Source: Melieria omissa
Taxonomy: Eukaryota; Arthropoda; Insecta; Diptera; Ulidiidae
Length of the DNA: 64,000 nucleotides
Assembly (NCBI GenBank): GCA_963971225.1
Contig: OZ020267.1
Location: 7,405,574 to 7,469,573, forward strand
Reading direction: 5' to 3'
In this document: positions 1-64,000 of the stretch, in pieces
How positions within the stretch are numbered: position 1 is the stretch's first letter
Layout of the letters: each line of letters opens with the position of its first letter
Notes under the pieces: generated by a model
Told to the model about the DNA's origin: nothing
Databases searched by the model: none
The model's input: only the letters and a program-made list of their open reading frames with translations
Program-made: the position numbers and the translations under genes

Positions 1-190
1 CAGCCACAGCCACGATGTTCTGTTCAGGCTGTCATAAAAATTCATACATTTCAACTCTTGACAGGTCCTACATTCCACAGCCACAAGCACGAAATTCCGT
101 TTAGGCTGTCATACACAGCAACAGCTACAGCCACAGCCAAAGCTACAACCACAGCCAAAGCTACAACCACAGCTACAGCCACAGCTATGA
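1..190. repeat. Degenerate ACAGCC-type short tandem repeat
   Basis: Imperfect iterations of ACAGCC/ACAGCT/ACAACC units, densest at 115-190. A longer unit also recurs: the phrase with CAGGCTGTCATA appears near 25 and 105. The repeat gives a spurious Thr/Ala-rich reading frame. It may continue left of the window. Confidence 0.6.
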
Positions 191-199
191 CATTCTATT

Positions 200-600
200 C
201 AGGCAGTAAAGGATCAAGTCAGGTCTCTTTAACTTCAGAAAGCCAAGCGATGAGGAGACTTTTGTGGCTTGATTGTCTCAGCGAGGACTTGGTCTCCTTC
301 TTTGCCCTTGTCAGTTGACTTCCACATTGGTTTCCATATTTCCTTCGCTGGAGCTTCTTTATTAATACGAATGAACTAATTTAACCAACACAGCTCAGAC
401 ACTGATACTCAGTGAGTGCTCATACTACTTGCGATTCATAGGGATACCCAAGGTCTCGTCGATATATACAGGTTCCCGGATTTCACTTACTTAACTGACC
501 ATAACAACCTGTAATCGGCTTACGGCCTGCTGCAAAAGTTCCCCTCAGACGCAACTGCTTCTTTCTTCAGTTAGTCACACCAAGAGATGAAAGAGCGTCC
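200..600. other. Non-coding DNA, nothing recognised
   Basis: No credible gene, RNA gene or mobile element was seen between the short tandem repeat and the TTAA-flanked element. It serves as the left flank of the nested insertion at 605. Confidence 0.4.
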
Positions 601-1062
601 TTAACCCTTTCGCTATTTTGTTGCCATATGGCACATGCTACTTTGTGGACGTCTGCATCCTCTATGGTAGCAAGAATACATTTTTTTGTTGGTCCTTAGA
701 ATAGTTTGAAGTTTTAGGAAAAATACGAAATTGATAAACTGAATATTTAAGTTTAAAGCAGAGAAGTATACACGTTTTTTTAATGGTATATCTCGACATA
801 GTAAAGGAAGAAGAAGCAGAAAACTTTAGATAATGTTTCAATTTGACGTTTTCTTTCAATTTAGTTACTTCTTTACTTCTCATTTTGGCTAAAGTAAATG
901 AAAAAATATTCAAATTTTCATTATGCGTAAAAATGTTTATGGTTAAGTAATTATTACAGTCCCAACTATGTGGTTTCTCTCATAGAAAAACACTCTAAAA
1001 TACAGGGTCCGAGTATAAAAAGAAAAAAAAATTTTATGAAATGTTGCTTAGATAACCTCATA

Positions 1063-2356
1063 ACACTTCGTTCAATAATGTGTGTGACTAACTAATTAAA
1101 ACACATTTTTTTGCCAAAAATCCTTTTTATTCATCAACATAGTCCCCTTTTAGGGAGATACAATCATTCCAACGCTTTTCCAATCTTTCGATACCGCCTT
1201 TGTAGAACGATTTTTCTTTGCCTTCAAAATAGGCGTTAGTTTCGGCGATTACTTCATCATTTGAGCCAAATCTCTTACCACGGAGCATCTTTTTGAGGCC
1301 TGCGAAGAGCCAGTAGTCGCTGGGGGCCAGATCTGGAGAATACGGGGGATGAGGAAGCAATTCGAAGCCCAATTCATGCATTTTTGCCATCGTTTTCATC
1401 GACTTGTGACACAGTGCATTGTCTTGGTGAAACAACACTTTTTTCTTCTTCATATGGGGCCGCTTAATCGGGATTTCTTCTTTCAAACGTTCCAACAACG
1501 CTATATAATAGTCGCTATTGATTGTTTTCCCTTTTTCAAGATAGTCGATGAATATTATTCCGTGCACATCCCAAAATACTGACGCCATAACCTTGCCAGC
1601 CGATGTTTGTGCCTTTGGACGCTTTGGGCGGCTTTCACCGGTTGCATGCCACTCAGCAGACTGCCGATTTGACTCTGGAGTGAAATGGTGGATCCATGTT
1701 TCATCCATTGTGATGTACCGATGCAAAAACTCCGACTTGTTGCGCGTAAACATGTCCAAACAGCTCTTTGAATCATCGATTCGTTGTTATTTTTGCTCCG
1801 GTGTGAGCAAACGCGGCACACATTTCGAAAACACCTTTTTCATAACCAAATGTTCGTGTATTATGGTGTGTACACTGCCTGCTGATATCTTTAGAATGTC
1901 AGCAATCTCCCCCACTTTCACTTTACGGTCGGACATAATGATTTTCAGTGTTTTTTCAACGTTTTCCGGAATAACAGCGTCATTTGATCGTCCAGTAGAT
2001 GGAAGATCATCGGTGTCTGTACGACCACGTTTGAATTCGGCATACCAATAACAAAGGGTTCTTTTTGATGGAGCAGAGTCCGAATAATGTTTTTCAAGCC
2101 ATTCCTGGCATTGAACAGTATTTTTTTTTCATTAAAAAACAATGAGAAATCAGCACACGGAATTGCTTTGAATTCATTTTTTTTGAAAACTCAAAAGTAG
2201 TGTCACTTAAAGCACTGTAACTTGTAAACTAATGGTCGGATTGACATATAATTTTGACAGTAAGCCTAAAAAGGTTCACAATTTCGAAAACATATATTGA
2301 TTTAGTATTAGTGCCGCCATCTATGTGTCAGTCACACACATTATTGAACGAAGTGT
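1063..2356 (-). mobile_element. Near-full-length mariner (DD34D) transposon
   Basis: The ends are 27-bp perfect inverted repeats beginning ACACTTCGTTCAATAATG, flanked by TA on both sides (1061-1062 and 2357-2358). Length is 1294 bp, normal for a complete mariner. It encodes a transposase on the minus strand and sits inside a TTAA-flanked MITE, so it arrived later than that element. Confidence 0.92.
1127..2132 (-). pseudogene. Mariner transposase, almost intact, one in-frame stop
   Basis: This encodes the cut-and-paste transposase of the surrounding mariner. The catalytic part is clear: DETW holds the first Asp, HQDNA the second, and the SPDLAPSDYWLF block the third, with 34 residues between second and third, so it is a DD34D mariner. 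Reading upstream in the same frame gives recognisable helix-turn-helix and linker sequence. A single TAA at 1787-1789 interrupts it. The only nearby ATG (2130-2132) is one base out of frame across a run of nine A on the coding strand (2121-2129), so a homopolymer indel, real or from assembly, separates it from the rest. An intact version would be about 334 residues, close to the usual 345. It is probably inactive as it stands but is one of the least decayed transposons here. Confidence 0.85.
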
Positions 2357-2424
2357 TAGAAGCCTAAGACGTAAAATTACAAATTTTAACTTTCCTCTGT
2401 AAAAACCTGTAGCGAAAGGGTTAA

Positions 2425-2880
2425 CTTGGTCCTTCCACCGGAGATACGATTTTCTTCTTCGCCGTCAACCTCCAATTCGGCGTTGAACATCTTTTTTGTT
2501 GCAGATTCATGGTCCATACGGAAGATCGGATTTCTGGCTTGAACAAGTCATTGCCGAGCTATGGCTCTGAAGCTATTCAAATTCAATTTCTTTAGTTAAT
2601 CAAACTGAGAGGTGATTCTTCCAGCTTCTCGCTGAGTTTTCAAACATAAACCCATAGATCCTTTTTTGTGTTGCTGTCCTACTAACTACTAAATCGAATA
2701 CTTTCGTGATTGAGCATTTTTCTCCAAATATCCGAGAAATGGATAAACCAGCATACGAGTATAAGTTGAATGTAGTTATGGAGAAAATATGAGACATATA
2801 CAACCTTTATTCTTCTTGTTTCTTCCGCTTGGGACCACAGGGTCTCAACAAGCAATATACCTGGTGTTGGTTATGTTAAT
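2425..2880. other. Non-coding DNA, nothing recognised
   Basis: No coding or repeat signature was identified. The short minus-strand frame near 2600-2803 has no recognisable motif. Confidence 0.4.
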
Positions 2881-3306
2881 CGATTAAGGATCTGCCAGGG
2901 TGGTTGATTAGCTTATCGCTAACAGTCGCATGTAGTGGGTCTGCCACCTGTAGTCGCCTAGATGAGACGCTTCCGTAAGTGAAACTTTATTACAGGGTTG
3001 TACAGAAAGAGCAGAAAAGAAGTTCTTGAAAAACTCAGAGTTCTCAGAGTTCAGATCTGCCAGGATGGTTGATAAGCTTATCGCTAACAGTCACATTTCA
3101 AACGGGAGGAATTTGTGGTATCACAACGGTCCCATAGGCCTAAGTGTGTCTCATGCAGAGGCAGCCACTTAACCAACCAACCAACCAACTGTCGCATGTA
3201 GTGGGTCTGCCATCTGTATTCCCCTAGAAAAGACGCTTCCGTATGTGAAATTTAATTACTGGGTTGTACAGAAAGAGCGGAAAAGAAGTTCTTGAAAAAC
3301 TCAGAG
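2881..3306. repeat. Diverged tandem duplication (two units)
   Basis: A unit running from TCTGCCAGGGTGGTTGAT through GTCGCATGTAGTGGG to CTTGAAAAACTCAGAG occurs at about 2891-3052 and again at about 3056-3306. The second unit is longer only because a 90-bp retroposon-like insert splits it at 3097-3186. Each unit is otherwise about 160 bp. Confidence 0.75.
3097..3186 (+). mobile_element. Short retroposon fragment with AACC tail
   Basis: A 90-bp insert containing TATCACAACGGTCCCATAGG and ending in repeated AACC is flanked by an imperfect 11-bp duplication (AACAGTCACAT at 3086-3096, AACTGTCGCAT at 3187-3197). The neighbouring tandem unit carries the empty site AACAGTCGCAT at 2921-2931. The tail and duplication suggest insertion by a non-LTR retrotransposition mechanism. 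A related piece is at 14276-14367. Confidence 0.6.
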
Positions 3307-3310
3307 TTTG

Positions 3311-4440
3311 GTGTCTTTGATGAGCTTGATTCCATCTTACGGCCTGTGACTTTCCCCAATTTGACAAGCATTGGCTAAATAAGTAGGACCAAAGATGTTG
3401 TGAGGTGTTCTTAGGGCCGATATTTCTCATCTCTGCCATTAATAAAGATGGACATCATAAGTCTTAGAGTGCTTTATTGGTCAAAAGAGGTCTCTGCTCT
3501 TTAAAAGCCTATTGAAACCATCATTTCACTCGAAGACAAGAGTTCTTTGCTCTTACAGCTATATTTATTCTGTCACAGTTGGCCAGATAGATCAAGCTTG
3601 GATAACAAATTCACATATGTCACATATGATGAATACCGCCGCAAACCATCAACCATCACATCGATCATTGATGCATTTAGATGTTGTGGGAGTTGGCGCA
3701 AATGCTGACTGTCCAATTATTTCGTGGGTCTACTAAAATTTATCTAACCCAAACCATTTATACCATTTAAAATTGCTACGTAATTAATCTTTGGCCATGT
3801 GGATTTCTCACATAATTCAGAGTGACGTAAACACGGCACCGATTCGGCCAGTAGAGCGCATTTTCGTTACTCGCAACGACAGTGACGGCGATTGGAGAAA
3901 ACGCCGCACAGTCGCTGGCCGTCGAGATGGCCAATTTCAAATGGCCGATTAAATATTTAATAATCCCAATTCAAACAAGCTACGACCGGCAGCCATGGCC
4001 GGAGATTTGAAAATGTTTATTGGTTGATGTGAGGTGAATGAAAAATGCAATTCAACTTTGCATTGCTGCGAATTGAATCGAATTGGATCGAATGGAATGA
4101 GATTGAATCGAGTTGGTGCAAAGTGGTTTTGGTTTCAGTTTGGTTGTGGATTGGGTTTTGGTTTCGTGGTTGTGGCTTTAAGTGGAACCGAAGTTGTTGA
4201 AGTGCACGTTGCAGTGCGGCGAATGCGAATCGTGCGCAGAATAATGAGTTAACCTATGGTTTATGAATCATTTTGCAAAAGCTTTAATCATTTCGTAAAG
4301 TTTTGAGGTTTGGATACAAAGGAAAACAATTAAATTTAATAGGTCACGTGTTAGTTTGTGTAGAAGGTCCCAGAGACCTGTTTAGAGTGGAAGAAATAAA
4401 ACAGTTAATTTTTTATTTAAGTTGATTTATTTTCTAAATA
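3311..4440. other. Single-copy-looking non-coding island
   Basis: The composition is balanced, with no coding frame I can support. At 4060-4120 there are loose GAATCGA/GAATTGGA iterations. No splice-bounded exon or RNA gene was recognised. Confidence 0.35.
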
Positions 4441-4455
4441 TGTATTTGGTTTTTG

Positions 4456-4787
4456 TTTTTATTTTTTTTATTTTATTTCATTTTAATTTATTTTATTTTA
4501 TTTTGTTTTATTTTATTTTATTTTATTTTATTTTATTTTATTTTATTTTATTTTATTTGATTTTATTTGATTTGATTTTATTTGATTTTATTTTATTTTA
4601 GTTTAGTTTAGTTTAGTTTATTTTATTTTATTTTATTTTATTTTATTTTATTTTATTTTATTTTATTTTATTTTATTTTATTTTATTTTATTTTATTTTA
4701 TTTTATTTTATTTTATTTTATTTTATTTTATTTTATTTTAGTTAACTTCATTTTATTTCATTTTTTATTTATTTTATTTATTTAAAA
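4456..4787. repeat. TTTTA pentanucleotide microsatellite
   Basis: About 330 bp of TTTTA units, mostly perfect, with internal patches of TTTGA and TTTAG variants at 4555-4620 and degenerate edges. Confidence 0.95.
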
Positions 4788-4789
4788 AG

Positions 4790-6715
4790 TCGACATTTAA
4801 CTTGGAGAAAATCAATCATCATCAATCAATTTTACTTAGGTTTCTAAGTGCAGAATATGTACAGCCTTGGCAACTGGAGGGTTAAGCCGATAGCCGCACC
4901 ACAACAATTGTCCCACCTTCAACCTCACGCACGCGCCTAGTTATGTGTTTGTATGTGTATGTGTGTGTGAGTTTTGCGTATTTTTGCTGTGTTATCTGTC
5001 GCTTGTTGCCTGTTTGATATTTTCAAGCCAAACGTAACTGCAGCCGGCTTTTCGACCGCTGCGAGCACAATTATACACTTTTGCTTAGAAACTCTAACAA
5101 ACATTCAATTTGCTGGCGAATCGAAATAATCCAGTCGACGGCCGCTGCGGCCTCACTCACTGCGGCTCGGCTCACCTTAACCAACACCAACCAACCAACA
5201 ACAACAACAACAACAACGGCCGAACCAACGGTAGGTACGCGGCCGGCATAAAGTCGACCGCTTGTTGCGCAGTTTTGCATACAAATGTTGTTGTATTTTT
5301 GTATATTTTCGCTTTTATTACTTTGGCTTTTTTGCCGATTGCTTTGGCAACGAGACGACATTTGAATTTGTTTGGTTCGCATTCGCACCGCAATCGCCCG
5401 CGCCATGGTCCGCAAATGTCAGCCAGTCAAGTCGAAAGTCAGCACCGAACCAAATCTCAACGCTTTCGATTTCCGTTTCGATTTCAACTTTGCTTCGGCC
5501 ACTTGTGCGGCAATTTTAATCAACAAATTGCTTGAAGCTTTGTTTTTTGTTTGTTTGCAAAGATTCACCACTTGTCGCTCGCCATTTCTTCTGTCGCACT
5601 CACGTTTCGACAATGGAATTGGTGCGCCAGTGCGTTCAACTGTGGCAGTGGAATTTTTAATTCTCCCATAATCCAACACAAATATCCACAAACGCCAGTG
5701 GTGACAGTGTTGGTCAGCCTGCTCTGTCGCCGACCCGATGCCAAAGTTCATCACGTGGCATGAATTATCAACGCACCAATATCGCAGCACTAATGACCTT
5801 TTTGGTTGAATTGAAAGTTGTTTGGTGCTGGTGGCTCTGCTCTCCGATCCCTTAGTCGCTTTTTCCGTTGTCATCTTCGCATGCAGCGCTCACACTGGGT
5901 TTCACTTTCTTTCGGGTGGGGAACAACGAAGATAAATTAGAGATTTCTATGTCGCACAAGTGACCCGCAGCTGCCCGTCGCGGAAAGATTCAATGAAATG
6001 CGTACAAAAAGTCAAAGTTTATAGAGTTTGAAAGTGAAGTTGTTGCTGTAATTCAAGAGATATGAGCATTTAAAACGATTGAGAAAAGGTGGGCATGGGG
6101 TGTGATCGACAAGAAAAATTCTAAAAGAAAGAAGAAAGAAATTAATTGACTTTTAGAAAGAAGAGAAAAATTTAAGAAATGCTTATATAGACAAATATGT
6201 TTTTTACATTCGTTTTCATAATGAAAAGTGAAAATACAAATTTCCATTAGAAGTCCCAAGAAAGTAGTAGTAGTGCTTGGTTGAGGGAATGTCAATCTGG
6301 GTATAGAAAATTAGTTTTTTACTTAAATGAATGCAACATTTACTTAGCTTACTTTTTTTAGCTTTTAAGCTTAACCCCTTCAAAGAGCTCATCTTGAAGC
6401 TCGATGCCCTCAACACATTGACGACCGAAGCGACCCTACCACGTCTGTCTGTATATAGAAATAAATGTTTCTATGGAGACGAGTATTTTGATGACCACCG
6501 AGCAGAAATCTTGCTGTCACCAACTTTAGAACTATTTCTATTTCGCAATTTAATTCAATCACTGATTCAAAACCGATGTTTTAGAAAATATGATTGTGGT
6601 CCTGTTGTTGGCGCTTTTATTGTAATCAAATAGTTGACTACACGACGACGGTTGAAGCCAATGCCATCTTGTAGTCGTGCGGTCTTCAATGTGTTCAGGT
6701 CAAAACAGTCGCCAA
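4790..6715. other. Non-coding island, GC-richer at 4900-5900
   Basis: The segment 4900-5900 has many overlapping short frames on both strands, but none shows a recognisable domain, and the encoded strings are low-complexity (a CAA tract at 5195-5217). It could be intronic, untranslated or regulatory DNA. From 6000 onward it is AT-rich and featureless. No gene is claimed. Confidence 0.35.
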
Positions 6716-6724
6716 TGATCTAAT

Positions 6725-7125
6725 TAATGATGATTATGATTCAAACCAGATCTTTTTTGAATCAGCCAACACTTTCTATCGACTAAACATTGATACATTG
6801 ACAACTTTTATTGAAATTTTAAATTTAAGAATCTTGTTTTTTTAATAGCGATTTCCAGAAAACCAGGCGCGGATCCAGAAAAATATTTCGGGGGGGGATT
6901 TTTAAAAAGTAATTCTTTAATATTTATAAAATGCCTTTTGATTTGTATGTAGTTTTATAGTCGATCCAAATATTTCGGGGGGTTTCAACCCCCAAACACC
7001 TTCCCCCCCTGGATCCGCCACTGCAGAAAACCATGCAGAAACACAACGAATTGTTTAGCTCATTGAAAACATCATTGAAAATATTCTGCTCTCTTGTTTT
7101 AGTTGTTTGAGAAATAAATTCTTGT
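6725..7125. repeat. Dispersed repeat, copy 1 (split by a hAT-type MITE)
   Basis: It shares long matches with 9625-9838, including CAGATCTTTTTTGAATCAGC against AAGATCTTTTTTGAATGAGC and TGTTCTGCTCTCTTGTTT-like text near the right end. The two copies are in the same orientation about 2.9 kb apart. The family is unknown to me. Confidence 0.65.
6864..7023. mobile_element. 160-bp hAT-type MITE with 8-bp target duplication
   Basis: The ends are inverted repeats: CAGGCGCGGATCCAG at the left, CTGGATCCGCCACTG at the right. Next to them are a G run (left) and a C run (right). Both sides are flanked by the identical 8-mer CAGAAAAC (6856-6863 and 7024-7031), the duplication size of hAT elements. The paralogous repeat at about 9755-9770 lacks it. 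It has no coding capacity. Confidence 0.85.
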
Positions 7126-7134
7126 AGTGATTCC

Positions 7135-9615
7135 ATATCGAATGAAACTTTTTAGTTTAAAATATAAACATTGTAATAATAAGATGTCCGAGATAATAGA
7201 ATAATGGCTTTTAAGCAATTTTTAAACTCTTAGTTCACATTTTGTACACAATTCTTTGAACACAATTTCTGGTCTCGAACTCATGTCTGTTGTTGTTCAA
7301 AAAACATTTTCCATTCACCATTAACTCAGCACTTGGTTCTTGCTTTTTTGTAAACTTACCCACAACAAATTGACTGATCGTTTCCAAAGAAACAATTTAA
7401 AGTATTTTTAACGACACGCCCTATTTTGCTAAATAAATGCATTGTAATAACAACAACTACTTGTAGTTAGTTAGCCACCAACAACCATGAAGCCATGAGC
7501 TCACAGTTGCCACGAAAACCTCTCACATTTACCACAGCCTTAGTTTTGCTTTGGACACACATACATACATACAAAATATATAGGTACATAGTAATGTACT
7601 ATATCTCAATAGTTTTATTGTTTATTGCTACAAAAGTGAGCATAACAACAACAACAATAATAAAGCACGTTCAGTACTGTGTGAAGCAAAGAACCTGTTG
7701 CTCGAAATTGTTAGCCAAACCGCTAAAATGGCAAATGGAGGTGTGGGAGCAGGCGTGAAGCTGAAATTATAAAGAACAACAACAATGAAGCAAAACAAAA
7801 ACAAAGATACAAATTGAAACAAAATACCAAAAATGTTGTCTCGAAATGATCGAAGGAGCGGCCACTCTAACTAAAAGTCACAACACGATCACTAACAAAA
7901 GTAACAAATTTTTTGTACAACCAAAAGTTAAATCGAAATTCTTGTGTGCATATCAATGAATTAACTTGAAGTAAAATAGATACAAGAAAAATTAAATTTG
8001 ATAAAAAATAAAATTTATTTTAAGTGTGCAATTTGCATTGCTACTCGTTTCTGATTTGATTTTTTCTAATTTTTAATTCGATTTAAACAATGAAACAATT
8101 CATTGCTTTGACTCAAAAATTGCCAACTCACTGTTGAAGAGAAGGAAAAATTGCAAGAATTCATTCGAGTGAAAATTTTCCCATAATTTATGTGATTTTT
8201 GACAGCTCAACAAAGTGTCAATTCGTGGCGCCAATGTTTGACATTTTCATGGCTTTTACAGCACTGAACAGTGAATGGATTGTCGCGCCCGTTTGGCCCA
8301 ATTTGGATTTTTGCCACACGCTCCCATTTGCTCGTTCAACGCTCGCTCCAGCTCCAGCCAGCGATCGCTTTCATGAACTGCAGTGGCGCGCTTTTCAAAT
8401 GTCTTTTGTTGTTGTATTTCTAGCCGCTTGATTTTTGCATACTTGCGGTTAAATTATATTTATTCACGATTTCTGTCGTGTTGTGTGTGTTGTTGTAATG
8501 GTGGATACTGCAGCGTTGCGTACAAAAATAAATCACTCGACGGTTGTTCATTATCTGCCATTATTGTTCGATTGCGAAATCAAAGAAATTAATACACACA
8601 TTTGCCTTATTAATTGCACGCTTCGACCGGCAGCTCTCTGCTCGTTTTTATTTTTGTTGTTATTGTTATTGTTGTTGATTTTAATTTATATTTTTATTGC
8701 CGCTGAAATTGAAAGTGAACTATTTCTCATGGCCATACATTGTTGCTTATTGGCCTATTGTATCCACACACACACAAACACATACAAAGACAGAAACTTT
8801 AGTGTTACAAAGCCGCACATGCTTATGTACTCGTATTGTATTTGTAAGTGAGCGCCTAACAACGTTGGACCACAGCAATGTCTGCGCACCACCACTCGAC
8901 CGCCGCAACTTGTAAGCGCTGACGTCATTTTAAATCATATTTAATGACTTTTTGATACCGAGCTTGAGATATAACCAAGTGAGGAAAAGCACAGATATGG
9001 TAAACCAGAAGATTGATTGATTCAGTATGTCAATCAGTGCGTTTCAACGCTTGTCTGTTGATTTACCGACTAGTTGTGGGAGAACTTTTCCTATGACTTT
9101 TGCAACATGTTTGCACAACCCTTTTTTTCGACTTTTTCAAGACCCTTTTTGGTTTTGTTAATAATTCAAATTAGGAATTTTAAGGTTAGCTCAACATGCT
9201 GTGGGATACCAATGTCCCTGCATAGTAGCAAAAGGGTTCAATAGTTCTAGAAAATCTAAGTGATCCAGTTATTGAAATAACTTCACACTTTCTCAAAGAA
9301 GAACAACACAATTGCCACATGGTCAGACAAACCTGATAGGAAACTTAAGAAGAGATTGTCTTAACACTACAGTGGTTGCTGTACTTCATAGGATTTTGCC
9401 TAATGTGGTAACATGCTGAAAGACTTGAATTGCTATACAACGACTTCTAAAGCAATTGTTGTACCAAATAGGAAGTAGTTCTTAGTCCGTTCTAAGACAG
9501 GAAAGACACAAATTCCTAGACTCTTTACCTAACTGAGCTTTCCATATTTCCCTGATATCCATCTTTATAACAATTACATATCTTTCCTTTCCTTCTTCTT
9601 TCTCTTAAAAAACTA
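7135..9615. other. Non-coding island
   Basis: AT-rich single-copy-looking DNA with a GC-richer portion at 8190-8920. Several short frames exist, but all are low-complexity (runs of Leu, Cys or Val from TTG tracts). No exon, RNA gene or mobile element was recognised. Confidence 0.35.
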
Positions 9616-9624
9616 AATATGCTT

Positions 9625-9838
9625 TAATGATGATGATGACTCACACAAGATCTTTTTTGAATGAGCCAACACTTTAGGTCCACTAAATGCCAATAAACTC
9701 AACAATTTAATTAAAACTTTTGAATTAAAGAACATTGTCTTTTTAACTATCGATTACCAGAAACTCAGAGTGTTTCTTTACAGTATTTAAAATATCATTT
9801 AAAATGTTCTGCTCTCTTGTTTAAGTTGTTTGAGGCAT
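9625..9838. repeat. Dispersed repeat, copy 2
   Basis: The counterpart of 6725-7125. It preserves the uninterrupted version of the hAT MITE target (ACCAGAAACTCAGAG near 9757) and is cut at 9838-9839 by a mariner inserted at TA. Confidence 0.65.
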
Positions 9839-9839
9839 A

Positions 9840-10760
9840 CACCGTGTGTCCCATGGAAAACGGAACTTTTTCAAAACATTGATTTATATTGGCGCCACCT
9901 ATTAGTGGATGTTAGCAATGGAAAGGTACATTCTTCACTGACATACTGTCAAAATTGTATGACATTTGGTTGAATGGAAACCAAAATATCGCGCTCAAAG
10001 TGACAGTGTGTTTGTGGCATCGGTCGAAAAATGAACTTCGAACAAAGAGCAAATATTAAGTTCTGTTTTAAACTCGGTAAATCCTTTACTGAGACGCATA
10101 ATTTGCTGAAACAAGTTTATGGCGATAGTTGTCTATCCCGTACCAAAGTGTATGAGTGGTATAAGCGGTTCCAGCAAGGTCGTGAAGACATTCAGGACGA
10201 CGAACATCCAGGTCCTTCGAATACCGTGGTTACTCTAAGTAACATTGAAAAAATGAGCCAACATCTTCATTGCGATACATGGAAATGGAATTGGATATGT
10301 CCAAAAATTCAATTCATCGCATTTTGACCGATCATTTGAATCTACGAAAGGTGTGTGCACGCTTTGTTCCACAAAAATTGACCGACTACGAAAAAACGCT
10401 CCGAATTCAACATTGATCAACAAAATTTTATGATCAAAAATTCCATTTTAACCATCAACCATTCACCGTACTCGCCGGATTTGGCTCCGTGCGACTTTTA
10501 CTTGTTCTCCAAATTGCACTTATGTATGAAAGGAAAACGTTATGCCGATGTAGAGGCCATCCAAATAGCGACGACCGACATACTAAAGTCGATGGATAAA
10601 AATGATCTCAAAAACTCATTCGATATGTTAATTGATCGTGCAAAACGTTGTATTGATGCGAAAGGAGATTATTTTGAATAAAATAAATGAGATTTGCCGG
10701 AATAAATATTGAGTTTTTGTCTTTATTTTGAAAAAGTTCCGCTTTCCATGGGACACACTG
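9840..10760 (+). mobile_element. Internally deleted mariner, family 2
   Basis: Terminal inverted repeats of about 36 bp begin CACCGTGTGTCCCATGGAAA (left) and CAGTGTGTCCCATGGAAAGC (right, read inward). TA flanks both ends (9838-9839 and 10761-10762). Length is 921 bp, about 400 bp short of a complete mariner. What remains is the N-terminal DNA-binding part and the extreme C-terminus. Confidence 0.9.
10031..10681 (+). pseudogene. Mariner transposase remnant (HTH plus C-terminus)
   Basis: The first reading frame (10031-10327) begins with a typical mariner helix-turn-helix: an RANIKFCFKLGKS segment followed by YEWYKRFQQGRE and a Pro-Gly-Pro linker. It then runs out of frame, although recognisable text (an ILTDHLNLRKVC-like stretch at about 10320-10360) continues in another frame. 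The second frame (10430-10681) holds SPYSPDLAPCDFYLF, which has the third catalytic Asp, and the conserved C-terminus ending GDYFE. The first two catalytic Asp residues and the region between are deleted, so it cannot be an active transposase. Confidence 0.85.
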
Positions 10761-10782
10761 TATAATTAAAATAATGCAAATA

Positions 10783-11021
10783 TGTTTTCTAACGAAAATT
10801 TCCCTCAATTTCCAAAAACAAAGCATCTTTCTTTTTTAATACAAATGTTATTTAGTTTTTCATTTCCTTATGTCTAAAACGTTCTAAAGAAGGAAAGAAA
10901 GAAAGGCAATGGAAGAACGTTTTAGACATAAGGAAATGAAAAACTAAAAAACATTTGTGTCAAAAAAGGAAGATTGTTTGTTTTTAATGGAAATGGAGAA
11001 AATTTATAGTAGAAAAAACGT
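10783..11021. repeat. Long foldback (inverted repeat, about 105-bp arms)
   Basis: The arms at 10783-10885 and 10914-11021 are complementary over nearly their whole length. The inner 33 bp (10853-10885 against 10914-10946, starting TAGTTTTTCATTTCC) pair perfectly across a 28-base purine-rich loop; further out the pairing has scattered mismatches and small gaps. It lies just beyond the mariner at 9840-10760. It could be a foldback transposon, an inverted duplication or a hairpin small-RNA source. Confidence 0.85.
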
Positions 11022-11056
11022 TCTCCTCTATCAAATTAGCATAACTGAGTTAGATA

Positions 11057-11572
11057 CGAGGGCGGGTCAATAAGTCCGTGACTTTTTGAATTTCCCGCCT
11101 CTTAATTGAAATGGCAACACTGCTCCCGTCAACAGTCATCTGTCAGTTGACTCTTGTCAACAATTGAACAAGCTGCGACATTTAGTTTGTTTTTGACAGC
11201 CGTTAATATCAGACTACCGCGAGAAAATTGAAAAAAGTGAATTTCGTGTGCACGGGTGCACACATTGGGCTACGAATTGCTCCCTCATCCCGCCTATTCA
11301 CCCGATCTAGCCCCAAGTGACTATTTCTTGTTCCCAAACTTGAAGAAATAGCTCGGCGGAAAGGGATTTGCCTCCAATGACGAAGTCATCTCACAAACAA
11401 ATGCCAATTGGAAGACCTCGACAAATCATATTTTTCGGAAGGGATAAAAAAAACTGGAGAAACGTTGGGCTAAGTGTATAGATCTCAAAGGAGACTACGT
11501 TGAAAAATAAAACTTTTTATCTAAAAACCTGTGTTTCATTCAAAAAGTCACGGACTTACTGACCCGCCCTCG
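11057..11572 (+). mobile_element. Deleted mariner derivative, family 3 (516 bp)
   Basis: Near-perfect terminal inverted repeats of about 35 bp start CGAGGGCGGGTCAATAAGTC, flanked by TA (11055-11056 and 11573-11574). The interior from about 11250 to 11510 translates as the mariner C-terminus: an HPAYSPDLAPSDYFLF-type block with the third catalytic Asp, then a KRWAKCIDLKGDYVE-like end. Two stops interrupt it. The DNA-binding domain and the first two catalytic residues are absent. Confidence 0.88.
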
Positions 11573-11574
11573 TA

Positions 11575-14260
11575 TCAGAAACAATGGCGTACGCAAGGCA
11601 GCTTTTAGGATTCAAAACCTTTCAAATATCTGTTTTTTTACAAAGTTTGTGGTTGGAAAATATGGTTTCAAAGGTTGTTGGGCTCAAAAATTTTGTACGA
11701 AACTAACAAAAATGAAATCCTGTGTGAGCCATTGATCAGAGAGATGCCGAGGCTCATATTGGAAGACTCGTAGTTCCCAGTACGGCGAAAAGAAGGGATC
11801 TTACCATACCAATGCGGTAGCAGAACAATAAATTATTTGTGTTTAAGTGAGTTATTCAGAAGAAATTTCTTATTACAACCTAACCTGATTTTAATTATAT
11901 TGAGCTGCCTGACATAAGTGTATCTTTGGCAATTGGAAAACGGAGTACTAAACATATTAGACAATGACTACAAGGCTACTGATGGTTTTACTACAGGATA
12001 TTAGACAATTAGACTTTAGGAAGTCAAAACTTGTTGTTGTTAGGAGAACAAAGCTGTGGCATTGCTAGACAAACAAGGATCCGCAGACAAGGAACGAATC
12101 AATGAGCTACGTTGGAGAAAATAGAACTTTCGTAATTTCAGTATAGTGTAGTAAAGTATAGCTTGAAACTTTGCTTCATCTATTTTTTGTCTAATCTGAT
12201 GGAACTAAATATCCTTTTTGAGTGTCTTTGATATCCATTTCCAATACTGATCAATTAAGGTATCAAAAATTATTAGGAGAGACATCACATGCTATGTTGT
12301 TAATATAGTGAAATAAACCAAGTGATCCAAGTAGTAGAAACCCAAAAATTTACAACCTCACACCTCCGATTGTATGGAAGACGATCTCTGGTGAATCATT
12401 TCTGATTCTTTGTTAATTTTGTATTTTTTGTACTAAAGAATGTTGATGATTGTTGAAAAAATCATTCAAATCTGTTTAGTAGTTTCCGAGATACGATGTT
12501 TCCTCAATAACTATACAAATACATTTAAAAGCGGGAAGCCAATCCCTTAGAAACCGACCAGTTTTGTATGGCAGCTCTCTTAAAACTTGGAGATAGCGGG
12601 TAGGTGTGTTTGAAAGAAACACTCGGAAAGGAAAATAAATGCGTGTCGGTCTTACATTTGATACATTTGGGGTCACCTGGGAGCAGTTGGAGCCTATTTT
12701 ATAAAGACTATCATTTTGTATAGGAGCCCCTTTAAGGGTTGGAAATAGAGTATAAGTATGTTTGAAAGAAGTGTTCAGTAGAGAAAACTAGTGGGGGTCA
12801 GTCATAGATTTTAACCCTCTAAGAGCAACTTCGGAGCAGCTGTGGAGCAATTTGTCGAATTTCCCAGTTTTTTTTTTGTGAACAAACAACCCAACTCTAG
12901 CACCACAATTTTTTGGCTCATCTACTTTTTTTTCCAAATCGCAACAAATAAGAGGTTATTCAACACTGAGAACCCATTATTAAGAATCTCCATCTCCTAA
13001 ATCATGTCTACTGTCCACTTACATCATACATAACATAATTTTGTTTATGATTCTAGATTTACCGTTGTACATTACTACCATTTTCGACATCAATGGCCCT
13101 TAGAATATTATTTCATAATAAGAATTTCTTTTCAATCAAGCTTCCATCAGCTGAGATCATTTGTTTTCACTATTTTCCAATCAAATGGTTACAAAAGTAG
13201 AATATCGTCTAGAAAGAATCTAATTTGCATTTGTAGCGCAGAATTGTTGCATTGAACCGTCGCACATGTTCATGCGGGATCAGAAAAGTCATTGCCAGCT
13301 GTTGGCCATAAAAGCAAAGAAATTTTTATTATGGAAAACTAATCAGTAGCAAAACTTTACAATCAAACACGGCAGCAGCATAGAATCGAATCTATGTTAT
13401 ATGTTGGAGTCTAGTTTGCCAGATGGCTGAACTTTCGACGGACATGTGGCAGCGTGAAGGTTGTTGTGCTTTTTGTTCGCTTAGTTAGTTCTTCTCTTCT
13501 TTTCAACTTGCTTGGACTTTATTGTTGGTCTTGTTTTTAATGTTTGTGCTCGGATTACAGCAGAAGAAAGCCGCATTCGTCTATTATGGCCAACTAAGCG
13601 TCTAAAATAGAATTTACGATCTGGCTAAAGAAACAGCGGCAGCAACAAATAGAATATTTATGCACGAATTGCGCGCATAGGAAAGTTTCAAGCGGTGCTG
13701 TTGACTGCCGGTGCGCCGAGCATGAAATTAACGTTTTATGGTTTTAATAAAGCGGCCTTGAACACAATTCTGCGTGTTGTGGAAAGGTAAAACCGGTCAC
13801 ATGGCTCGAAAGGGGGGAAGCGTCTCTGCTGCTGTCGCTGTGGCATTGTGAAAACAAGGCATCTCTTTTTTTGTATTTGGTGCAAGCGTGGCTGGAGTGT
13901 GGCCACACTATAATTAAGCCGCTACTAAGTTTTATGCTTTTGATATTGTTGTTGCGATTTGCATGTTGTGGCTGTGAGATCATCGGAGTAGGGCTTATGC
14001 GGCATTGGTGGCTATGGAATGCTCGTAATGCTCGTGGCTATGGAATGCTCGTGGTGGCTTTGGATAGAGAATTTGCTGGAGTCCCTATAGGAGATGCAGA
14101 AAGAATTCGAGTTTTATTTGGTTAATGGAAAATGAAGAAGATAGAAAGAAGATAATGAAGAAAGATAGCTCATTGTGAATCCCTACATGTCTGTAGAGAA
14201 CAAAACCCATTAGTATTTTTCAACTTGTGGCTGAGTTTGTTAGATTGGCTTGAACAGGTC
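11575..14260. other. Non-coding DNA
   Basis: No supported gene. A diverged tandem duplication lies at 12565-12855. GC-richer single-copy-looking DNA lies at 13240-14125, with short frames on both strands that have no recognisable domain. Confidence 0.35.
12565..12855. repeat. Diverged tandem duplication, period about 150 bp
   Basis: Two units share ordered landmarks: GTATGG/GTATAGGAGC, GTTTGAAAGAAA with GTTTGAAAGAAG, a GGTC segment, and GGGAGCAGTTGGAGC with CGGAGCAGCTGTGGAGC. The units are clearly diverged. Confidence 0.5.
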
Positions 14261-14275
14261 AGACATACTCTCAAC

Positions 14276-14367
14276 TTATGATATCACAACGTGCCCATTT
14301 CGAGGTCTAAATGTGTCTTCCAGAAGACCCATGCCCAGACAGCCAGCTTAACCTAACCTAACCTTAT
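14276..14367 (+). mobile_element. Short retroposon 3' tail ending in AACCT repeats
   Basis: It contains TATCACAACGTGCCCATTTC, a GGTCTAAATGTGTC segment and a terminal run of CTTAACCTAACCTAACC. The order of motifs matches the 90-bp insert at 3097-3186, so both probably come from one family of non-LTR-type retroposons. The family is unidentified. Confidence 0.45.
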
Positions 14368-14717
14368 TAGATTCATCAGAATCTTTGATTGTAGAGTACA
14401 AAGTTAGCGTTCCTGGAGCTCCGGACAGTGGTATACCGTTAAAATTTTTCCATCTCCACAGTTCATGAAAGAATACTCACTGGAATAGTATGTAATGATG
14501 ATCCCAATGAGCTTTCGTATACTTAGTGGTGCAATTAAGAGACAATAAAACCAAGTTTTTCCCCATGGATTGTGTCAAAAGACCGCGGTTGCAATAGACG
14601 TTTCTTGCAGATCATATCTTCCACATCTCATGTAGTGGGTAAATATTAGGGATGTGCTTCATATACGCATCCGTATCCGCGTATTGTCTACATTAAAGAT
14701 CCGCATTCGCATTTGTA

Positions 14718-15655
14718 CCTTGTGACCGAAAAGTTTCCGGAAATTTTAAATAAAACGCAAAATTCTTAATCTTCATCAATATTTATTTTATCTCCTTCAA
14801 AATATGCTCCATTAGAAGCGATACACATATGCCAACGTTTCTTCCAATCATCAAAACATTTTTTATAGGCGCTTTCCGGTATGGCTTTGAGTTCCCTCTG
14901 CGAATTCTGTTTTACGTCTTCTATGGATTCAAAACGCGTTCCTCTGAATGGTAATTTGAGTTTGGGAAACAGGAAAAAGTGCAAGATCAGGTGAATACGG
15001 TGGCTGTTCGATGGTATTTATTGAATGTTTGGCCTTAAAATCGTTGATAATGTTGGCTCGGTGCGAGGGGGCATTATCGTCATGAAAAATCCATGAATTA
15101 TCCTTCCACAATTGAGGCCGTTTACGGCGGATATTTTCACGCGAACGTCTTAAAACAGTCAAATAATAGTCTTTACCGACTGTTTGTCCTTCAGGGACGA
15201 ATTCATGATGCACCACACCACGAATATCGAAGAAAACAATCAGCATTACCTTGATTTTCGAGCGACTTTGGCGTGGTTTTTTCGGTTTCGGCTCGTCTTT
15301 TCCTCTCCATTCCGATGATTGTTGGCTTGTTTGCATGTCGTACTCGTAGACCCATGTCTCGTCACCAATTATGATGCGTTCCATGAAAGTTGGATCGGAA
15401 TTGGCACGATCAAGCACGTCCAAAGAGACCTGTTCACGGTACTCATTTTGAAGAAAATTCTCAACAAAATCGCAACGCACTACTGAGGTGAACTGGTTTC
15501 AACAGCTGCCGTAAACAAATTGTCTGACAGATCGCGCTCATTTTTGGCATAGTAATTAAGGACAGTGCTACCAACCTACAGAAACTTAAAATATCGAAAA
15601 ATATACAGCGCGCGAATTTTAAATGAGAATTTCCGGAAACTTTTCGGTCACAATG
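14718..15655 (-). mobile_element. 5'-deleted mariner, family 4 (938 bp)
   Basis: Terminal inverted repeats of about 28 bp read CCTTGTGACCGAAAAGTTTC at the left and CATTGTGACCGAAAAGTTTC at the right (inward). TA flanks both ends (14716-14717 and 15656-15657). It inserted into a region rich in CCGCATTCGC/CCGCATCTGC motifs, which continues on both sides. Confidence 0.9.
14766..15480 (-). pseudogene. Mariner transposase catalytic domain, frameshifted
   Basis: The upstream frame (15480 down to 14929) covers the catalytic domain: GDETWVYEYD carries the first Asp and FHDDNAPSH the second. Right after PPYSPDLA the frame breaks, and the rest (FLFPKLKLPFRGTRFES onward to 14766) continues in another frame. 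The small deletion at the break removes the codons that would hold the third catalytic Asp. The N-terminal helix-turn-helix is also missing. It is therefore a dead copy that still has both terminal repeats and could only be moved in trans. Confidence 0.85.
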
Positions 15656-15834
15656 TATTACAGAATTTTTCACATCCGCATCTGCATCCGCAAAATGATA
15701 TCCGACCCATTCCTAGTAAATAAGATCGGTAGTAAAGAAATGCACAACCGCACATCTCACTGTTGCATAGAAGAAAGATTTTTATTGTCAGATGCTTCAT
15801 TCGATAACAATCCGGAATTCCCAAGTATCTAAAA

Positions 15835-16690
15835 GATTGGAACTTTTTAGTTTTGAAGGGACCCCGCTGACGATTCCATTTTGGTTCTGGTGACGCCATG
15901 CTGGGAAGATAGTTGGCTGTCAACAATTAATCAACTCGTATAAGCTTAGCTTTTCAAAAAGCTTAGATCTCTGTTTGAAAGACGGCAAACGAACGCAATT
16001 CCTCAAAATCTCAGGAGGAATTTCCAAATATATTTGGGGTAAAAAAATGTAAAGTTGAGGATCCAAAAAGTAGGAACTGTTTATTTTGAAGAAACACCGG
16101 TGGCGATTCCATTAAAGTTCTAGTGACTCCCATCCTTTGGGAGCTAGTGAGCCAACTCTTGTAAGCTTAGCTTTTCAAAAAGCTTAGTAGATCTCTGCTT
16201 TATAGATGGCAAAAGAACGCAGTTCCTTAAAATCTCAGGTGGTATTTGGGGTTTAGAAATGTAAAGATGAGAATACAAAAGATAATAATGGTGTTGAGGG
16301 AACATCGCTGACGATTCCATTATGGTTCTGGTGACTCTTGTGCTTTAGGAGCTAGTGGGGCAATTCTTGTAAACTTAGGTTTTCAAAAAGCTTATATCTC
16401 TGCTTGATAGATAACATCAGAACGCAGTTCTTCAACATCTCAGGCGAAATTTACAAATGTATTTGGGGTTCAGAAATGTAAAGATGAGAATCCAAAACTT
16501 GGTAATTGTGAGTGAGTGTTGAAGGAACAACGCTGCTGATTTCGTTACGGTTCTTCTGACTAATGCTTTGAAAATTTAGTTGGCTGTCAACAATCAACTA
16601 TTTTGAATAAGCTTCATTTTTTTGAAGCCATTAGTTAGATCACTGTTTTATAGGTGATTTTGGAACAGTTTGGAATAGTTCTTTAACCCA
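15835..16690. repeat. Degenerate tandem array, four units of about 207-233 bp
   Basis: The landmark GATTCCATTWTGGTTCTGGTGAC recurs near 15872, 16105, 16312 and 16538 (last copy strongly diverged). Between them the landmarks TTTTCAAAAAGCTTAG, AACGCAGTTCCTTAAAATCTC and GGGGTTTAGAAATGTAAAG appear in the same order each time. Confidence 0.85.
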
Positions 16691-16694
16691 TTTC

Positions 16695-18990
16695 GTACCT
16701 TTGATTGGTTAACGAATCATAGAAACTGGTAGTGTTTCCGGTTTTTTATAACTTGATTATAACTTTACTATACTAAACCTAACTATGCTCTAAATTTTAT
16801 GTTTTTTTATATTATACTCAGATCAATTTTTTTTCTAATAAAATATTTGTTTGCCATGCTATGGCAAACAAGTTCTCTATTAAAGATGGGCAGGCATTGA
16901 AAAAAACCTCATATATAGACTTTTTTCTTAAATGTTTTAAAAATACTAAAAACAACCAGGTTTGTACAAAACTGTCACAGAATGATTACAAAAATGCCAC
17001 ACTAATTTTGTATTATAATAAAATTCGTTTAGATCTGTTGAGCGCACAGGCGGAACAATCAAATCTATTCGAGCGTTAGAAATGTAAAGTTTCGAGGAAG
17101 TGAGAAACTGAAACGATTTTAGATATTAAGAAAATAGATTTGGAGTTATCATGGAAACTTTCTAGGTTTTTAGTCGATTATAGAAGATAAATATTATAGT
17201 TTTCAGTCCCTCAAGAGTAATTGAAACTAAAAAATAAACTAAAAAAACTAAAAAAGCTATAGACAACAGACATCCCGGCTTTTTGAAACTAAAAAATAAC
17301 ATGAAGAATTCGTTAATTTTTATATATGAATTTCGTCAAATACATTTGGGGGAATGATGTAATTAGAAAGAGAATCGAGTATATAAGTAAAGGATGTACA
17401 TAGAAGGGGGAGAATGAAAGACATGGTCGTCCCATTTGAAGTGTTGCGAGGCATAAGAAAACAGCTAAAGCCAAGTTCGATGCTAACTTCCGCTTTCGAC
17501 TTTGGCGTCATTCACTGGAACCAACGTCGGTCCGTGCTCGCAATTGCAACACGCGAAATCATCAAAAAACAGTCATCCATACACACTGCCAATTCACAAT
17601 AATTAGCATTTTCACAAATGGTCTCAGACACTGACACTGAGTTCTGCTGCCATGTTGTCGACTTTATGTATTTTGACCAGCCAACCATTCAATTGTCCAT
17701 CAACTGGTTGCTTTTGTTGTTGTTGCTATTGTTGTTGGCATTGCTTAGTGCTTAGGGCACCAATGCTGTACAACATGTTGGTGTTAGTTTGTAGTGTTGT
17801 TGTTGTTGGTGCTGAGGTGATCGCTTTGCTGAACTTGCCACACTTGCCGCGCTTCGATGCCGCCGCAACATGTTGGCGCACGCTTGCAGTTGTTGCAGGT
17901 GCTCACGCTCGCGTCGGCACCAAAAATAGTCACGACCAGACGAAAATGTCAGAATTCAATGCCCTTTCGCAGAATGCGGAACGTAGCGTCTGCAACAGCA
18001 ACGAATTAATTGCGCCAAGAATTGCACACACACAGCAAAGTTGATTTAAAATTAACCGAATGCAAACATGAATGGAAAGTTCACATTTGCGTTTTCTTGT
18101 TGTTGTTTTTGGGCGGGCGGCACAGAGTTGAATAACCAGCATTTAAAGAGCAATGCTATTTAAAGCCAATTGGGATTTTGGGCAAATAAACACCAATCGA
18201 GTCGAGGTGGAAAAGTTTTTGGCAGCTTATAGGAAGCTGTTATGCGCAAAGATAACACAACAACAAACTTTTGCAGTGTAGATCGATTTTTAAAACTGCG
18301 CGCAGCACTAAGCAAATTATGGATTTATTTAATGTTGGAGTACATAACCTCAAATGGTTATTTTGGTTTCAATTAAAACATTCAATGATTCAATTAATGA
18401 AGGCCCAGTAAATGAGTAAACCAGCCCAAAACACACACACACACACATTCGCATTGGCATTTGTCTCTGTTGAGGCTTAAGACAAATTGAAAGCCAATTC
18501 AAAGAAAAGCAAAAGTAAAAATCCATAAAATCCACTAAAACTGGTATTCAAGTCCAATTATTACGCCAATGCTGTATGCTAGTTGTTGTTGTTGGTGTTA
18601 TTGTAATATTAATTGTTTTTGTTTTAAAACTGCAATAATTCGTTAATTCAAACATTATTAACCAAAGGCAATGAGTTGGGTTGTTGGTGGCTGATGATTT
18701 TTGTTCATTTTGCCAACCAGCAGCCAACGTTCACTGGAAGATTAGCGGCAGAAGAGGGGGGAGTAATGTACATGATAAATGGTTTTACGGTATTTAAGCG
18801 GATAGAATGTTGGTATTCATTTTGTTAAAGATAATTTAATTGTTTTTATTTTTTTATTAATTATTTTGCAATAAATGTGGAATGTTTTGAATGCTATCGA
18901 GTATGGATTTTGTTAGGTTAGGTTAATTTAAACTGACTGGCCTTAAAGCCTCTCAAAGACTTGAACGTCCGTAGTTGAATGTCCTGAATG
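16695..18990. other. Non-coding island
   Basis: An AT-rich part to 17400, then single-copy-looking DNA at 17400-18800 with TTG/CAA tracts and a short CA run at 18429-18446. A small perfect hairpin (arms TTGTTTGCCAT and ATGGCAAACAA) sits near 16848-16872. A GGTTAGGTTAA head of a possible retroposon lies at about 18914. No gene is supported. Confidence 0.35.
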
Positions 18991-18996
18991 GTAAGA

Positions 18997-20101
18997 CAGT
19001 GCTGCCAGATACCTAAAATAACTTTCTCCTAAATCTAAAAAAAGGTACACTTTCCCCCAAAAATTGGAAACAAATCTCCTTTTACGGTTTTAGTTTTGTA
19101 CTATAAAGTAAGGAATTCAAAATTGAAAAATATTAATTAAATAAAAATAAATGAATTAATATAAATTAAAAAATAAAAATGTATTAATTCATAAAAATGT
19201 ATCGGTATGAAATTCACTTTTGAAAACTTACTTTATTTATTACGTAAATGATTAAAAATTTTAACATTTTGAATCATAATATTTCATTAATTTAAATCAT
19301 GCACCTTTACCTCAGTGCTGCCAGATACCTGAAATTAGTTTCTCCTAAATCTAAGAAAATTACTGAAATTTCTTTCCAAAAGTTAAAAAAAACGTCTTAA
19401 TTATTATTTTATAATTTACGTAGTTTTAAAGGAATGAAACTTCTCACAAAAAAATAAAAAAAATATATGCATATAATTTTTTAATGCAGCCTTTAATTAT
19501 TCATCTTCAACTTAACAACAAAAACAAAACATATAACAGATGAATTAATTAAAAAGTGCAACTTTTAGAGGGTCTTAATTGTAACCGAAGTAAGTGAGAA
19601 CGATACAAGGAGCGAGAACAATAAGAAGCGAACTATTAAAATAGATGCAAATATGTTTTGTTGCCAGTGTTTCCAATACATCATACTTTGTTATCCAAAA
19701 ATATCCTAAAAATCCACTTCCAAATCCATTCCCTAAACTTTCTCCTAAACAATTCTTTCTCCCAAAAATTCTCCTAAAAGGTCAAGAATCTCCTTAATCT
19801 AGGAGGAAATCTCCTGATCTGGCAACACTGCTTTACATTTCAATATTCAAAGCTTCAGTGCCACTAATGATGTCAAATGTATCACCATCAGAGTATTCTT
19901 AAATTTCTCCCAATCTTGCTCCTAAATATTCTCATAATAACCCAGAATCTTCTAAATCTTGGAGGAAATTTCCTGATCTGGCAACAGTGCTTTACCTTTC
20001 CATATCCAAACAATTCTCAAACAATTCTGCCCTTAAAAAATTATCCTTAAATCCCAGAATCTCCTAAACCTTGAACCAAATCTCCTCATCTGACAACACT
20101 G
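18997..20101. mobile_element. hAT-type MITE (outer copy), interrupted by a relative
   Basis: It starts CAGTGCTGCCAGATACC and ends ATCTGACAACACTG, so the ends are inverted repeats of about 14 bp. The flanking 8-mers TGGTAAGA (18989-18996) and TGTTAAGA (20102-20109) match at seven of eight positions, as expected for an old hAT insertion. The interior is rich in TCTCCTAAA-type phrases. Another copy of the same family is inserted inside it. Confidence 0.75.
19313..19989. mobile_element. hAT-type MITE (inner copy, same family)
   Basis: It begins CAGTGCTGCCAGATACCTG and ends ATCTGGCAACAGTG, with a perfect 8-bp duplication CTTTACCT on both sides (19305-19312 and 19990-19997). An extra internal end (GGCAACACTG at 19821-19830 followed by CTTTACAT) suggests a partial tandem duplication of its right end. 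It is nested within the outer copy. Confidence 0.78.
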
Positions 20102-20109
20102 TGTTAAGA

Positions 20110-21165
20110 GCAACCGTATAGATCTCTAAACATACGAGTCCTTATAGAGAACCTTAGAAGATAGCTGGCTTTTATTTTGGAAGCTCGTTTCAGTTTTTCA
20201 AGCAGTAGATTACCTAAGTAAGCCACAGTGTTGCCGTTTTGGTCCAATTGGACTAAAATTGGTAGCTTCGTTTCATAAATTAAAGCTTTGGTAGGTTGGT
20301 GGGTTGGTTTGTTGTGATTTTCAAAGAATTTTGGTTGGCAACACCCTGCATGAATAAATTTTCTATTAATTTTTGTATGATTTTAAACTTACTCTGTAGC
20401 TTGTGAAAAAATAATACATGCAAAAGTTCAAACATTTCTGCAGGAATATCTAAAGCTATTGGAGATTATAATGCCACATAAATTCCTTTCTGAAGAAAAT
20501 TTAACTCTTCTTCCTTTGATTTCAAAATTTAGTGGACTGCGATCCAGATAGAATTATAACACAGTGAAACTAAATTTTTGTTTAGCAAATTTATTTTGGT
20601 AGGTTGAGATTGATTTTGGCCCAATTTTGGTAGGGAAACAATTCTTTATGGCAAAACGGGTAATCGTAATCTTGAGAGCGCAAAGCGGGCAGATGAGATG
20701 TTCCAGTGTTGCTCTCACTCTTGACTCTCCGCACTTGGTACTCATGTCACGCTGTCAATAATGCTTAATGCTCCAACCTGGAGAATGGACTTCCACCAGA
20801 AAGTTACACCTTAGTTATACCAAAACTAGGCTATAATATTTCTTTGAGTACAACAGTCCGTGAATTTGTGATGTTTTCTGTGAGTTCTCATTTTTATTGA
20901 ACTTCTCGTCTTAGGTTTGAAACATTTACATTTACATTTATAAGTTTACCTTTTTTCTCAGTTTGTCCTTCTGCTCTCTTTGAATTTTTCTGCAAAGCTT
21001 TTGGTAAGTAGGAAGTTTGTTCTAGACCTTTCGTTTCACTATAGTTCTTCAGCTTTTAGTCCTTCTTCTTCTCAGTTTGTCCTTCAGCTCTCTATGAATT
21101 CGTCTACAAGGCCTCTGGCAAGTAGGAAGTTTTTTCTAGACCTTTCGTTTCTCTCTGTGCCCTTT
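20110..21165. other. Non-coding DNA with small repeats
   Basis: Near 20226-20354 two weakly inverted ends (CAGTGTTGCCG and GGCAACACCCTG) hint at another decayed hAT-type MITE. At 20957-21165 a unit with CTCAGTTTGTCCTTC, AAGTAGGAAGTTTGTTC and CTAGACCTTTCGTTTC is tandemly duplicated with a period of 116 bp. No gene was recognised. Confidence 0.45.
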
Positions 21166-21169
21166 TTAA

Positions 21170-21550
21170 TCCTTTAGTTGTTTTTTTTCCATATGGCAAT
21201 GTGTAACTTTTTGAATGTCTAAGGGTTCCAGAGTTATGCTGTTTGTTTGAACTTTAGTATAGTTCGAAGTCTTAAAAGTCTTTTGAAATATAAAAACTGA
21301 ATGTTTCAGTACAAACCCGTCAACATAAATCCGTCTTTTGAATGCGATCCCTTCATATAGCAAAACAAAAAAAGAAGAAGAAAAAACAAAAGAGCATATT
21401 CAATTTAATTTTTCACTTTAATTAAGACAAATTTTCAAAAATTGTTGCAGCAAAAGCAATTGAAAAATACTTGATTTTCACTCATGCATTAAAAATGTTA
21501 AATTTAAGTAGCCAATTATTGCCATCAGTGATTTTTGTTATACTTTTTTC
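21170..21550. mobile_element. Diverged copy 3 of MITE family A
   Basis: It begins after TTAA at 21166-21169 with TCCTTTAGTTG and follows the order of copy 1: CCATATGGCA, a TTTGAACTTTAGTATAG segment, a TAAAAACTGAATGTTT segment, an AAGAAGAAGAA block and TTAAAAATGTTAAATTTAAG. The right terminus is not clear. Confidence 0.55.
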
Positions 21551-21654
21551 ATAATAAAAAAAATAAAATTATTGCGTGGTGTTATTATTATGGCCACACT
21601 AATTCGATGAATTTGGAATTTCAACATTCCCCAGTTTAGTTAAAGTAATTTTCA

Positions 21655-22680
21655 AATAAGAGTTGCCACATTTTTCTAATTTCGCTAAAGATTTTAAATT
21701 TTTTAGACATCATTGCAGAGTTTGTTAAAATGTCAACTTCGGAGTCTGAAAACAGTGAAAATAATTTTTAAAGAAGAGTTGTCACATATGTCTAATTTTG
21801 GAGTTAATTTGAAATGTTTCAGACCTCATTGCAGAGTTTGTTAAAATGTGAAATTTGAAGTCTAAAAAGTTAAAATAATTTTCAAAAAAGAGTTGCCACA
21901 TTTGTCTAATTTTGCAGTTGATTTGAAATGTTTTAGACATCATTGCAGAGTTTGTTAAAATGTGAACTTTGAAGTCTAAAAAGTTAAAATAATTTTCAAA
22001 AAAGAGTTGCCACATTGGCCTAATTTTGTAGTTGATTTGAAATGTTTTAGACATCATTGCAGAGTTTTTTAAAATGTCAACTTTGAAGTCTAAAAAAGTT
22101 AAAATAATTTTCAAAAAAGAGTTGCCACATTTGTCTAATTTTGCAGTTGATTTGAAATGTTTTAGACATCATTGCAGAGTTTGTTAAAATGTGAACTTTG
22201 AAGTCTAAAAAGTTAAAATAATTTTCAAAAAAGAGTTGCCACATTGGCCTAATTTTGCAGTTGATTTGAAATGTTTTAGACATCATTGCAGAGTTTTTTA
22301 AAATGTCAACTTTGAAGTCTAAAAAAGTTAAAATAATTTTCAAAAGAGAGTTGCCACATTTGTCTAATTTTGCAGTTGATTTGAAATGTTTTAGACATCA
22401 TTGCAGAGTTTGTTAAAATGTGAACTTTGAAGTCTAAAAAGTTAAAATAATTTTCAAAAAAGAGAAATGTGGCAAACATTTGCTTAATTTTGCAGTCCAT
22501 TTTAAATGTTTTAGACATTATTGCAGAGTTTGTTAAAATGTCACCTTTGAAGTCTGGAAAAAGTAAAAAAAATTTTTAAAGAAGTGTTGCCACATTTCTA
22601 TAACTTTGCAGTCAATATAAAATGTTTTAGACATCACTGCAGAGTTTGTTAAAATGTCAGCATTGAAGTCTGAAAATAAA
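21655..22680. repeat. Satellite-like tandem array, 114-116-bp monomer
   Basis: About nine units, marked by GTTGCCACATTTGTCTAATT starting near 21662, 21778, 21892, 22006, 22121, 22235, 22350, then variants near 22466 and 22586. Central units are highly similar while the edges are diverged. In the centre two monomer types alternate (TTGGCCTAATTTTG versus TTGTCTAATTTTGCAG; TTTTTTAAAATGTCAAC versus TTTGTTAAAATGTGAAC), giving a dimer of about 229 bp. Long minus-strand frames through it are by-products of the 114-bp period. Confidence 0.93.
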
Positions 22681-22689
22681 TTTGAACCT

Positions 22690-24945
22690 TAAATGACACA
22701 TCTGACATACAATTTTATGATCCGCCGATCCTGTAATTCTCAGCCATTTTGGTGCAAATATCGCCAAGTTTGCTCCCATCAAATGAGCAAAGCTCACCAG
22801 CGAGCAATGATTTTTGCAGCACTTTTCAAATGAACAAAACAACAACAACAAGAACAAAGTGTAAATATAACATTACAAAAGTGATTCGCGCTATAGCAAC
22901 ACCTACAACAACACATACAAAAACAACAGCGACACCGTCAATCGTAGTGGATATTTAAGTTACCAGCAAATTGCATGCAACACGAATTGCAGCAACAGAA
23001 ATTATTGCACCAGCAGTGAAACAGCTCACAGCAAAAAACATTTCCCAAATGAACCGACATAAGCTACTAACACTTTACAACAACAACTATATCAACAACA
23101 ACAAGTATAAAAACAACAACAACTATAACAATAACAACAACTATAACAACAACAACAATTATAACATGTGGCAACGCCAGCATGTGAGCCAAGCATCACG
23201 AGGCGCTTGCCACATGCAGCACATGCGCAGCACTAAATTTAACAACAATAACAACAAATAGTGCACCGGCGCACAATTAACATTTGTACCACTTCACATG
23301 TTGCACTTTGGCGCGACGCGACGTCGGTTGTGCCGCACTTAAAACACACAAATTGCACTTTTCGACTTGTAATTTTTGTTGTTGTTGTTGTTGTGCCGGC
23401 AGCCGAGTGAAAGTTCGACGAACGATTCGAGTAGCGATGACAACTCGGTTGCACACACAAATCGCCGCCCGCAGCTGCGTCGGCGCAAAAGGGGCGTTTG
23501 CGGCGCTTACCAAATGAGTTGCACTGCAATCGATTCGAAAATGAAAAATGCATCAAATGAGATGATATGGAAAATGACAGCAGTGATTTTGGTTTGTGTG
23601 TGTGGTTTGGTTTCATTGGCCTGAGGCAGCGACCAGCTGGCCACGGCGCATGCGTGGTGGTTTAGAGCGGAAAAAGCGACACTCAGCTGGATTAGCTGCC
23701 ATGAGTGCAGCTGTAAGTACGAGCTTAGTACAAAGCCATCAAAAGGTGACAATTATCAGTGTGCATTCAATAATGGAATTCCGAATCCCTAAATCCCGAA
23801 ATACCAACACTTTTTAGTAGCTCAAAGCTTTGCAACTTTTGAATTCCGCTTGAAAATACTTTGGGTTTGAACGCCTGAATCTTGACAGCGGATCGATGAC
23901 AAAGAAGAAAAGAAAAAAATGCTCGCCTTTCCAGCTTTTCCCATATTTTCAACGGAAACTGATGAGTTGTCCTTCTCTTCAACCCCAACGCCATTCCAGC
24001 ACTCAACGTTGAACAACTCCCTAAACGCTATTAAATTTCATTCCATCATTCAACTTGTCCACTCAGTCCAGTCCGCAGCAACTCGCTCCACTTCAACTCT
24101 ACCCAATTTTCCCCTCTTGCAGCTCGGCCTCATCCCCGTCGCATTGGCGCTCAGGGAAAACAATTTTCGGCGTTTCGCTGTGTCAGGTGTTGTGCGTCTC
24201 ACTTTGTGTTGGCTCCAAACATTTTCGCAATGTGTACACGAGTTGCTTTACACAGGTAATGTCTCTTTTTATTTGTATGTGTGTGTGTGTGTGTGTCTGA
24301 CTGTGTGGAAATTATTGCGCAATGGCCGACGCAGTGCGGCACAAAATTGGCCGCTTCGCTCTGACATAATCGCTTTGCGGTGTGGAAAACGATGCGTGTG
24401 TGTGCGGTGAAAAACGCACTGCAGTCGTTTAATGAAAATTTAATTTTTGCGGCTTTTTGTGCATAATGGCGGTTAATCATTTCGCATCTGCATTAAGTTT
24501 TGGTTTCATAAAACTTGAGTATGTGTTTTATTTAATGTTTGTTCTTTGTGCAAAAGCATTGCAGACAAGTTTGTGGGGTCGTTGAACCAATTAAAGCGAT
24601 TATTGATTCTTTTGTAGTAGTTGGTAGTTAAATTTAATTTATAAGTTAAAAAAAAAATTATTACAAATCACGATTACACTTAAAAAATTTTTAAAGAATC
24701 GACTGTTAAAAAATACATATAAGAACTGGTAAGAAGTTGGATAATTTGTTATGTGATTTATATTAAAAAACATAGAATTCCATTCAAGCTGAAATTAGTT
24801 TCAATACTCACAAAATACAAAGCAAAATTGTTTTTAGGTATCGAAATTATCCTCAATCTTCAAGTATATCAAGCAAACTCTTCTCTTAATCAATTTGTAA
24901 GAAAGTTTTTGATGAAACCGAATCGACTCGAGTGTTGAACTGCTG
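22690..24945. other. Non-coding island rich in CAA tracts
   Basis: CAA/AAC-rich DNA at 22840-23260 and GC-richer DNA at 23280-24480 with a TG run near 24278-24297. Many frames overlap on both strands but are low-complexity (Asn-, Thr- or Cys-rich) without domain signatures. AT-rich from 24480. It could be regulatory or intronic; no gene is claimed. Confidence 0.35.
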
Positions 24946-24959
24946 CTGGCTTCAACAGA

Positions 24960-25790
24960 CTATTTGGACATTTTGAACTCTAAATCCTGAGTTGACATTC
25001 CCAGAGAGTCCACCAGTGTCATTGAAAGTGTTTTATCGTCCATGTATCTTCTTCATGTTTGGACAAAAGGGGCCTGGCTTTGCCAGACTAGTCAGACACT
25101 TTGAACTCTAAATCCTGAGTCGATGTTCCTAGAGAGTTGATCAGTGTCATTGAAAGTGTTTTATTATTTATGTATCTTCTTCATGTTTGGACAATAAGTG
25201 TTGTCTTTGCCAGACACTTTGAACTCTATATGCTAAGTCTAACTTCTTAGAGAGTTGGGCAGTATCGTTGGAAATGTTTTGTCGTCTATGTTCTTCATTT
25301 TTGAACTAGAGATTCTACCTTTCCCAGACTAGTCAGACAATTCTAACTCTAGTCGGGCAGTCTCATCAAAATCGTTTTATTGTTTGTTTCTTCTTTACCT
25401 TTCGAAGAGGGACGCAACCTTTGCCAGATACCTTGAACTCTAAATCCTCAGTCGACGTTCCTAGAGAGTCGACCAGTACCATTGGAAGTGTTTTATCGTC
25501 CATGTATCTTCCTAATTTTAGACGAGAGATCCTACCTTTCCCAGACTAATCAGACACTTTGAGCTCTAAAGTTGAGTTTTGCATATTTAAATAGTCGGAC
25601 AGTCTTATCAACAATTTTTTATTGTCTTTGTTTCTTCTTCTTTTTTGAACATCCATTCCTAGTTCGACTAGTCAGACACTTTGAACTCTAAATGCTGATT
25701 GTATGTTTTTAGAACTCCAGGCAGTGTCATCGAAAGTGTTTCTATTGTCTATGTCCCTTCTGCGTCTTGGAACACGAGGCATGATTTTGC
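24960..25790. repeat. Degenerate tandem array, about seven units of about 120 bp
   Basis: The landmark CACTTTGAACTCTAAAT with preceding CCAGACTAGTCAGA recurs near 24973, 25101, 25219, 25434, 25559 and 25681, with a damaged unit near 25333. Each is followed by AGAGAGTYGAYCAGTGTCAT and a GTGTTTTATCGTCYATGTATCTTC-like stretch. Confidence 0.85.
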
Positions 25791-26039
25791 ATGCAGACTT
25801 CAAAAAAGCAACAATTTCAGTGATCTACAATGTAGATTATAATTGAGCATAAAATATAAAATCTAAAGTTTATCACTGTTATGTCTGTTTACGTCTTTTT
25901 GAAGTGGTGCAAGGTGTAAACTTTTCTTCTAGGTTACGTAGGACATTTCTGTGTTAGAGTCTGTTGTCTGTTGTAGCGGAGTAAAGTAAAAAATGTGAAA
26001 CCTGTTTTTAGAGTTTTTCAATGTTGAGTAAATCCAGGA

Positions 26040-27900
26040 CTTGTTTCACATATTCAATGCAAGAGACAAACTGAGAACCATTTATACGAGATTCTAATGG
26101 GTTATTGTTCTATGTGAACGATTGCTGTTTTTTTTAGATGGAAGAGACACCAAGAACCATTTTTAGGGGATTCTGGTAGAATTTGGTTCGGGTTAAGATG
26201 GAAGGGACACATTAAGAACCATTTATAGGAGATCCTGGTAGATCATTGTCCTTTTGGATTGGTTTTTCTAGGGAAGGGACAAACTGAGAACAATTTATAG
26301 GAGATTCTGGTGGGTTATTGTTCTATGTGAAGGTTTGCTGTTTCTTTAGAGACAAACATAGACAAGCTAAGAACCATTTTTAGGGGATTCTGGTAGAACC
26401 TGGTTAGGGTTTAGATGGAAGGGACACATTGAGAACCATTTATAGAAGATCCTGATTGATCATTGTCCGTTTGGGTTGGTTTTTCTAGGGAAGGGACAAA
26501 CTGAAAACAATTTATAGGAGATTCTGGTGGGTTAATGTTCTATGTGAAGGATTGCTGTTTCTTTAGATGGCAGAGACAAACTAGGAACCCTTTTTAGGGG
26601 ATTCTGGTAGAACCTGGTCAGGGTTTAGATGGAAGGGACACATTGAGAACATTGATAGGAGATCCTGATTGATCATTGCCTCTTTGGGTTAGTTTTTCTA
26701 GGGAAGGGAAAAACTGAGAACAATTTATAGGAGATTCTGGTTGATTTTTGTTCTATGTGAAGGATTGCTGTTTCTTTAGATGGAAGAGACAAACTAAGAA
26801 CCATTTTTAGGGGATTCTGGTAGAACCTGGTTAGGGTTTAGATGGAAGGGACACATTGAGAATCATTTATAGGAGATCCTGGTTGATCATTGTCCGTTTG
26901 GGTTAGTTTTTCTAGGGAAGCGACAAACTGAGAACAATTTATAGGAGATTCTGGTGGGTTATTGTTCTATATGAAGGATTGCTGTTTTTTTAGATGGAAG
27001 AGAAAAACTATGTTAAGAACCATTTTTAGGGGATTCTGGTGGAATCTGGTTCGGGTTAAGATGAAAGGGACACATTAAGAACCATTTATAGGAGATCCTG
27101 GCAGATCATTGGGTTGATAAATCTCTGTGAAGGATTGCTTTTTCTTTAGATGAAAGGGACAAACTGAGATCCATTTATAGGAGATTCTGGTAGATCATTG
27201 GGTTGCTTATTCTATGTAAAGGATTGCTTTTTCTTAAGATGAAAGGAACAAATAGAAAACCATTTATAGGAGATCCTAGTAGATCATTGGGCTGCTCATT
27301 CTATGTGAAGGATTGCTCTTTCTTTAGATGGAAGAGAAAACTGAGAACCATTTAAGGGAGATTCTGGAGGGTTATTGTTCCTTTGGGTTGCAAATTCTAT
27401 GTGAAGGATTTATTTTGTGAAAAATTTATTTTTCTTTAGATGGAAGATACAATCTAAGAACCATTTATAGGAGATCCTGATGGATCATTGTCCTTTTGGA
27501 TTGGTATTTCAAACAAATTGGGAACAATTTATAAGAGATTCTGGTTGATTATTATTTCTTTGGGTTGCTAATTCTATGTGAAGGATATCTTTTTCTTTAG
27601 ATGGAAGAGAAAACAGAGACTCATTTATAGGAGATCCTGGACGGTTATTGTAGCTTTGGGTTGCTAATTCTATGTGAACGAATGCTTTTCCTACTTTTCT
27701 CAGTAATTAAAGCTTCTTCTTGAGTTGGATGAAATAAACTGAGGATAATTAAAAGATGGTTCTGGTGGGTTAATGTCCCATTACGTTATTAATTCTATTT
27801 AAAGGACTGTTTCTTCTACTTCTCTATGCAGTTAAGCTTCTTGTTGAGTTGCAAGAAATAAACTGAGAACAATTAAAAGTGATGCTATAAATTCAATGAG
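26040..27900. repeat. Tandem array with trimeric higher-order unit (about 215 bp)
   Basis: Three related sub-units (about 80, 62 and 72 bp) follow one another in fixed order. They are recognised by GGTTATTGTTCTATGTGAAG, TTTTTAGGGGATTCTGGTAG and ATAGGAGATCCTGATTGATC. The trimer starts near 26281, 26498, 26711 and 26925, spacing 213-217 bp. From about 27110 it decays into simpler, less regular monomers carrying AGGAGATTCTGG. Confidence 0.9.
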
Positions 27901-27904
27901 AAGG

Positions 27905-28926
27905 ATTGTTTCTTCTACTTTTTTACATCATTACAGATTCTACACAAGTTTAGGAAGTCTCTTGTGGAACTTGTGTAGAAGCTGTGATGGGGTGTGGAAA
28001 ATATGAAACCATTCTCAACAATCCGCCTCTTTCTGTCTTTGTGGTCACATTGCGCTCTACAGAGGAAAAACACTCAGTGGTGACACATTTTTATGGATAA
28101 TCCAGAAGTCGATTTACAGTATCTTTAAGGTTTAATACAGCCCAAAATACCCAAAAAAAACTCTGTGATACATAATAGTCCGAACACCATTTTGGTAGCA
28201 CCTGTATCTATGTAAAAGTGAGTAAACTTTGTATTTTTGACAGAAAATTGATACGTTGTTAGCAACGAGGAGATCATACCTACACTTTTGTATTATTATT
28301 TTTTCAATTTTCATTAAAAAGTTCTCGGAAAACCCATGCAACTCAAACCCTGTGTTCATGGCCATAAATCGAAATAAAGTGTTTTTTCGCTTAATTCTAA
28401 AACTTCACATGGAGCGACGCGCACACTCGCATGCAACGCATTAAGTAATCCATAAAATGCTCAAATGGTTTTATTGCTCGCTGTGACATCGCATAACGAT
28501 GCCGCCTGACGCCACTTGCGCAAATCCCACTTGGCTAATTCGCATGTGACAGTCGCACAGGTTGCGGGCCATTCCCTTTGCTTTGTTGTTGTTGTTGCTA
28601 TTAGTTGCTCACCCGCCAGAGCAACGCGTACTTTGGCACACGAGGCGTGCAACGAATACTAAGCGACGCGCCGCTCCTTTGACGCAGCGGCCGTGTTGGC
28701 CATGTCGCTGGCGATGGCGATGGCCACACTGACAGCGTTTATATGATGGAGCATAATAAAAGTACCGTTAGGCCAACTGTAATGGCCGGTTCAATGAATT
28801 GAATGAATTGTGCGTGAATTACACGAATTGAAAACGCGCGAAAGCGAACAGCGACGCATTGGGTTTGGGAATTTTCAGCCAAAAATGGTGCAAAATCAAT
28901 GGACAGACAGCGTGACATGAAATCGC

Positions 28927-28964
<38 letters not shown>

Positions 28965-29605
28965 TTTCGTAGATGAAGAATTATTTGGCAAATAAACAAC
29001 GCCCGTACGTGATCGAATTCACGCGGCGCTGTCACTTCAGCCGCCGTTCACATTGTTGGCGTTGTGCAGTGCGGCGGAAATGGCACGCGTTCGATTGTGC
29101 TTCTTCTTCTTCGTCTTCGTTTTCTTCTTCTTATTATCAGATAGTGTTCTGAGTGCAGCATGTTGCAGCCGCATCTGTTACAATGGATGCCAATCGGTGC
29201 GCGCATTTCTCAGTTCGCCCCCTTGGCAGTGCTCCAGCACTTTCTGTCTATGTGTGTGGCTGTGCGTGTGTGTTGCTTATCTCGTGGATCTCTTCCGCAT
29301 GTGTTGGCTGTGCTGTGCACTGCTGCTGCGGCGCTTTATTGACTTAATTCATTAACGGAAATATTGACCGCGATTATGGTCATGGCCCATTGCGTTAACA
29401 TCTTTGATGTTTTTTTCTTTCTCTTTGCTGTTTTTGTTTTGCTGCTGCTCTGCTATTATTGTTGCTGCCTTTATTGCGGTTGTATTCTAATGTAATGTTG
29501 TTGTTGTTGTTGTTGCTGTTTTTATTGCCTTCTAAAACAATTTGTTGTGCATAATGAAGTTGGGCTGTGAACGACTTGGGCGCGCTTAATGCACTTTTAG
29601 CTACA
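27905..29605. other. Non-coding island
   Basis: Single-copy-looking DNA, GC-richer at 28390-29350. Low-complexity frames such as the Phe-rich one at 29053-29355 are not convincing genes. It contains a perfect CA repeat at 28928-28962. Confidence 0.35.
28928..28962. repeat. CA dinucleotide microsatellite
   Basis: Seventeen uninterrupted CA units. Shorter CA or TG runs occur near 24278, 32793 and 38195. Confidence 0.95.
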
Positions 29606-29744
29606 CTCGAAAAAATTTATGGAAAAAATTTATAAATCAAATTTATAAAAAATTTTTAATGAAAATTGTATATGAATAAGTATTTTTTATGAAGAAACTA
29701 AGTGTTGTTGTATTATATGAGAAGAGTAAAAAAACATTACTAAG

Positions 29745-31180
29745 ATTTCGTACTAAAGAAACTTTTCAGACAGTTTTGTGATTGACTCAGTTTGGTTTGA
29801 GCGCGTTTCAAAGATAAAAATACTTAAAAATATTTTATAATTTATAATTTTACAATCGGATTGTTAGATTTTGAAAGATAATATTTCATACTTAAAAAAC
29901 TTCTCAGACAGTTTTGTGATTACGTGACTGTTGATTTACAAATATTTTACAATTTTATAATCAGGTTATGCTTGATGGCGTTAGAAAGATAAGATTTAGT
30001 ACTAAAGAAACTTCTCAGAAAGTTTTGTGATTGCCTCAGTTTTGTTTGAGCGCGTTTCAAAGATGAAAAATATTTACAAATATTTTACAATTTTATAATT
30101 TTACAATCAGGGTATGCTTGAACCAAAGATACAATTTCGTACTAAAGAAACTTCTCAGACAGGTTTTGTAATTGCTTGTCTCAGTTTTGTTTGAGCGCGT
30201 ATCAAAGATGAACACCAGCAACAGGAAAATACAGATGCAATTAAAATATTAAACAATTTTACAATCGGATTGATAGAATTTGAAAGATAAGATTTTATAC
30301 TCAAGAAACTTTTCAGACAGTTTTGTGATTGCCTGACTCAGTTTTGTTTGAGCGCGTTTCAAAGATGAAACTGGAAACGACAGATGCAATTGAAATATTT
30401 TAAAATTTTACAATCGGATTGATAGAATTTGGAAAGATAAGATTTCATACTAAAGAAACTTCTCAAACAGTTTTGTGATTGCTTGACTCAGTTTTGTTTG
30501 AGTGCGTTTCAAAGATGAATGATAATTACAAATATTTTACAATTATATAATCGGTTTAAATAAACTTTTCAGACAGTTTTGTGATTGCTTGAGCCAGTTT
30601 TGTTTGAGCGTACTTCAAAAATGAAAAATATTTACAAATATTTTTAAATTTTATAATTTTACAATCGGGTTGATAGAATCGGTTTTACTAAAGAAATCTC
30701 TCGGACAGTTTTGTGATTGTTTGAGTCAGTTTTGTTTGAGCGCGTTTCAAATATGAAAAATATTTGCAAATATTCTACAATTTTACAATCTTACAATCGG
30801 ATTAATAGAATTTGAAAGATAAGTTTTCATACTAAAGAAACTTCTCAGACAGTTTTTTTGATTGCTTGACTCAGTTTTGTTTGAGCGCGTTTCAAGAATG
30901 AAAAATATTTACAAATATTTTATAACTTTTTAATTTTACAAGCGGATTGATAGAATTTCAAAGAATAAGAAACTTCTCAGACAGGTTTTGTGATTGCTTG
31001 AGTCAGTTTTGTTTGAGCGCGCTTCAAGGGTGATTTTATAATTTAATAATTTTTCAATCGGGTTACGCTTCATGACATTAGAGAGATTAGATTTTGCACT
31101 AAAGAAACTTCTCAGACAGTTTTGTGATTGCTTCACTCAGTTTTCTTTGAGCGCGCTTCAAAGCTGAACAGCAGAAAAGA
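29745..31180. repeat. Degenerate tandem array, about eleven units of 105-155 bp
   Basis: The landmark AAACTTCTCAGACAGTTTTG followed by TGATTGCTTGACTCAGTTTT and TTTGAGCGCGTTTCAAAGAT recurs near 29764, 29910, 30014, 30152, 30306, 30460, 30565, 30698, 30841, 30974 and 31109. Spacing varies because of internal deletions in the AT-rich half of the unit. Confidence 0.9.
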
Positions 31181-31419
31181 GAAAATTTGCCATATTTAAC
31201 TATTTCTCTTCGACAAAGGTGCCCGAAAATCTGAATATTGTTTATGGTCCCCATACTGTAACAACCAATCGTGTTCAATTTATTTCGGTAATTTTGATGA
31301 CAAGCATGCATCACAGTCTAGAAAGCCAATCATCCAAACATTCTTTAAAATTATGGAAATCGTTGAGTCCCAATGCTATGTAAGCATTTTTTTGGTTTGT
31401 CCAGAAGTTGAACATTGCA

Positions 31420-32200
31420 CAAAAACTCATTTGAAACCAACTTGAATAAGGCTGAATACAACAAAAAGCTCGATGAATGGGTGCCACAGGAGATAAGCCA
31501 AGTTTTCATCTACGAATCGTTGCTGAGTGGCAACAAAATCGAATAATTTTGAAGGCGTATGGTGACTTCTGATGAAAAGTAAATCACTTACGGAGAGATT
31601 AGGCAAAAACGGTCCTATTCAAATTGCAGTGAGTCAGCACAAACCTGGATCAAGCCATGATTGACAGGAAGGTTTTGTTGTGTGTTTGATGAGATTGACG
31701 AGGCAGATCACTTATAGGGAGACCAGGCAAAAACGGTCCTCTTCGGATTGCAGTGAGTCAGCACAAACCTGGATCAAGCCATGATTGACAGGAAGGTTTT
31801 GTTGTGTGTTTGATGAGATTGACGAGGCAGATCACTTATAGGGAGACCAGGCAAAAACGGTCCTCTTCGAATTGCAGTGAGTCAGCACAAACCTGGATCA
31901 AGCCATGATTGACAGGAAGGTTTTGTTGTATGTTTAATGAGAATGACGAGGCACTCTACGTCTAAATTCTCAATCAACAATTGGACTGTCTAAATTAAGC
32001 AATCGCCCAGAAGCGACAAGCTTTGGCCAATAGGAGAAGAATTGTGTTCCATTAGGACATACATCGATAGTGACTTGTCAGGAGCTCCGGGAGCTTGGTT
32101 GGGTAATACTTATGCATCCACCTTATATACCGGACATGGCACCAAGTGACTCCCATCTGTTCGAATAATTTTGCTGATGAAAAATTTGCCTCAACAAAAG
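31420..32200 (+). pseudogene. Decayed mariner transposase, family 5, with internal triplication
   Basis: Conceptual translation shows mariner landmarks in order: KLDEWVPQE (about 31465-31495); a MVTSDEK segment with the first catalytic Asp (about 31558-31580); an S-E-S-A-Q-T-W-I-K-P stretch; a QKRQALANRR stretch with FH following (about 32005-32050); and CIHLIYRTWHQVT-like text that reads as a frameshifted HPPYTPDMAPSDSHLF block (about 32115-32160). Stops and frameshifts are frequent. A 123-bp internal segment is present three times. No terminal inverted repeats were found. It is an old relic. Confidence 0.75.
31583..31952. repeat. Three tandem 123-bp copies inside a mariner relic
   Basis: Units begin near 31583, 31707 and 31830 with ATCACTTA and contain AGGCAAAAACGGTCCT, CAGTGAGTCAGCACAAACC and TGACAGGAAGGTTTTGTTG. 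Units 2 and 3 are almost identical while unit 1 is more diverged. The 123-bp unit is 41 codons, so the reading phase is kept. Confidence 0.93.
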
Positions 32201-32204
32201 TTAC

Positions 32205-34130
32205 TGTCCTTTTGTTTTTTACCCATAGAAACGAGTCTTTCTTTGTTAGAGAATCGTTTGGATTACCTTCAAAATGGCAACAAGTTATTGAACAAAACGT
32301 ACTTGAACTCAATCGGAATAATTACTTTTTTTTCTATGCTTTATATTTTCAAATCTATTTTCGAATTTATTAGTGATTTCTTCGAGTGCATGGACTGGCA
32401 TCTTTAGTCGCACCGTGTTAATAAAAACATTTGCGAGCGTGTAAAGAGCCACATTACGTTACGTTGACGATGTTGCAGCTGTGGCAATGATGCTGCTGCC
32501 GCACAGCAGCACCGCAACACACAGCAACGCCGCGCTGCCACAATGTGCAACTTGGGTGCGTGCGGCTGCAACGTGGCAACGTGTGTCGCATGTCATCTGC
32601 ACTCAGCGTTTATGTCATTCATGGATAGCAACGACAGCGACACAACGGCAAAGACAAAGACAACGTGACGCGGTGCGTCTTGCTTGGCATTTCTTGTGTG
32701 CGGTTTCTTCTTCTCATATTTGTTGCTATTCATTTTTTGTAATTTTTTGTGTTGCGTCTTCTATGAGTTTTTGTTGTCTTGTAACGGCAATTAACACACA
32801 CACACACACACACACCGGTATTTGTAGGGCTTCTGTTTGTGCACATTGCAGCAACTAATTTTCATTTTTTGTGCGCATAGTTTTTCACTTTATTGCAGTA
32901 AATAATTTTTGCAATGACTGAAATTAACTTTAATGATTTTCTATTTATGGCTGCAGTAAATGACAAACTTCTTAGATTATTGCTTTATTATAGTTTGAGG
33001 CGATTTGTTGCAAATTAACGCCAACAAGACCAAAATCAATATTCCATAATCAGCTTAGAGCTTTGAGTGAAAATTGTGCATTTTGCCACCTTCACACATG
33101 ACGGCAACCATGGCAACAACACACAATTAGAGCACAGCCCCCAACACGCCTTGACTGCCGCCAGCGCAAGTTTCGCAAGCGGTCGAGGGTTAATTGTCGA
33201 GGTTATTTGGCTTGCAGGCGTTAATGTGGCCTGCACTGAAGTGTCTTTGCAGCTGGCAGCTGGCACTAAGATGGCCATTAGTGCGCCTTGAAAGACGCCG
33301 AAAAAGCCATAACACGGGCGATTTCAATAAAACTAAATGGTTTTGCCGCCACCAACGATGCCAAACGCACTCGCGTGCGGCACACTCACTCGCTCGTTAA
33401 TTTACTTGCAGCTAAGCGCTGTTGGCCGTCTGCAAGCGGATGTCGTGCACTGCTCCAGCGCTGCTGTCATTGTGCGGTTCTTTTCATTTTCCTAAGGCCC
33501 CGCCTTGCCCGAGTAACTAAAATGCAAGTAATCAAGTTGCTGTGTCGTATTTAAATCTAATCGCCGCTTGGCATTGGCCGCCAGTGTGTCTTTGGCGGCG
33601 CGAAATCAAGGCAATACGCGCCGAATGCAGGTTCGCCATTATGCAATTCAATTCAATTAAATGTTAAGTATACGTCATGTGTGATGCATACGTGTAATTA
33701 CTCGTATTTGCGCTTATGGCCGTCGCTTAGCCAATGTTTTATGTCGCATTTGGACAAATGGGTTCTCTGTGTTGGCTGAGGTCACTTAGACCTTTGAGCG
33801 GAATTTATTTTGCCAAGCAGCAATTTGGCTGCTAACATTCTTTGCTGCATTCTTTGTTAACTATGTTAAAAGTTTAAAGAAAATATATGATAAAAAAAAT
33901 GCATTACACAACTAAGGGATTAGAAGAGGAGTGCAGCGTGAATTTCTTCTTCTTCTTTTATCTTTTTGCTATACCTTTTAAAGGTTTGTCTGAGATCTCG
34001 ACTGCTGTCACCACATAAGTCATGACACGGCCGTCTCGAGGTGGCCGAGCGCTCAACATGATCGACAGAACCCAATCGAGCGGGCAACCCGTTAGCTGTA
34101 AGCCAGGGCAAGTAACGGCTTTTTTTGCTA
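32205..34130. other. Non-coding island
   Basis: GC-richer single-copy-looking DNA at 32440-33830, including a CA run near 32793-32814, then AT-rich. No exon or RNA gene was recognised. Confidence 0.35.
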
Positions 34131-34136
34131 ATACGC

Positions 34137-34240
34137 ACAATGTTGCCAGATTAGGAGATTTCCTCCTAGATTTAGGAGATTCTTGGCCTTTAAGGAAAAT
34201 TTTGTAGAAGGAAGAATTGTTTAGGAGAAAGTTTAGGATA
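34137..34240. mobile_element. Fragment of the hAT-type MITE of 18997-20101
   Basis: It reads CAATGTTGCCAGATTAGGAG and continues with TTTAGGAGATTC and GTTTAGGAGAAAGTTTAGGA. This is the reverse complement of the right half of the nested MITE (19740-19830). It is cut at 34239-34240 by a mariner inserted at TA; no right end is seen beyond that mariner. Confidence 0.7.
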
Positions 34241-34992
34241 TCAGGTGTACAACTTTGCTTCCGCCGTTTTCCGATAGGTGGCTGTACCGGCTGAGGCTGG
34301 TTGAAATACATAGATGGTAATGCCTTTAAAGTGAGTGTGGACAGTGCCTAACGAATTGTCATCGCCGTTTCAGTGACAGTTGTTCTTGTTTTCGTATTAT
34401 TCACGCTCGAAAATGTCCGTTTATGTGCCCAATTCTCGCCATTTGCGGGAAGTTTTACTTTTCTGTTACAATTCGAAAAAAAATGAAGCTGAACCGCATC
34501 GAATGCTCTCAGAAACTTACGGTGATGCTGCTCTGAGTGAAAGAACGTGTCGGGAGTGTTTTCAACGTTTTAAAAATGGTGATTTCGATGTCGAAGACAA
34601 ACATGGTGGTGGAAGAGAACACGACAATGCTCGGCCTCACGTCGCAAAAGTGGTCAAAAAGTACCTGGAAACGCTGAAATGGGAAGTCTTGCCCCACCCG
34701 CCGTATTCCCCAGATGTCGCCCCTTCTGACTTCCACCTATTCCGTTCGATGGCACACGGCCTGGCAGATCAACATTTTCAATCCTTCGAAGAATTGGTAA
34801 AATGGATTTCTTCATGGATAGCGTCAAAAGAGGACTGCTTTTTTCGAGCCGGGATCCGAAAATTGCCGGAAAGATGGGAGAAAGTTTGCGCTAGCGACGG
34901 ACAATACTTTGAATAATACATCTGTAAGCACTTTTTCGCAATAAAGCTTTTAATTTTGGAAAAAAACGGCGGAAGCAAAGTTGTACACCTGA
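34241..34992 (+). mobile_element. Internally deleted mariner, family 6 (752 bp)
   Basis: Terminal inverted repeats of about 30 bp start TCAGGTGTACAACTTTGCTT and are almost identical at both ends, flanked by TA (34239-34240 and 34993-34994). It carries an uninterrupted reading frame made from the two ends of a mariner transposase. Confidence 0.92.
34413..34916 (+). CDS. In-frame deleted mariner transposase (HTH plus half catalytic domain)
   Basis: A continuous 167-residue frame. Residues 1 to about 65 form the N-terminal DNA-binding region (LREVLLFCYNSKKNEAEPHR, then CRECFQRFKNGDFDVED, a typical mariner helix-turn-helix end). At about residue 68 it jumps to HDNARPH, which holds the second catalytic Asp, followed 34 residues later by the third in SPDVAPSDFHLF. 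It ends with the normal mariner C-terminus. The first catalytic Asp and about 150 residues are missing, yet the junction stays in frame with no stop. Such a product could bind its own terminal repeats but not cut. Whether it is expressed is unknown. The start at 34413 is the first Met before conserved sequence; the frame is open a further 11 codons upstream. Confidence 0.75.
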   Translation: MSVYVPNSRHLREVLLFCYNSKKNEAEPHRMLSETYGDAALSERTCRECFQRFKNGDFDVEDKHGGGREHDNARPHVAKVVKKYLETLKWEVLPHPPYSPDVAPSDFHLFRSMAHGLADQHFQSFEELVKWISSWIASKEDCFFRAGIRKLPERWEKVCASDGQYFE

Positions 34993-34999
34993 TATAAGA

Positions 35000-37900
35000 A
35001 TTGCCCCATTCGATACCTGACAAACAACAAAGTGATTCTGTGCATGAATCAGCTTAATCCTTGCGACTTTTGAAGGCTTTTGTTTGCATAAACTTTGATT
35101 TCGACTTTTTTGGAAGCCTTTTTAGTTGCGTTTATAATACCAACAAAGATATTAACTATTAATTTAAATTGAAGTTGAACTCTTAACAATTTTGAACACC
35201 AACACGAATAGATCAATTACAACAAATAGAGTTATGAGTTATTTGCTACTTTGTCACTTAAGTTAAGAGTAAAGTAAATCTTGGGATTCTTGTTTAATGC
35301 TTAAATTCTTTCTTTTAATAAAAAGCTTAAACAATATTTACTGATTATCAAGCAATGCAGAACAATTATGACGAAAAATCTTTGTATGACTTAGTTCCTT
35401 TTAGAAGTTTCGTTGTCTTCTTTAAACACAAAATGCCATAAATCATCCATTGAAAGCTCCAGAAACCAGCTTCAGCTGAACTGAGAGCAATACAGGATTA
35501 GTTGTGCGAACTTTGCCATTAGAAAGGAACCAGCTGGGAACTATGAATGGACTTTTGATGGGTCAACAGTCTAACAGATACCCACATAAAAAGGTTGAAA
35601 CTGCTTTCTAATGAATTCCGCAGTAGTTGCGTGAATAAGAAAGCGGAAGAAAATGTGTTTAATCTTCTCTGCACTTGTTCTGAACTCTCCAAGAGAAAAA
35701 AGTGAATCACTTTGTTAACTTTTTCTTTGACAATTTCGGGGCCTAGGAGATATCACAGTTGTCTTAAAAACTGATTCTGTATACAAGGAGATGTTACTAT
35801 CAACATCAAAAATGGGTCCCTGCAGCCTCAGTGAGTATCAGCTCCTAACTACCCTAAACAACTTATTTCCCAAACGACAGTTTAAGCAACCGGCAAAGCA
35901 GTATAAGGTGTGCCAAACCACATTAACAGCCACCAACTCATTAAAATGCTTAAAGAACAAATTCACGTCAGCGCTGACTGTTAATTACGTTGCTGGCAGC
36001 AACGCAGCAACGCAACAAGAAATGAACCAAAGCAATTGACTGGAGCTGACCTCGACCTGGCGTTGCCAACATTTGCCTGCATGCAGTGTGCACATTGCAC
36101 TCAACAACAACAACAACAACAACAACAACAAAGTAGTACTTAAAAAATTGCCTAAGCCGAGGCGCAACAGTGCGTTGACACGAACACTAAAGCGTTGCGC
36201 CTAATCGCCGGCGGATTGTGAACGCATTGAGGTGACCCGCATTTTTCGAAACTCTGTTGAGGGCAATAATTGAACTTAATCGAAATTGTAACCAGCAAAT
36301 AGAAAATAGCAAAACAAACAATTGCCCACACACATCTATACAAATTTACAAATTTGTGTAGCGACAGCAATGCGCTTCGATTGCTTTTTGCATTCCGCAC
36401 CGCGACAAAAGAATGCAAAGCAATTAGCTGCACACATAACGTATGATTAGCAATAGAAATACATACATACATATTGTATTTATGTATGTACATATGTCAG
36501 TATTTGCCTATAATGCAATCGCCTTTTTCTTCGTTGCACCTTCACTTGGTCGCAACTAATTTTGTAGTCGCCGCCTGAGTGCAATTTCCAAGCCTCGTTT
36601 GCCAATTTACGTAAATATATATTTTCTTAGCATTAAACGACCACAAAAACAAAACAAAATAAAAAAAAAAACCATTGGCACTACTGGCACTTTTGTGTAT
36701 GTGTCCGAGCGGTTGAACTAAAGTGGCATTGTTTTTGTAATTGCTGTTGCTGTTGCTGTCGTTGTGGCTCAAATGACAAAACAGCAATTTTCATAGTTAT
36801 TTGTACTTAAACGGATTGTCGACTGGCAAATGCGGGTAAATATGATTGTTTTTCTTTCGTTATTGTTGTTGTTGTTTCTGTTTATTGAAATTCTTTGCTT
36901 CGCTCACGGAAGCAGAAAACGTCAAGCGGCCACCACGATTTTGCGGCTTCTCGAGCATGTTTGTGGCCAATGAAAACATTCAGCAGAAAAAATGTCAATT
37001 TTTTTTTCTTCTTTGTTTAGTTTTTTTGCGTTTGTGCTGTTAGAAATCTTAAGATATGCTTCTGAACTGCTTGAATACAAAGTTGCGGGCATTTCCTGGT
37101 CGCAAGTACGCCATGTACCGCTAAATGTTTTGCCATGACGCTGCAAGTACTATACAACAACACTGAAACATTGAGTCATGTGTGACTAACAAAAAAAAAG
37201 TTGTATGTCGAGTGTAGGTTTCTATGGAAATCGACAGCAAGTCGAATTGTTTTGACAAGGCAGGTCACGTTTTTCATTTATTCAAAAGCAAATTTCAAGA
37301 GAAGTTAATTTGTTTAAACCAAAAGAGGAATTTTTGAAAAATTAAATTAAATTTATATGAGCATTGAAATTGGCAAAAAGTTGTGACTTGAGAGAAATAA
37401 ATAATTAGAAGTTGTGGTGAAAATTAGAATAATAAAGTAACTGTTTAAGGACCATTAAAGTTGAAGAGGAACTTTGGAAAATGGAGGAAAATGTCTATAA
37501 AAAAGTTAACATAACTATTACAGACGTGGAAAAAGGTTAGGTTAGTTAAAAAAAGGTTAACAGGTTAAGATCGGAAGAAAAGTTAGGTTAGGTAGGAGGG
37601 CTGTGAATGACACAGATTACACTCACACCTGGAGACCGAAATGGTGCATTATGAATCGCTTCTTAGATAGTGTTGGCTGATCTTCCTTTCCATGTATCGC
37701 TTTGGTTTGACTTTGTTTGAAGGCATCTACGTCAGTCTAATTAAATTCATTAAATTGTTTACATTGTTGCAACAAGTTTTCTGTTTCCGTATGGGCGACA
37801 GCACATATGGAATTTTCTAATTAACATTCGAATGCCAAGGTGCCACATGACAACTGCAATTGAGAGTAAAATAATTTGCAAAAACGAATGGAATTTCATT

Positions 37901-38740
37901 TCTCACAATTAACTCGTTAAGCCAACAAATTCGCATAGGGCGAGCAACTAATTTTATTGTTCCACTCAACATGCTGCGATAGGCTGTCGATAGCTGAGCG
38001 TTTGCTGTGTGCATCTGTCAACGTCAAAGCCATCTACGCCACTTTGTCGTTGCACGCAAATGCGAGTCGTTGCGTTTCATGCAGAGCAGCTGCCAGCTGA
38101 CATTTGTGCGGCTAGTGACATTTGGCGTACTTTGACTGCAAATGCGAATTGGCAGCGCACAATGGAAATGGAAAATGCGCTCTGGCCAGAGATCACACAC
38201 ACACACACAGACACAGCCAATGCTGTAGCCAGTTGGGCGCCGGGACAAGAAACCAAAAAATGGAAAGTCGCGTTTCGGGGAGTGGATTGAGAAAACCTCA
38301 TTTGTCAATGAATATCAATGCAAAACATCTGAAATGAGTTTTCAACTTTCTGCGCCTAACCGCTACGTGGCGGCAGCGGCAGCGGCGGCTGTGTGTTGCG
38401 CGGGCGCCGTTTGGCGTAAAGTGGAGTGCGGCTGCAATCGGATATGTCTGCACACTTCAATGGGCGATTAATTTGCGGCAACTTGAGTGCTTTTCTTTTG
38501 AGAAAAGAAAAATCGTTTGCAGCAAACATTTGAAACGAGTTCGAGAAGAGGGAAATTGCTAATGAGTTGAGGTGAATACAGTTGAGGGTTCGGAATCAAA
38601 CACTCATCGTTGATGTGTTAAAACTCAGAAGAAAGACATATTAATATATAAATTTGTATATACAAATTGATTAAGTAAATAACCCAATAAATCCATCGAT
38701 ATGGAAACAAATAGACTTTTTTGACATTTTTCGCTTTTAG
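35000..38740. other. Non-coding island
   Basis: Mostly single-copy-looking DNA. It has a CAA tract at 36102-36130, a short ATAC run near 36465, GGTTAGGTTAG fragments of a retroposon-like repeat near 37535-37600, and a CA run at 38192-38210. Frames are short and low-complexity. A GC-rich patch at 38360-38440 (GGCGGCAGCGGCAGCGGCGG) is notable but not coding by any evidence I have. Confidence 0.35.
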
Positions 38741-38751
38741 GTATTGCTTAA

Positions 38752-38913
38752 CCCTTTCGACCTCGAATTTTATCCTGTCTCGATATTACTTTTTGGTATT
38801 TAAATCAAGAAACATTTGCCTAAGAAGTGTGCACACAACATTTGAAGTCGCCACGCCTCTTTGTTTGAGTTCTAGAGCTCGTTTACTTTTGAACAATTTT
38901 AGCCTGAAACGGG
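38752..38913. mobile_element. TTAA-flanked short MITE-like element
   Basis: It is bounded by TTAA at 38748-38751 and 38914-38917, beginning CCCTTTCGACC and ending GAAACGGG. The inverted repeat is short and imperfect (CCC-TTTC). It fits the TTAA/CCCTTTCG elements seen elsewhere here, but the evidence is weaker. Confidence 0.45.
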
Positions 38914-38944
38914 TTAAATACATTTTGTATCAATATTTTTTAAT

Positions 38945-39250
38945 TACAAAAACAAATATTTAATCTTTATGGAAAAATACAAAATTATCACTTTTTGATT
39001 TTATTTAAAGAAACAGGGTTTTGATCCAACGCGCCAAATTCGTAGACTTCAATTAGAACACAAACTTCCCGTAATATATATGTATTGTCGTTAGATAAAT
39101 TTTGCACCATTCTTTTTAATTATAGAAAAATGATTTGATATTTTTGGAAAAATACAAAATTATCACTTTTTGATTTTATTGTAAGAAACAGGGTTTTGAT
39201 CAAACGCGCCCAATTCGTAGACTTCAATTAGAACACAAACTTTCCCTGAT
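38945..39250. repeat. Tandem duplication, period about 177 bp
   Basis: GGAAAAATACAAAATTATCA and AACAGGGTTTTGATC followed by TTCGTAGACTTCAATTAGAA occur twice, near 38970 and 39147, almost unchanged. Confidence 0.9.
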
Positions 39251-39589
39251 ATCGTTGCAAATTGTTGGAAATTATTTTGGGCATAACAGTAATATTTTTG
39301 TAATTTGCTTTGAAATCACTTCCAAAATTATTAATTTGTTGTCGCCTACTCAAATGAAACCCACAAATCAATCGTAGCTTTTACTATAAGATGACAAATA
39401 GGTGAAGTTGCTCTCAGGCAACTTTGGGGTCAAAAGGGGTAAGAATTGAGCAGAAATAATTGAAGTACTATGAAAAATATATATACACACATATATATAA
39501 ATACATATACATCATGGACACTGCCTACCTGTCCCCAAAGTTGTGAACAAAACTTAATGAAATCCATTTCCTTCTTCTCTTTTTTGCAG

Positions 39590-40144
39590 TATGGCCTCCG
39601 TCAATTGGATCTCTCGCTGCTGTCGCAACTCTGGGCACTCAACGACTCGATACAGGAGTTTCGCACCATGCTCGAGGAACAGGATCAGGAACACGATCCC
39701 GACTCCTATTCGCCGCACTCGCCCACGCCCTCCTCCTACGAGTCCGGCTCGTCCGACGGCGAAGAGGACATCACAGCCACCAATCACAGCGCCAACAAGA
39801 GCTCCGAAACGACGCCAAAAATCATAACAACACAACCAAAACTGAAGCAATCCAACTCGAGTGCAATTTCAACTCCAACTCCAACTCCAACAACACCAAC
39901 AACAACAGCAGCAGCAGCTGTAGCAGCTCCACTGCAGAAGCCGCCGGCCAGTGCAACAACGCCCACTGCCAACGCCAAACTTAACGCTGCCGCATTGAAC
40001 AGCGGAAATGTGCAACAGGCAGCGGCAGCAGCGAAGCCGCCGCTGCCCAAACCGCTCGACATCAAACCAGTGCCGCGCATGCGCAGCGCCCCGCCACCGC
40101 CGCCCGTTAACCGCAAAGCGGCCGCACCGCCACGCCCCACATGA
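39590..40144 (+). CDS. Last coding exon of a LURAP/FAM89-type leucine-rich adaptor gene (partial)
   Basis: The exon follows a strong acceptor (pyrimidine tract then TTTTTTGCAG ending at 39589) and opens in phase 0 with YGLRQLDLSLLSQLWALND. This is the hallmark of the FAM89/LURAP (leucine-rich adaptor) family, where the same block also follows an exon junction. The family's vertebrate members act as adaptors, some for myotonic-dystrophy-related kinases; the role here is inferred only. After the leucine block comes an acidic Ser-rich segment (about residues 27-62), a Thr/Pro/Ala-rich low-complexity tract, and a C-terminus with PPPPPVNRKAAAPPRPT, which looks like an SH3-ligand proline region. 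The exon gives 184 residues to TGA at 40142-40144. The longer frame from an upstream ATG at 39470 runs through intron and is rejected. The 5' exon or exons were not found in this window. Confidence 0.82.
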   Translation, partial: YGLRQLDLSLLSQLWALNDSIQEFRTMLEEQDQEHDPDSYSPHSPTPSSYESGSSDGEEDITATNHSANKSSETTPKIITTQPKLKQSNSSAISTPTPTPTTPTTTAAAAVAAPLQKPPASATTPTANAKLNAAALNSGNVQQAAAAAKPPLPKPLDIKPVPRMRSAPPPPPVNRKAAAPPRPT

Positions 40145-41240
40145 TGCTACCTAACGGACTTCCTCGCCGGCGTCAGGACGGTCATGTGCAAAGCGATCGT
40201 GAGCGATGGCGATGCGGCAACGGCAGCGGGCAACATTTAGAGTCGCTGCCGCTGCACGCCAAGAGCGAGGAATGTCGTTTGATTATTGGTGTATAATGTT
40301 TTTTTGTTCTGTTATTGTGTTTTGTTTTTGTTGTTAAGGAAGATTGAATTGAAAGACAAATGGGCGGCGCGTGTGTGTTTTTTATTCGGAATGAAATCCA
40401 TTGTGCAACACTTGGAGGATTTTGAGATTCGGCTGTTTTTACGCAACTGTCTGTATACATAATCGCCTATATACTTTTGGTATACTTAGACATATATATA
40501 TAAAGTATATATAAAGTATAAGCGAGGCATTTGCTGCTGCTATGCGGAATATGGCAGAGGACGGCAGGCTGCAGATTGTCCTGCGGCAAAATGCACTTTT
40601 AAGCTACGCAAAATTCAACTATCTTGTAATTTGTATATAATTTATGGCTGCGTTCAGATTACTAATGTTAAATATATGTAAATGTAAATATAACAAATTA
40701 TAATATATGCATAAATACGATTCAACTGTGGTGATTGTTGTTTTTTTTGTTGTGTTTTTGAGAAAATTGGAGGGATTGAAGCAACTAGGCTGACCCCAAG
40801 TAATGAGAAACACAAAATAGACTAATTTCGAAGGAAAATGAAATGAATAAAACCAGTGGAACACAGATGACTTCATTTTGATGAGATTTGTAAACAACTT
40901 TTGAAGTGAATACTGTCTGAAACCTTATTCACACCCAAAGTGTTTGTATTGAAAAGATATTTGAGATGGTTTGAAATCCCTTAAACTTCCCTTACGCCAC
41001 TGAATACAACTAACTAACTGACCCAACTTTTTACTTTGTAACTTTTAAGATTAACCAAAGTCTTATGGTAACAGAATGGAGCTAGATCGCAAATTTTCGT
41101 TGGCAGATCCTGTTGGATTCTACTTCGGCACTTTTACTAACTAACTGACTAACTGAAGATTCAGATTGAATAAACTTCAGGTTATCAAAAAAAGTTTTCC
41201 TAATCAACGTTTTTAACTCTTTTGTGAAATCAGCGTGTAA
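40145..41240 (+). other. Probable 3' untranslated region, then intergenic DNA
   Basis: Downstream of the LURAP-type stop codon, GC-balanced sequence continues to about 40600 and then becomes AT-rich. A plausible poly(A) signal AATAAA lies at 40846-40851, about 700 bases past the stop. No other coding frame is supported. Confidence 0.45.
40846..40851 (+). terminator. Candidate poly(A) signal of the LURAP-type gene
   Basis: AATAAA in the sense direction of the gene. An ATAAAT-type variant near 40710 is an alternative. Position alone supports it. Confidence 0.4.
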
Positions 41241-41246
41241 GCTTAA

Positions 41247-42110
41247 TCTTTTCGCTATTTTGTTGCCATATGGCACATGCTACTTTGTGGACGTCTGAAC
41301 CCTCTGTGGTTTCAAAACTAAACTTTTTGTTGGTCCTTAGATAAGTTTGAAGTTTTAGGAAAAATACGAAATTAATAAACTGAATACTTAAGTTTAAAGA
41401 AGAGAACTATACACATTTTTTAATGGTATATCTTGACATAGTTAACCCTTCGTTGCATGATTTAATTTCCGTGAAGAAAAAATAATTTTGTTATATAATT
41501 CTTGTTGCTTGTTAAGTTCTGATAGTAAAAATTGAATTTTGTTGAATTCTTGTATCTATGAAAGAAGTTTTGTGGCCATTTTCCGTATCCTGGTGAGAGC
41601 GCTACCGCCGAAATGAAAGTCGGTTTTATCAATATTTTAGTGTTGACTACTACGGGGAGTCGAACAGAGGTCAGACGTCACTGTATACTCGTAATTCAAC
41701 GCACTAAACAGTTGAGCGACGACGATCGCCATATCACCGTCGGCATCAATAACCAAAATTATTTCATCAAATCGAAACACTTGTCGCTTTTTCGATTCTT
41801 TTGCACATACTTTCAATGTTAGTCGCAAGATTCCGTTAGTAATCAATTGTTTTAACATAAAAGACAAAACTGAAGAATGAATCCTGAATAGAATAGTTTC
41901 CAAATCTATGAAAAGTTAACATGGCATATATGCAATGCCATGCAGCGAAGGGTTAAGGAAGAAGAAGCAGAAAAATTAGATTAATTTTAATTTAACGGGT
42001 TCTTTCAATTTAGATTTTTTGTTAATTTTGGCTGAAGTAAATGAAGAAATGTTAAAATTTTCGTTAAAAATTCAAAAATGTTTTATGTTTTATGTTTAAA
42101 TTTTAACCTT
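41247..42110. mobile_element. MITE family A, copy 2, split by another MITE
   Basis: It starts after TTAA (41243-41246) with TCTTTTCGCTATTTTGTTGC and follows copy 1 (605 onward) closely through TGGCACATGCTACTTTGTGG, TTTGAAGTTTTAGGAAAAAT and GGAAGAAGAAGCAGAAAA. It is interrupted at 41446-41952 by a different TTAA element. The right terminus seen in copy 1 is not recognisable here, so it is truncated or diverged near 42110. Confidence 0.8.
41446..41952. mobile_element. 507-bp TTAA MITE (family C) with paralogous empty site
   Basis: The ends CCCTTCGTTGCATG and CATGCAGCGAAGGG form a 14-bp inverted repeat with one mismatch. Perfect TTAA duplications flank it (41442-41445 and 41953-41956). The equivalent point of MITE A copy 1 (about 805-815, GACATAGTAAAGGAAGAAG) lacks the insert, which confirms the boundaries. 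It has no convincing coding capacity. The TTAA target and CCC ends suggest the piggyBac superfamily. Confidence 0.88.
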
Positions 42111-42161
42111 TTCGCAATGACTATTGTCGAGCGTTTGCACAAGCTTTATTTTGAACGTAAA

Positions 42162-42354
42162 CACTAGAAAGACCGCAAGTTTTTCATACCTCGAAAGACT
42201 ACATATTATATTCGCTGATATCTTGAAAAGTACACATCGGATTTGGTTAATTGTAATTGTAGAACCCGATATATACAATGAAAGTTATCAAATCAAAAGT
42301 TGATAGACAAAAAAAGAAAAACTGTCCAAAATAACGCAATGGTCTGTTTAGTGT
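42162..42354. mobile_element. TTAA MITE (family B), copy 1
   Basis: It begins CACTAGAAAGACCGCAAG and ends CGCAATGGTCTGTTTAGTG, flanked by TAAA (a mutated TTAA, 42158-42161) and TTAA (42355-42358). The internal text CATACCTC and GATATCTTGAAAAGTAC matches copy 2 at 45608. Confidence 0.75.
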
Positions 42355-42359
42355 TAAGG

Positions 42360-43160
42360 TGATCCTTTTTAGTTGGAGTTATAATAGAAATGACGAGTTT
42401 CAGTGTTCCTGCAGCAGCAAAAGTGTTAAAGAAAAAACTCAAATTCGCCCAAAAAATTTGCTAATGGTTTGGTTTGGTTGTTAATGGTTGCTAATGCTTT
42501 GATGATGATTCAACTTACAAAACGTACATCCACATGTGTGTTTTTAGTACCCGTGGCATATGCACTAAAAATTTTCACAGCTTATGGCTTTTCTAAAAAT
42601 GTTGCTTCAGCCCAAAAGTATGCAGCAATCTTGGCAAGTAACTCAACATTAGTGGGCAAGATAAGATTTTACGTTTTTCAATCACCCTGTGATCTTGCTG
42701 CTTACTGATCGTTGCTAACATAAAATAAAAGTTGTTGCAGGCATTTCACTAGTCGACAAAATGTGCGCTAATTTTTCGTCGCTTAGCACGAAACTGAAAT
42801 TAAAAAAAAATTTCTTAAGAAGCCTTTTCGAAAAATCTTCAAAAGCCCAGTTTTTTTTTCCTGTTATTTCAGTTATGAGCACATATCTCGTAAACCAATC
42901 ATTTGACTAAGACAAGCTGTCCATCGTTCTGCAGGTTATACTTTAGCCTTTGCAGCGATATATAGATTGTCAAAATTAGATGAGATTTGGGAATGTTACT
43001 GATGGTGAACGTTTTAAAAAAGTGAATTTTACTACTGGCTTCAAAAATTATAAATTTTCAAATGATTTTTTTATAGATAAAATAAGGTATCTCCTCTGGT
43101 TTTAAATTCGCAGATGACAGATATATTATTTGTACAAATGTTAAACCTAACATCAATAGA
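42360..43160. other. Non-coding DNA, nothing recognised
   Basis: AT-rich, with no supported gene. The 79-residue frame at 42469-42708 has no recognisable motif. Confidence 0.4.
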
Positions 43161-43165
43161 ATTAA

Positions 43166-43402
43166 CCCTTTCGGGACGGAGTTTAATTTTGAAATTCAAA
43201 ATACTCTCAGTAGAAATATTCTCATGCCATGAATATTGGGGTAAGAAAATTATATTGGATGCTCACAAATTCTGAAATCATCCTTTTATGCGGGAAAACC
43301 GAAATCGAAAAAATATTTTGCCTGGATCATAAGATTTTAATAATTCTTTTGAGGGGCATTAAAAACTTGCTGGGACGTATTATCCCAGTAGTCCCGAAAG
43401 GG
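43166..43402. mobile_element. 237-bp TTAA MITE (family D)
   Basis: A 12-bp perfect terminal inverted repeat CCCTTTCGGGAC is flanked by TTAA (43162-43165 and 43403-43406). It has no coding capacity. The first eight bases match those of family A. Confidence 0.82.
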
Positions 43403-43433
43403 TTAAAAGAAAAATTACAACGTTATGATGTCC

Positions 43434-43965
43434 TGAGTGAAAACACCAACTTTATATTTATTACACCGTGCGAACAAATTTTTTTATTTTCCCGAGACCC
43501 ATCCAAATGTTGATATAGACGTGAAACTAGAGTTAATTTATAATATGCTGGCATAGTCAGTTTTTCATTTTCTAAACCAAAAACCTTTTTAAAGAACTTT
43601 AAAATTTTAAGGACATACGCATTTCAATTGCAATGATGGAGATATGGGTATCAAATGAAAGAGAAAAATTGTCTCCTATTAACTTTGTGACTGAGTGAAA
43701 ACCCCAACTTGAGATTTATTACTCTTTGCGACGAAGAAAGCTTTTTGTCGAGACCCATCCAAATGTTGATATGGGTATGAAACTAGAAGTCATTCATAGA
43801 AACCTGGAAGAGGCAGTTTCAAAAATTGTAATCCCTTGTCCTTTTAAAAGGACTTTAAAATTTCAAGAACATAGGCATTTTAAAGATTTTTTCAAAATAT
43901 TTGCAGTTGTTCAATGATGAAGATTTGGGTATCAAATGAAAGAAGAAAATTATCTTCTTTTAACT
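43434..43965. repeat. Diverged tandem duplication, period about 257 bp
   Basis: Ordered landmarks occur twice: TGAGTGAAAACACCAACTTT (43434) with TGAGTGAAAACCCCAACTTG (43691), then CGAGACCCATCCAAATGTTG, GAAACTAGA, and finally GGGTATCAAATGAAAGA. Confidence 0.88.
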
Positions 43966-43969
43966 AAAT

Positions 43970-44660
43970 TTTCTATTTGGAACTTTTAGAACCAAAATAT
44001 AATGAAATTTAGATGTATGAACCTACAGGCTGAGATCTTAAACATGTATTTTTCAATGAAATGAAAACATTCCTAAGTAAAAACTGAATGCATCTCAGTG
44101 AAATTATTTATTCCTTATATACCAATTTAGGCGAAGGAAGACAATTTTGTTAGTTCGAATTGAGTCCAACTTTCAATGAAATTATTTCTCTCTTGTATAC
44201 CAATTCAACGCCAAGGAATGAACATTTTTCTAATGAAACTTCTAGGTGCAAGTTTTGGCAAAAATTCTAGTTCAATTTTACTTAAAGATGATGAAAACTG
44301 ATCCAAAATTGTAGAATTTTGGCGCCTTAAACCTTCTCAACTCTAAAGTTTAATAGGTTTAAATTTAGGTCCACTACTTTTTACTTCACATCGTGTCTTA
44401 TTTAAACCTTCTCAAGTCGAAAATTGAATGAGTTTTAATGTTGTAATTCATTAAAATTCAGGTCTCTTACTTTTTATTTTACGTTGTGGCATATTTATTG
44501 AATACATTTTATTGCATAAACAAAAAAAATATTCAAACATTTATTGTACATTGTACACACAAACATATTGTAAGCTTTATGCAACTAAAAACTGCTGGAA
44601 CTAAAACAATTTAGAAAAAATATTGAAAATAGCATCAAATAAAATTTTCATTTTACGAGC
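43970..44660. other. Non-coding DNA, 3' side of the DUF4773-type gene
   Basis: AT-rich sequence with loosely repeated phrases (AATGAAATTATT, GGTCCACTACTTTTTACTT and GGTCTCTTACTTTTTATTT). It includes the presumed 3' untranslated region of the minus-strand gene. Confidence 0.4.
44540..44545 (-). terminator. Candidate poly(A) signal of the DUF4773-type gene
   Basis: TTTATT on the plus strand is AATAAA in the gene's direction, about 127 bases past its stop codon. A second candidate lies near 44496. Confidence 0.5.
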
Positions 44661-44671
44661 AGCCAAATCAA

Positions 44672-45224
44672 TTATTTCATATTGATGCCGCTGCCGCTCA
44701 ACTTGACGCACGGCAACTTGTAGTCGAAAATTTGGTCGGTTTGGAAGTTGACGTAGAATGTCGAGCACACTTGCAGTGCCGCCGCATCGACAAGTTTAAT
44801 GTCATGCAACCTGACGCACATGGCAACCGATGCTGGCAACATGACTGGAATGCAGTAGCTGGGTGGATTTTTCGGATCGATTGAAAATTCTGCCACAGTT
44901 TTGTTATCCAGCGAAATCTTCACATCGAGTTTGATGGGCAGAAGCTTTAGTGTGTATTGCAGACATGCTGAGGAAAGTAAGAATTTCACATTATGCTGAT
45001 TTGTTGTTGTTGTTATTGTAAGTTTTTGTTTTACCCTTTTTCTCCATGTTCAGCGCTTTGACCTTAACATTCTGACAGCAGTTGCAGCTGAGTCCCGAAC
45101 AATTGCATGACTGCTCCTGTTTGGGAAACGATATGTTTTTGTTCTTGTCCGCCTGAGCGCTGCAAGACTGACCACAGAGGAGGATCAGCGATACCAACAG
45201 CAGTGACAGCTGGTACTTTAGCAT
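44672..45224 (-). CDS. Secreted cysteine-rich DUF4773-family protein (two exons)
   Basis: Exon 1 is 45224-45035 and exon 2 is 44967-44672. The 67-bp intron has a GTAAAA donor and a TTTCCTCAG acceptor, and joining keeps the frame (split Ala codon), giving 161 residues. Residues 1 to about 23 are a signal peptide (MLKYQLSLLLVSLILL core), so the product is probably secreted. Then comes CNCSGLSCNCC, followed in exon 2 by single Cys residues in ACLQY, SYCIPV, MCVRL, QVCSTF and LPCVK. The Cys-x-Cys cluster followed by a P-x-x-C-x-P motif is characteristic of the insect DUF4773 family, whose biochemical role is unknown. It appears complete and intact. It faces the LURAP-type gene tail to tail. Confidence 0.85.
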
Positions 45225-45600
45225 TATTGGATTTTGTTATAAAAGGTTGTGAGCCTTGAAACAAACTGTGTGCGCATTTTTGGTTCTTGTTGGTTTTGTA
45301 TTCGTCAATAGTGAACACTGAATGGAATAAATGTTTACATGAGTTTTAATTGTGTCATAATAAATTAATTGCACTAATTTTTACGCCTCATAAAGTTTAA
45401 ATTTAGGGATTGTTTACCGGTAAGTGTTGGGTGCGTGAAGTGGAGTTGGTGGGGGTTTTCGGTGGTTGAATGGGTTGTGATCTATGTGAAATTTCATGAA
45501 GCTAATTCTTTTGAACACAAGTTAGGGTCTGTTTTCAAATACAGAAACAAATCTTTCGAAAAGATAAAAATTTTTTTCAGAAAGCACCAATTTCTTCTTT
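45225..45600. other. Upstream region of the DUF4773-type gene
   Basis: AT-rich. The 5' untranslated region and promoter of the minus-strand gene should lie here, but no convincing TATA or initiator could be fixed. No other gene is supported. Confidence 0.35.
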
Positions 45601-45607
45601 TTTTTAA

Positions 45608-45902
45608 CACTAGAAAAATCGCAAGTTTTCCATACCTACAAATACTAAACATCATATCCGTTGATATCTCCAAAAGTACGTATCGAATTTGGCTAATTTT
45701 TCAAAAAATAAATTAAAAAATATAAATATATAATAATTATATAAATATATAAAAACTATATTTATATATAAATATATAAAATTTTCCACGATGAAAAATT
45801 TAAAAAAACCAAAGCAAAAGTTGATAGAAATACTAAAGAAAAAAGCGATTACAGACATTTAAAAGAAAAACCACCAAAATGAACGCAATGGTGTTTCTAG
45901 TG
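45608..45902. mobile_element. TTAA MITE (family B), copy 2
   Basis: The ends CACTAGAAA and TTTCTAGTG form a 9-bp perfect inverted repeat flanked by TTAA (45604-45607 and 45903-45906). Internal text matches copy 1, but copy 2 is about 100 bp longer owing to an AT-rich block of ATATA units at 45715-45785. Confidence 0.82.
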
Positions 45903-46034
45903 TTAAAAAACTACCATATGAAAGAAAACATTCAGTTATTTTCAAATAAAATTATTCTAAAGACACCAAACTATTATAGAGTAAAAGCAAAAAAAAATAC
46001 AGGCGTCCATATATTTCCATGTTGTTAAATGCCC

Positions 46035-47403
46035 ATAGAATAGAATAGAATAGAATAGAATAGAATAGAATAGAATAGAATAGAATAGAATAGAATAGAA
46101 TAGAATAGAATAGAATAGAATAGAATAGAATAGAATAGAATAGAATAGAATAGAATAGAATAGAATAGAATAGAATAGAATAGAATAGAATAGAATAGAA
46201 TAGAATAGAATAGAATAGAATAGAATAGAATAGAATAGAATAGAATAGAATAGAATAGAATAGAATAGAATAGAATAGAATAGAATAGAATAGAATAGAA
46301 TAGAATAGAATAGAATAGAATAGAATAGAATAGAATAGAATAGAATAGAATAGAATAGAATAGAATAGAATAGAATAGAATAGAATAGAATAGAATAGAA
46401 TAGAATAGAATAGAATAGAATAGAATAGAATAGAATAGAATAGAATAGAATAGAATAGAATAGAATAGAATAGAATAGAATAGAATAGAATAGAATAGAA
46501 TAGAATAGAATAGAATAGAATAGAATAGAATAGAATAGAATAGAATAGAATAGAATAGAATAGAATAGAATAGAATAGAATAGAATAGAATAGAATAGAA
46601 TAGAATAGAATAGAATAGAATAGAATAGAATAGAATAGAATAGAATAGAATAGAATAGAATAGAATAGAATAGAATAGAATAGAATAGAATAGAATAGAA
46701 TAGAATAGAATAGAATAGAATAGAATAGAATAGAATAGAATAGAATAGAATAGAATAGAATAGAATAGAATAGAATAGAATAGAATAGAATAGAATAGAA
46801 TAGAATAGAATAGAATAGAATAGAATAGAATAGAATAGAATAGAATAGAATAGAATAGAATAGAATAGAATAGAATAGAATAGAATAGAATAGAATAGAA
46901 TAGAATAGAATAGAATAGAATAGAATAGAATAGAATAGAATAGAATAGAATAGAATAGAATAGAATAGAATAGAATAGAATAGAATAGAATAGAATAGAA
47001 TAGAATAGAATAGAATAGAATAGAATAGAATAGAATAGAATAGAATAGAATAGAATAGAATAGAATAGAATAGAATAGAATAGAATAGAATAGAATAGAA
47101 TAGAATAGAATAGAATAGAATAGAATAGAATAGAATAGAATAGAATAGAATAGAATAGAATAGAATAGAATAGAATAGAATAGAATAGAATAGAATAGAA
47201 TAGAATGGAATAGAATAGAATAGAATAGAATAGAATAGAATAGAATAGAATAGAATAGAATAGAATAGAATAGAATAGAATAGAATAGAATAGAATATAA
47301 TAGAATAGAATAGAATAGAATAGAATAGAATAGAATAGAATAGAATAGAATAGAATAGAATAGAATAGAATAGAATAGAATAGAATAGAATAGAATAGAA
47401 TAG
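46035..47403. repeat. AATAG pentanucleotide array, about 1.37 kb
   Basis: About 273 nearly perfect units. I see only single-base departures near 47206 (GGAAT) and 47297 (ATATA). On the minus strand it reads as endless Ser-Ile-Leu-Phe-Tyr repeats in several frames; these are not genes. The array resumes at 63982, so a BEL/Pao element inserted inside it. Confidence 0.97.
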
Positions 47404-47648
47404 TGTTCAAATGTGTTCGTTCCAGTGATCTGTGGATCCTGCAATGATCCAATCCTCTCCCTTCCAGTCCCCTATGTATTTATGTCCCACTTTCCCAATC
47501 CACCGGCTTCGGCCGTCTGTCTCGTCCAATGTTTTTTTCACTTTGTTCATTCGTGTTTTAAACATTCAATAAAACGCACGCGCCACCGAACTCCCGCGCC
47601 TTTCCATTTATTTAAAGCGATCCGCCGACGGCTCAGAGATCTTATTTA
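47404..47648 (+). repeat. BEL/Pao 5' LTR
   Basis: It begins TGTTCAAATGTGTTCG and ends GATCTTATTTA, and is repeated at 63737-63981. It contains a poly(A) signal AATAAA at 47568-47573. The end is set by the following primer-site TGG and by the 3' copy, which stops at the same base before the AATAG array. Confidence 0.93.
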
Positions 47649-47662
47649 TGGTCCTTCGAGCC
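47649..47662 (+). promoter_or_regulatory. BEL/Pao tRNA primer binding site
   Basis: TGGTCCTTCGAGCC directly follows the 5' LTR. TGG complements a tRNA CCA end, and TTCGA fits the T-loop position. I do not assign the tRNA. Confidence 0.7.
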
Positions 47663-49052
47663 ACCGCGAACCCGCGACAGTAAAAACATTTAACAAGTGA
47701 AACATAAAAAAAAACATTCAAAACCAACAGTGACATACAATAGTGACATAAAATATTACAAAAGTGACACAGTGAACGAAAACAGCAACAGTGACACAAA
47801 ACATCCAAACTGTGCAACAACTACAAAACAGTGAACAGTGAGAACAAGAGTGAACAACATACACCAACTATAAAAATATGAGGTAAAGGAACCAAAAAAA
47901 TAAATAAATAAAACTAAATTAAACAAAAAGTGAAGAGTGAGCCCCTTACAAAAAAAAAAATACCGAAAGCCAACCCCGGCCCCCCTTTTTTTCAAAAAAA
48001 AACAAAACAAAAAGTAAAAACAGGCAACCCCGGCCCCCCTTAAACAAAAAAAAAAAAAATTAATTAAAATTAAGTGGAGCACAGAAAAACAAAAAACCAC
48101 AGTGCAGTGCAATTGCAACGAACAACGAAAAATCACATAACAACAACAACACACACTACGCTGACGAAGAGGGAAGCGACATCGAACAAACCACAAGAGC
48201 TCTAATTATCAGGACGGACTGACACTCAACGCAAAGGAGAAGCACTGGAAGCAGCCAAAAAAGCGGACGGACGGATTTTAAAAATCAACGAGGGAGATCC
48301 CAAACTCGGGCACTGGGCCCAACAAAGATAAGCCCATAAAAATTTTGTGTCAAAATTAACAACACATATACTAACCAATACATACATATTTCAAAAATCT
48401 ACAAAAATACCAATTTCCCATTTACACATTAATTAGCATTCACATACGAACATCCGCATACACATATATTTCAAAAAATAACAAAAAATCTTGGAAATAA
48501 AAATTTAAACTTCCCAAGTCAATTATTAAATTGCGGTTTAATAATAACATATATAACCACATACCGAATTATTTGCCGTTGAATATTGTATATATATACA
48601 ATATTCAACTGGATCAAAAACACCGCAAAGTAGTTCCGCTACTGCCCAGTAGTTTGCTTCTTTTTCACATTTCCCCTGCACATTTCGCGCTTCTTTTACA
48701 CAAGGCTCGCATTGCGGCAAGAAATAAGCGCGGATCTATTTTCCAATTTTCTGCACATATTCTTGCACCTCTCTCTGGGCAATATTTACATACGCCATTC
48801 CCCCTCCTTTTCTTTGTGCTTTGCACACTCAGCAGCAAAAAACCCAGCTGCTACCTACATTCTGCTTGATCACTTGTCCATATTCACTCATTTTCCCTTG
48901 TGCACTTCGCGCTTGTACATAAGACCAGCAGCGACAGCCCAGCTGCTGTGTACATTCTGCGCACCCACGTCTGCACATAGTTCCGTGTTTCCCTTTGTGC
49001 TATATCCGCAAGCACTTGGCAGCACGCAACTCAGCTGCTTGGCCCAAGTGCA
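47663..49052 (+). other. BEL/Pao leader, left part, with splice donor
   Basis: A- and C-rich, low in structure, with almost no ATG before 47878. GTGACA and GTGAACA phrases repeat. At 47878-47882 ATGAG is followed at once by GTAAAG, a good splice donor. Two GGCCCCCCTT-type motifs lie at about 47978 and 48032. The rest, to the errantivirus insertion point at 49053, shows no coding frame I support. Confidence 0.6.
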
Positions 49053-49056
49053 TATA

Positions 49057-49569
49057 AGTTAGTTCCGACTTGATCGGAACGCGTACTTTATTCGTGAAAG
49101 CTCAACTTAAACTGAAACTACCAGCTAAAAACTTCTTACAAACTAGCCCAAGCCCGTCGCTGAACAGCGCTGCGTAATCGATATTGCGAAATCGATGCTT
49201 GCAGCCCTGTCAGCGTTTCTGTCCGAAAAGAGCGGACGCCGCAATGCGTTGCGAAATTAGTCGCAGACGCATTGCCAGCTTTCTTTTGCCGAAATTATAA
49301 GGCTGTTGACATTAACCGAAGTGCCAATGCCAACAGCCGGAAAAAGTGCGTTCCTCAGCAACATTGTATGGTTGTTGACATTAACCGAAGAGTTAGTGTC
49401 AACAGCCGAAAAAACGCGCTCCTCAGCAACATTGTATGGTTGTTGACATTAACCGAAGAGTTAGTGTCAACAGCCGAAAAACCGCGCTCCTCAGCAACAT
49501 TGTATGGTTGTTGACATTAACTGTAGTGTTAATGTCAACATCCGGAAATATTGGTGCCGTCCGTCAACT
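49057..49569 (-). repeat. Errantivirus 3' LTR
   Basis: It matches 56214-56726. In the element's direction it begins AGTTGACGGACGGC and ends GGAACTAACT. AATAAA (plus strand TTTATT) sits at 49087-49092. The U3 part has tandem units of about 68 bp, each with a near-palindrome of arms GTTGACATTAAC and GTTAGTGTCAAC, best copies at about 49310-49545. Confidence 0.95.
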
Positions 49570-49580
49570 CCTCCCCCCTT
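49570..49580 (-). promoter_or_regulatory. Errantivirus polypurine tract
   Basis: In the element's direction AAGGGGGGAGG lies directly before the 3' LTR and would prime plus-strand DNA synthesis. Confidence 0.85.
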
Positions 49581-49601
49581 AAAAACGATTGTCCCCAATC
49601 G

Positions 49602-50904
49602 TTAAAAGTAGGGTAGGTCGCTGATTTTTTTAGTGTTATTGAGGTGGAGCTGGTTCAGCTGCTCCAGAGAAAGTAAGTTAAGGAAGCCTTCCTCTTGGGG
49701 AGTCATTTGCACCATTGGAGGGTTGGCTTCCATGAGGGGTGCCTCTAGGTTTCGGTAAGTCGTGTTATCAATTTTAAGAGTGGAATTATAAAATTTAATT
49801 AGCAATGTTCCCCCCATTGTTTGGTTATTGACTGTACCATGGAAGTCGTTCAACAGGATTACACCGGAAGAAATTTCCTCTAACCTTGGTAAGTGGTATC
49901 CGTGAGTTAGCAGACACGACGAATTAAGTCCGTCCAACAGTCTTGGTACGCATGGGTCACTAGATATGTCGACTACTTGGGCTTTCTTACATATTCTTAT
50001 ACTATTAATGGTTACACAATTACTTAATACACCTAAAGTTGTTCCATTATTTCTTAATAACTGCTTATACTTTACGTTTACAATTCTGTTATTTCTTATT
50101 ACCGGTTTGACAGTAATACTAATATAATTTTCTTTGCTTGTGAGCGGGATTTGGATGACGTACAATAGGGTCTTATCTCCGTACAAGATTTTGATATCAG
50201 CATATTCGAGGGCTTCCTCATCGGAAGTGAATAACATGTTTTCCTCTTTTAACTTTCTTAATGCTAATTCCATTTCTCTTTTGTTTAGTAACATTGAATT
50301 GAGTATGTTATTCTTCGCCCATTGTATGGCGTATTTAATGTTTACCAATTCTTCTTTTACCAATCTTAACCTAGTTTGGATATCTAATGTCGCCTCGCTC
50401 ATAATGTTGCTATCTTTGCGTATGGCGTTACTTATATCATTAGTCATCGTAGTCAATTTATTAATTCTTGCCATTAGAGCTTCGTTTATAATAACCTGCC
50501 TATTAGTATTACTTATTGTTTCATTTAGTACATCTAAAACTAGCTGGAAATCGTCGTGGTCCGGTGACCCCGCGATATATTTCCAGGCTGTCCCCAGAAT
50601 ATTCAAGGCTCGTTTCTTTCTCGATGGCTCATTCGGTTGTATGGCGGTAAAGATCTGGGATGTTTGGTCGATTTCCTGGATGAGGAGTGGGAATAGGATG
50701 TTGTTCTTGGGGATGCTCTGCTGGGTGTAGTTCCGCACCTTATCGATGAAGGATTCGTACTGGTTCAACTTAATGACATGAACGATCTTGAAGATACCGT
50801 CCTGCACTTTTCCAACTCCATTGTTTAGCGTAATAAGGTGGGAAAGGGTGTAGTTGAAAATCTTCACCTCGCTCGCCAAGATGATGAGAAGGGGTGATAT
50901 GATT
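49602..50904 (-). CDS. Errantivirus Env-like frame (baculovirus F-type), spliced, no membrane anchor
   Basis: This frame is homologous to insect errantivirus envelope proteins (class I fusion-type, related to baculovirus F). An RKKR cleavage-type motif near one quarter of the length is followed by an ALNILG hydrophobic stretch. A long helical region and the conserved LTHGYHLPRLEEISSGVILL block follow. No ATG fits the start: a splice acceptor (TTACAG ending at 50905) lies just before a hydrophobic signal-like segment (IISPLLIILA), so the initiator should come from an upstream exon, as known for gypsy env. The frame ends at 49602 soon after a NNTKKISDLPYF segment without any transmembrane helix, which relatives have. 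Entry function is therefore doubtful. About 433 codons; not joined here. Confidence 0.8.
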
Positions 50905-50923
50905 CTGTAAGATAGGGGTAAGA

Positions 50924-53900
50924 TTAGCTCTTGATGTTGCTCTTATGAACAACCTTTCCTGACTCAGTAAGAACAGTGGTGGACTTATCTTCCTTAACAA
51001 TTTCCTTCCTAAATTTTGGCGAGAGCTTGGTTCCTAATCGTTTGTTTATTCTAACGTAGATAGTCTCCCCTGGTTTGTATTCCTTAATCGGTTGACGATT
51101 TTTGTTATGGTTCTCTAAGTCAGTTTGTTGTTTATTCTTTAATCGCTGAATGTTGTCTTGTCTCGTTTTCTCGTACGTTTCGGGATCTATGTTAGCTGTT
51201 CGTCCAAAGAATACGTCTAGTGGTTTTTTCCCTATTGTGCTATGGATTGAAAAGTTATACTCGTACACCGATCTCTCTAATAGTTCCTGGAATGTTCTGT
51301 TGATATCTTCCGCTTTAATGCAACGCATGATCTCCGTAAGCGTGGAATGGAACCGCTCTACTTGTCCATTCACTGTACTCGTATATGGTGGGGATGTGTA
51401 AATTTCGATTCCTAATTGATCCTTTAAAAGAAACGTAATTGTAGCAGAGTTAAACGATTTTTCGTTGTCGAATACGACCATCTTCGGGACTCCGAATAAG
51501 AAAAGAATTTCTCGAAGGGGTTCTCTTATGTCTTCAACGGCTTTTGATTTGATGATTCTAGCCTGAGCGTATTTCGAAAATTTGTCTATTGCCGTAAGAA
51601 CGAGTTTGTTCTCAGTTCTATAGATATCTATGTGAAGGATTTGACCAGGATACGTGGGAATAGGGGTCTCCTTTAACTCCGGTTTCATTGGGTGCCGATC
51701 GTACTTATTAAGTTTGCAAACCGCACACTGCTTGACAATTCTATTGATTTTACTGTTCATACCAGGGAAGTAGTATTCCTCCAATATCTGGGTTTTATTT
51801 TCCTTTCCGTTTCGATGTGCTCTTTTGTGCGTTTCTATAATTATCTGCTCCTGTTGTCGTTCATCCTTGATGTCTTTTACCTGGAGGCGTGCAAATCTAA
51901 TTTTGTATTTAGCAAAGTTATCTGGGAAAATTTCTTGAATTTTTCCCATCAGGGATTCCGGAGCTTTAATACCATTTATAACGGAAGGGTTTAAAAATTT
52001 CTGTAGAAGCGAGACAAGCTTTCCCGTAGTGTACTCGGGCTCTGTAATAGTGTGGCGGTGTAATGTGGGAAAAACGATCTCGAATTTATAAGTTGATTCC
52101 GAATCGGTGCATAAAATGATTTGATTCTTGAATGCGTTTATAGGTGCTTTGACAATGTCAATGAGCTTCTGGCCTGAGCTTTCGTTGCTGTGAGTCATTC
52201 CCGACATTGTGTTTATTGGGGAGTGGGGTGGTATTCTGGAAAGAGCGTCTGCTACTACATTGCTAGTACCTGGCTTGTAAAAGAGTTCATAGTTGTATTC
52301 CTCTAACACCGCCTTCCAGCGCTTCATTTTGCTGTTATTGTTTTTGTTACTTAAGGCGTATGTAAGAGGCTGATGGTCGGTAAAAATTTTGACCTTAGCA
52401 GAACCGTAAAGGTAATTGCGCAAAGAGTTCAGGGCCCAGATGATCGCGAGCATCTCTTTCTCGTTTACAGCATAGTGTTCCTCAGTCCTGCTAAGAGTTC
52501 TCGAGATAAACGTGATAGGCTTATTATTTTGTGAAAGGACCGCACCTAAAGCAAATTCCGATGCGTCCGTCGTCAACTCGAAATGATCGTTGTAGTTCGG
52601 ATACGAGAGTAAGACGTCTTCTGAGACTAGCGAATTTTTTATCTTATTAAAGGCATTTGCAGCCCCCGTATTCAAGTCTATGAAAATTTTTGATGACATT
52701 CTTTTTGACATACGACCTTCTTCCCCTCTTAGGAGTGTTGTTAAAGGCTTGGCCAGCTTCGCATAGTCTTTTATAAAACGACGATAGTATCCTGACAAGC
52801 CGAGAAATGAACGTAATTCTTTGATTGTTTTGGGCAACGGAAAATTGATGATAGTATCCACTTTTTTCGGGTTGGTTTTGATTCCTGCCTTTGAAATGAC
52901 AAAACCTAAGAACTCGACCTCCTCTTTAAAAAAATGGCACTTGTCCAATTGGACCTTCATATTAGCTTCCTGGAGTGTTCTAAAAATGTTTTCGATGTGG
53001 CATTTATGCTCTTCCTCTGATTTGCTGAAGATGACAATGTCATCAATATACACGTAACATGATTTGCCAATGTAGTCGTGGAGGATATCGTCCAGGGCCC
53101 GTTGGAAAATCGAAGGGGCATTTTTCAACCCAAATGGCAATCGAGTAAACTCGTATTTACCATTATTTATCGAAAAGGCCGTCTTTTCGATATCAGAGGG
53201 TTTCAGTGGTATTTGATGGAACCCACTCTTGAGGTCGAGGACCGAAAAATATTTACAGTCCCCTAATTGCGATACTACTTCAGATATTTCTGGAATAGGA
53301 TACCTATCCGGAATTGTGAGAGAATTCAGCTTACGGTAGTCAATTACCATTCTATATTGCTTGTTGCCCTGCGAGTCTGGCTTCTTGTCGACAATCCAGA
53401 CCGGAGAGTTGTAGGGGGACCTAGAAGGTCTGATTATACCATCATTAAGCAGTTGCTGAACTTGCCTTTCGACTTCTTGCTTTAGTGCTGTGGGGTATGG
53501 GTAGAATTTACTGTAAACTGGGGAATCCGTAGTAGTCCTAATCTCCCCGACCACCTTTGTGGTATAGGTGAGCTTTTCATCGGGCTCAGAGAAAAGTGTT
53601 GGGAACTTGTTTATCAGTGTCCCCATTACGTCTGTTTGCTCATTCGTAAGTTTGTCGTCCTTCAGTAGATTCACGGACTGGGTGGATAACTGTTTGATTT
53701 TTATTCTAGAACCATTCTTTAAAATCATGTAGTTTTTGCCTGCGTGGATTACTGCGCCTAATTCTTTGAGACTGTCATTTCCTAGGATGCCGTGAAATGA
53801 CCTGAGGGATGGCATAACAAAAAATTTAAGTTTATTTTCTAGGTTGAATAAGTTGATGAAGGTATGTTCCTGTATTTTGATGTCGCCTGCTACAGATTTG

Positions 53901-54046
53901 GCGAAAAAGGGAATGGCGTTGTGATAGGTTTTCCTCGCAAGATTTGGCTGGATGTAGTTCTTGCTTGACCCAGTATCTACCAGGAATTTTAGTGTCTCTC
54001 CGCTCTCGGTTTTACATTCAAAGTAAGGGAGCGAAGAGTCGCTCAT
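50924..54046 (-). CDS. Errantivirus Pol (protease, reverse transcriptase, RNase H, integrase)
   Basis: An intact frame of 1040 codons. Protease: FLVDTGSSKN at about residue 24. Reverse transcriptase: SGFHQIPL, then the catalytic YIDD near 335. RNase H: TTDASEFALGAVLSQ near 494 and TDHQPLTYALS. Integrase: a His-His-Cys-Cys zinc module near 740-775 (HKRAH then CAVCKLN), catalytic Asp in HIDIY near 805, Asp in FDNEKSF near 857 and Glu in VERFH near 895. The ATG at 54044-54046 overlaps the gag stop by four bases (ATGA), and a slippery site lies just upstream, so Pol is probably made by frameshift or reinitiation. All catalytic residues I can check are present. Confidence 0.95.
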   Translation of the reverse strand: MSDSSLPYFECKTESGETLKFLVDTGSSKNYIQPNLARKTYHNAIPFFAKSVAGDIKIQEHTFINLFNLENKLKFFVMPSLRSFHGILGNDSLKELGAVIHAGKNYMILKNGSRIKIKQLSTQSVNLLKDDKLTNEQTDVMGTLINKFPTLFSEPDEKLTYTTKVVGEIRTTTDSPVYSKFYPYPTALKQEVERQVQQLLNDGIIRPSRSPYNSPVWIVDKKPDSQGNKQYRMVIDYRKLNSLTIPDRYPIPEISEVVSQLGDCKYFSVLDLKSGFHQIPLKPSDIEKTAFSINNGKYEFTRLPFGLKNAPSIFQRALDDILHDYIGKSCYVYIDDIVIFSKSEEEHKCHIENIFRTLQEANMKVQLDKCHFFKEEVEFLGFVISKAGIKTNPKKVDTIINFPLPKTIKELRSFLGLSGYYRRFIKDYAKLAKPLTTLLRGEEGRMSKRMSSKIFIDLNTGAANAFNKIKNSLVSEDVLLSYPNYNDHFELTTDASEFALGAVLSQNNKPITFISRTLSRTEEHYAVNEKEMLAIIWALNSLRNYLYGSAKVKIFTDHQPLTYALSNKNNNSKMKRWKAVLEEYNYELFYKPGTSNVVADALSRIPPHSPINTMSGMTHSNESSGQKLIDIVKAPINAFKNQIILCTDSESTYKFEIVFPTLHRHTITEPEYTTGKLVSLLQKFLNPSVINGIKAPESLMGKIQEIFPDNFAKYKIRFARLQVKDIKDERQQEQIIIETHKRAHRNGKENKTQILEEYYFPGMNSKINRIVKQCAVCKLNKYDRHPMKPELKETPIPTYPGQILHIDIYRTENKLVLTAIDKFSKYAQARIIKSKAVEDIREPLREILFLFGVPKMVVFDNEKSFNSATITFLLKDQLGIEIYTSPPYTSTVNGQVERFHSTLTEIMRCIKAEDINRTFQELLERSVYEYNFSIHSTIGKKPLDVFFGRTANIDPETYEKTRQDNIQRLKNKQQTDLENHNKNRQPIKEYKPGETIYVRINKRLGTKLSPKFRKEIVKEDKSTTVLTESGKVVHKSNIKS

Positions 54047-55383
54047 CCTAAAAAATGGATGTCACTAAATTCGATAGTTTCTTCGTAATCTTCGGCACAA
54101 GTTTCGATAGAAGACAAGTATTCGTTTAATGTCTGGTCGTAAGCCTGGCCCTCTTCTGCCGTTAATGCGTTGCAGTCGTAAGGCTCCTCTGACTCCGTGT
54201 CTATATGGAAAGTGCGTTGCTCCTTGCCTGGTCGAACATTTTGTTGTGATAATGGGAGAGGTGGCCGCTTTCCTAAATACCGATTACCCTGCGGTCTGTT
54301 TGCGTAGTTGATTTGCCTAGAGCGAATGCTCTCGTCAACTTCCATCGGTTCAGGGGGTGGTGGGGGTTTGGAAGTAGTAGGACGCGGAGGTGGCTGCCTT
54401 GGGTGTTGATAAGGTTGCCTTGCAAACACGCGATTCTGCGGGTTTGGTATGTGCGCTAGTTGTGGATAAAATGGGTATAATTGTCTATCCCTCTGCGGGC
54501 TATTAATCATTTGTGGTATTGGCGGCGGCATTCGGTACTGCCGTTGATGGTTGTTTTGACCCTGCGCGTGGTTGGTGCGGAACCTCTGATTTTCGAGTTT
54601 CAGGCACAAATGAAGAGCCTGTGGTAAATCCGCCGGCTCTCTCATACCCAACAACCTAGACAGGTCGCCGTTCAACCCTCGGACAAAAGTGTCCAAGGCT
54701 TTCTCCCTATAAGTTTGTGTAAGGAGACTCAGGGCTTCCATACCGACATCTAAGCTTCCAAGCTTGTTCAATATAAGTGAAAGATGGGAATACACCGCCT
54801 GGTAAAATTCCTGGATTGTGGATCTACCCTGAACGAGGCAAGTCATCTGGTATTCGAGAGTTGACACATCACGCTTATCGGCGTAGTGAAGTGTGAGGCA
54901 TCTAGAAATTGCCTGCCAGTCAAGTGGAGTGTTATAAGACTCCAAAGCTGTGTCCGCATGACCCACGATCTTATTTCTAATAATGTTTAGGATTCCGAAA
55001 TATTTCGGTGTCCCTTTAAATGGCTCATAGATCCTAAGGATTCTGTCGACACTCTTCCTCCATGAGTTAAATTCTCCCTGTTTCCCCGAGAATTCCCTGA
55101 GGCATTTGACTACATCCGGTACCTTATCTAAATCAGACAAGTCAGCGAGGTGTCTTTCGTCTATTGCTTGGTCTGTTGCATTCGAGAAGCTTGCATTCGG
55201 ATTAAGCGTAGCCTGAATGATTGGCGGTCCCTGACTATTAAAAGTTTCAAGAGCTATTCGCGAAATGAGCGCTCTAAGCTCTATTTCGTTCATTTGTTGT
55301 GGTGGTGGGCCACCAGGATTGGCATTAGGATTTATAGGTGGATGAAGGATTGGAGGACGGATCAGATTGTTGGGGTTTGCCAT
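54043..55383 (-). CDS. Errantivirus Gag
   Basis: A frame of 446 codons ending in TGA at 54043-54045. The N-terminus is Pro/Asn-rich; a capsid-like helical core spans roughly residues 80-290 (for example LREFSGKQGEFNSWRKSVD and an LTQTYREKALDTFVRGLNG segment). The C-terminal part is rich in Pro, Arg and Gln (PPPRPTTSKPPPPPEPMEVD). There is no CCHC zinc knuckle, which is normal for errantivirus Gag. It forms the particle shell and packages RNA. The ATG at 55383 is the first in the frame after the leader. Confidence 0.9.
   Translation of the reverse strand: MANPNNLIRPPILHPPINPNANPGGPPPQQMNEIELRALISRIALETFNSQGPPIIQATLNPNASFSNATDQAIDERHLADLSDLDKVPDVVKCLREFSGKQGEFNSWRKSVDRILRIYEPFKGTPKYFGILNIIRNKIVGHADTALESYNTPLDWQAISRCLTLHYADKRDVSTLEYQMTCLVQGRSTIQEFYQAVYSHLSLILNKLGSLDVGMEALSLLTQTYREKALDTFVRGLNGDLSRLLGMREPADLPQALHLCLKLENQRFRTNHAQGQNNHQRQYRMPPPIPQMINSPQRDRQLYPFYPQLAHIPNPQNRVFARQPYQHPRQPPPRPTTSKPPPPPEPMEVDESIRSRQINYANRPQGNRYLGKRPPLPLSQQNVRPGKEQRTFHIDTESEEPYDCNALTAEEGQAYDQTLNEYLSSIETCAEDYEETIEFSDIHFLG
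54049..54055 (-). promoter_or_regulatory. Gag-Pol slippery heptamer
   Basis: In the coding direction the bases read TTTTTTA with gag-phase codons TTT-TTA, a canonical -1 frameshift site, three bases before the overlapping ATGA. A -1 slip here enters the pol frame directly. No downstream pseudoknot was assessed. Confidence 0.65.
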
Positions 55384-56204
55384 TATTATTGGTTTTTCGT
55401 AAATAAAGTTCGCGACCGAATTTTATCCAATTTCCTTAACTTAACTCTTAATTCTTGTATTTTATTTTTTCGTTTTGATTTTTACTTTATTTTATTTTGA
55501 TCTTTTCCCTGTTTGAATAATTTGCTCCAAGCACTTCTTATGGATTGGAATTCTTCAATTAATTTCTTTTCTTTAGATTCAAACTTACAAAATAACGGCG
55601 TCCAGCTTCATGCTGCCTTTGACTGCTATTACTGCTTCGCTGTTGCTGCTTTTTTGCTGCTGCTGCTGTCTTTTTGCTGCCACTACTGCTTCACTGCTGC
55701 TACCGCTGCTGTCTTCTTGTTGCCACTACTGCTTCGCTGCTGCTGCTTCTTCGCTGCTGCTGTTGCTGCTGCTGCTTTTGCTGCCACTACTGCTTCACTG
55801 CTGCTACCGCCGCTGTCTTTTTGCTGTCACTACTGCTTCGCTGTTGCTGTTGCTGCTGCTGCTGCCTTTTTGCTGCCACTACTGCTTCGCTGCTGCTACC
55901 GCCGCTGTCTTTTTGCTGTCACTACTGCTTCGCTGCTGCTTTCGTTTTATTTTAGATTACTCTTTTGGTTTTATTGCTTCGTACACTGCACTTTCTCAGT
56001 TTATCTGTTAATTTCCGCGGTGGAGCGGCTTGCGTTCGACGCACCCTTTTCGCTTACGGCTACTAAGGAGCCTCCTTCTCCACACTTTCAGATCGCGCGA
56101 GTCACCGACACTACTTGAGTATTTTTGGTTACGCACGACACGACTGTCCTGGCTACTTGTACTACTTAAGGACTTATAGTAGCCGGACACACGTTCAAAT
56201 TCGC
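55384..56204 (-). other. Errantivirus leader with GCA-rich tandem repeats
   Basis: The untranslated leader between primer site and gag. At 55606-55945 irregular repeats read on the plus strand as CACTACTGCTTCGCTGCTGC and TACCGCCGCTGTCTTTTTGC. Plus-strand Leu/Cys-rich frames here are by-products. The env splice donor should lie in this leader or near the gag start, but I could not fix it. Confidence 0.75.
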
Positions 56205-56214
56205 TCGGGCGCCA
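56205..56214 (-). promoter_or_regulatory. Errantivirus primer binding site
   Basis: In the element's direction TGGCGCCCGA, matching the 3' end of a lysine-type tRNA; its first base overlaps the LTR's last base, as in other errantiviruses. Confidence 0.75.
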
Positions 56215-56726
56215 GTTAGTTCCGACTTGATCGGAACGCGTACTTTATTCGTGAAAGCTCAACTTAAACTGAAACTACCAGCTAAAAACTTCTTACAAAC
56301 TAGCCCAAGCCCGTCGCTGAACAGCGCTGCGTAATCGATATTGCGAAATCGATGCTTGCAGCCCTGTCAGCGTTTCTGTCCGAAAAGAGCGGACGCCGCA
56401 ATGCGTTGCGAAATTAGTCGCAGACGCATTGCCAGCGTTCTTTTGCCGAAATTATAAGGCTGTTGACATTAACCGAAGTGCCAATGCCAACAGCCGGAAA
56501 AAGTGCGTTCCTCAGCAACATTGTATGGTTGTTGACATTAACCGAAGAGTTAGTGTCAACAGCCGAAAAAACGCGCTCCTCAGCAACATTGTATGGTTGT
56601 TGACATTAACCGAAGAGTTAGTGTCAACAGCCGAAAAACCGCGCTCCTCAGCAACATTGTATGGTTGTTGACATTAACTGTAGTGTTAATGTCAACATCC
56701 GGAAATATTGGTGCCGTCCGTCAACT
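56214..56726 (-). repeat. Errantivirus 5' LTR
   Basis: The copy of 49057-49569, identical except at 56437. It would drive the element's transcription on the minus strand. Confidence 0.95.
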
Positions 56727-56730
56727 TATA

Positions 56731-57627
56731 TACTTGTATATACATAAACAAGAAAGCACAGAGCGGGCACAGTGGGACAAGGTGCGCATTTTCACGGCAC
56801 ATTGAAAATTTTCTTTGACTTAGAAAATTTTCAATCGTGCATATATATATACATATATATACACTCATATTCACTACACACATACACGTCATTATATACA
56901 GTGGGACCACAAGACCCATCCCAAGTACATTGAAAATTTTCAACTTAGAAAATTTTCAATTGTACATATCACACGTTCACTGCACATACACTTACCATAC
57001 ATACAGTGGGACAAACATAACCCACCAGTACACAAAAAATTTTATTTTTTCCCTCATACAATTAAATACATTTTACTAAATTTACTAACAACAATTAACC
57101 AATATTATATTCAAACATATAATTTGACATACACTTACACTTATATTTTTGTGTTTCACATATTTTCATACACGTACCCATACATATTTATTTGTCATAC
57201 ATTTTACATACATTTATACACATACACACCCATTTTTATTTATTTTCGTTTTAATAAAATAAATACAAATACACATACACAAATAACATTGACGGTCACT
57301 TGTTGTTTTCATTGTACTAAATTATACACACATACAAATTCTCATTTTCTCGGATTCCGCGGTTCAAATTTACAATTTTGTGATATTTTCTCGTATTATT
57401 CCCATACGGTTATTAAAGTTGGCCAACAAATTAAAGGCGATTTCCCATACAATCGAATAATCTTCACACATTCGTGTAATTTTTCGATTTTGTCAAATTT
57501 TAAGCCGTTCGTGCGGACGCGGCCAACTAACCCCTTCGTGCATTCCCATTCTCAGGTGGAAATTCAATTTCAATTTTTTCGCACCTGAACCCCCTCTCAC
57601 TAAAGCTTCGCTTTTTTATATTTTTCA
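56731..57627 (+). other. BEL/Pao leader, right part, with hairpins and a repeated motif
   Basis: The leader resumes after the errantivirus. CAGTGGGAC occurs at 56770, 56899 and 57004. Two perfect 13-bp inverted repeats (ATTGAAAATTTTC with GAAAATTTTCAAT) form hairpins at 56801-56835 and 56929-56960. The stretch 57080-57290 is rich in ACATAC/CATTTATAC. These could be packaging or translation signals for the genomic RNA. No coding frame precedes 57628. Confidence 0.7.
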
Positions 57628-60600
57628 ATGCCGGTAGAGCGTTCGCCCAAAAAACAATCAGACGCGATGGAGCCAACCGCCTCCAAACAACCCCCTCCCA
57701 AGGTGTCAACCGATTTTTTTTTGACAGACACTGTCACTCGTGAGCCGCCAAAAACGCGCTCCAAATCTCCCATTCTCAAAGCAACCGATCCTAGCGTTGC
57801 CAAATTCATTTTCGAATCCGATCAGCTCGTGCAATTATGCACAAAGTTTTCTGCGACCCCCATTGAGGAACAAACGAAGTCCCTCGTCCAAATTCGTCAA
57901 AAGAATTTGGAAGTCCAATGGACTAGGCTTATGCAAGCATATGAGGCAGTCTCCATTGCGGAAGACAGCAGCCAGCCCGACCGTTTCAAGGAGTCGGCTC
58001 GGCAGAAGAACGAAGCCTGCATAGACCAATATGAGTTGTGCATGGCTCAAATGTCGGACATCATTGAGATGCTCCAGCCTCCACCCACACAGCACGCTGC
58101 GCAGACGGAACAGGTTCGATCCCCAGAACCAACAAATACTACGAATATTTGTTTACAAGTTCCACCTTGCGATACCGAAACATTTTTCGGGGGCTATGAG
58201 CAGTGGCCGTCCTTCCGGGACATGTTTACGGCAGTATACATAAATCACCCCAAGCTCACTCCAGCCCAAAAATTGTATCACCTCCGATACAAGACGCAAG
58301 GCAAAGCCGGTGCAATTGTGAAGCAATTTGCCTTAAGCGACGAAAACTTCGGACTCGCATGGGAAGCCCTGAAATCCCGTTACGAAAACAGGCGCATATT
58401 GGTTGACAACCAGATTCGTTCCTTGTTGAATATCACTCCGGCTACTACCGAAAATAGCGAAGCGCTGCAGCGGATTCAAAGTACAATAAATAATTGTCTA
58501 TCAGTACTTAGGTCCCAGGCCGTGGACACTGACAATTGGGATCCGCTGCTTGTGTACATTTGTTGCACCAAATTACCCGAAGAGACATTAGCTCTCTGGG
58601 AACAATCCCTTACATCTCGTAAGGACCTGCCTCTTTGGTCGCAAATGGACGAGTTCCTGACCTGCAGGTACGAGGTGGTGGAACGGCTCAATAGCATTCG
58701 CCCCGCTAAGCCAAAACCACAGTCTCCCAATTTCCATACTCCCCAAAATCGGCCTCAAAATAAATCTCAGCACTTCCATACTGAGGTGAAAAAAGACTTC
58801 GCGTGCAAACTTTGCAACGCCAACCACCCCATTCGAACATGTCAGAGTTTCAAGAAGCTCACCCCCCAGAGCCGATTGAAATACGTCAAAGAGCACAACT
58901 TGTGTGAAAATTGTCTTGCCACAACGCATACCATAAAGGATTGCACAAGCAGTTTTACGTGTGTTTACTGCCAAAGGAAGCATCATTCCCTGCTTCATTT
59001 CCCCAACAATAAATCCCAAGCCCCGCAGCCTCTCAATAGGTCTCAGACGACCACTTCTCAGGTCGCAACGGCTCATCACCAACCGAACAACAACTCCACT
59101 ACTCATGCCCCCACTTCAGATTCGCAACCCGGCCCATCTTCAAGGCTAAGTACGCCTCAAGTACAAGCCCTTCATTCCAATAATGGCACCCAATCCCTTC
59201 TGCCTACGGCACTGGTGTCTATTGCCCACTTAGGAGAGTTGTTCAAGGTTAGAGCGTTAATCGACCAAGGCTCGCAACGCACCTTCATTTCCTCGAAGGT
59301 GCAAAAACGCCTAAAACTGCCTATTGAAAAATCGCACTTCGAAATTTCAGGCATGGGCGGTAAAATTGTGCAAAATGCTAATCACATTTGCTTTTTGACG
59401 TTGGCAGTTCCAAACTCCAGCACGACCCTCAATGTGCAAGCAATAGTACTCCCCCAATTGACGAAATTGCTACCCCCATTCACAATTAGCCATCCCAATT
59501 GGCAAGAATTTGCCACGCTAAATCTCGCGGACCCAAATCCATTCGAGTCAGCGCAGATAGATCTAGTAATTGGCAGTGATCTGATTCCCCAGATCTTACT
59601 CGAAGGTATCCGCCGAAATGTCTGTGGCAGCCTATTAGCCCAAAACACCATTTTCGGTTGGATACTCAGCGGGCCAGTACCCCACACGGTGTCAGCTTAT
59701 TCGACATACGTGGCAGAAGTCTCCAATGAGGAACTTAGTTCACAACTCAGGCAATTCTGGGAGCAGGAAGAAGTCAAACTCCCGACACCTGTCTCCTCGG
59801 ATGACACTTATTGCGAAGAGTTATACCAGAAGACCACAACCCGTGGATCGGACGGTAGATATACTGTTAAACTCCCATTTAAGGCAGAATTTCCATACAC
59901 CATAGCGTTAGGCAATTCCCGCCCAAACGCCCTCCAGCAATATGTTAGCATGGAGCGAAATCTCTCCCGAAAGGGAAACCTCAAGACCATCTACGATGAC
60001 GTCTTAGAGGAATATCTCACCCTTGACCATATGGAACTCACAAATCCCCGTGAGATAATCCAAAATGGCAAGTACTTTTCGTACTATCTGCCTCATCACG
60101 CAGTCATCCGCCCCGAAAAGAAGACTACCAAAGTCCGAGTAGTCTTCAATGCCTCAAGGTCCTCAAGTTCTGGTCAGTCACTTAATGACGTTCTGCATAC
60201 TGGCCCCACTCTTCAAAATGACCTCACAGCTCTCATTCTCCGATGGCGCCTTTACCGCTTTGTCTTCAATGGCGATGTCCAGAAGATGTATAGGCAAATT
60301 CGGGTCCATAATGATCACCAGGAATTCCAGCGAATACTCTTTCGCAAATCCCCGGAATCTCCTATTCAAGATTTCAAATTGAAAACGGTGACATTTGGGG
60401 TTAACTGTGCGCCATATTTGGCCATCAGAACGCTCCATCAATTGGCCCACGACTCTCAGCCATCCAGCCCGTTAGCGGCAAAAATACTTCTCGAGGAAAC
60501 GTATGTCGACGACATTCTTTCCGGAGGTCATGATCTTCCAACCACTAAGGAAGCCCTATCTCAAGTGATAGCCACCCTCAACTCCGGGGGATTCCCTCTA

Positions 60601-63054
60601 AAAAAGATAACGGCTAATCACGCAAAACTCTTAGAGGAAATTCCCGAAGACGACCTTTTCGATTCGGAATTCCTCAAGTTCGATTCAACGAGTTCTACTA
60701 AGACTCTTGGCATCCGTTGGAATGCCCTATCGGACTCATTTTCATACTCCATCTCTCCCACTTCTCCTGCAACCTCATTCACGAAAAGGCAAATTCTTTC
60801 TTCCGTTGCCAAACTTTTCGATCCCGCAGGATGGCTTTCGCCTATAATGATTCTTGCCAAAAAGCTTCTGCAAGAGCTTTGGCTTGAAGGTACTGAGTGG
60901 GACGAGTGCATAAAGCCAGGATCACTTATTAAATGGCAGCAATTCATTGAGAATTTGCCTGCCATAGAACTTATCGAAATTCCCCGGTGGGTTAACTATG
61001 CTCCCAATCGAAATGTTCAGATCCATGGATTTTGCGATGCCTCCGAAAAGGCATACTGTGCAGCTCTATACATACGTATTAGCACGAATGGTGACCACCT
61101 CGCGTCACATCTCCTTGTTGCGAAAACAAGAGTTGCACCTCTCCAAACAATAAGCCTACCTCGCTTAGAGCTTTGCGGAGCAGTTTTACTCTCCCAGCTC
61201 ATCAAATCCCTCCGCTCTCACCTCGGGTTCGATCAATCGGAAATCCATTTATGGACCGATTCGGAAATTGTCCTTGCTTGGTTGGAAAAACCACCTTGCA
61301 CATGGAAAACTTATGTTGCCAACCGCACGACTGAAATACGTCAAAATGTGCATAACGCTCCCTGGCGACATGTCCCAAGCGCTGAAAATCCCGCGGACTT
61401 AGGAACGCGCGGATGTAAGCCGCAGGATCTCAAAGATCACACTCTGTGGTGGAGTGGCCCCAAATGGTTGCAGCAAGCTTCCGATGCTTGGCCCAAAGGT
61501 CACTCTCGCAACGTTCCAGTCCCGGAACAACGAGCAGTTGATTGCCACCACCTTCTCGAAGAGCAGACCGACATCCTCGATCGGTTCTCCAGCTTCTCTC
61601 GAGCCCTGCGAGTAATCGCGTACATGTTCCGCTTCATTCATAACGGCATCTCCTCCCGTCGCCAGCAACATCCCATACACGGAACACAGTTATCCCAAGC
61701 AGAGTTGGCATTTGTTAAGAATCGCCTTATAACTCTCGCGCAAAGTTCCTATTATCCCCAGGAACGACAAGCGCTCTCTCATTCGCTTCCCATATCCAAG
61801 AAAAGTTCTCTCTTGGTACTCAATCCCTTCTTAGACAAACAGAAGGTGATGCGAGTTAATGGCAGACTCGCCAATGCGGCATTGTCGTATAATGAACGAC
61901 ACCCCATCATTCTCCCTCCAGAGTCCCGCTACTGCAGTTTGCTTCTTCGCTTCCTTCACAAGCTATTACTGCATGCGGACCAACGACTCATGCTCCGTAT
62001 GGTTCGGCAGGAATATTATATTCCGCGCCTAAAGCCGCAAATAAAAAAGTGCATTTTTCAATGCAAAACGTGTGTCATCCATAAACAAAGGCTGCGGACA
62101 CAGATTATGGCAGCACTCCCTCCCGAACGATGCACACTCACCATCCCATTCGCCACAACGGGAATCGACTTTGCTGGTCCATTCCAGATTAAAGCTTCCA
62201 TGCTCCGTAGCTCAACCTACCTCAAAGGTTATGTTGCAGTGTTCGTGTGCTTCTCCACGAAAGCCGTTCACTTGGAACTTTGTTCGGATCTTACGACCGA
62301 AGCGTTCCGCGCAGCATTCGCCCGATTTACTGGTCGACGAGGGCTACCTCTCAAACTCATGACCGACAACGGCAAAACGTTCGTCGGTGCTCAACGTGCC
62401 ATGGCCAGAGACTTTGCCAAATTCTCGAGAGAAATCGCCCAAGATATTCTCGACCGATACGGTCCTCAGGGCGTCGAGTGGCAATTCATTCCCCCACATG
62501 CTCCTCACATGGGAGGACTATGGGAGTCGGCGGTCAAAAGCTTCAAGACCCACCTTAAAAAGGTAGCCGGCTCTCATAGATTCACATACGAAGAGTTTAC
62601 GACTCTTCTGACTCGAATTGAAGGGACGCTTAATTCACGTCCACTCTCTCCTCAATCGCAGGACCCTAGCGATCTAGTGTCTCTGACCCCTGGTCACTTT
62701 CTCCGAGGCGCTCCTCTCGCCGCCCCCCCCGAACCCGAGTGCTCCGAGCTATCCCTGATTAATCGATGGGAAAAACTCAAAGTCCTCCATCATCAATTCG
62801 CCCGACGATGGAAGGACGAATATCTCAAGGATCTCCACAAACGCTATAAGTGGAAGCATCCGCAAAGGGAAGTGGAAGAGAATGAAATGGTCGTCATTAA
62901 GGACGACCTGCTTCCCCCCAATGAATGGCGGCTCGGCCGCATTCATAAGATTCATCGCGGTCCCGACAATCATGTCCGTGTCGTGGATATCCGCACTGAC
63001 TCTGGTATCTTGACAAGACCAGTAGTCAAGCTATGCCCCTTAATAGCGTCTTAA
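57628..63054 (+). CDS. BEL/Pao Gag-Pol polyprotein
   Basis: A single intact frame of 1808 residues. The Gag part has a DUF1759-type capsid region from about residue 187 ([17 protein letters not shown]). Three nucleocapsid zinc motifs lie at about 392-457 ([40 protein letters not shown]). An aspartic protease follows with [10 protein letters not shown] near 545. Reverse transcriptase has [17 protein letters not shown] and catalytic YVDD near 959. A Peptidase_A17-type segment and RNase H ([14 protein letters not shown] near 1133, then [11 protein letters not shown]) come next. Integrase has a zinc module near 1448-1484, Asp in GIDFAGPF near 1512, Asp in MTDNGKTF near 1578 and Glu in [10 protein letters not shown] near 1631, then a DUF5641-type C-terminus. 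It has all the parts for replication. The start is the first ATG of the frame, after a leader without competing long frames. Confidence 0.95.
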
Positions 63055-63156
63055 ACTCATTCGGCTCCATGCCCTGCTTTCTCATACACATCTTCTCATT
63101 CTCTACCCACTCACTATTATTATATATTAGTGATACACTCTTCTTATGTTTTGCAG
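63055..63156 (+). promoter_or_regulatory. Pol-ORF3 spacer with strong splice acceptor
   Basis: The stretch after the pol stop is pyrimidine-rich and ends CTCTTCTTATGTTTTGCAG at 63156. Composition changes abruptly from AT-rich to GC-rich at this point, as at an intron-exon border. Confidence 0.75.
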
Positions 63157-63709
63157 GGCAACTAGGAAGCAGCAGGTCGCCCAGCAATGCCGGCTGTGCC
63201 ACCACCTCCACGGCATACGATATTGCCGGGCCTTCCTGGCGATGGCACCGCAGCAGCGACAGCAGGTGGCCCGCGCCCAGGGCTACTGCACTAACTGCCT
63301 GGCGCGGTCCCACCCCACCAACCGGTGCAACTCCACCGCTCGCTGCAGCAAGTGCGGCCGAGCGCACCACACTATGCTGCACTTCAGTAAAAGGACAGCC
63401 GCAGCAGCAGCGGCCAGGGCCGCAACGAAGGGCGGCAAGCAGCCGCAACGTCCGCGACAGCAACCCGCTCCAGCTCAGCGCTCTGTGCAGCGCTCCACCC
63501 TTGCTGATCGGCTTACACGCCACCGCCGACAGCCCCAACCACGAACCAGCCGTTCCGCAGCCGAGGCAGCAGACCAACGGCAGCTGATCGCCTTCAGCGA
63601 GGACGAGGCCTCCACCGACGGAACCCCCGAGCCGCGCGTCGGAGCCCGCGCCCTCATCGAGCAAGCTCTGGAGGCATTGGGCCGGCTCAGTGAGCAGCTC
63701 CGGCATTAA
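63157..63709 (+). CDS. Spliced accessory ORF3 of the BEL/Pao element: zinc-knuckle, Arg/Ala/Gln-rich protein
   Basis: This frame follows the acceptor ending at 63156. The leader donor after 47882 leaves ATG plus AG; the exon's first G completes the codon, so splicing gives an in-frame start and about 185 residues ending at TAA 63707-63709. Near the N-terminus are three zinc motifs: CRLCHHLHGIRYC, CTNCLARSHPTNRC and CSKCGRAHHTMLH. Spacing and order match the nucleocapsid motifs in the element's own Gag, with a similar linker. The rest is rich in Arg, Gln, Ala and Pro, and ends with an acidic patch (FSEDEASTDGTPEP) and a helical Leu-rich tail. Roughly two thirds G+C by eye, far above the rest of the element. 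An unspliced ATG exists at 63146 but lies in the intron. The role is unknown: RNA binding or a Gag regulator are possibilities, as is a captured host exon. Confidence 0.72.
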
Positions 63710-63736
63710 TGTTGCCAGAGGCAACGCGGGCCGCCA
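63710..63736 (+). other. Junction before the 3' LTR, no obvious polypurine tract
   Basis: It holds a short hairpin (GTTGCC, AGA, GGCAAC at 63711-63725) and GCGGGCCGCCA directly before the LTR. A purine run, expected here for plus-strand priming, is not visible. Confidence 0.6.
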
Positions 63737-63981
63737 TGTTCAAATGTGTTCGTTCCAGTGATCTGTGGATCCTGCAATGATCCAATCCTCTCCCTTCCAG
63801 TCCCCTATGTATTTATGTCCCACTTTCCCAATCCACCGGCTTCGGCCGTCTGTCTCGTCCAATGTCTTTTTCACTTTGTTCATTCGTGTTTTAAACATTC
63901 AATAAAACGCACGCGCCACCGAACTCCCGCGCCTTTCCATTTATTTAAAGCGATCCGCCGACGGCTCAGAGATCTTATTTA
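63737..63981 (+). repeat. BEL/Pao 3' LTR
   Basis: The copy of 47404-47648 with one difference (63866). It ends in GATCTTATTTA, followed by the AATAG array. Confidence 0.93.
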
Positions 63982-64000
63982 AATAGAATAGAATAGAATA
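63982..64000. repeat. AATAG array, continuation at window end
   Basis: Almost four AATAG units to the last base, continuing the array interrupted at 47403. Its full length lies outside the window. Confidence 0.9.

Follow-up and report, generated by a model that had tools for sequence, protein, structure and literature searches.

A probable spliced third gene for a zinc-knuckle protein in a BEL/Pao retrotransposon of the fly Melieria omissa

In their ICTV profile, BEL/Pao elements are credited with one additional gene, env-like and without an assigned function, and their replication is called poorly understood (PMC8742986). Achilles of Bactrocera oleae is a BEL/Pao element with a single gag-pol frame; the ORF starts ~1.9 kb past a 672-bp LTR, and Gag carries two CCHC motifs and one CCHHH motif (PMC4580426). 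A third gene behind pol is present in the errantivirus gypsy, whose env is expressed from a spliced subgenomic RNA without gag-pol (PMC4276936), and small accessory genes with protein evidence, sORF1 and sORF2, have been described in fly LTR retrotransposons of the MDG1 group (PMC11952523). The C. elegans LTR retrotransposon Cer1 produces an accessory protein, CERV, from spliced RNA; the Cys loop of CERV is essential for its action on its own genomic RNA, and multimerising parts are predicted (PMC10309623). The BEL/Pao element analysed here has likenesses to each of these systems. To our knowledge, Cer1 itself is not a BEL/Pao element.

We analysed a window of 64,000 nt from Melieria omissa (GenBank: GCA_963971225.1; contig OZ020267.1, positions 7,405,574 to 7,469,573), the whole of which is meant where we speak of the window. 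It contains a BEL/Pao element of 16,578 bp, or ~8.9 kb minus a nested element (Table 1). Pfam searches with its gag-pol frame revealed DUF1759 (E 6.5e-29) and Peptidase_A17 ('Pao retrotransposon peptidase'; E 7.1e-51) together with aspartyl protease, Integrase_H2C2 and DUF5641 matches, and no RVT model matched the scanned pieces at E 0.01. This set of Pao-type domains from Gag and Pol, encoded in a single frame, agrees with the domain definition of the Belpaoviridae. The primer-binding site (TGGTCCTTCGAGCC) we take to be that of tRNA-Tyr. For Belpaoviridae, the ICTV text gives LTRs of 0.2-1.2 kb and genomes of 4.2-10 kb, which include the 245-bp LTR and the ~8.9 kb of our element (nested element excluded), and primer sites complementary to tRNA-Arg or tRNA-Gly (PMC8742986); as Achilles, a tephritid BEL element, is also reported with a Tyr-tRNA primer site, this primer list is not exhaustive (PMC4580426).

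Table 1. Features of the BEL/Pao element and of the element nested in its leader (window coordinates)
Feature	Position	Strand	Remarks
5' LTR of BEL/Pao element	47404-47648	+	245 bp; AATAG adjoins both sides
Primer-binding site, TGGTCCTTCGAGCC...	47649-47666	+	read from sequence; ranks with the best-conserved parts of the leader alignment
ORF3 exon 1, coding part ATGAG	47878-47882	+	sole ATG of the window's native leader
Predicted splice donor GTAAAG	47883-47888	+	GTRA in 21/21 readable leaders
Predicted ORF3 intron	47883-63156	+	15,274 nt; ~7,600 nt minus nested element; sequence-based
Nested Ty3/errantivirus-like element in BEL leader	49057-56726	-	LTRs, Pfam
Nested-element LTRs	49057-49569 and 56214-56726	-	513 bp, 1 mismatch; TATA flanks
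Nested-element env-like gene	49602-50942	-	
Nested-element pol	50924-54061	-	
Nested-element gag	54043-55422	-	
gag-pol, single frame	57629-63054	+	DUF1759, aspartyl protease, Peptidase_A17, Integrase_H2C2, DUF5641
Predicted ORF3 splice acceptor region	63130-63156	+	pyrimidine-rich tract and TTGCAG
ORF3 exon 2	63157-63709	+	open frame; stop at 63707-63709
3' LTR of BEL/Pao element	63737-63981	+	1 mismatch to 5' LTR over 245 bp

An earlier note on this DNA had proposed that a leader ATG, cut by a splice donor (ATGAG/GTAAAG, 47878-47888), is joined to an open frame between pol and the 3' LTR, here called ORF3. The start codon and donor are present as described. The proposed distance of 15.3 kb to the acceptor is real as a span, but about half of it is the nested element, which interrupts the BEL leader in antisense orientation and gave Pfam matches to RVT_1, Gypsy and Baculo_F. 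The note mentions neither this insertion nor the two functions that the leader ATG would have, nor the in-frame ATG near the acceptor described below. The leader upstream of the donor, described as nearly free of ATG, contains none at all from the LTR end to 47878. The whole native leader of ~2.3 kb has a single ATG, that of the predicted ORF3 start, with no further one in 47883-49055 or 56726-57628 either. Dinucleotide shuffles of these three pieces predicted ~4.1, 15.3 and 9.9 ATGs respectively (~29 in total), and for every piece all 500 shuffled versions contained more than the real sequence; when single bases are shuffled instead, the scarcity loses significance for the short first piece taken by itself (P 0.08).

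Among 36 leader regions from copies of the element, the primer site was unrecognised in 14 and one was cut, leaving 21 readable leaders that form 11 groups at 90% identity. In all 21 the first ATG past the primer site, at 144-246 nt, reads ATGAGGTRA, always with AGG as the codon between start and stop, and the top-ranked 10-column stretches of the leader alignment are the primer site and this ATG/donor block. Nine of the 21 have one to four additional ATGs in the stretch read, so that an ATG-free leader is not universal. Folding of 301 nt around the donor (47640-47940) was unremarkable (z -0.64), which for this stretch gives no support to a structured IRES. We also considered, and dropped, expression of gag by splicing from this donor to an acceptor near 57554, since the resulting frame, judged by eye, does not match gag.

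The predicted acceptor reads ...CTTCTTATGTTTTGCAG/GGCAAC and ends at 63156; as proposed, the frame behind it stays open to 63709 and the split codon fits, with AG from the leader and G from the exon. TTGCAG/GG is present in 38 of the 40 ORF3 copies found at the DNA level, and a CAG/G acceptor lies in phase at 59 of 63 loci. In the window copy, an in-frame ATG at 63146, within the acceptor region, means that splicing is not the sole conceivable start of ORF3. The protein could instead be started there through an internal promoter, reinitiation or an IRES, with the leader frame regulating gag only, which would fit with ATG AGG TAA (TAA or TGA across the readable leaders) being itself a two-codon upstream frame in unspliced RNA. 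We consider this quite unlikely: an in-frame ATG stands among the five codons preceding the exon in only 20 of the 59 in-phase loci whereas the AG acceptor is retained, the middle codon is invariably AGG, and a sister family without ORF3 also lacks such a leader frame in the pieces read. In this apparently non-autonomous family, ATGAGGTRA was absent from 10/10 leader-side pieces (primer site in 5), and 14/14 tail pieces (3' LTR in 4) had no ORF3 match. A genomic search for DNA copies of the spliced junction found none; one exact degenerate 18-base pattern, which covers the subfamily of the window copy and several more but misses those with exon 2 starting GGCATC, GGCAACCAAG or GGCAACCAGAAG, gave two matches, neither of them adjoining sequence of this element, versus three for controls.

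The predicted spliced product has ~185 residues. Exon 2 encodes a zinc-knuckle region, a basic linker rich in proline and glutamine, an acidic patch and a C-terminal helix. The resemblance to Gag claimed in the earlier note is borne out: the three motifs CX2CX3HX4C, CX2CX4HX4C and CX2CX3HHX2LH occur in identical order and spacing in ORF3 and in the nucleocapsid region of the element's own Gag, although only 26 of 65 residues are identical (alignment score 168 vs 54 for the best shuffled sequence). The full zinc pattern is kept in 28/36 aligned ORF3 copies. A divergent BEL copy (L103) carries an ORF3-like gene directly 3' of pol with its own acceptor-like sequence, and its zinc region shares 41/65 residues with ORF3; as ORF3 is nearer to this gene than to its own Gag, a recent origin by duplication of the latter is unlikely. 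No Pfam zinc-knuckle model matched ORF3 at E<=1, two sub-cut-off Pfam matches were taken as chance, and the PDB gave a weak match to HIV-2 nucleocapsid (E 0.31). Single-sequence AlphaFold prediction gave a mean pLDDT of 52 with low confidence outside the last helix (model residues 167-186), which reached block pLDDT values of 96 and 93 from residue 171. Two collections whose insect DNA content we infer to be low yielded no ORF3 relatives: in a set of 5.8 billion proteins none of 377 candidates reached E<=0.01, and in viral contigs none of 32 pattern matches could be confirmed.

The zinc knuckles suggest a nucleic-acid-binding role for ORF3, and the helix may mediate multimerisation. ORF3 could then act mainly as a second nucleocapsid inside the particle, as RNA chaperone or in packaging, rather than as a regulator of export or splicing. 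The Gag-like motif order and spacing and the Arg/Lys-rich linker would suit such a protein; Pfam revealed no domain of capsid type in ORF3, however, and the predicted expression from spliced RNA recalls, by analogy, the regulatory protein CERV. We regard the particle role as somewhat unlikely. That it is an accessory protein instead of Env, as proposed, agrees with the finding that Pfam detected no envelope-like domain in ORF3.

Openness of the frame alone is weak evidence for a gene, as the GC-rich ORF3 stretch holds other long open frames (195 aa on the plus and 237 aa on the minus strand), and an antisense frame lacks stops in 15/36 copies. ORF3 might accordingly be a functionless fragment, captured or carried as a passenger, whose frame has survived by chance and through recent copying. 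Eight copies including that of the window are 99-100% identical, indicating that many copies are young, indels in all 40 copies show no bias to multiples of three (13/38), and constraint on the linker (omega 0.82) is not distinguishable from neutrality. ORF3 is nonetheless under purifying selection. A codon model of the copies with long open frames gave an omega of 0.285 (lnL -3962.4 vs -4058.8 at omega 1; 2 delta lnL ~193), with dS of ~0.14-0.49 between the more distant representatives and with constraint centred on the zinc region (0.128) and the C-terminus (0.217), both far below 1; the C-terminus of pol, used as a yardstick, gave 0.177 (19 copies). The related gene at the equivalent position in L103 also argues against a passenger, which we judge very improbable. 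At least 165 codons of ORF3 are retained in 30/40 copies. The fast linker beside conserved domains would also fit a conflict with host factors, in which ORF3 counters silencing, for example piRNA or small-RNA pathways; the same pattern is also expected of a disordered spacer, and we hold this role to be unlikely.

The preservation of ORF3 and its splice signals across many copies suggests that the element needs the gene. Two outcomes that the earlier note named as refuting its proposal, loss of the frame or splice sites from other copies and absence of purifying selection on ORF3, were looked for, and the proposal withstood both. Donor, acceptor, phase, conserved frame and purifying selection can be read directly from the genomic copies, and they make it probable that this BEL/Pao lineage has a real spliced third gene, with its start codon in the leader and a second exon located after pol and before the 3' LTR. 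The leader ATG would be cut by the donor, and splicing across gag-pol would join it to this exon. On unspliced genomic RNA, ATG AGG TRA would be a two-codon frame, after which ribosomes could scan on to gag through a leader that, in the window copy minus its nested element, has no further ATG; on spliced RNA, the same ATG would start a protein in which three zinc knuckles like those of Gag are followed by a basic linker that evolves fast and by a conserved C-terminal helix rich in leucine. The likeliest role of this protein, by analogy to CERV, would be that of a trans-acting factor on the element's own genomic RNA, in nuclear export or splicing control, to which we give somewhat less than an even chance. 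More tentatively still, BEL/Pao elements of flies might possess a Rev/CERV-like gene, with the leader ATG serving either as a two-codon upstream frame or as the start of the regulator, splicing deciding when the early regulator gives way to late Gag-Pol, and non-autonomous relatives doing without the gene. A conserved spliced gene for a free nucleocapsid-like protein would add to BEL/Pao elements an accessory gene of a second kind, other than env, and likely a genomic-RNA regulator. Where the 3' end of a BEL/Pao copy is missing from its description, as for Achilles, a third gene may have been overlooked.

Compared with the described systems, the 245-bp LTR of the window element is much shorter than the 672-bp LTR of Achilles, for which splicing is not described in the available part of the source; Achilles was compared by its description (PMC4580426). 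The env of gypsy encodes an envelope glycoprotein, in contrast to the zinc knuckles of ORF3 (PMC4276936). The genes sORF1 and sORF2 differ from ORF3 in lying upstream of gag, and the text available for them contains neither splicing evidence nor a description of zinc knuckles (PMC11952523). CERV, also compared by description, is a protein of 517 aa from five exons, of which exons 1-3 are in frame with gag, whereas ORF3 is predicted to join a leader start codon to a single exon behind pol (PMC10309623).

The genome containing the window comprises 490 Mb in 164 contigs. The BEL/Pao element predicted to carry ORF3, a spliced third gene for a zinc-knuckle protein, encodes gag-pol in a single frame with DUF1759, aspartyl protease, Peptidase_A17, Integrase_H2C2 and DUF5641, and resembles Achilles of the olive fly. 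AATAG flanks both LTRs, within an ATAGA microsatellite. Three further frames of the window resemble mariner-type transposase fragments. The BEL leader is interrupted by a young antisense element with Pfam matches to RVT_1, Gypsy and Baculo_F, whose LTRs contain a 68-bp tandem repeat and whose env frame is F-type. As it sits inside the leader, the donor-to-acceptor span of 15,274 nt falls to approximately 7,600 nt if it is removed; gag expression of the window copy is probably blocked by it.

Coordinates of the features in the window and in the divergent BEL copy L103
Feature	Position	Strand	Description
BEL/Pao element	47404-63981		LTRs 245 bp, one mismatch between them
Predicted ORF3 donor	47883-47888		
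Predicted ORF3 acceptor	ends at 63156		
ORF3 exon 2	63157-63709	+	
Ty3/errantivirus-like element	49057-56726	-	LTRs 513 bp, one mismatch; gag, pol and env-like frames
(ATAGA)n array	46035-47403 and 63982-64000		~274 units; BEL insertion site
Further frame	1127-2128	-	
Further frame	14929-15498	-	
Further frame	34377-34916	+	
ORF3-like gene of L103	L103:4611-5201	-	after pol; starts ~120 nt past the pol match

The native leader of the window copy (47649-57628 minus the insert) is about 2.3 kb long, and its sole ATG, at 47878, is the predicted ORF3 start (ATGAG/GTAAAG, the slash marking the predicted splice point), which reads ATG AGG TAA when unspliced. No ATG occurs in the leader pieces of 229, 1173 and 903 nt, for which dinucleotide shuffles predict approximately 4, 15 and 10; with single-base shuffles the lack in the 229-nt piece has a P of 0.08. 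No folding above shuffles was detected for 47640-47940 (z -0.64).

The earlier note had proposed looking for the same donor in other copies. The leader set comprised 36 regions: that of the window, 31 lying upstream of ORF3 copies (31 of the 39 other copies found at the DNA level; 29 were positioned from distance only, whereas a leader match placed L070 and L071) and four leader matches (L077-L080). A primer site was not recognised in 14 and was cut in one. In all 21 readable leaders the predicted donor recurs, the first ATG being ATGAGGTRA, 144-246 nt past the primer site; it is the sole ATG in 12 of them (383-1200 nt read), and nine have 1-4 additional ATGs. Clustering at 90% identity reduces these leaders to 11 groups, so they are not 21 independent cases. 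In the leader alignment the primer site and the ATGAGGTRA block ranked top among 10-column stretches. The motif also retains a stop (TAA or TGA), as a minimal upstream frame would; since stop and donor (GTRA) are conserved together, motif conservation alone cannot tell such a frame from a splice donor.

The exon side bears on this choice. At the DNA level at least 40 ORF3 copies were scored genome-wide, and in a translated search the best 150 of 2,462 first-look candidates. TTGCAG/GG is present in 38 of the 40 DNA-found copies (L022 and L037 have no alignment at that spot), and the frame is open for at least 165 codons in 30. Across 63 loci, i.e. the 40 plus 23 of 25 further ones (leaving out L075, a partial stretch, and the divergent L100), a script placed CAG/G in phase in 59, so that acceptor and frame recur in other copies. 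Among the other four, L007 does show TTGCAG/GG in the copy alignment, and we infer that the script picked an earlier match; L096 has an intact site and a mutated zinc motif, L022 is without that exon end and the site of L083 is shifted. Of the 59 in-phase loci, only 20 carry an ATG in frame within the five codons preceding the exon. Because a local ATG is often missing while the acceptor is retained, these sequences favour the predicted splicing for ORF3 expression. A genome search with a junction pattern fitting only part of the subfamilies found no spliced DNA copy. On full-length RNA, ribosomes would meet ATG AGG TRA, terminate after the second codon and then encounter few or no other leader ATGs on the way to gag; on spliced RNA the identical ATG would initiate a protein of about 185 residues.

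Purifying selection on ORF3, which the earlier note had made a point to check, was detected. A codon model of 36 unique copies gave an omega of 0.285, fitting well over an omega of 1 (lnL -3962.4 vs -4058.8). Copies below 165 codons (a cut-off of 170 applied to the second set) and duplicates were excluded, as were L013, L075, L081, L083, L097, L099 and L100, which were damaged, incomplete, shifted or highly divergent. Pairwise dN/dS among seven representatives was 0.23-0.63, with an upper confidence bound of at least 1 in 2 of 21 pairs. On the same tree, omega was 0.128 for the zinc region (lnL -1289.3 vs -1387.7), 0.217 for the acidic part and helix (-989.6 vs -1031.8) and 0.82 for the linker (-1440.6 vs -1441.5), the last indistinguishable from 1. 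For the pol C-terminus, omega was 0.177 across 19 of these 36 copies; the other pieces were too short, contained stops or were duplicates. Two counts speak against a functional gene: of 38 indels in the complete set of 40 copies just 13 preserve the frame, a result that numerous dead copies would produce, and 28 of 36 copies retain the complete zinc pattern. Of the stretches compared in 23 copies, the linker ranks with the fastest-evolving. Between the more distant subfamilies and the window the pol end is 90-100% and the linker 71-77% identical, which suggests exchange of this module between lineages.

The earlier note had likened the zinc motifs to those of the element's own Gag. Comparison of the two zinc regions revealed only 26/65 identical residues, against 41/65 with the ORF3-like gene of L103, which has the same zinc spacing. 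The pol match of L103 is interrupted, with 70-75% identity over three of its stretches and 46% over another. Its ORF3-like gene is preceded by an acceptor-like TCTTTCTCCACAG in a different phase, and its helix-like C-terminus lies in a shifted frame, so this copy is damaged. Since a related gene is present in so divergent a copy, ORF3 probably predates the window family and is unlikely to have been copied recently from the element's Gag.

A sister group has a Gag zinc region 77-81% identical, with more than 50 members among the matches listed. ATGAGGTRA is absent from all ten leader-side pieces of this group (primer site in five), and ORF3 had no match in 14 tail pieces. Leaders L104, L110 and L116 contain no ATG (927, 1273 and 1516 nt examined, primer site present); in L106 and L108 the first lies at 910 and 1055 nt. 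These five loci and L123-L127 are abundant BEL relatives with ATG-poor or ATG-free leaders, without ORF3 and with identical LTR pairs. They keep gag. In four of five near tails we located the 3' LTR, which matches its 5' counterpart at 100% over 236-248 bp and lies ~1.7 kb beyond the Gag zinc region. These four copies therefore lack most of pol, and judged from them the family appears to be non-autonomous. Such pol-poor copies may borrow pol from autonomous relatives.

HIV-2 nucleocapsid, matched weakly (E 0.31), was the only structural lead for the ORF3 protein, and AlphaFold, run on a single sequence, supported the final helix alone. Zinc knuckles, a basic linker and a leucine-rich helix suggest an RNA-binding, self-associating factor. 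By analogy with CERV (see below), a role in export or splicing is tentatively put first; an action in the particle or in packaging is rated somewhat less likely, and anti-silencing and other roles share what probability remains.

The ICTV profile (PMC8742986) lists only env or env-like extra genes, and these are the sole additional genes mentioned in the passages considered of PMC3118150 and PMC4276936. Among matches listed by title and the start of the abstract, none described a BEL/Pao third gene that yields a zinc-knuckle protein from spliced RNA; Repbase and most subscription journals lay outside this scope, so an earlier notice is possible. The closest described design that we found is CERV of the C. 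elegans retrotransposon Cer1, which, according to PMC10309623, is made from spliced RNA and has a Cys-rich loop needed for genomic RNA export.
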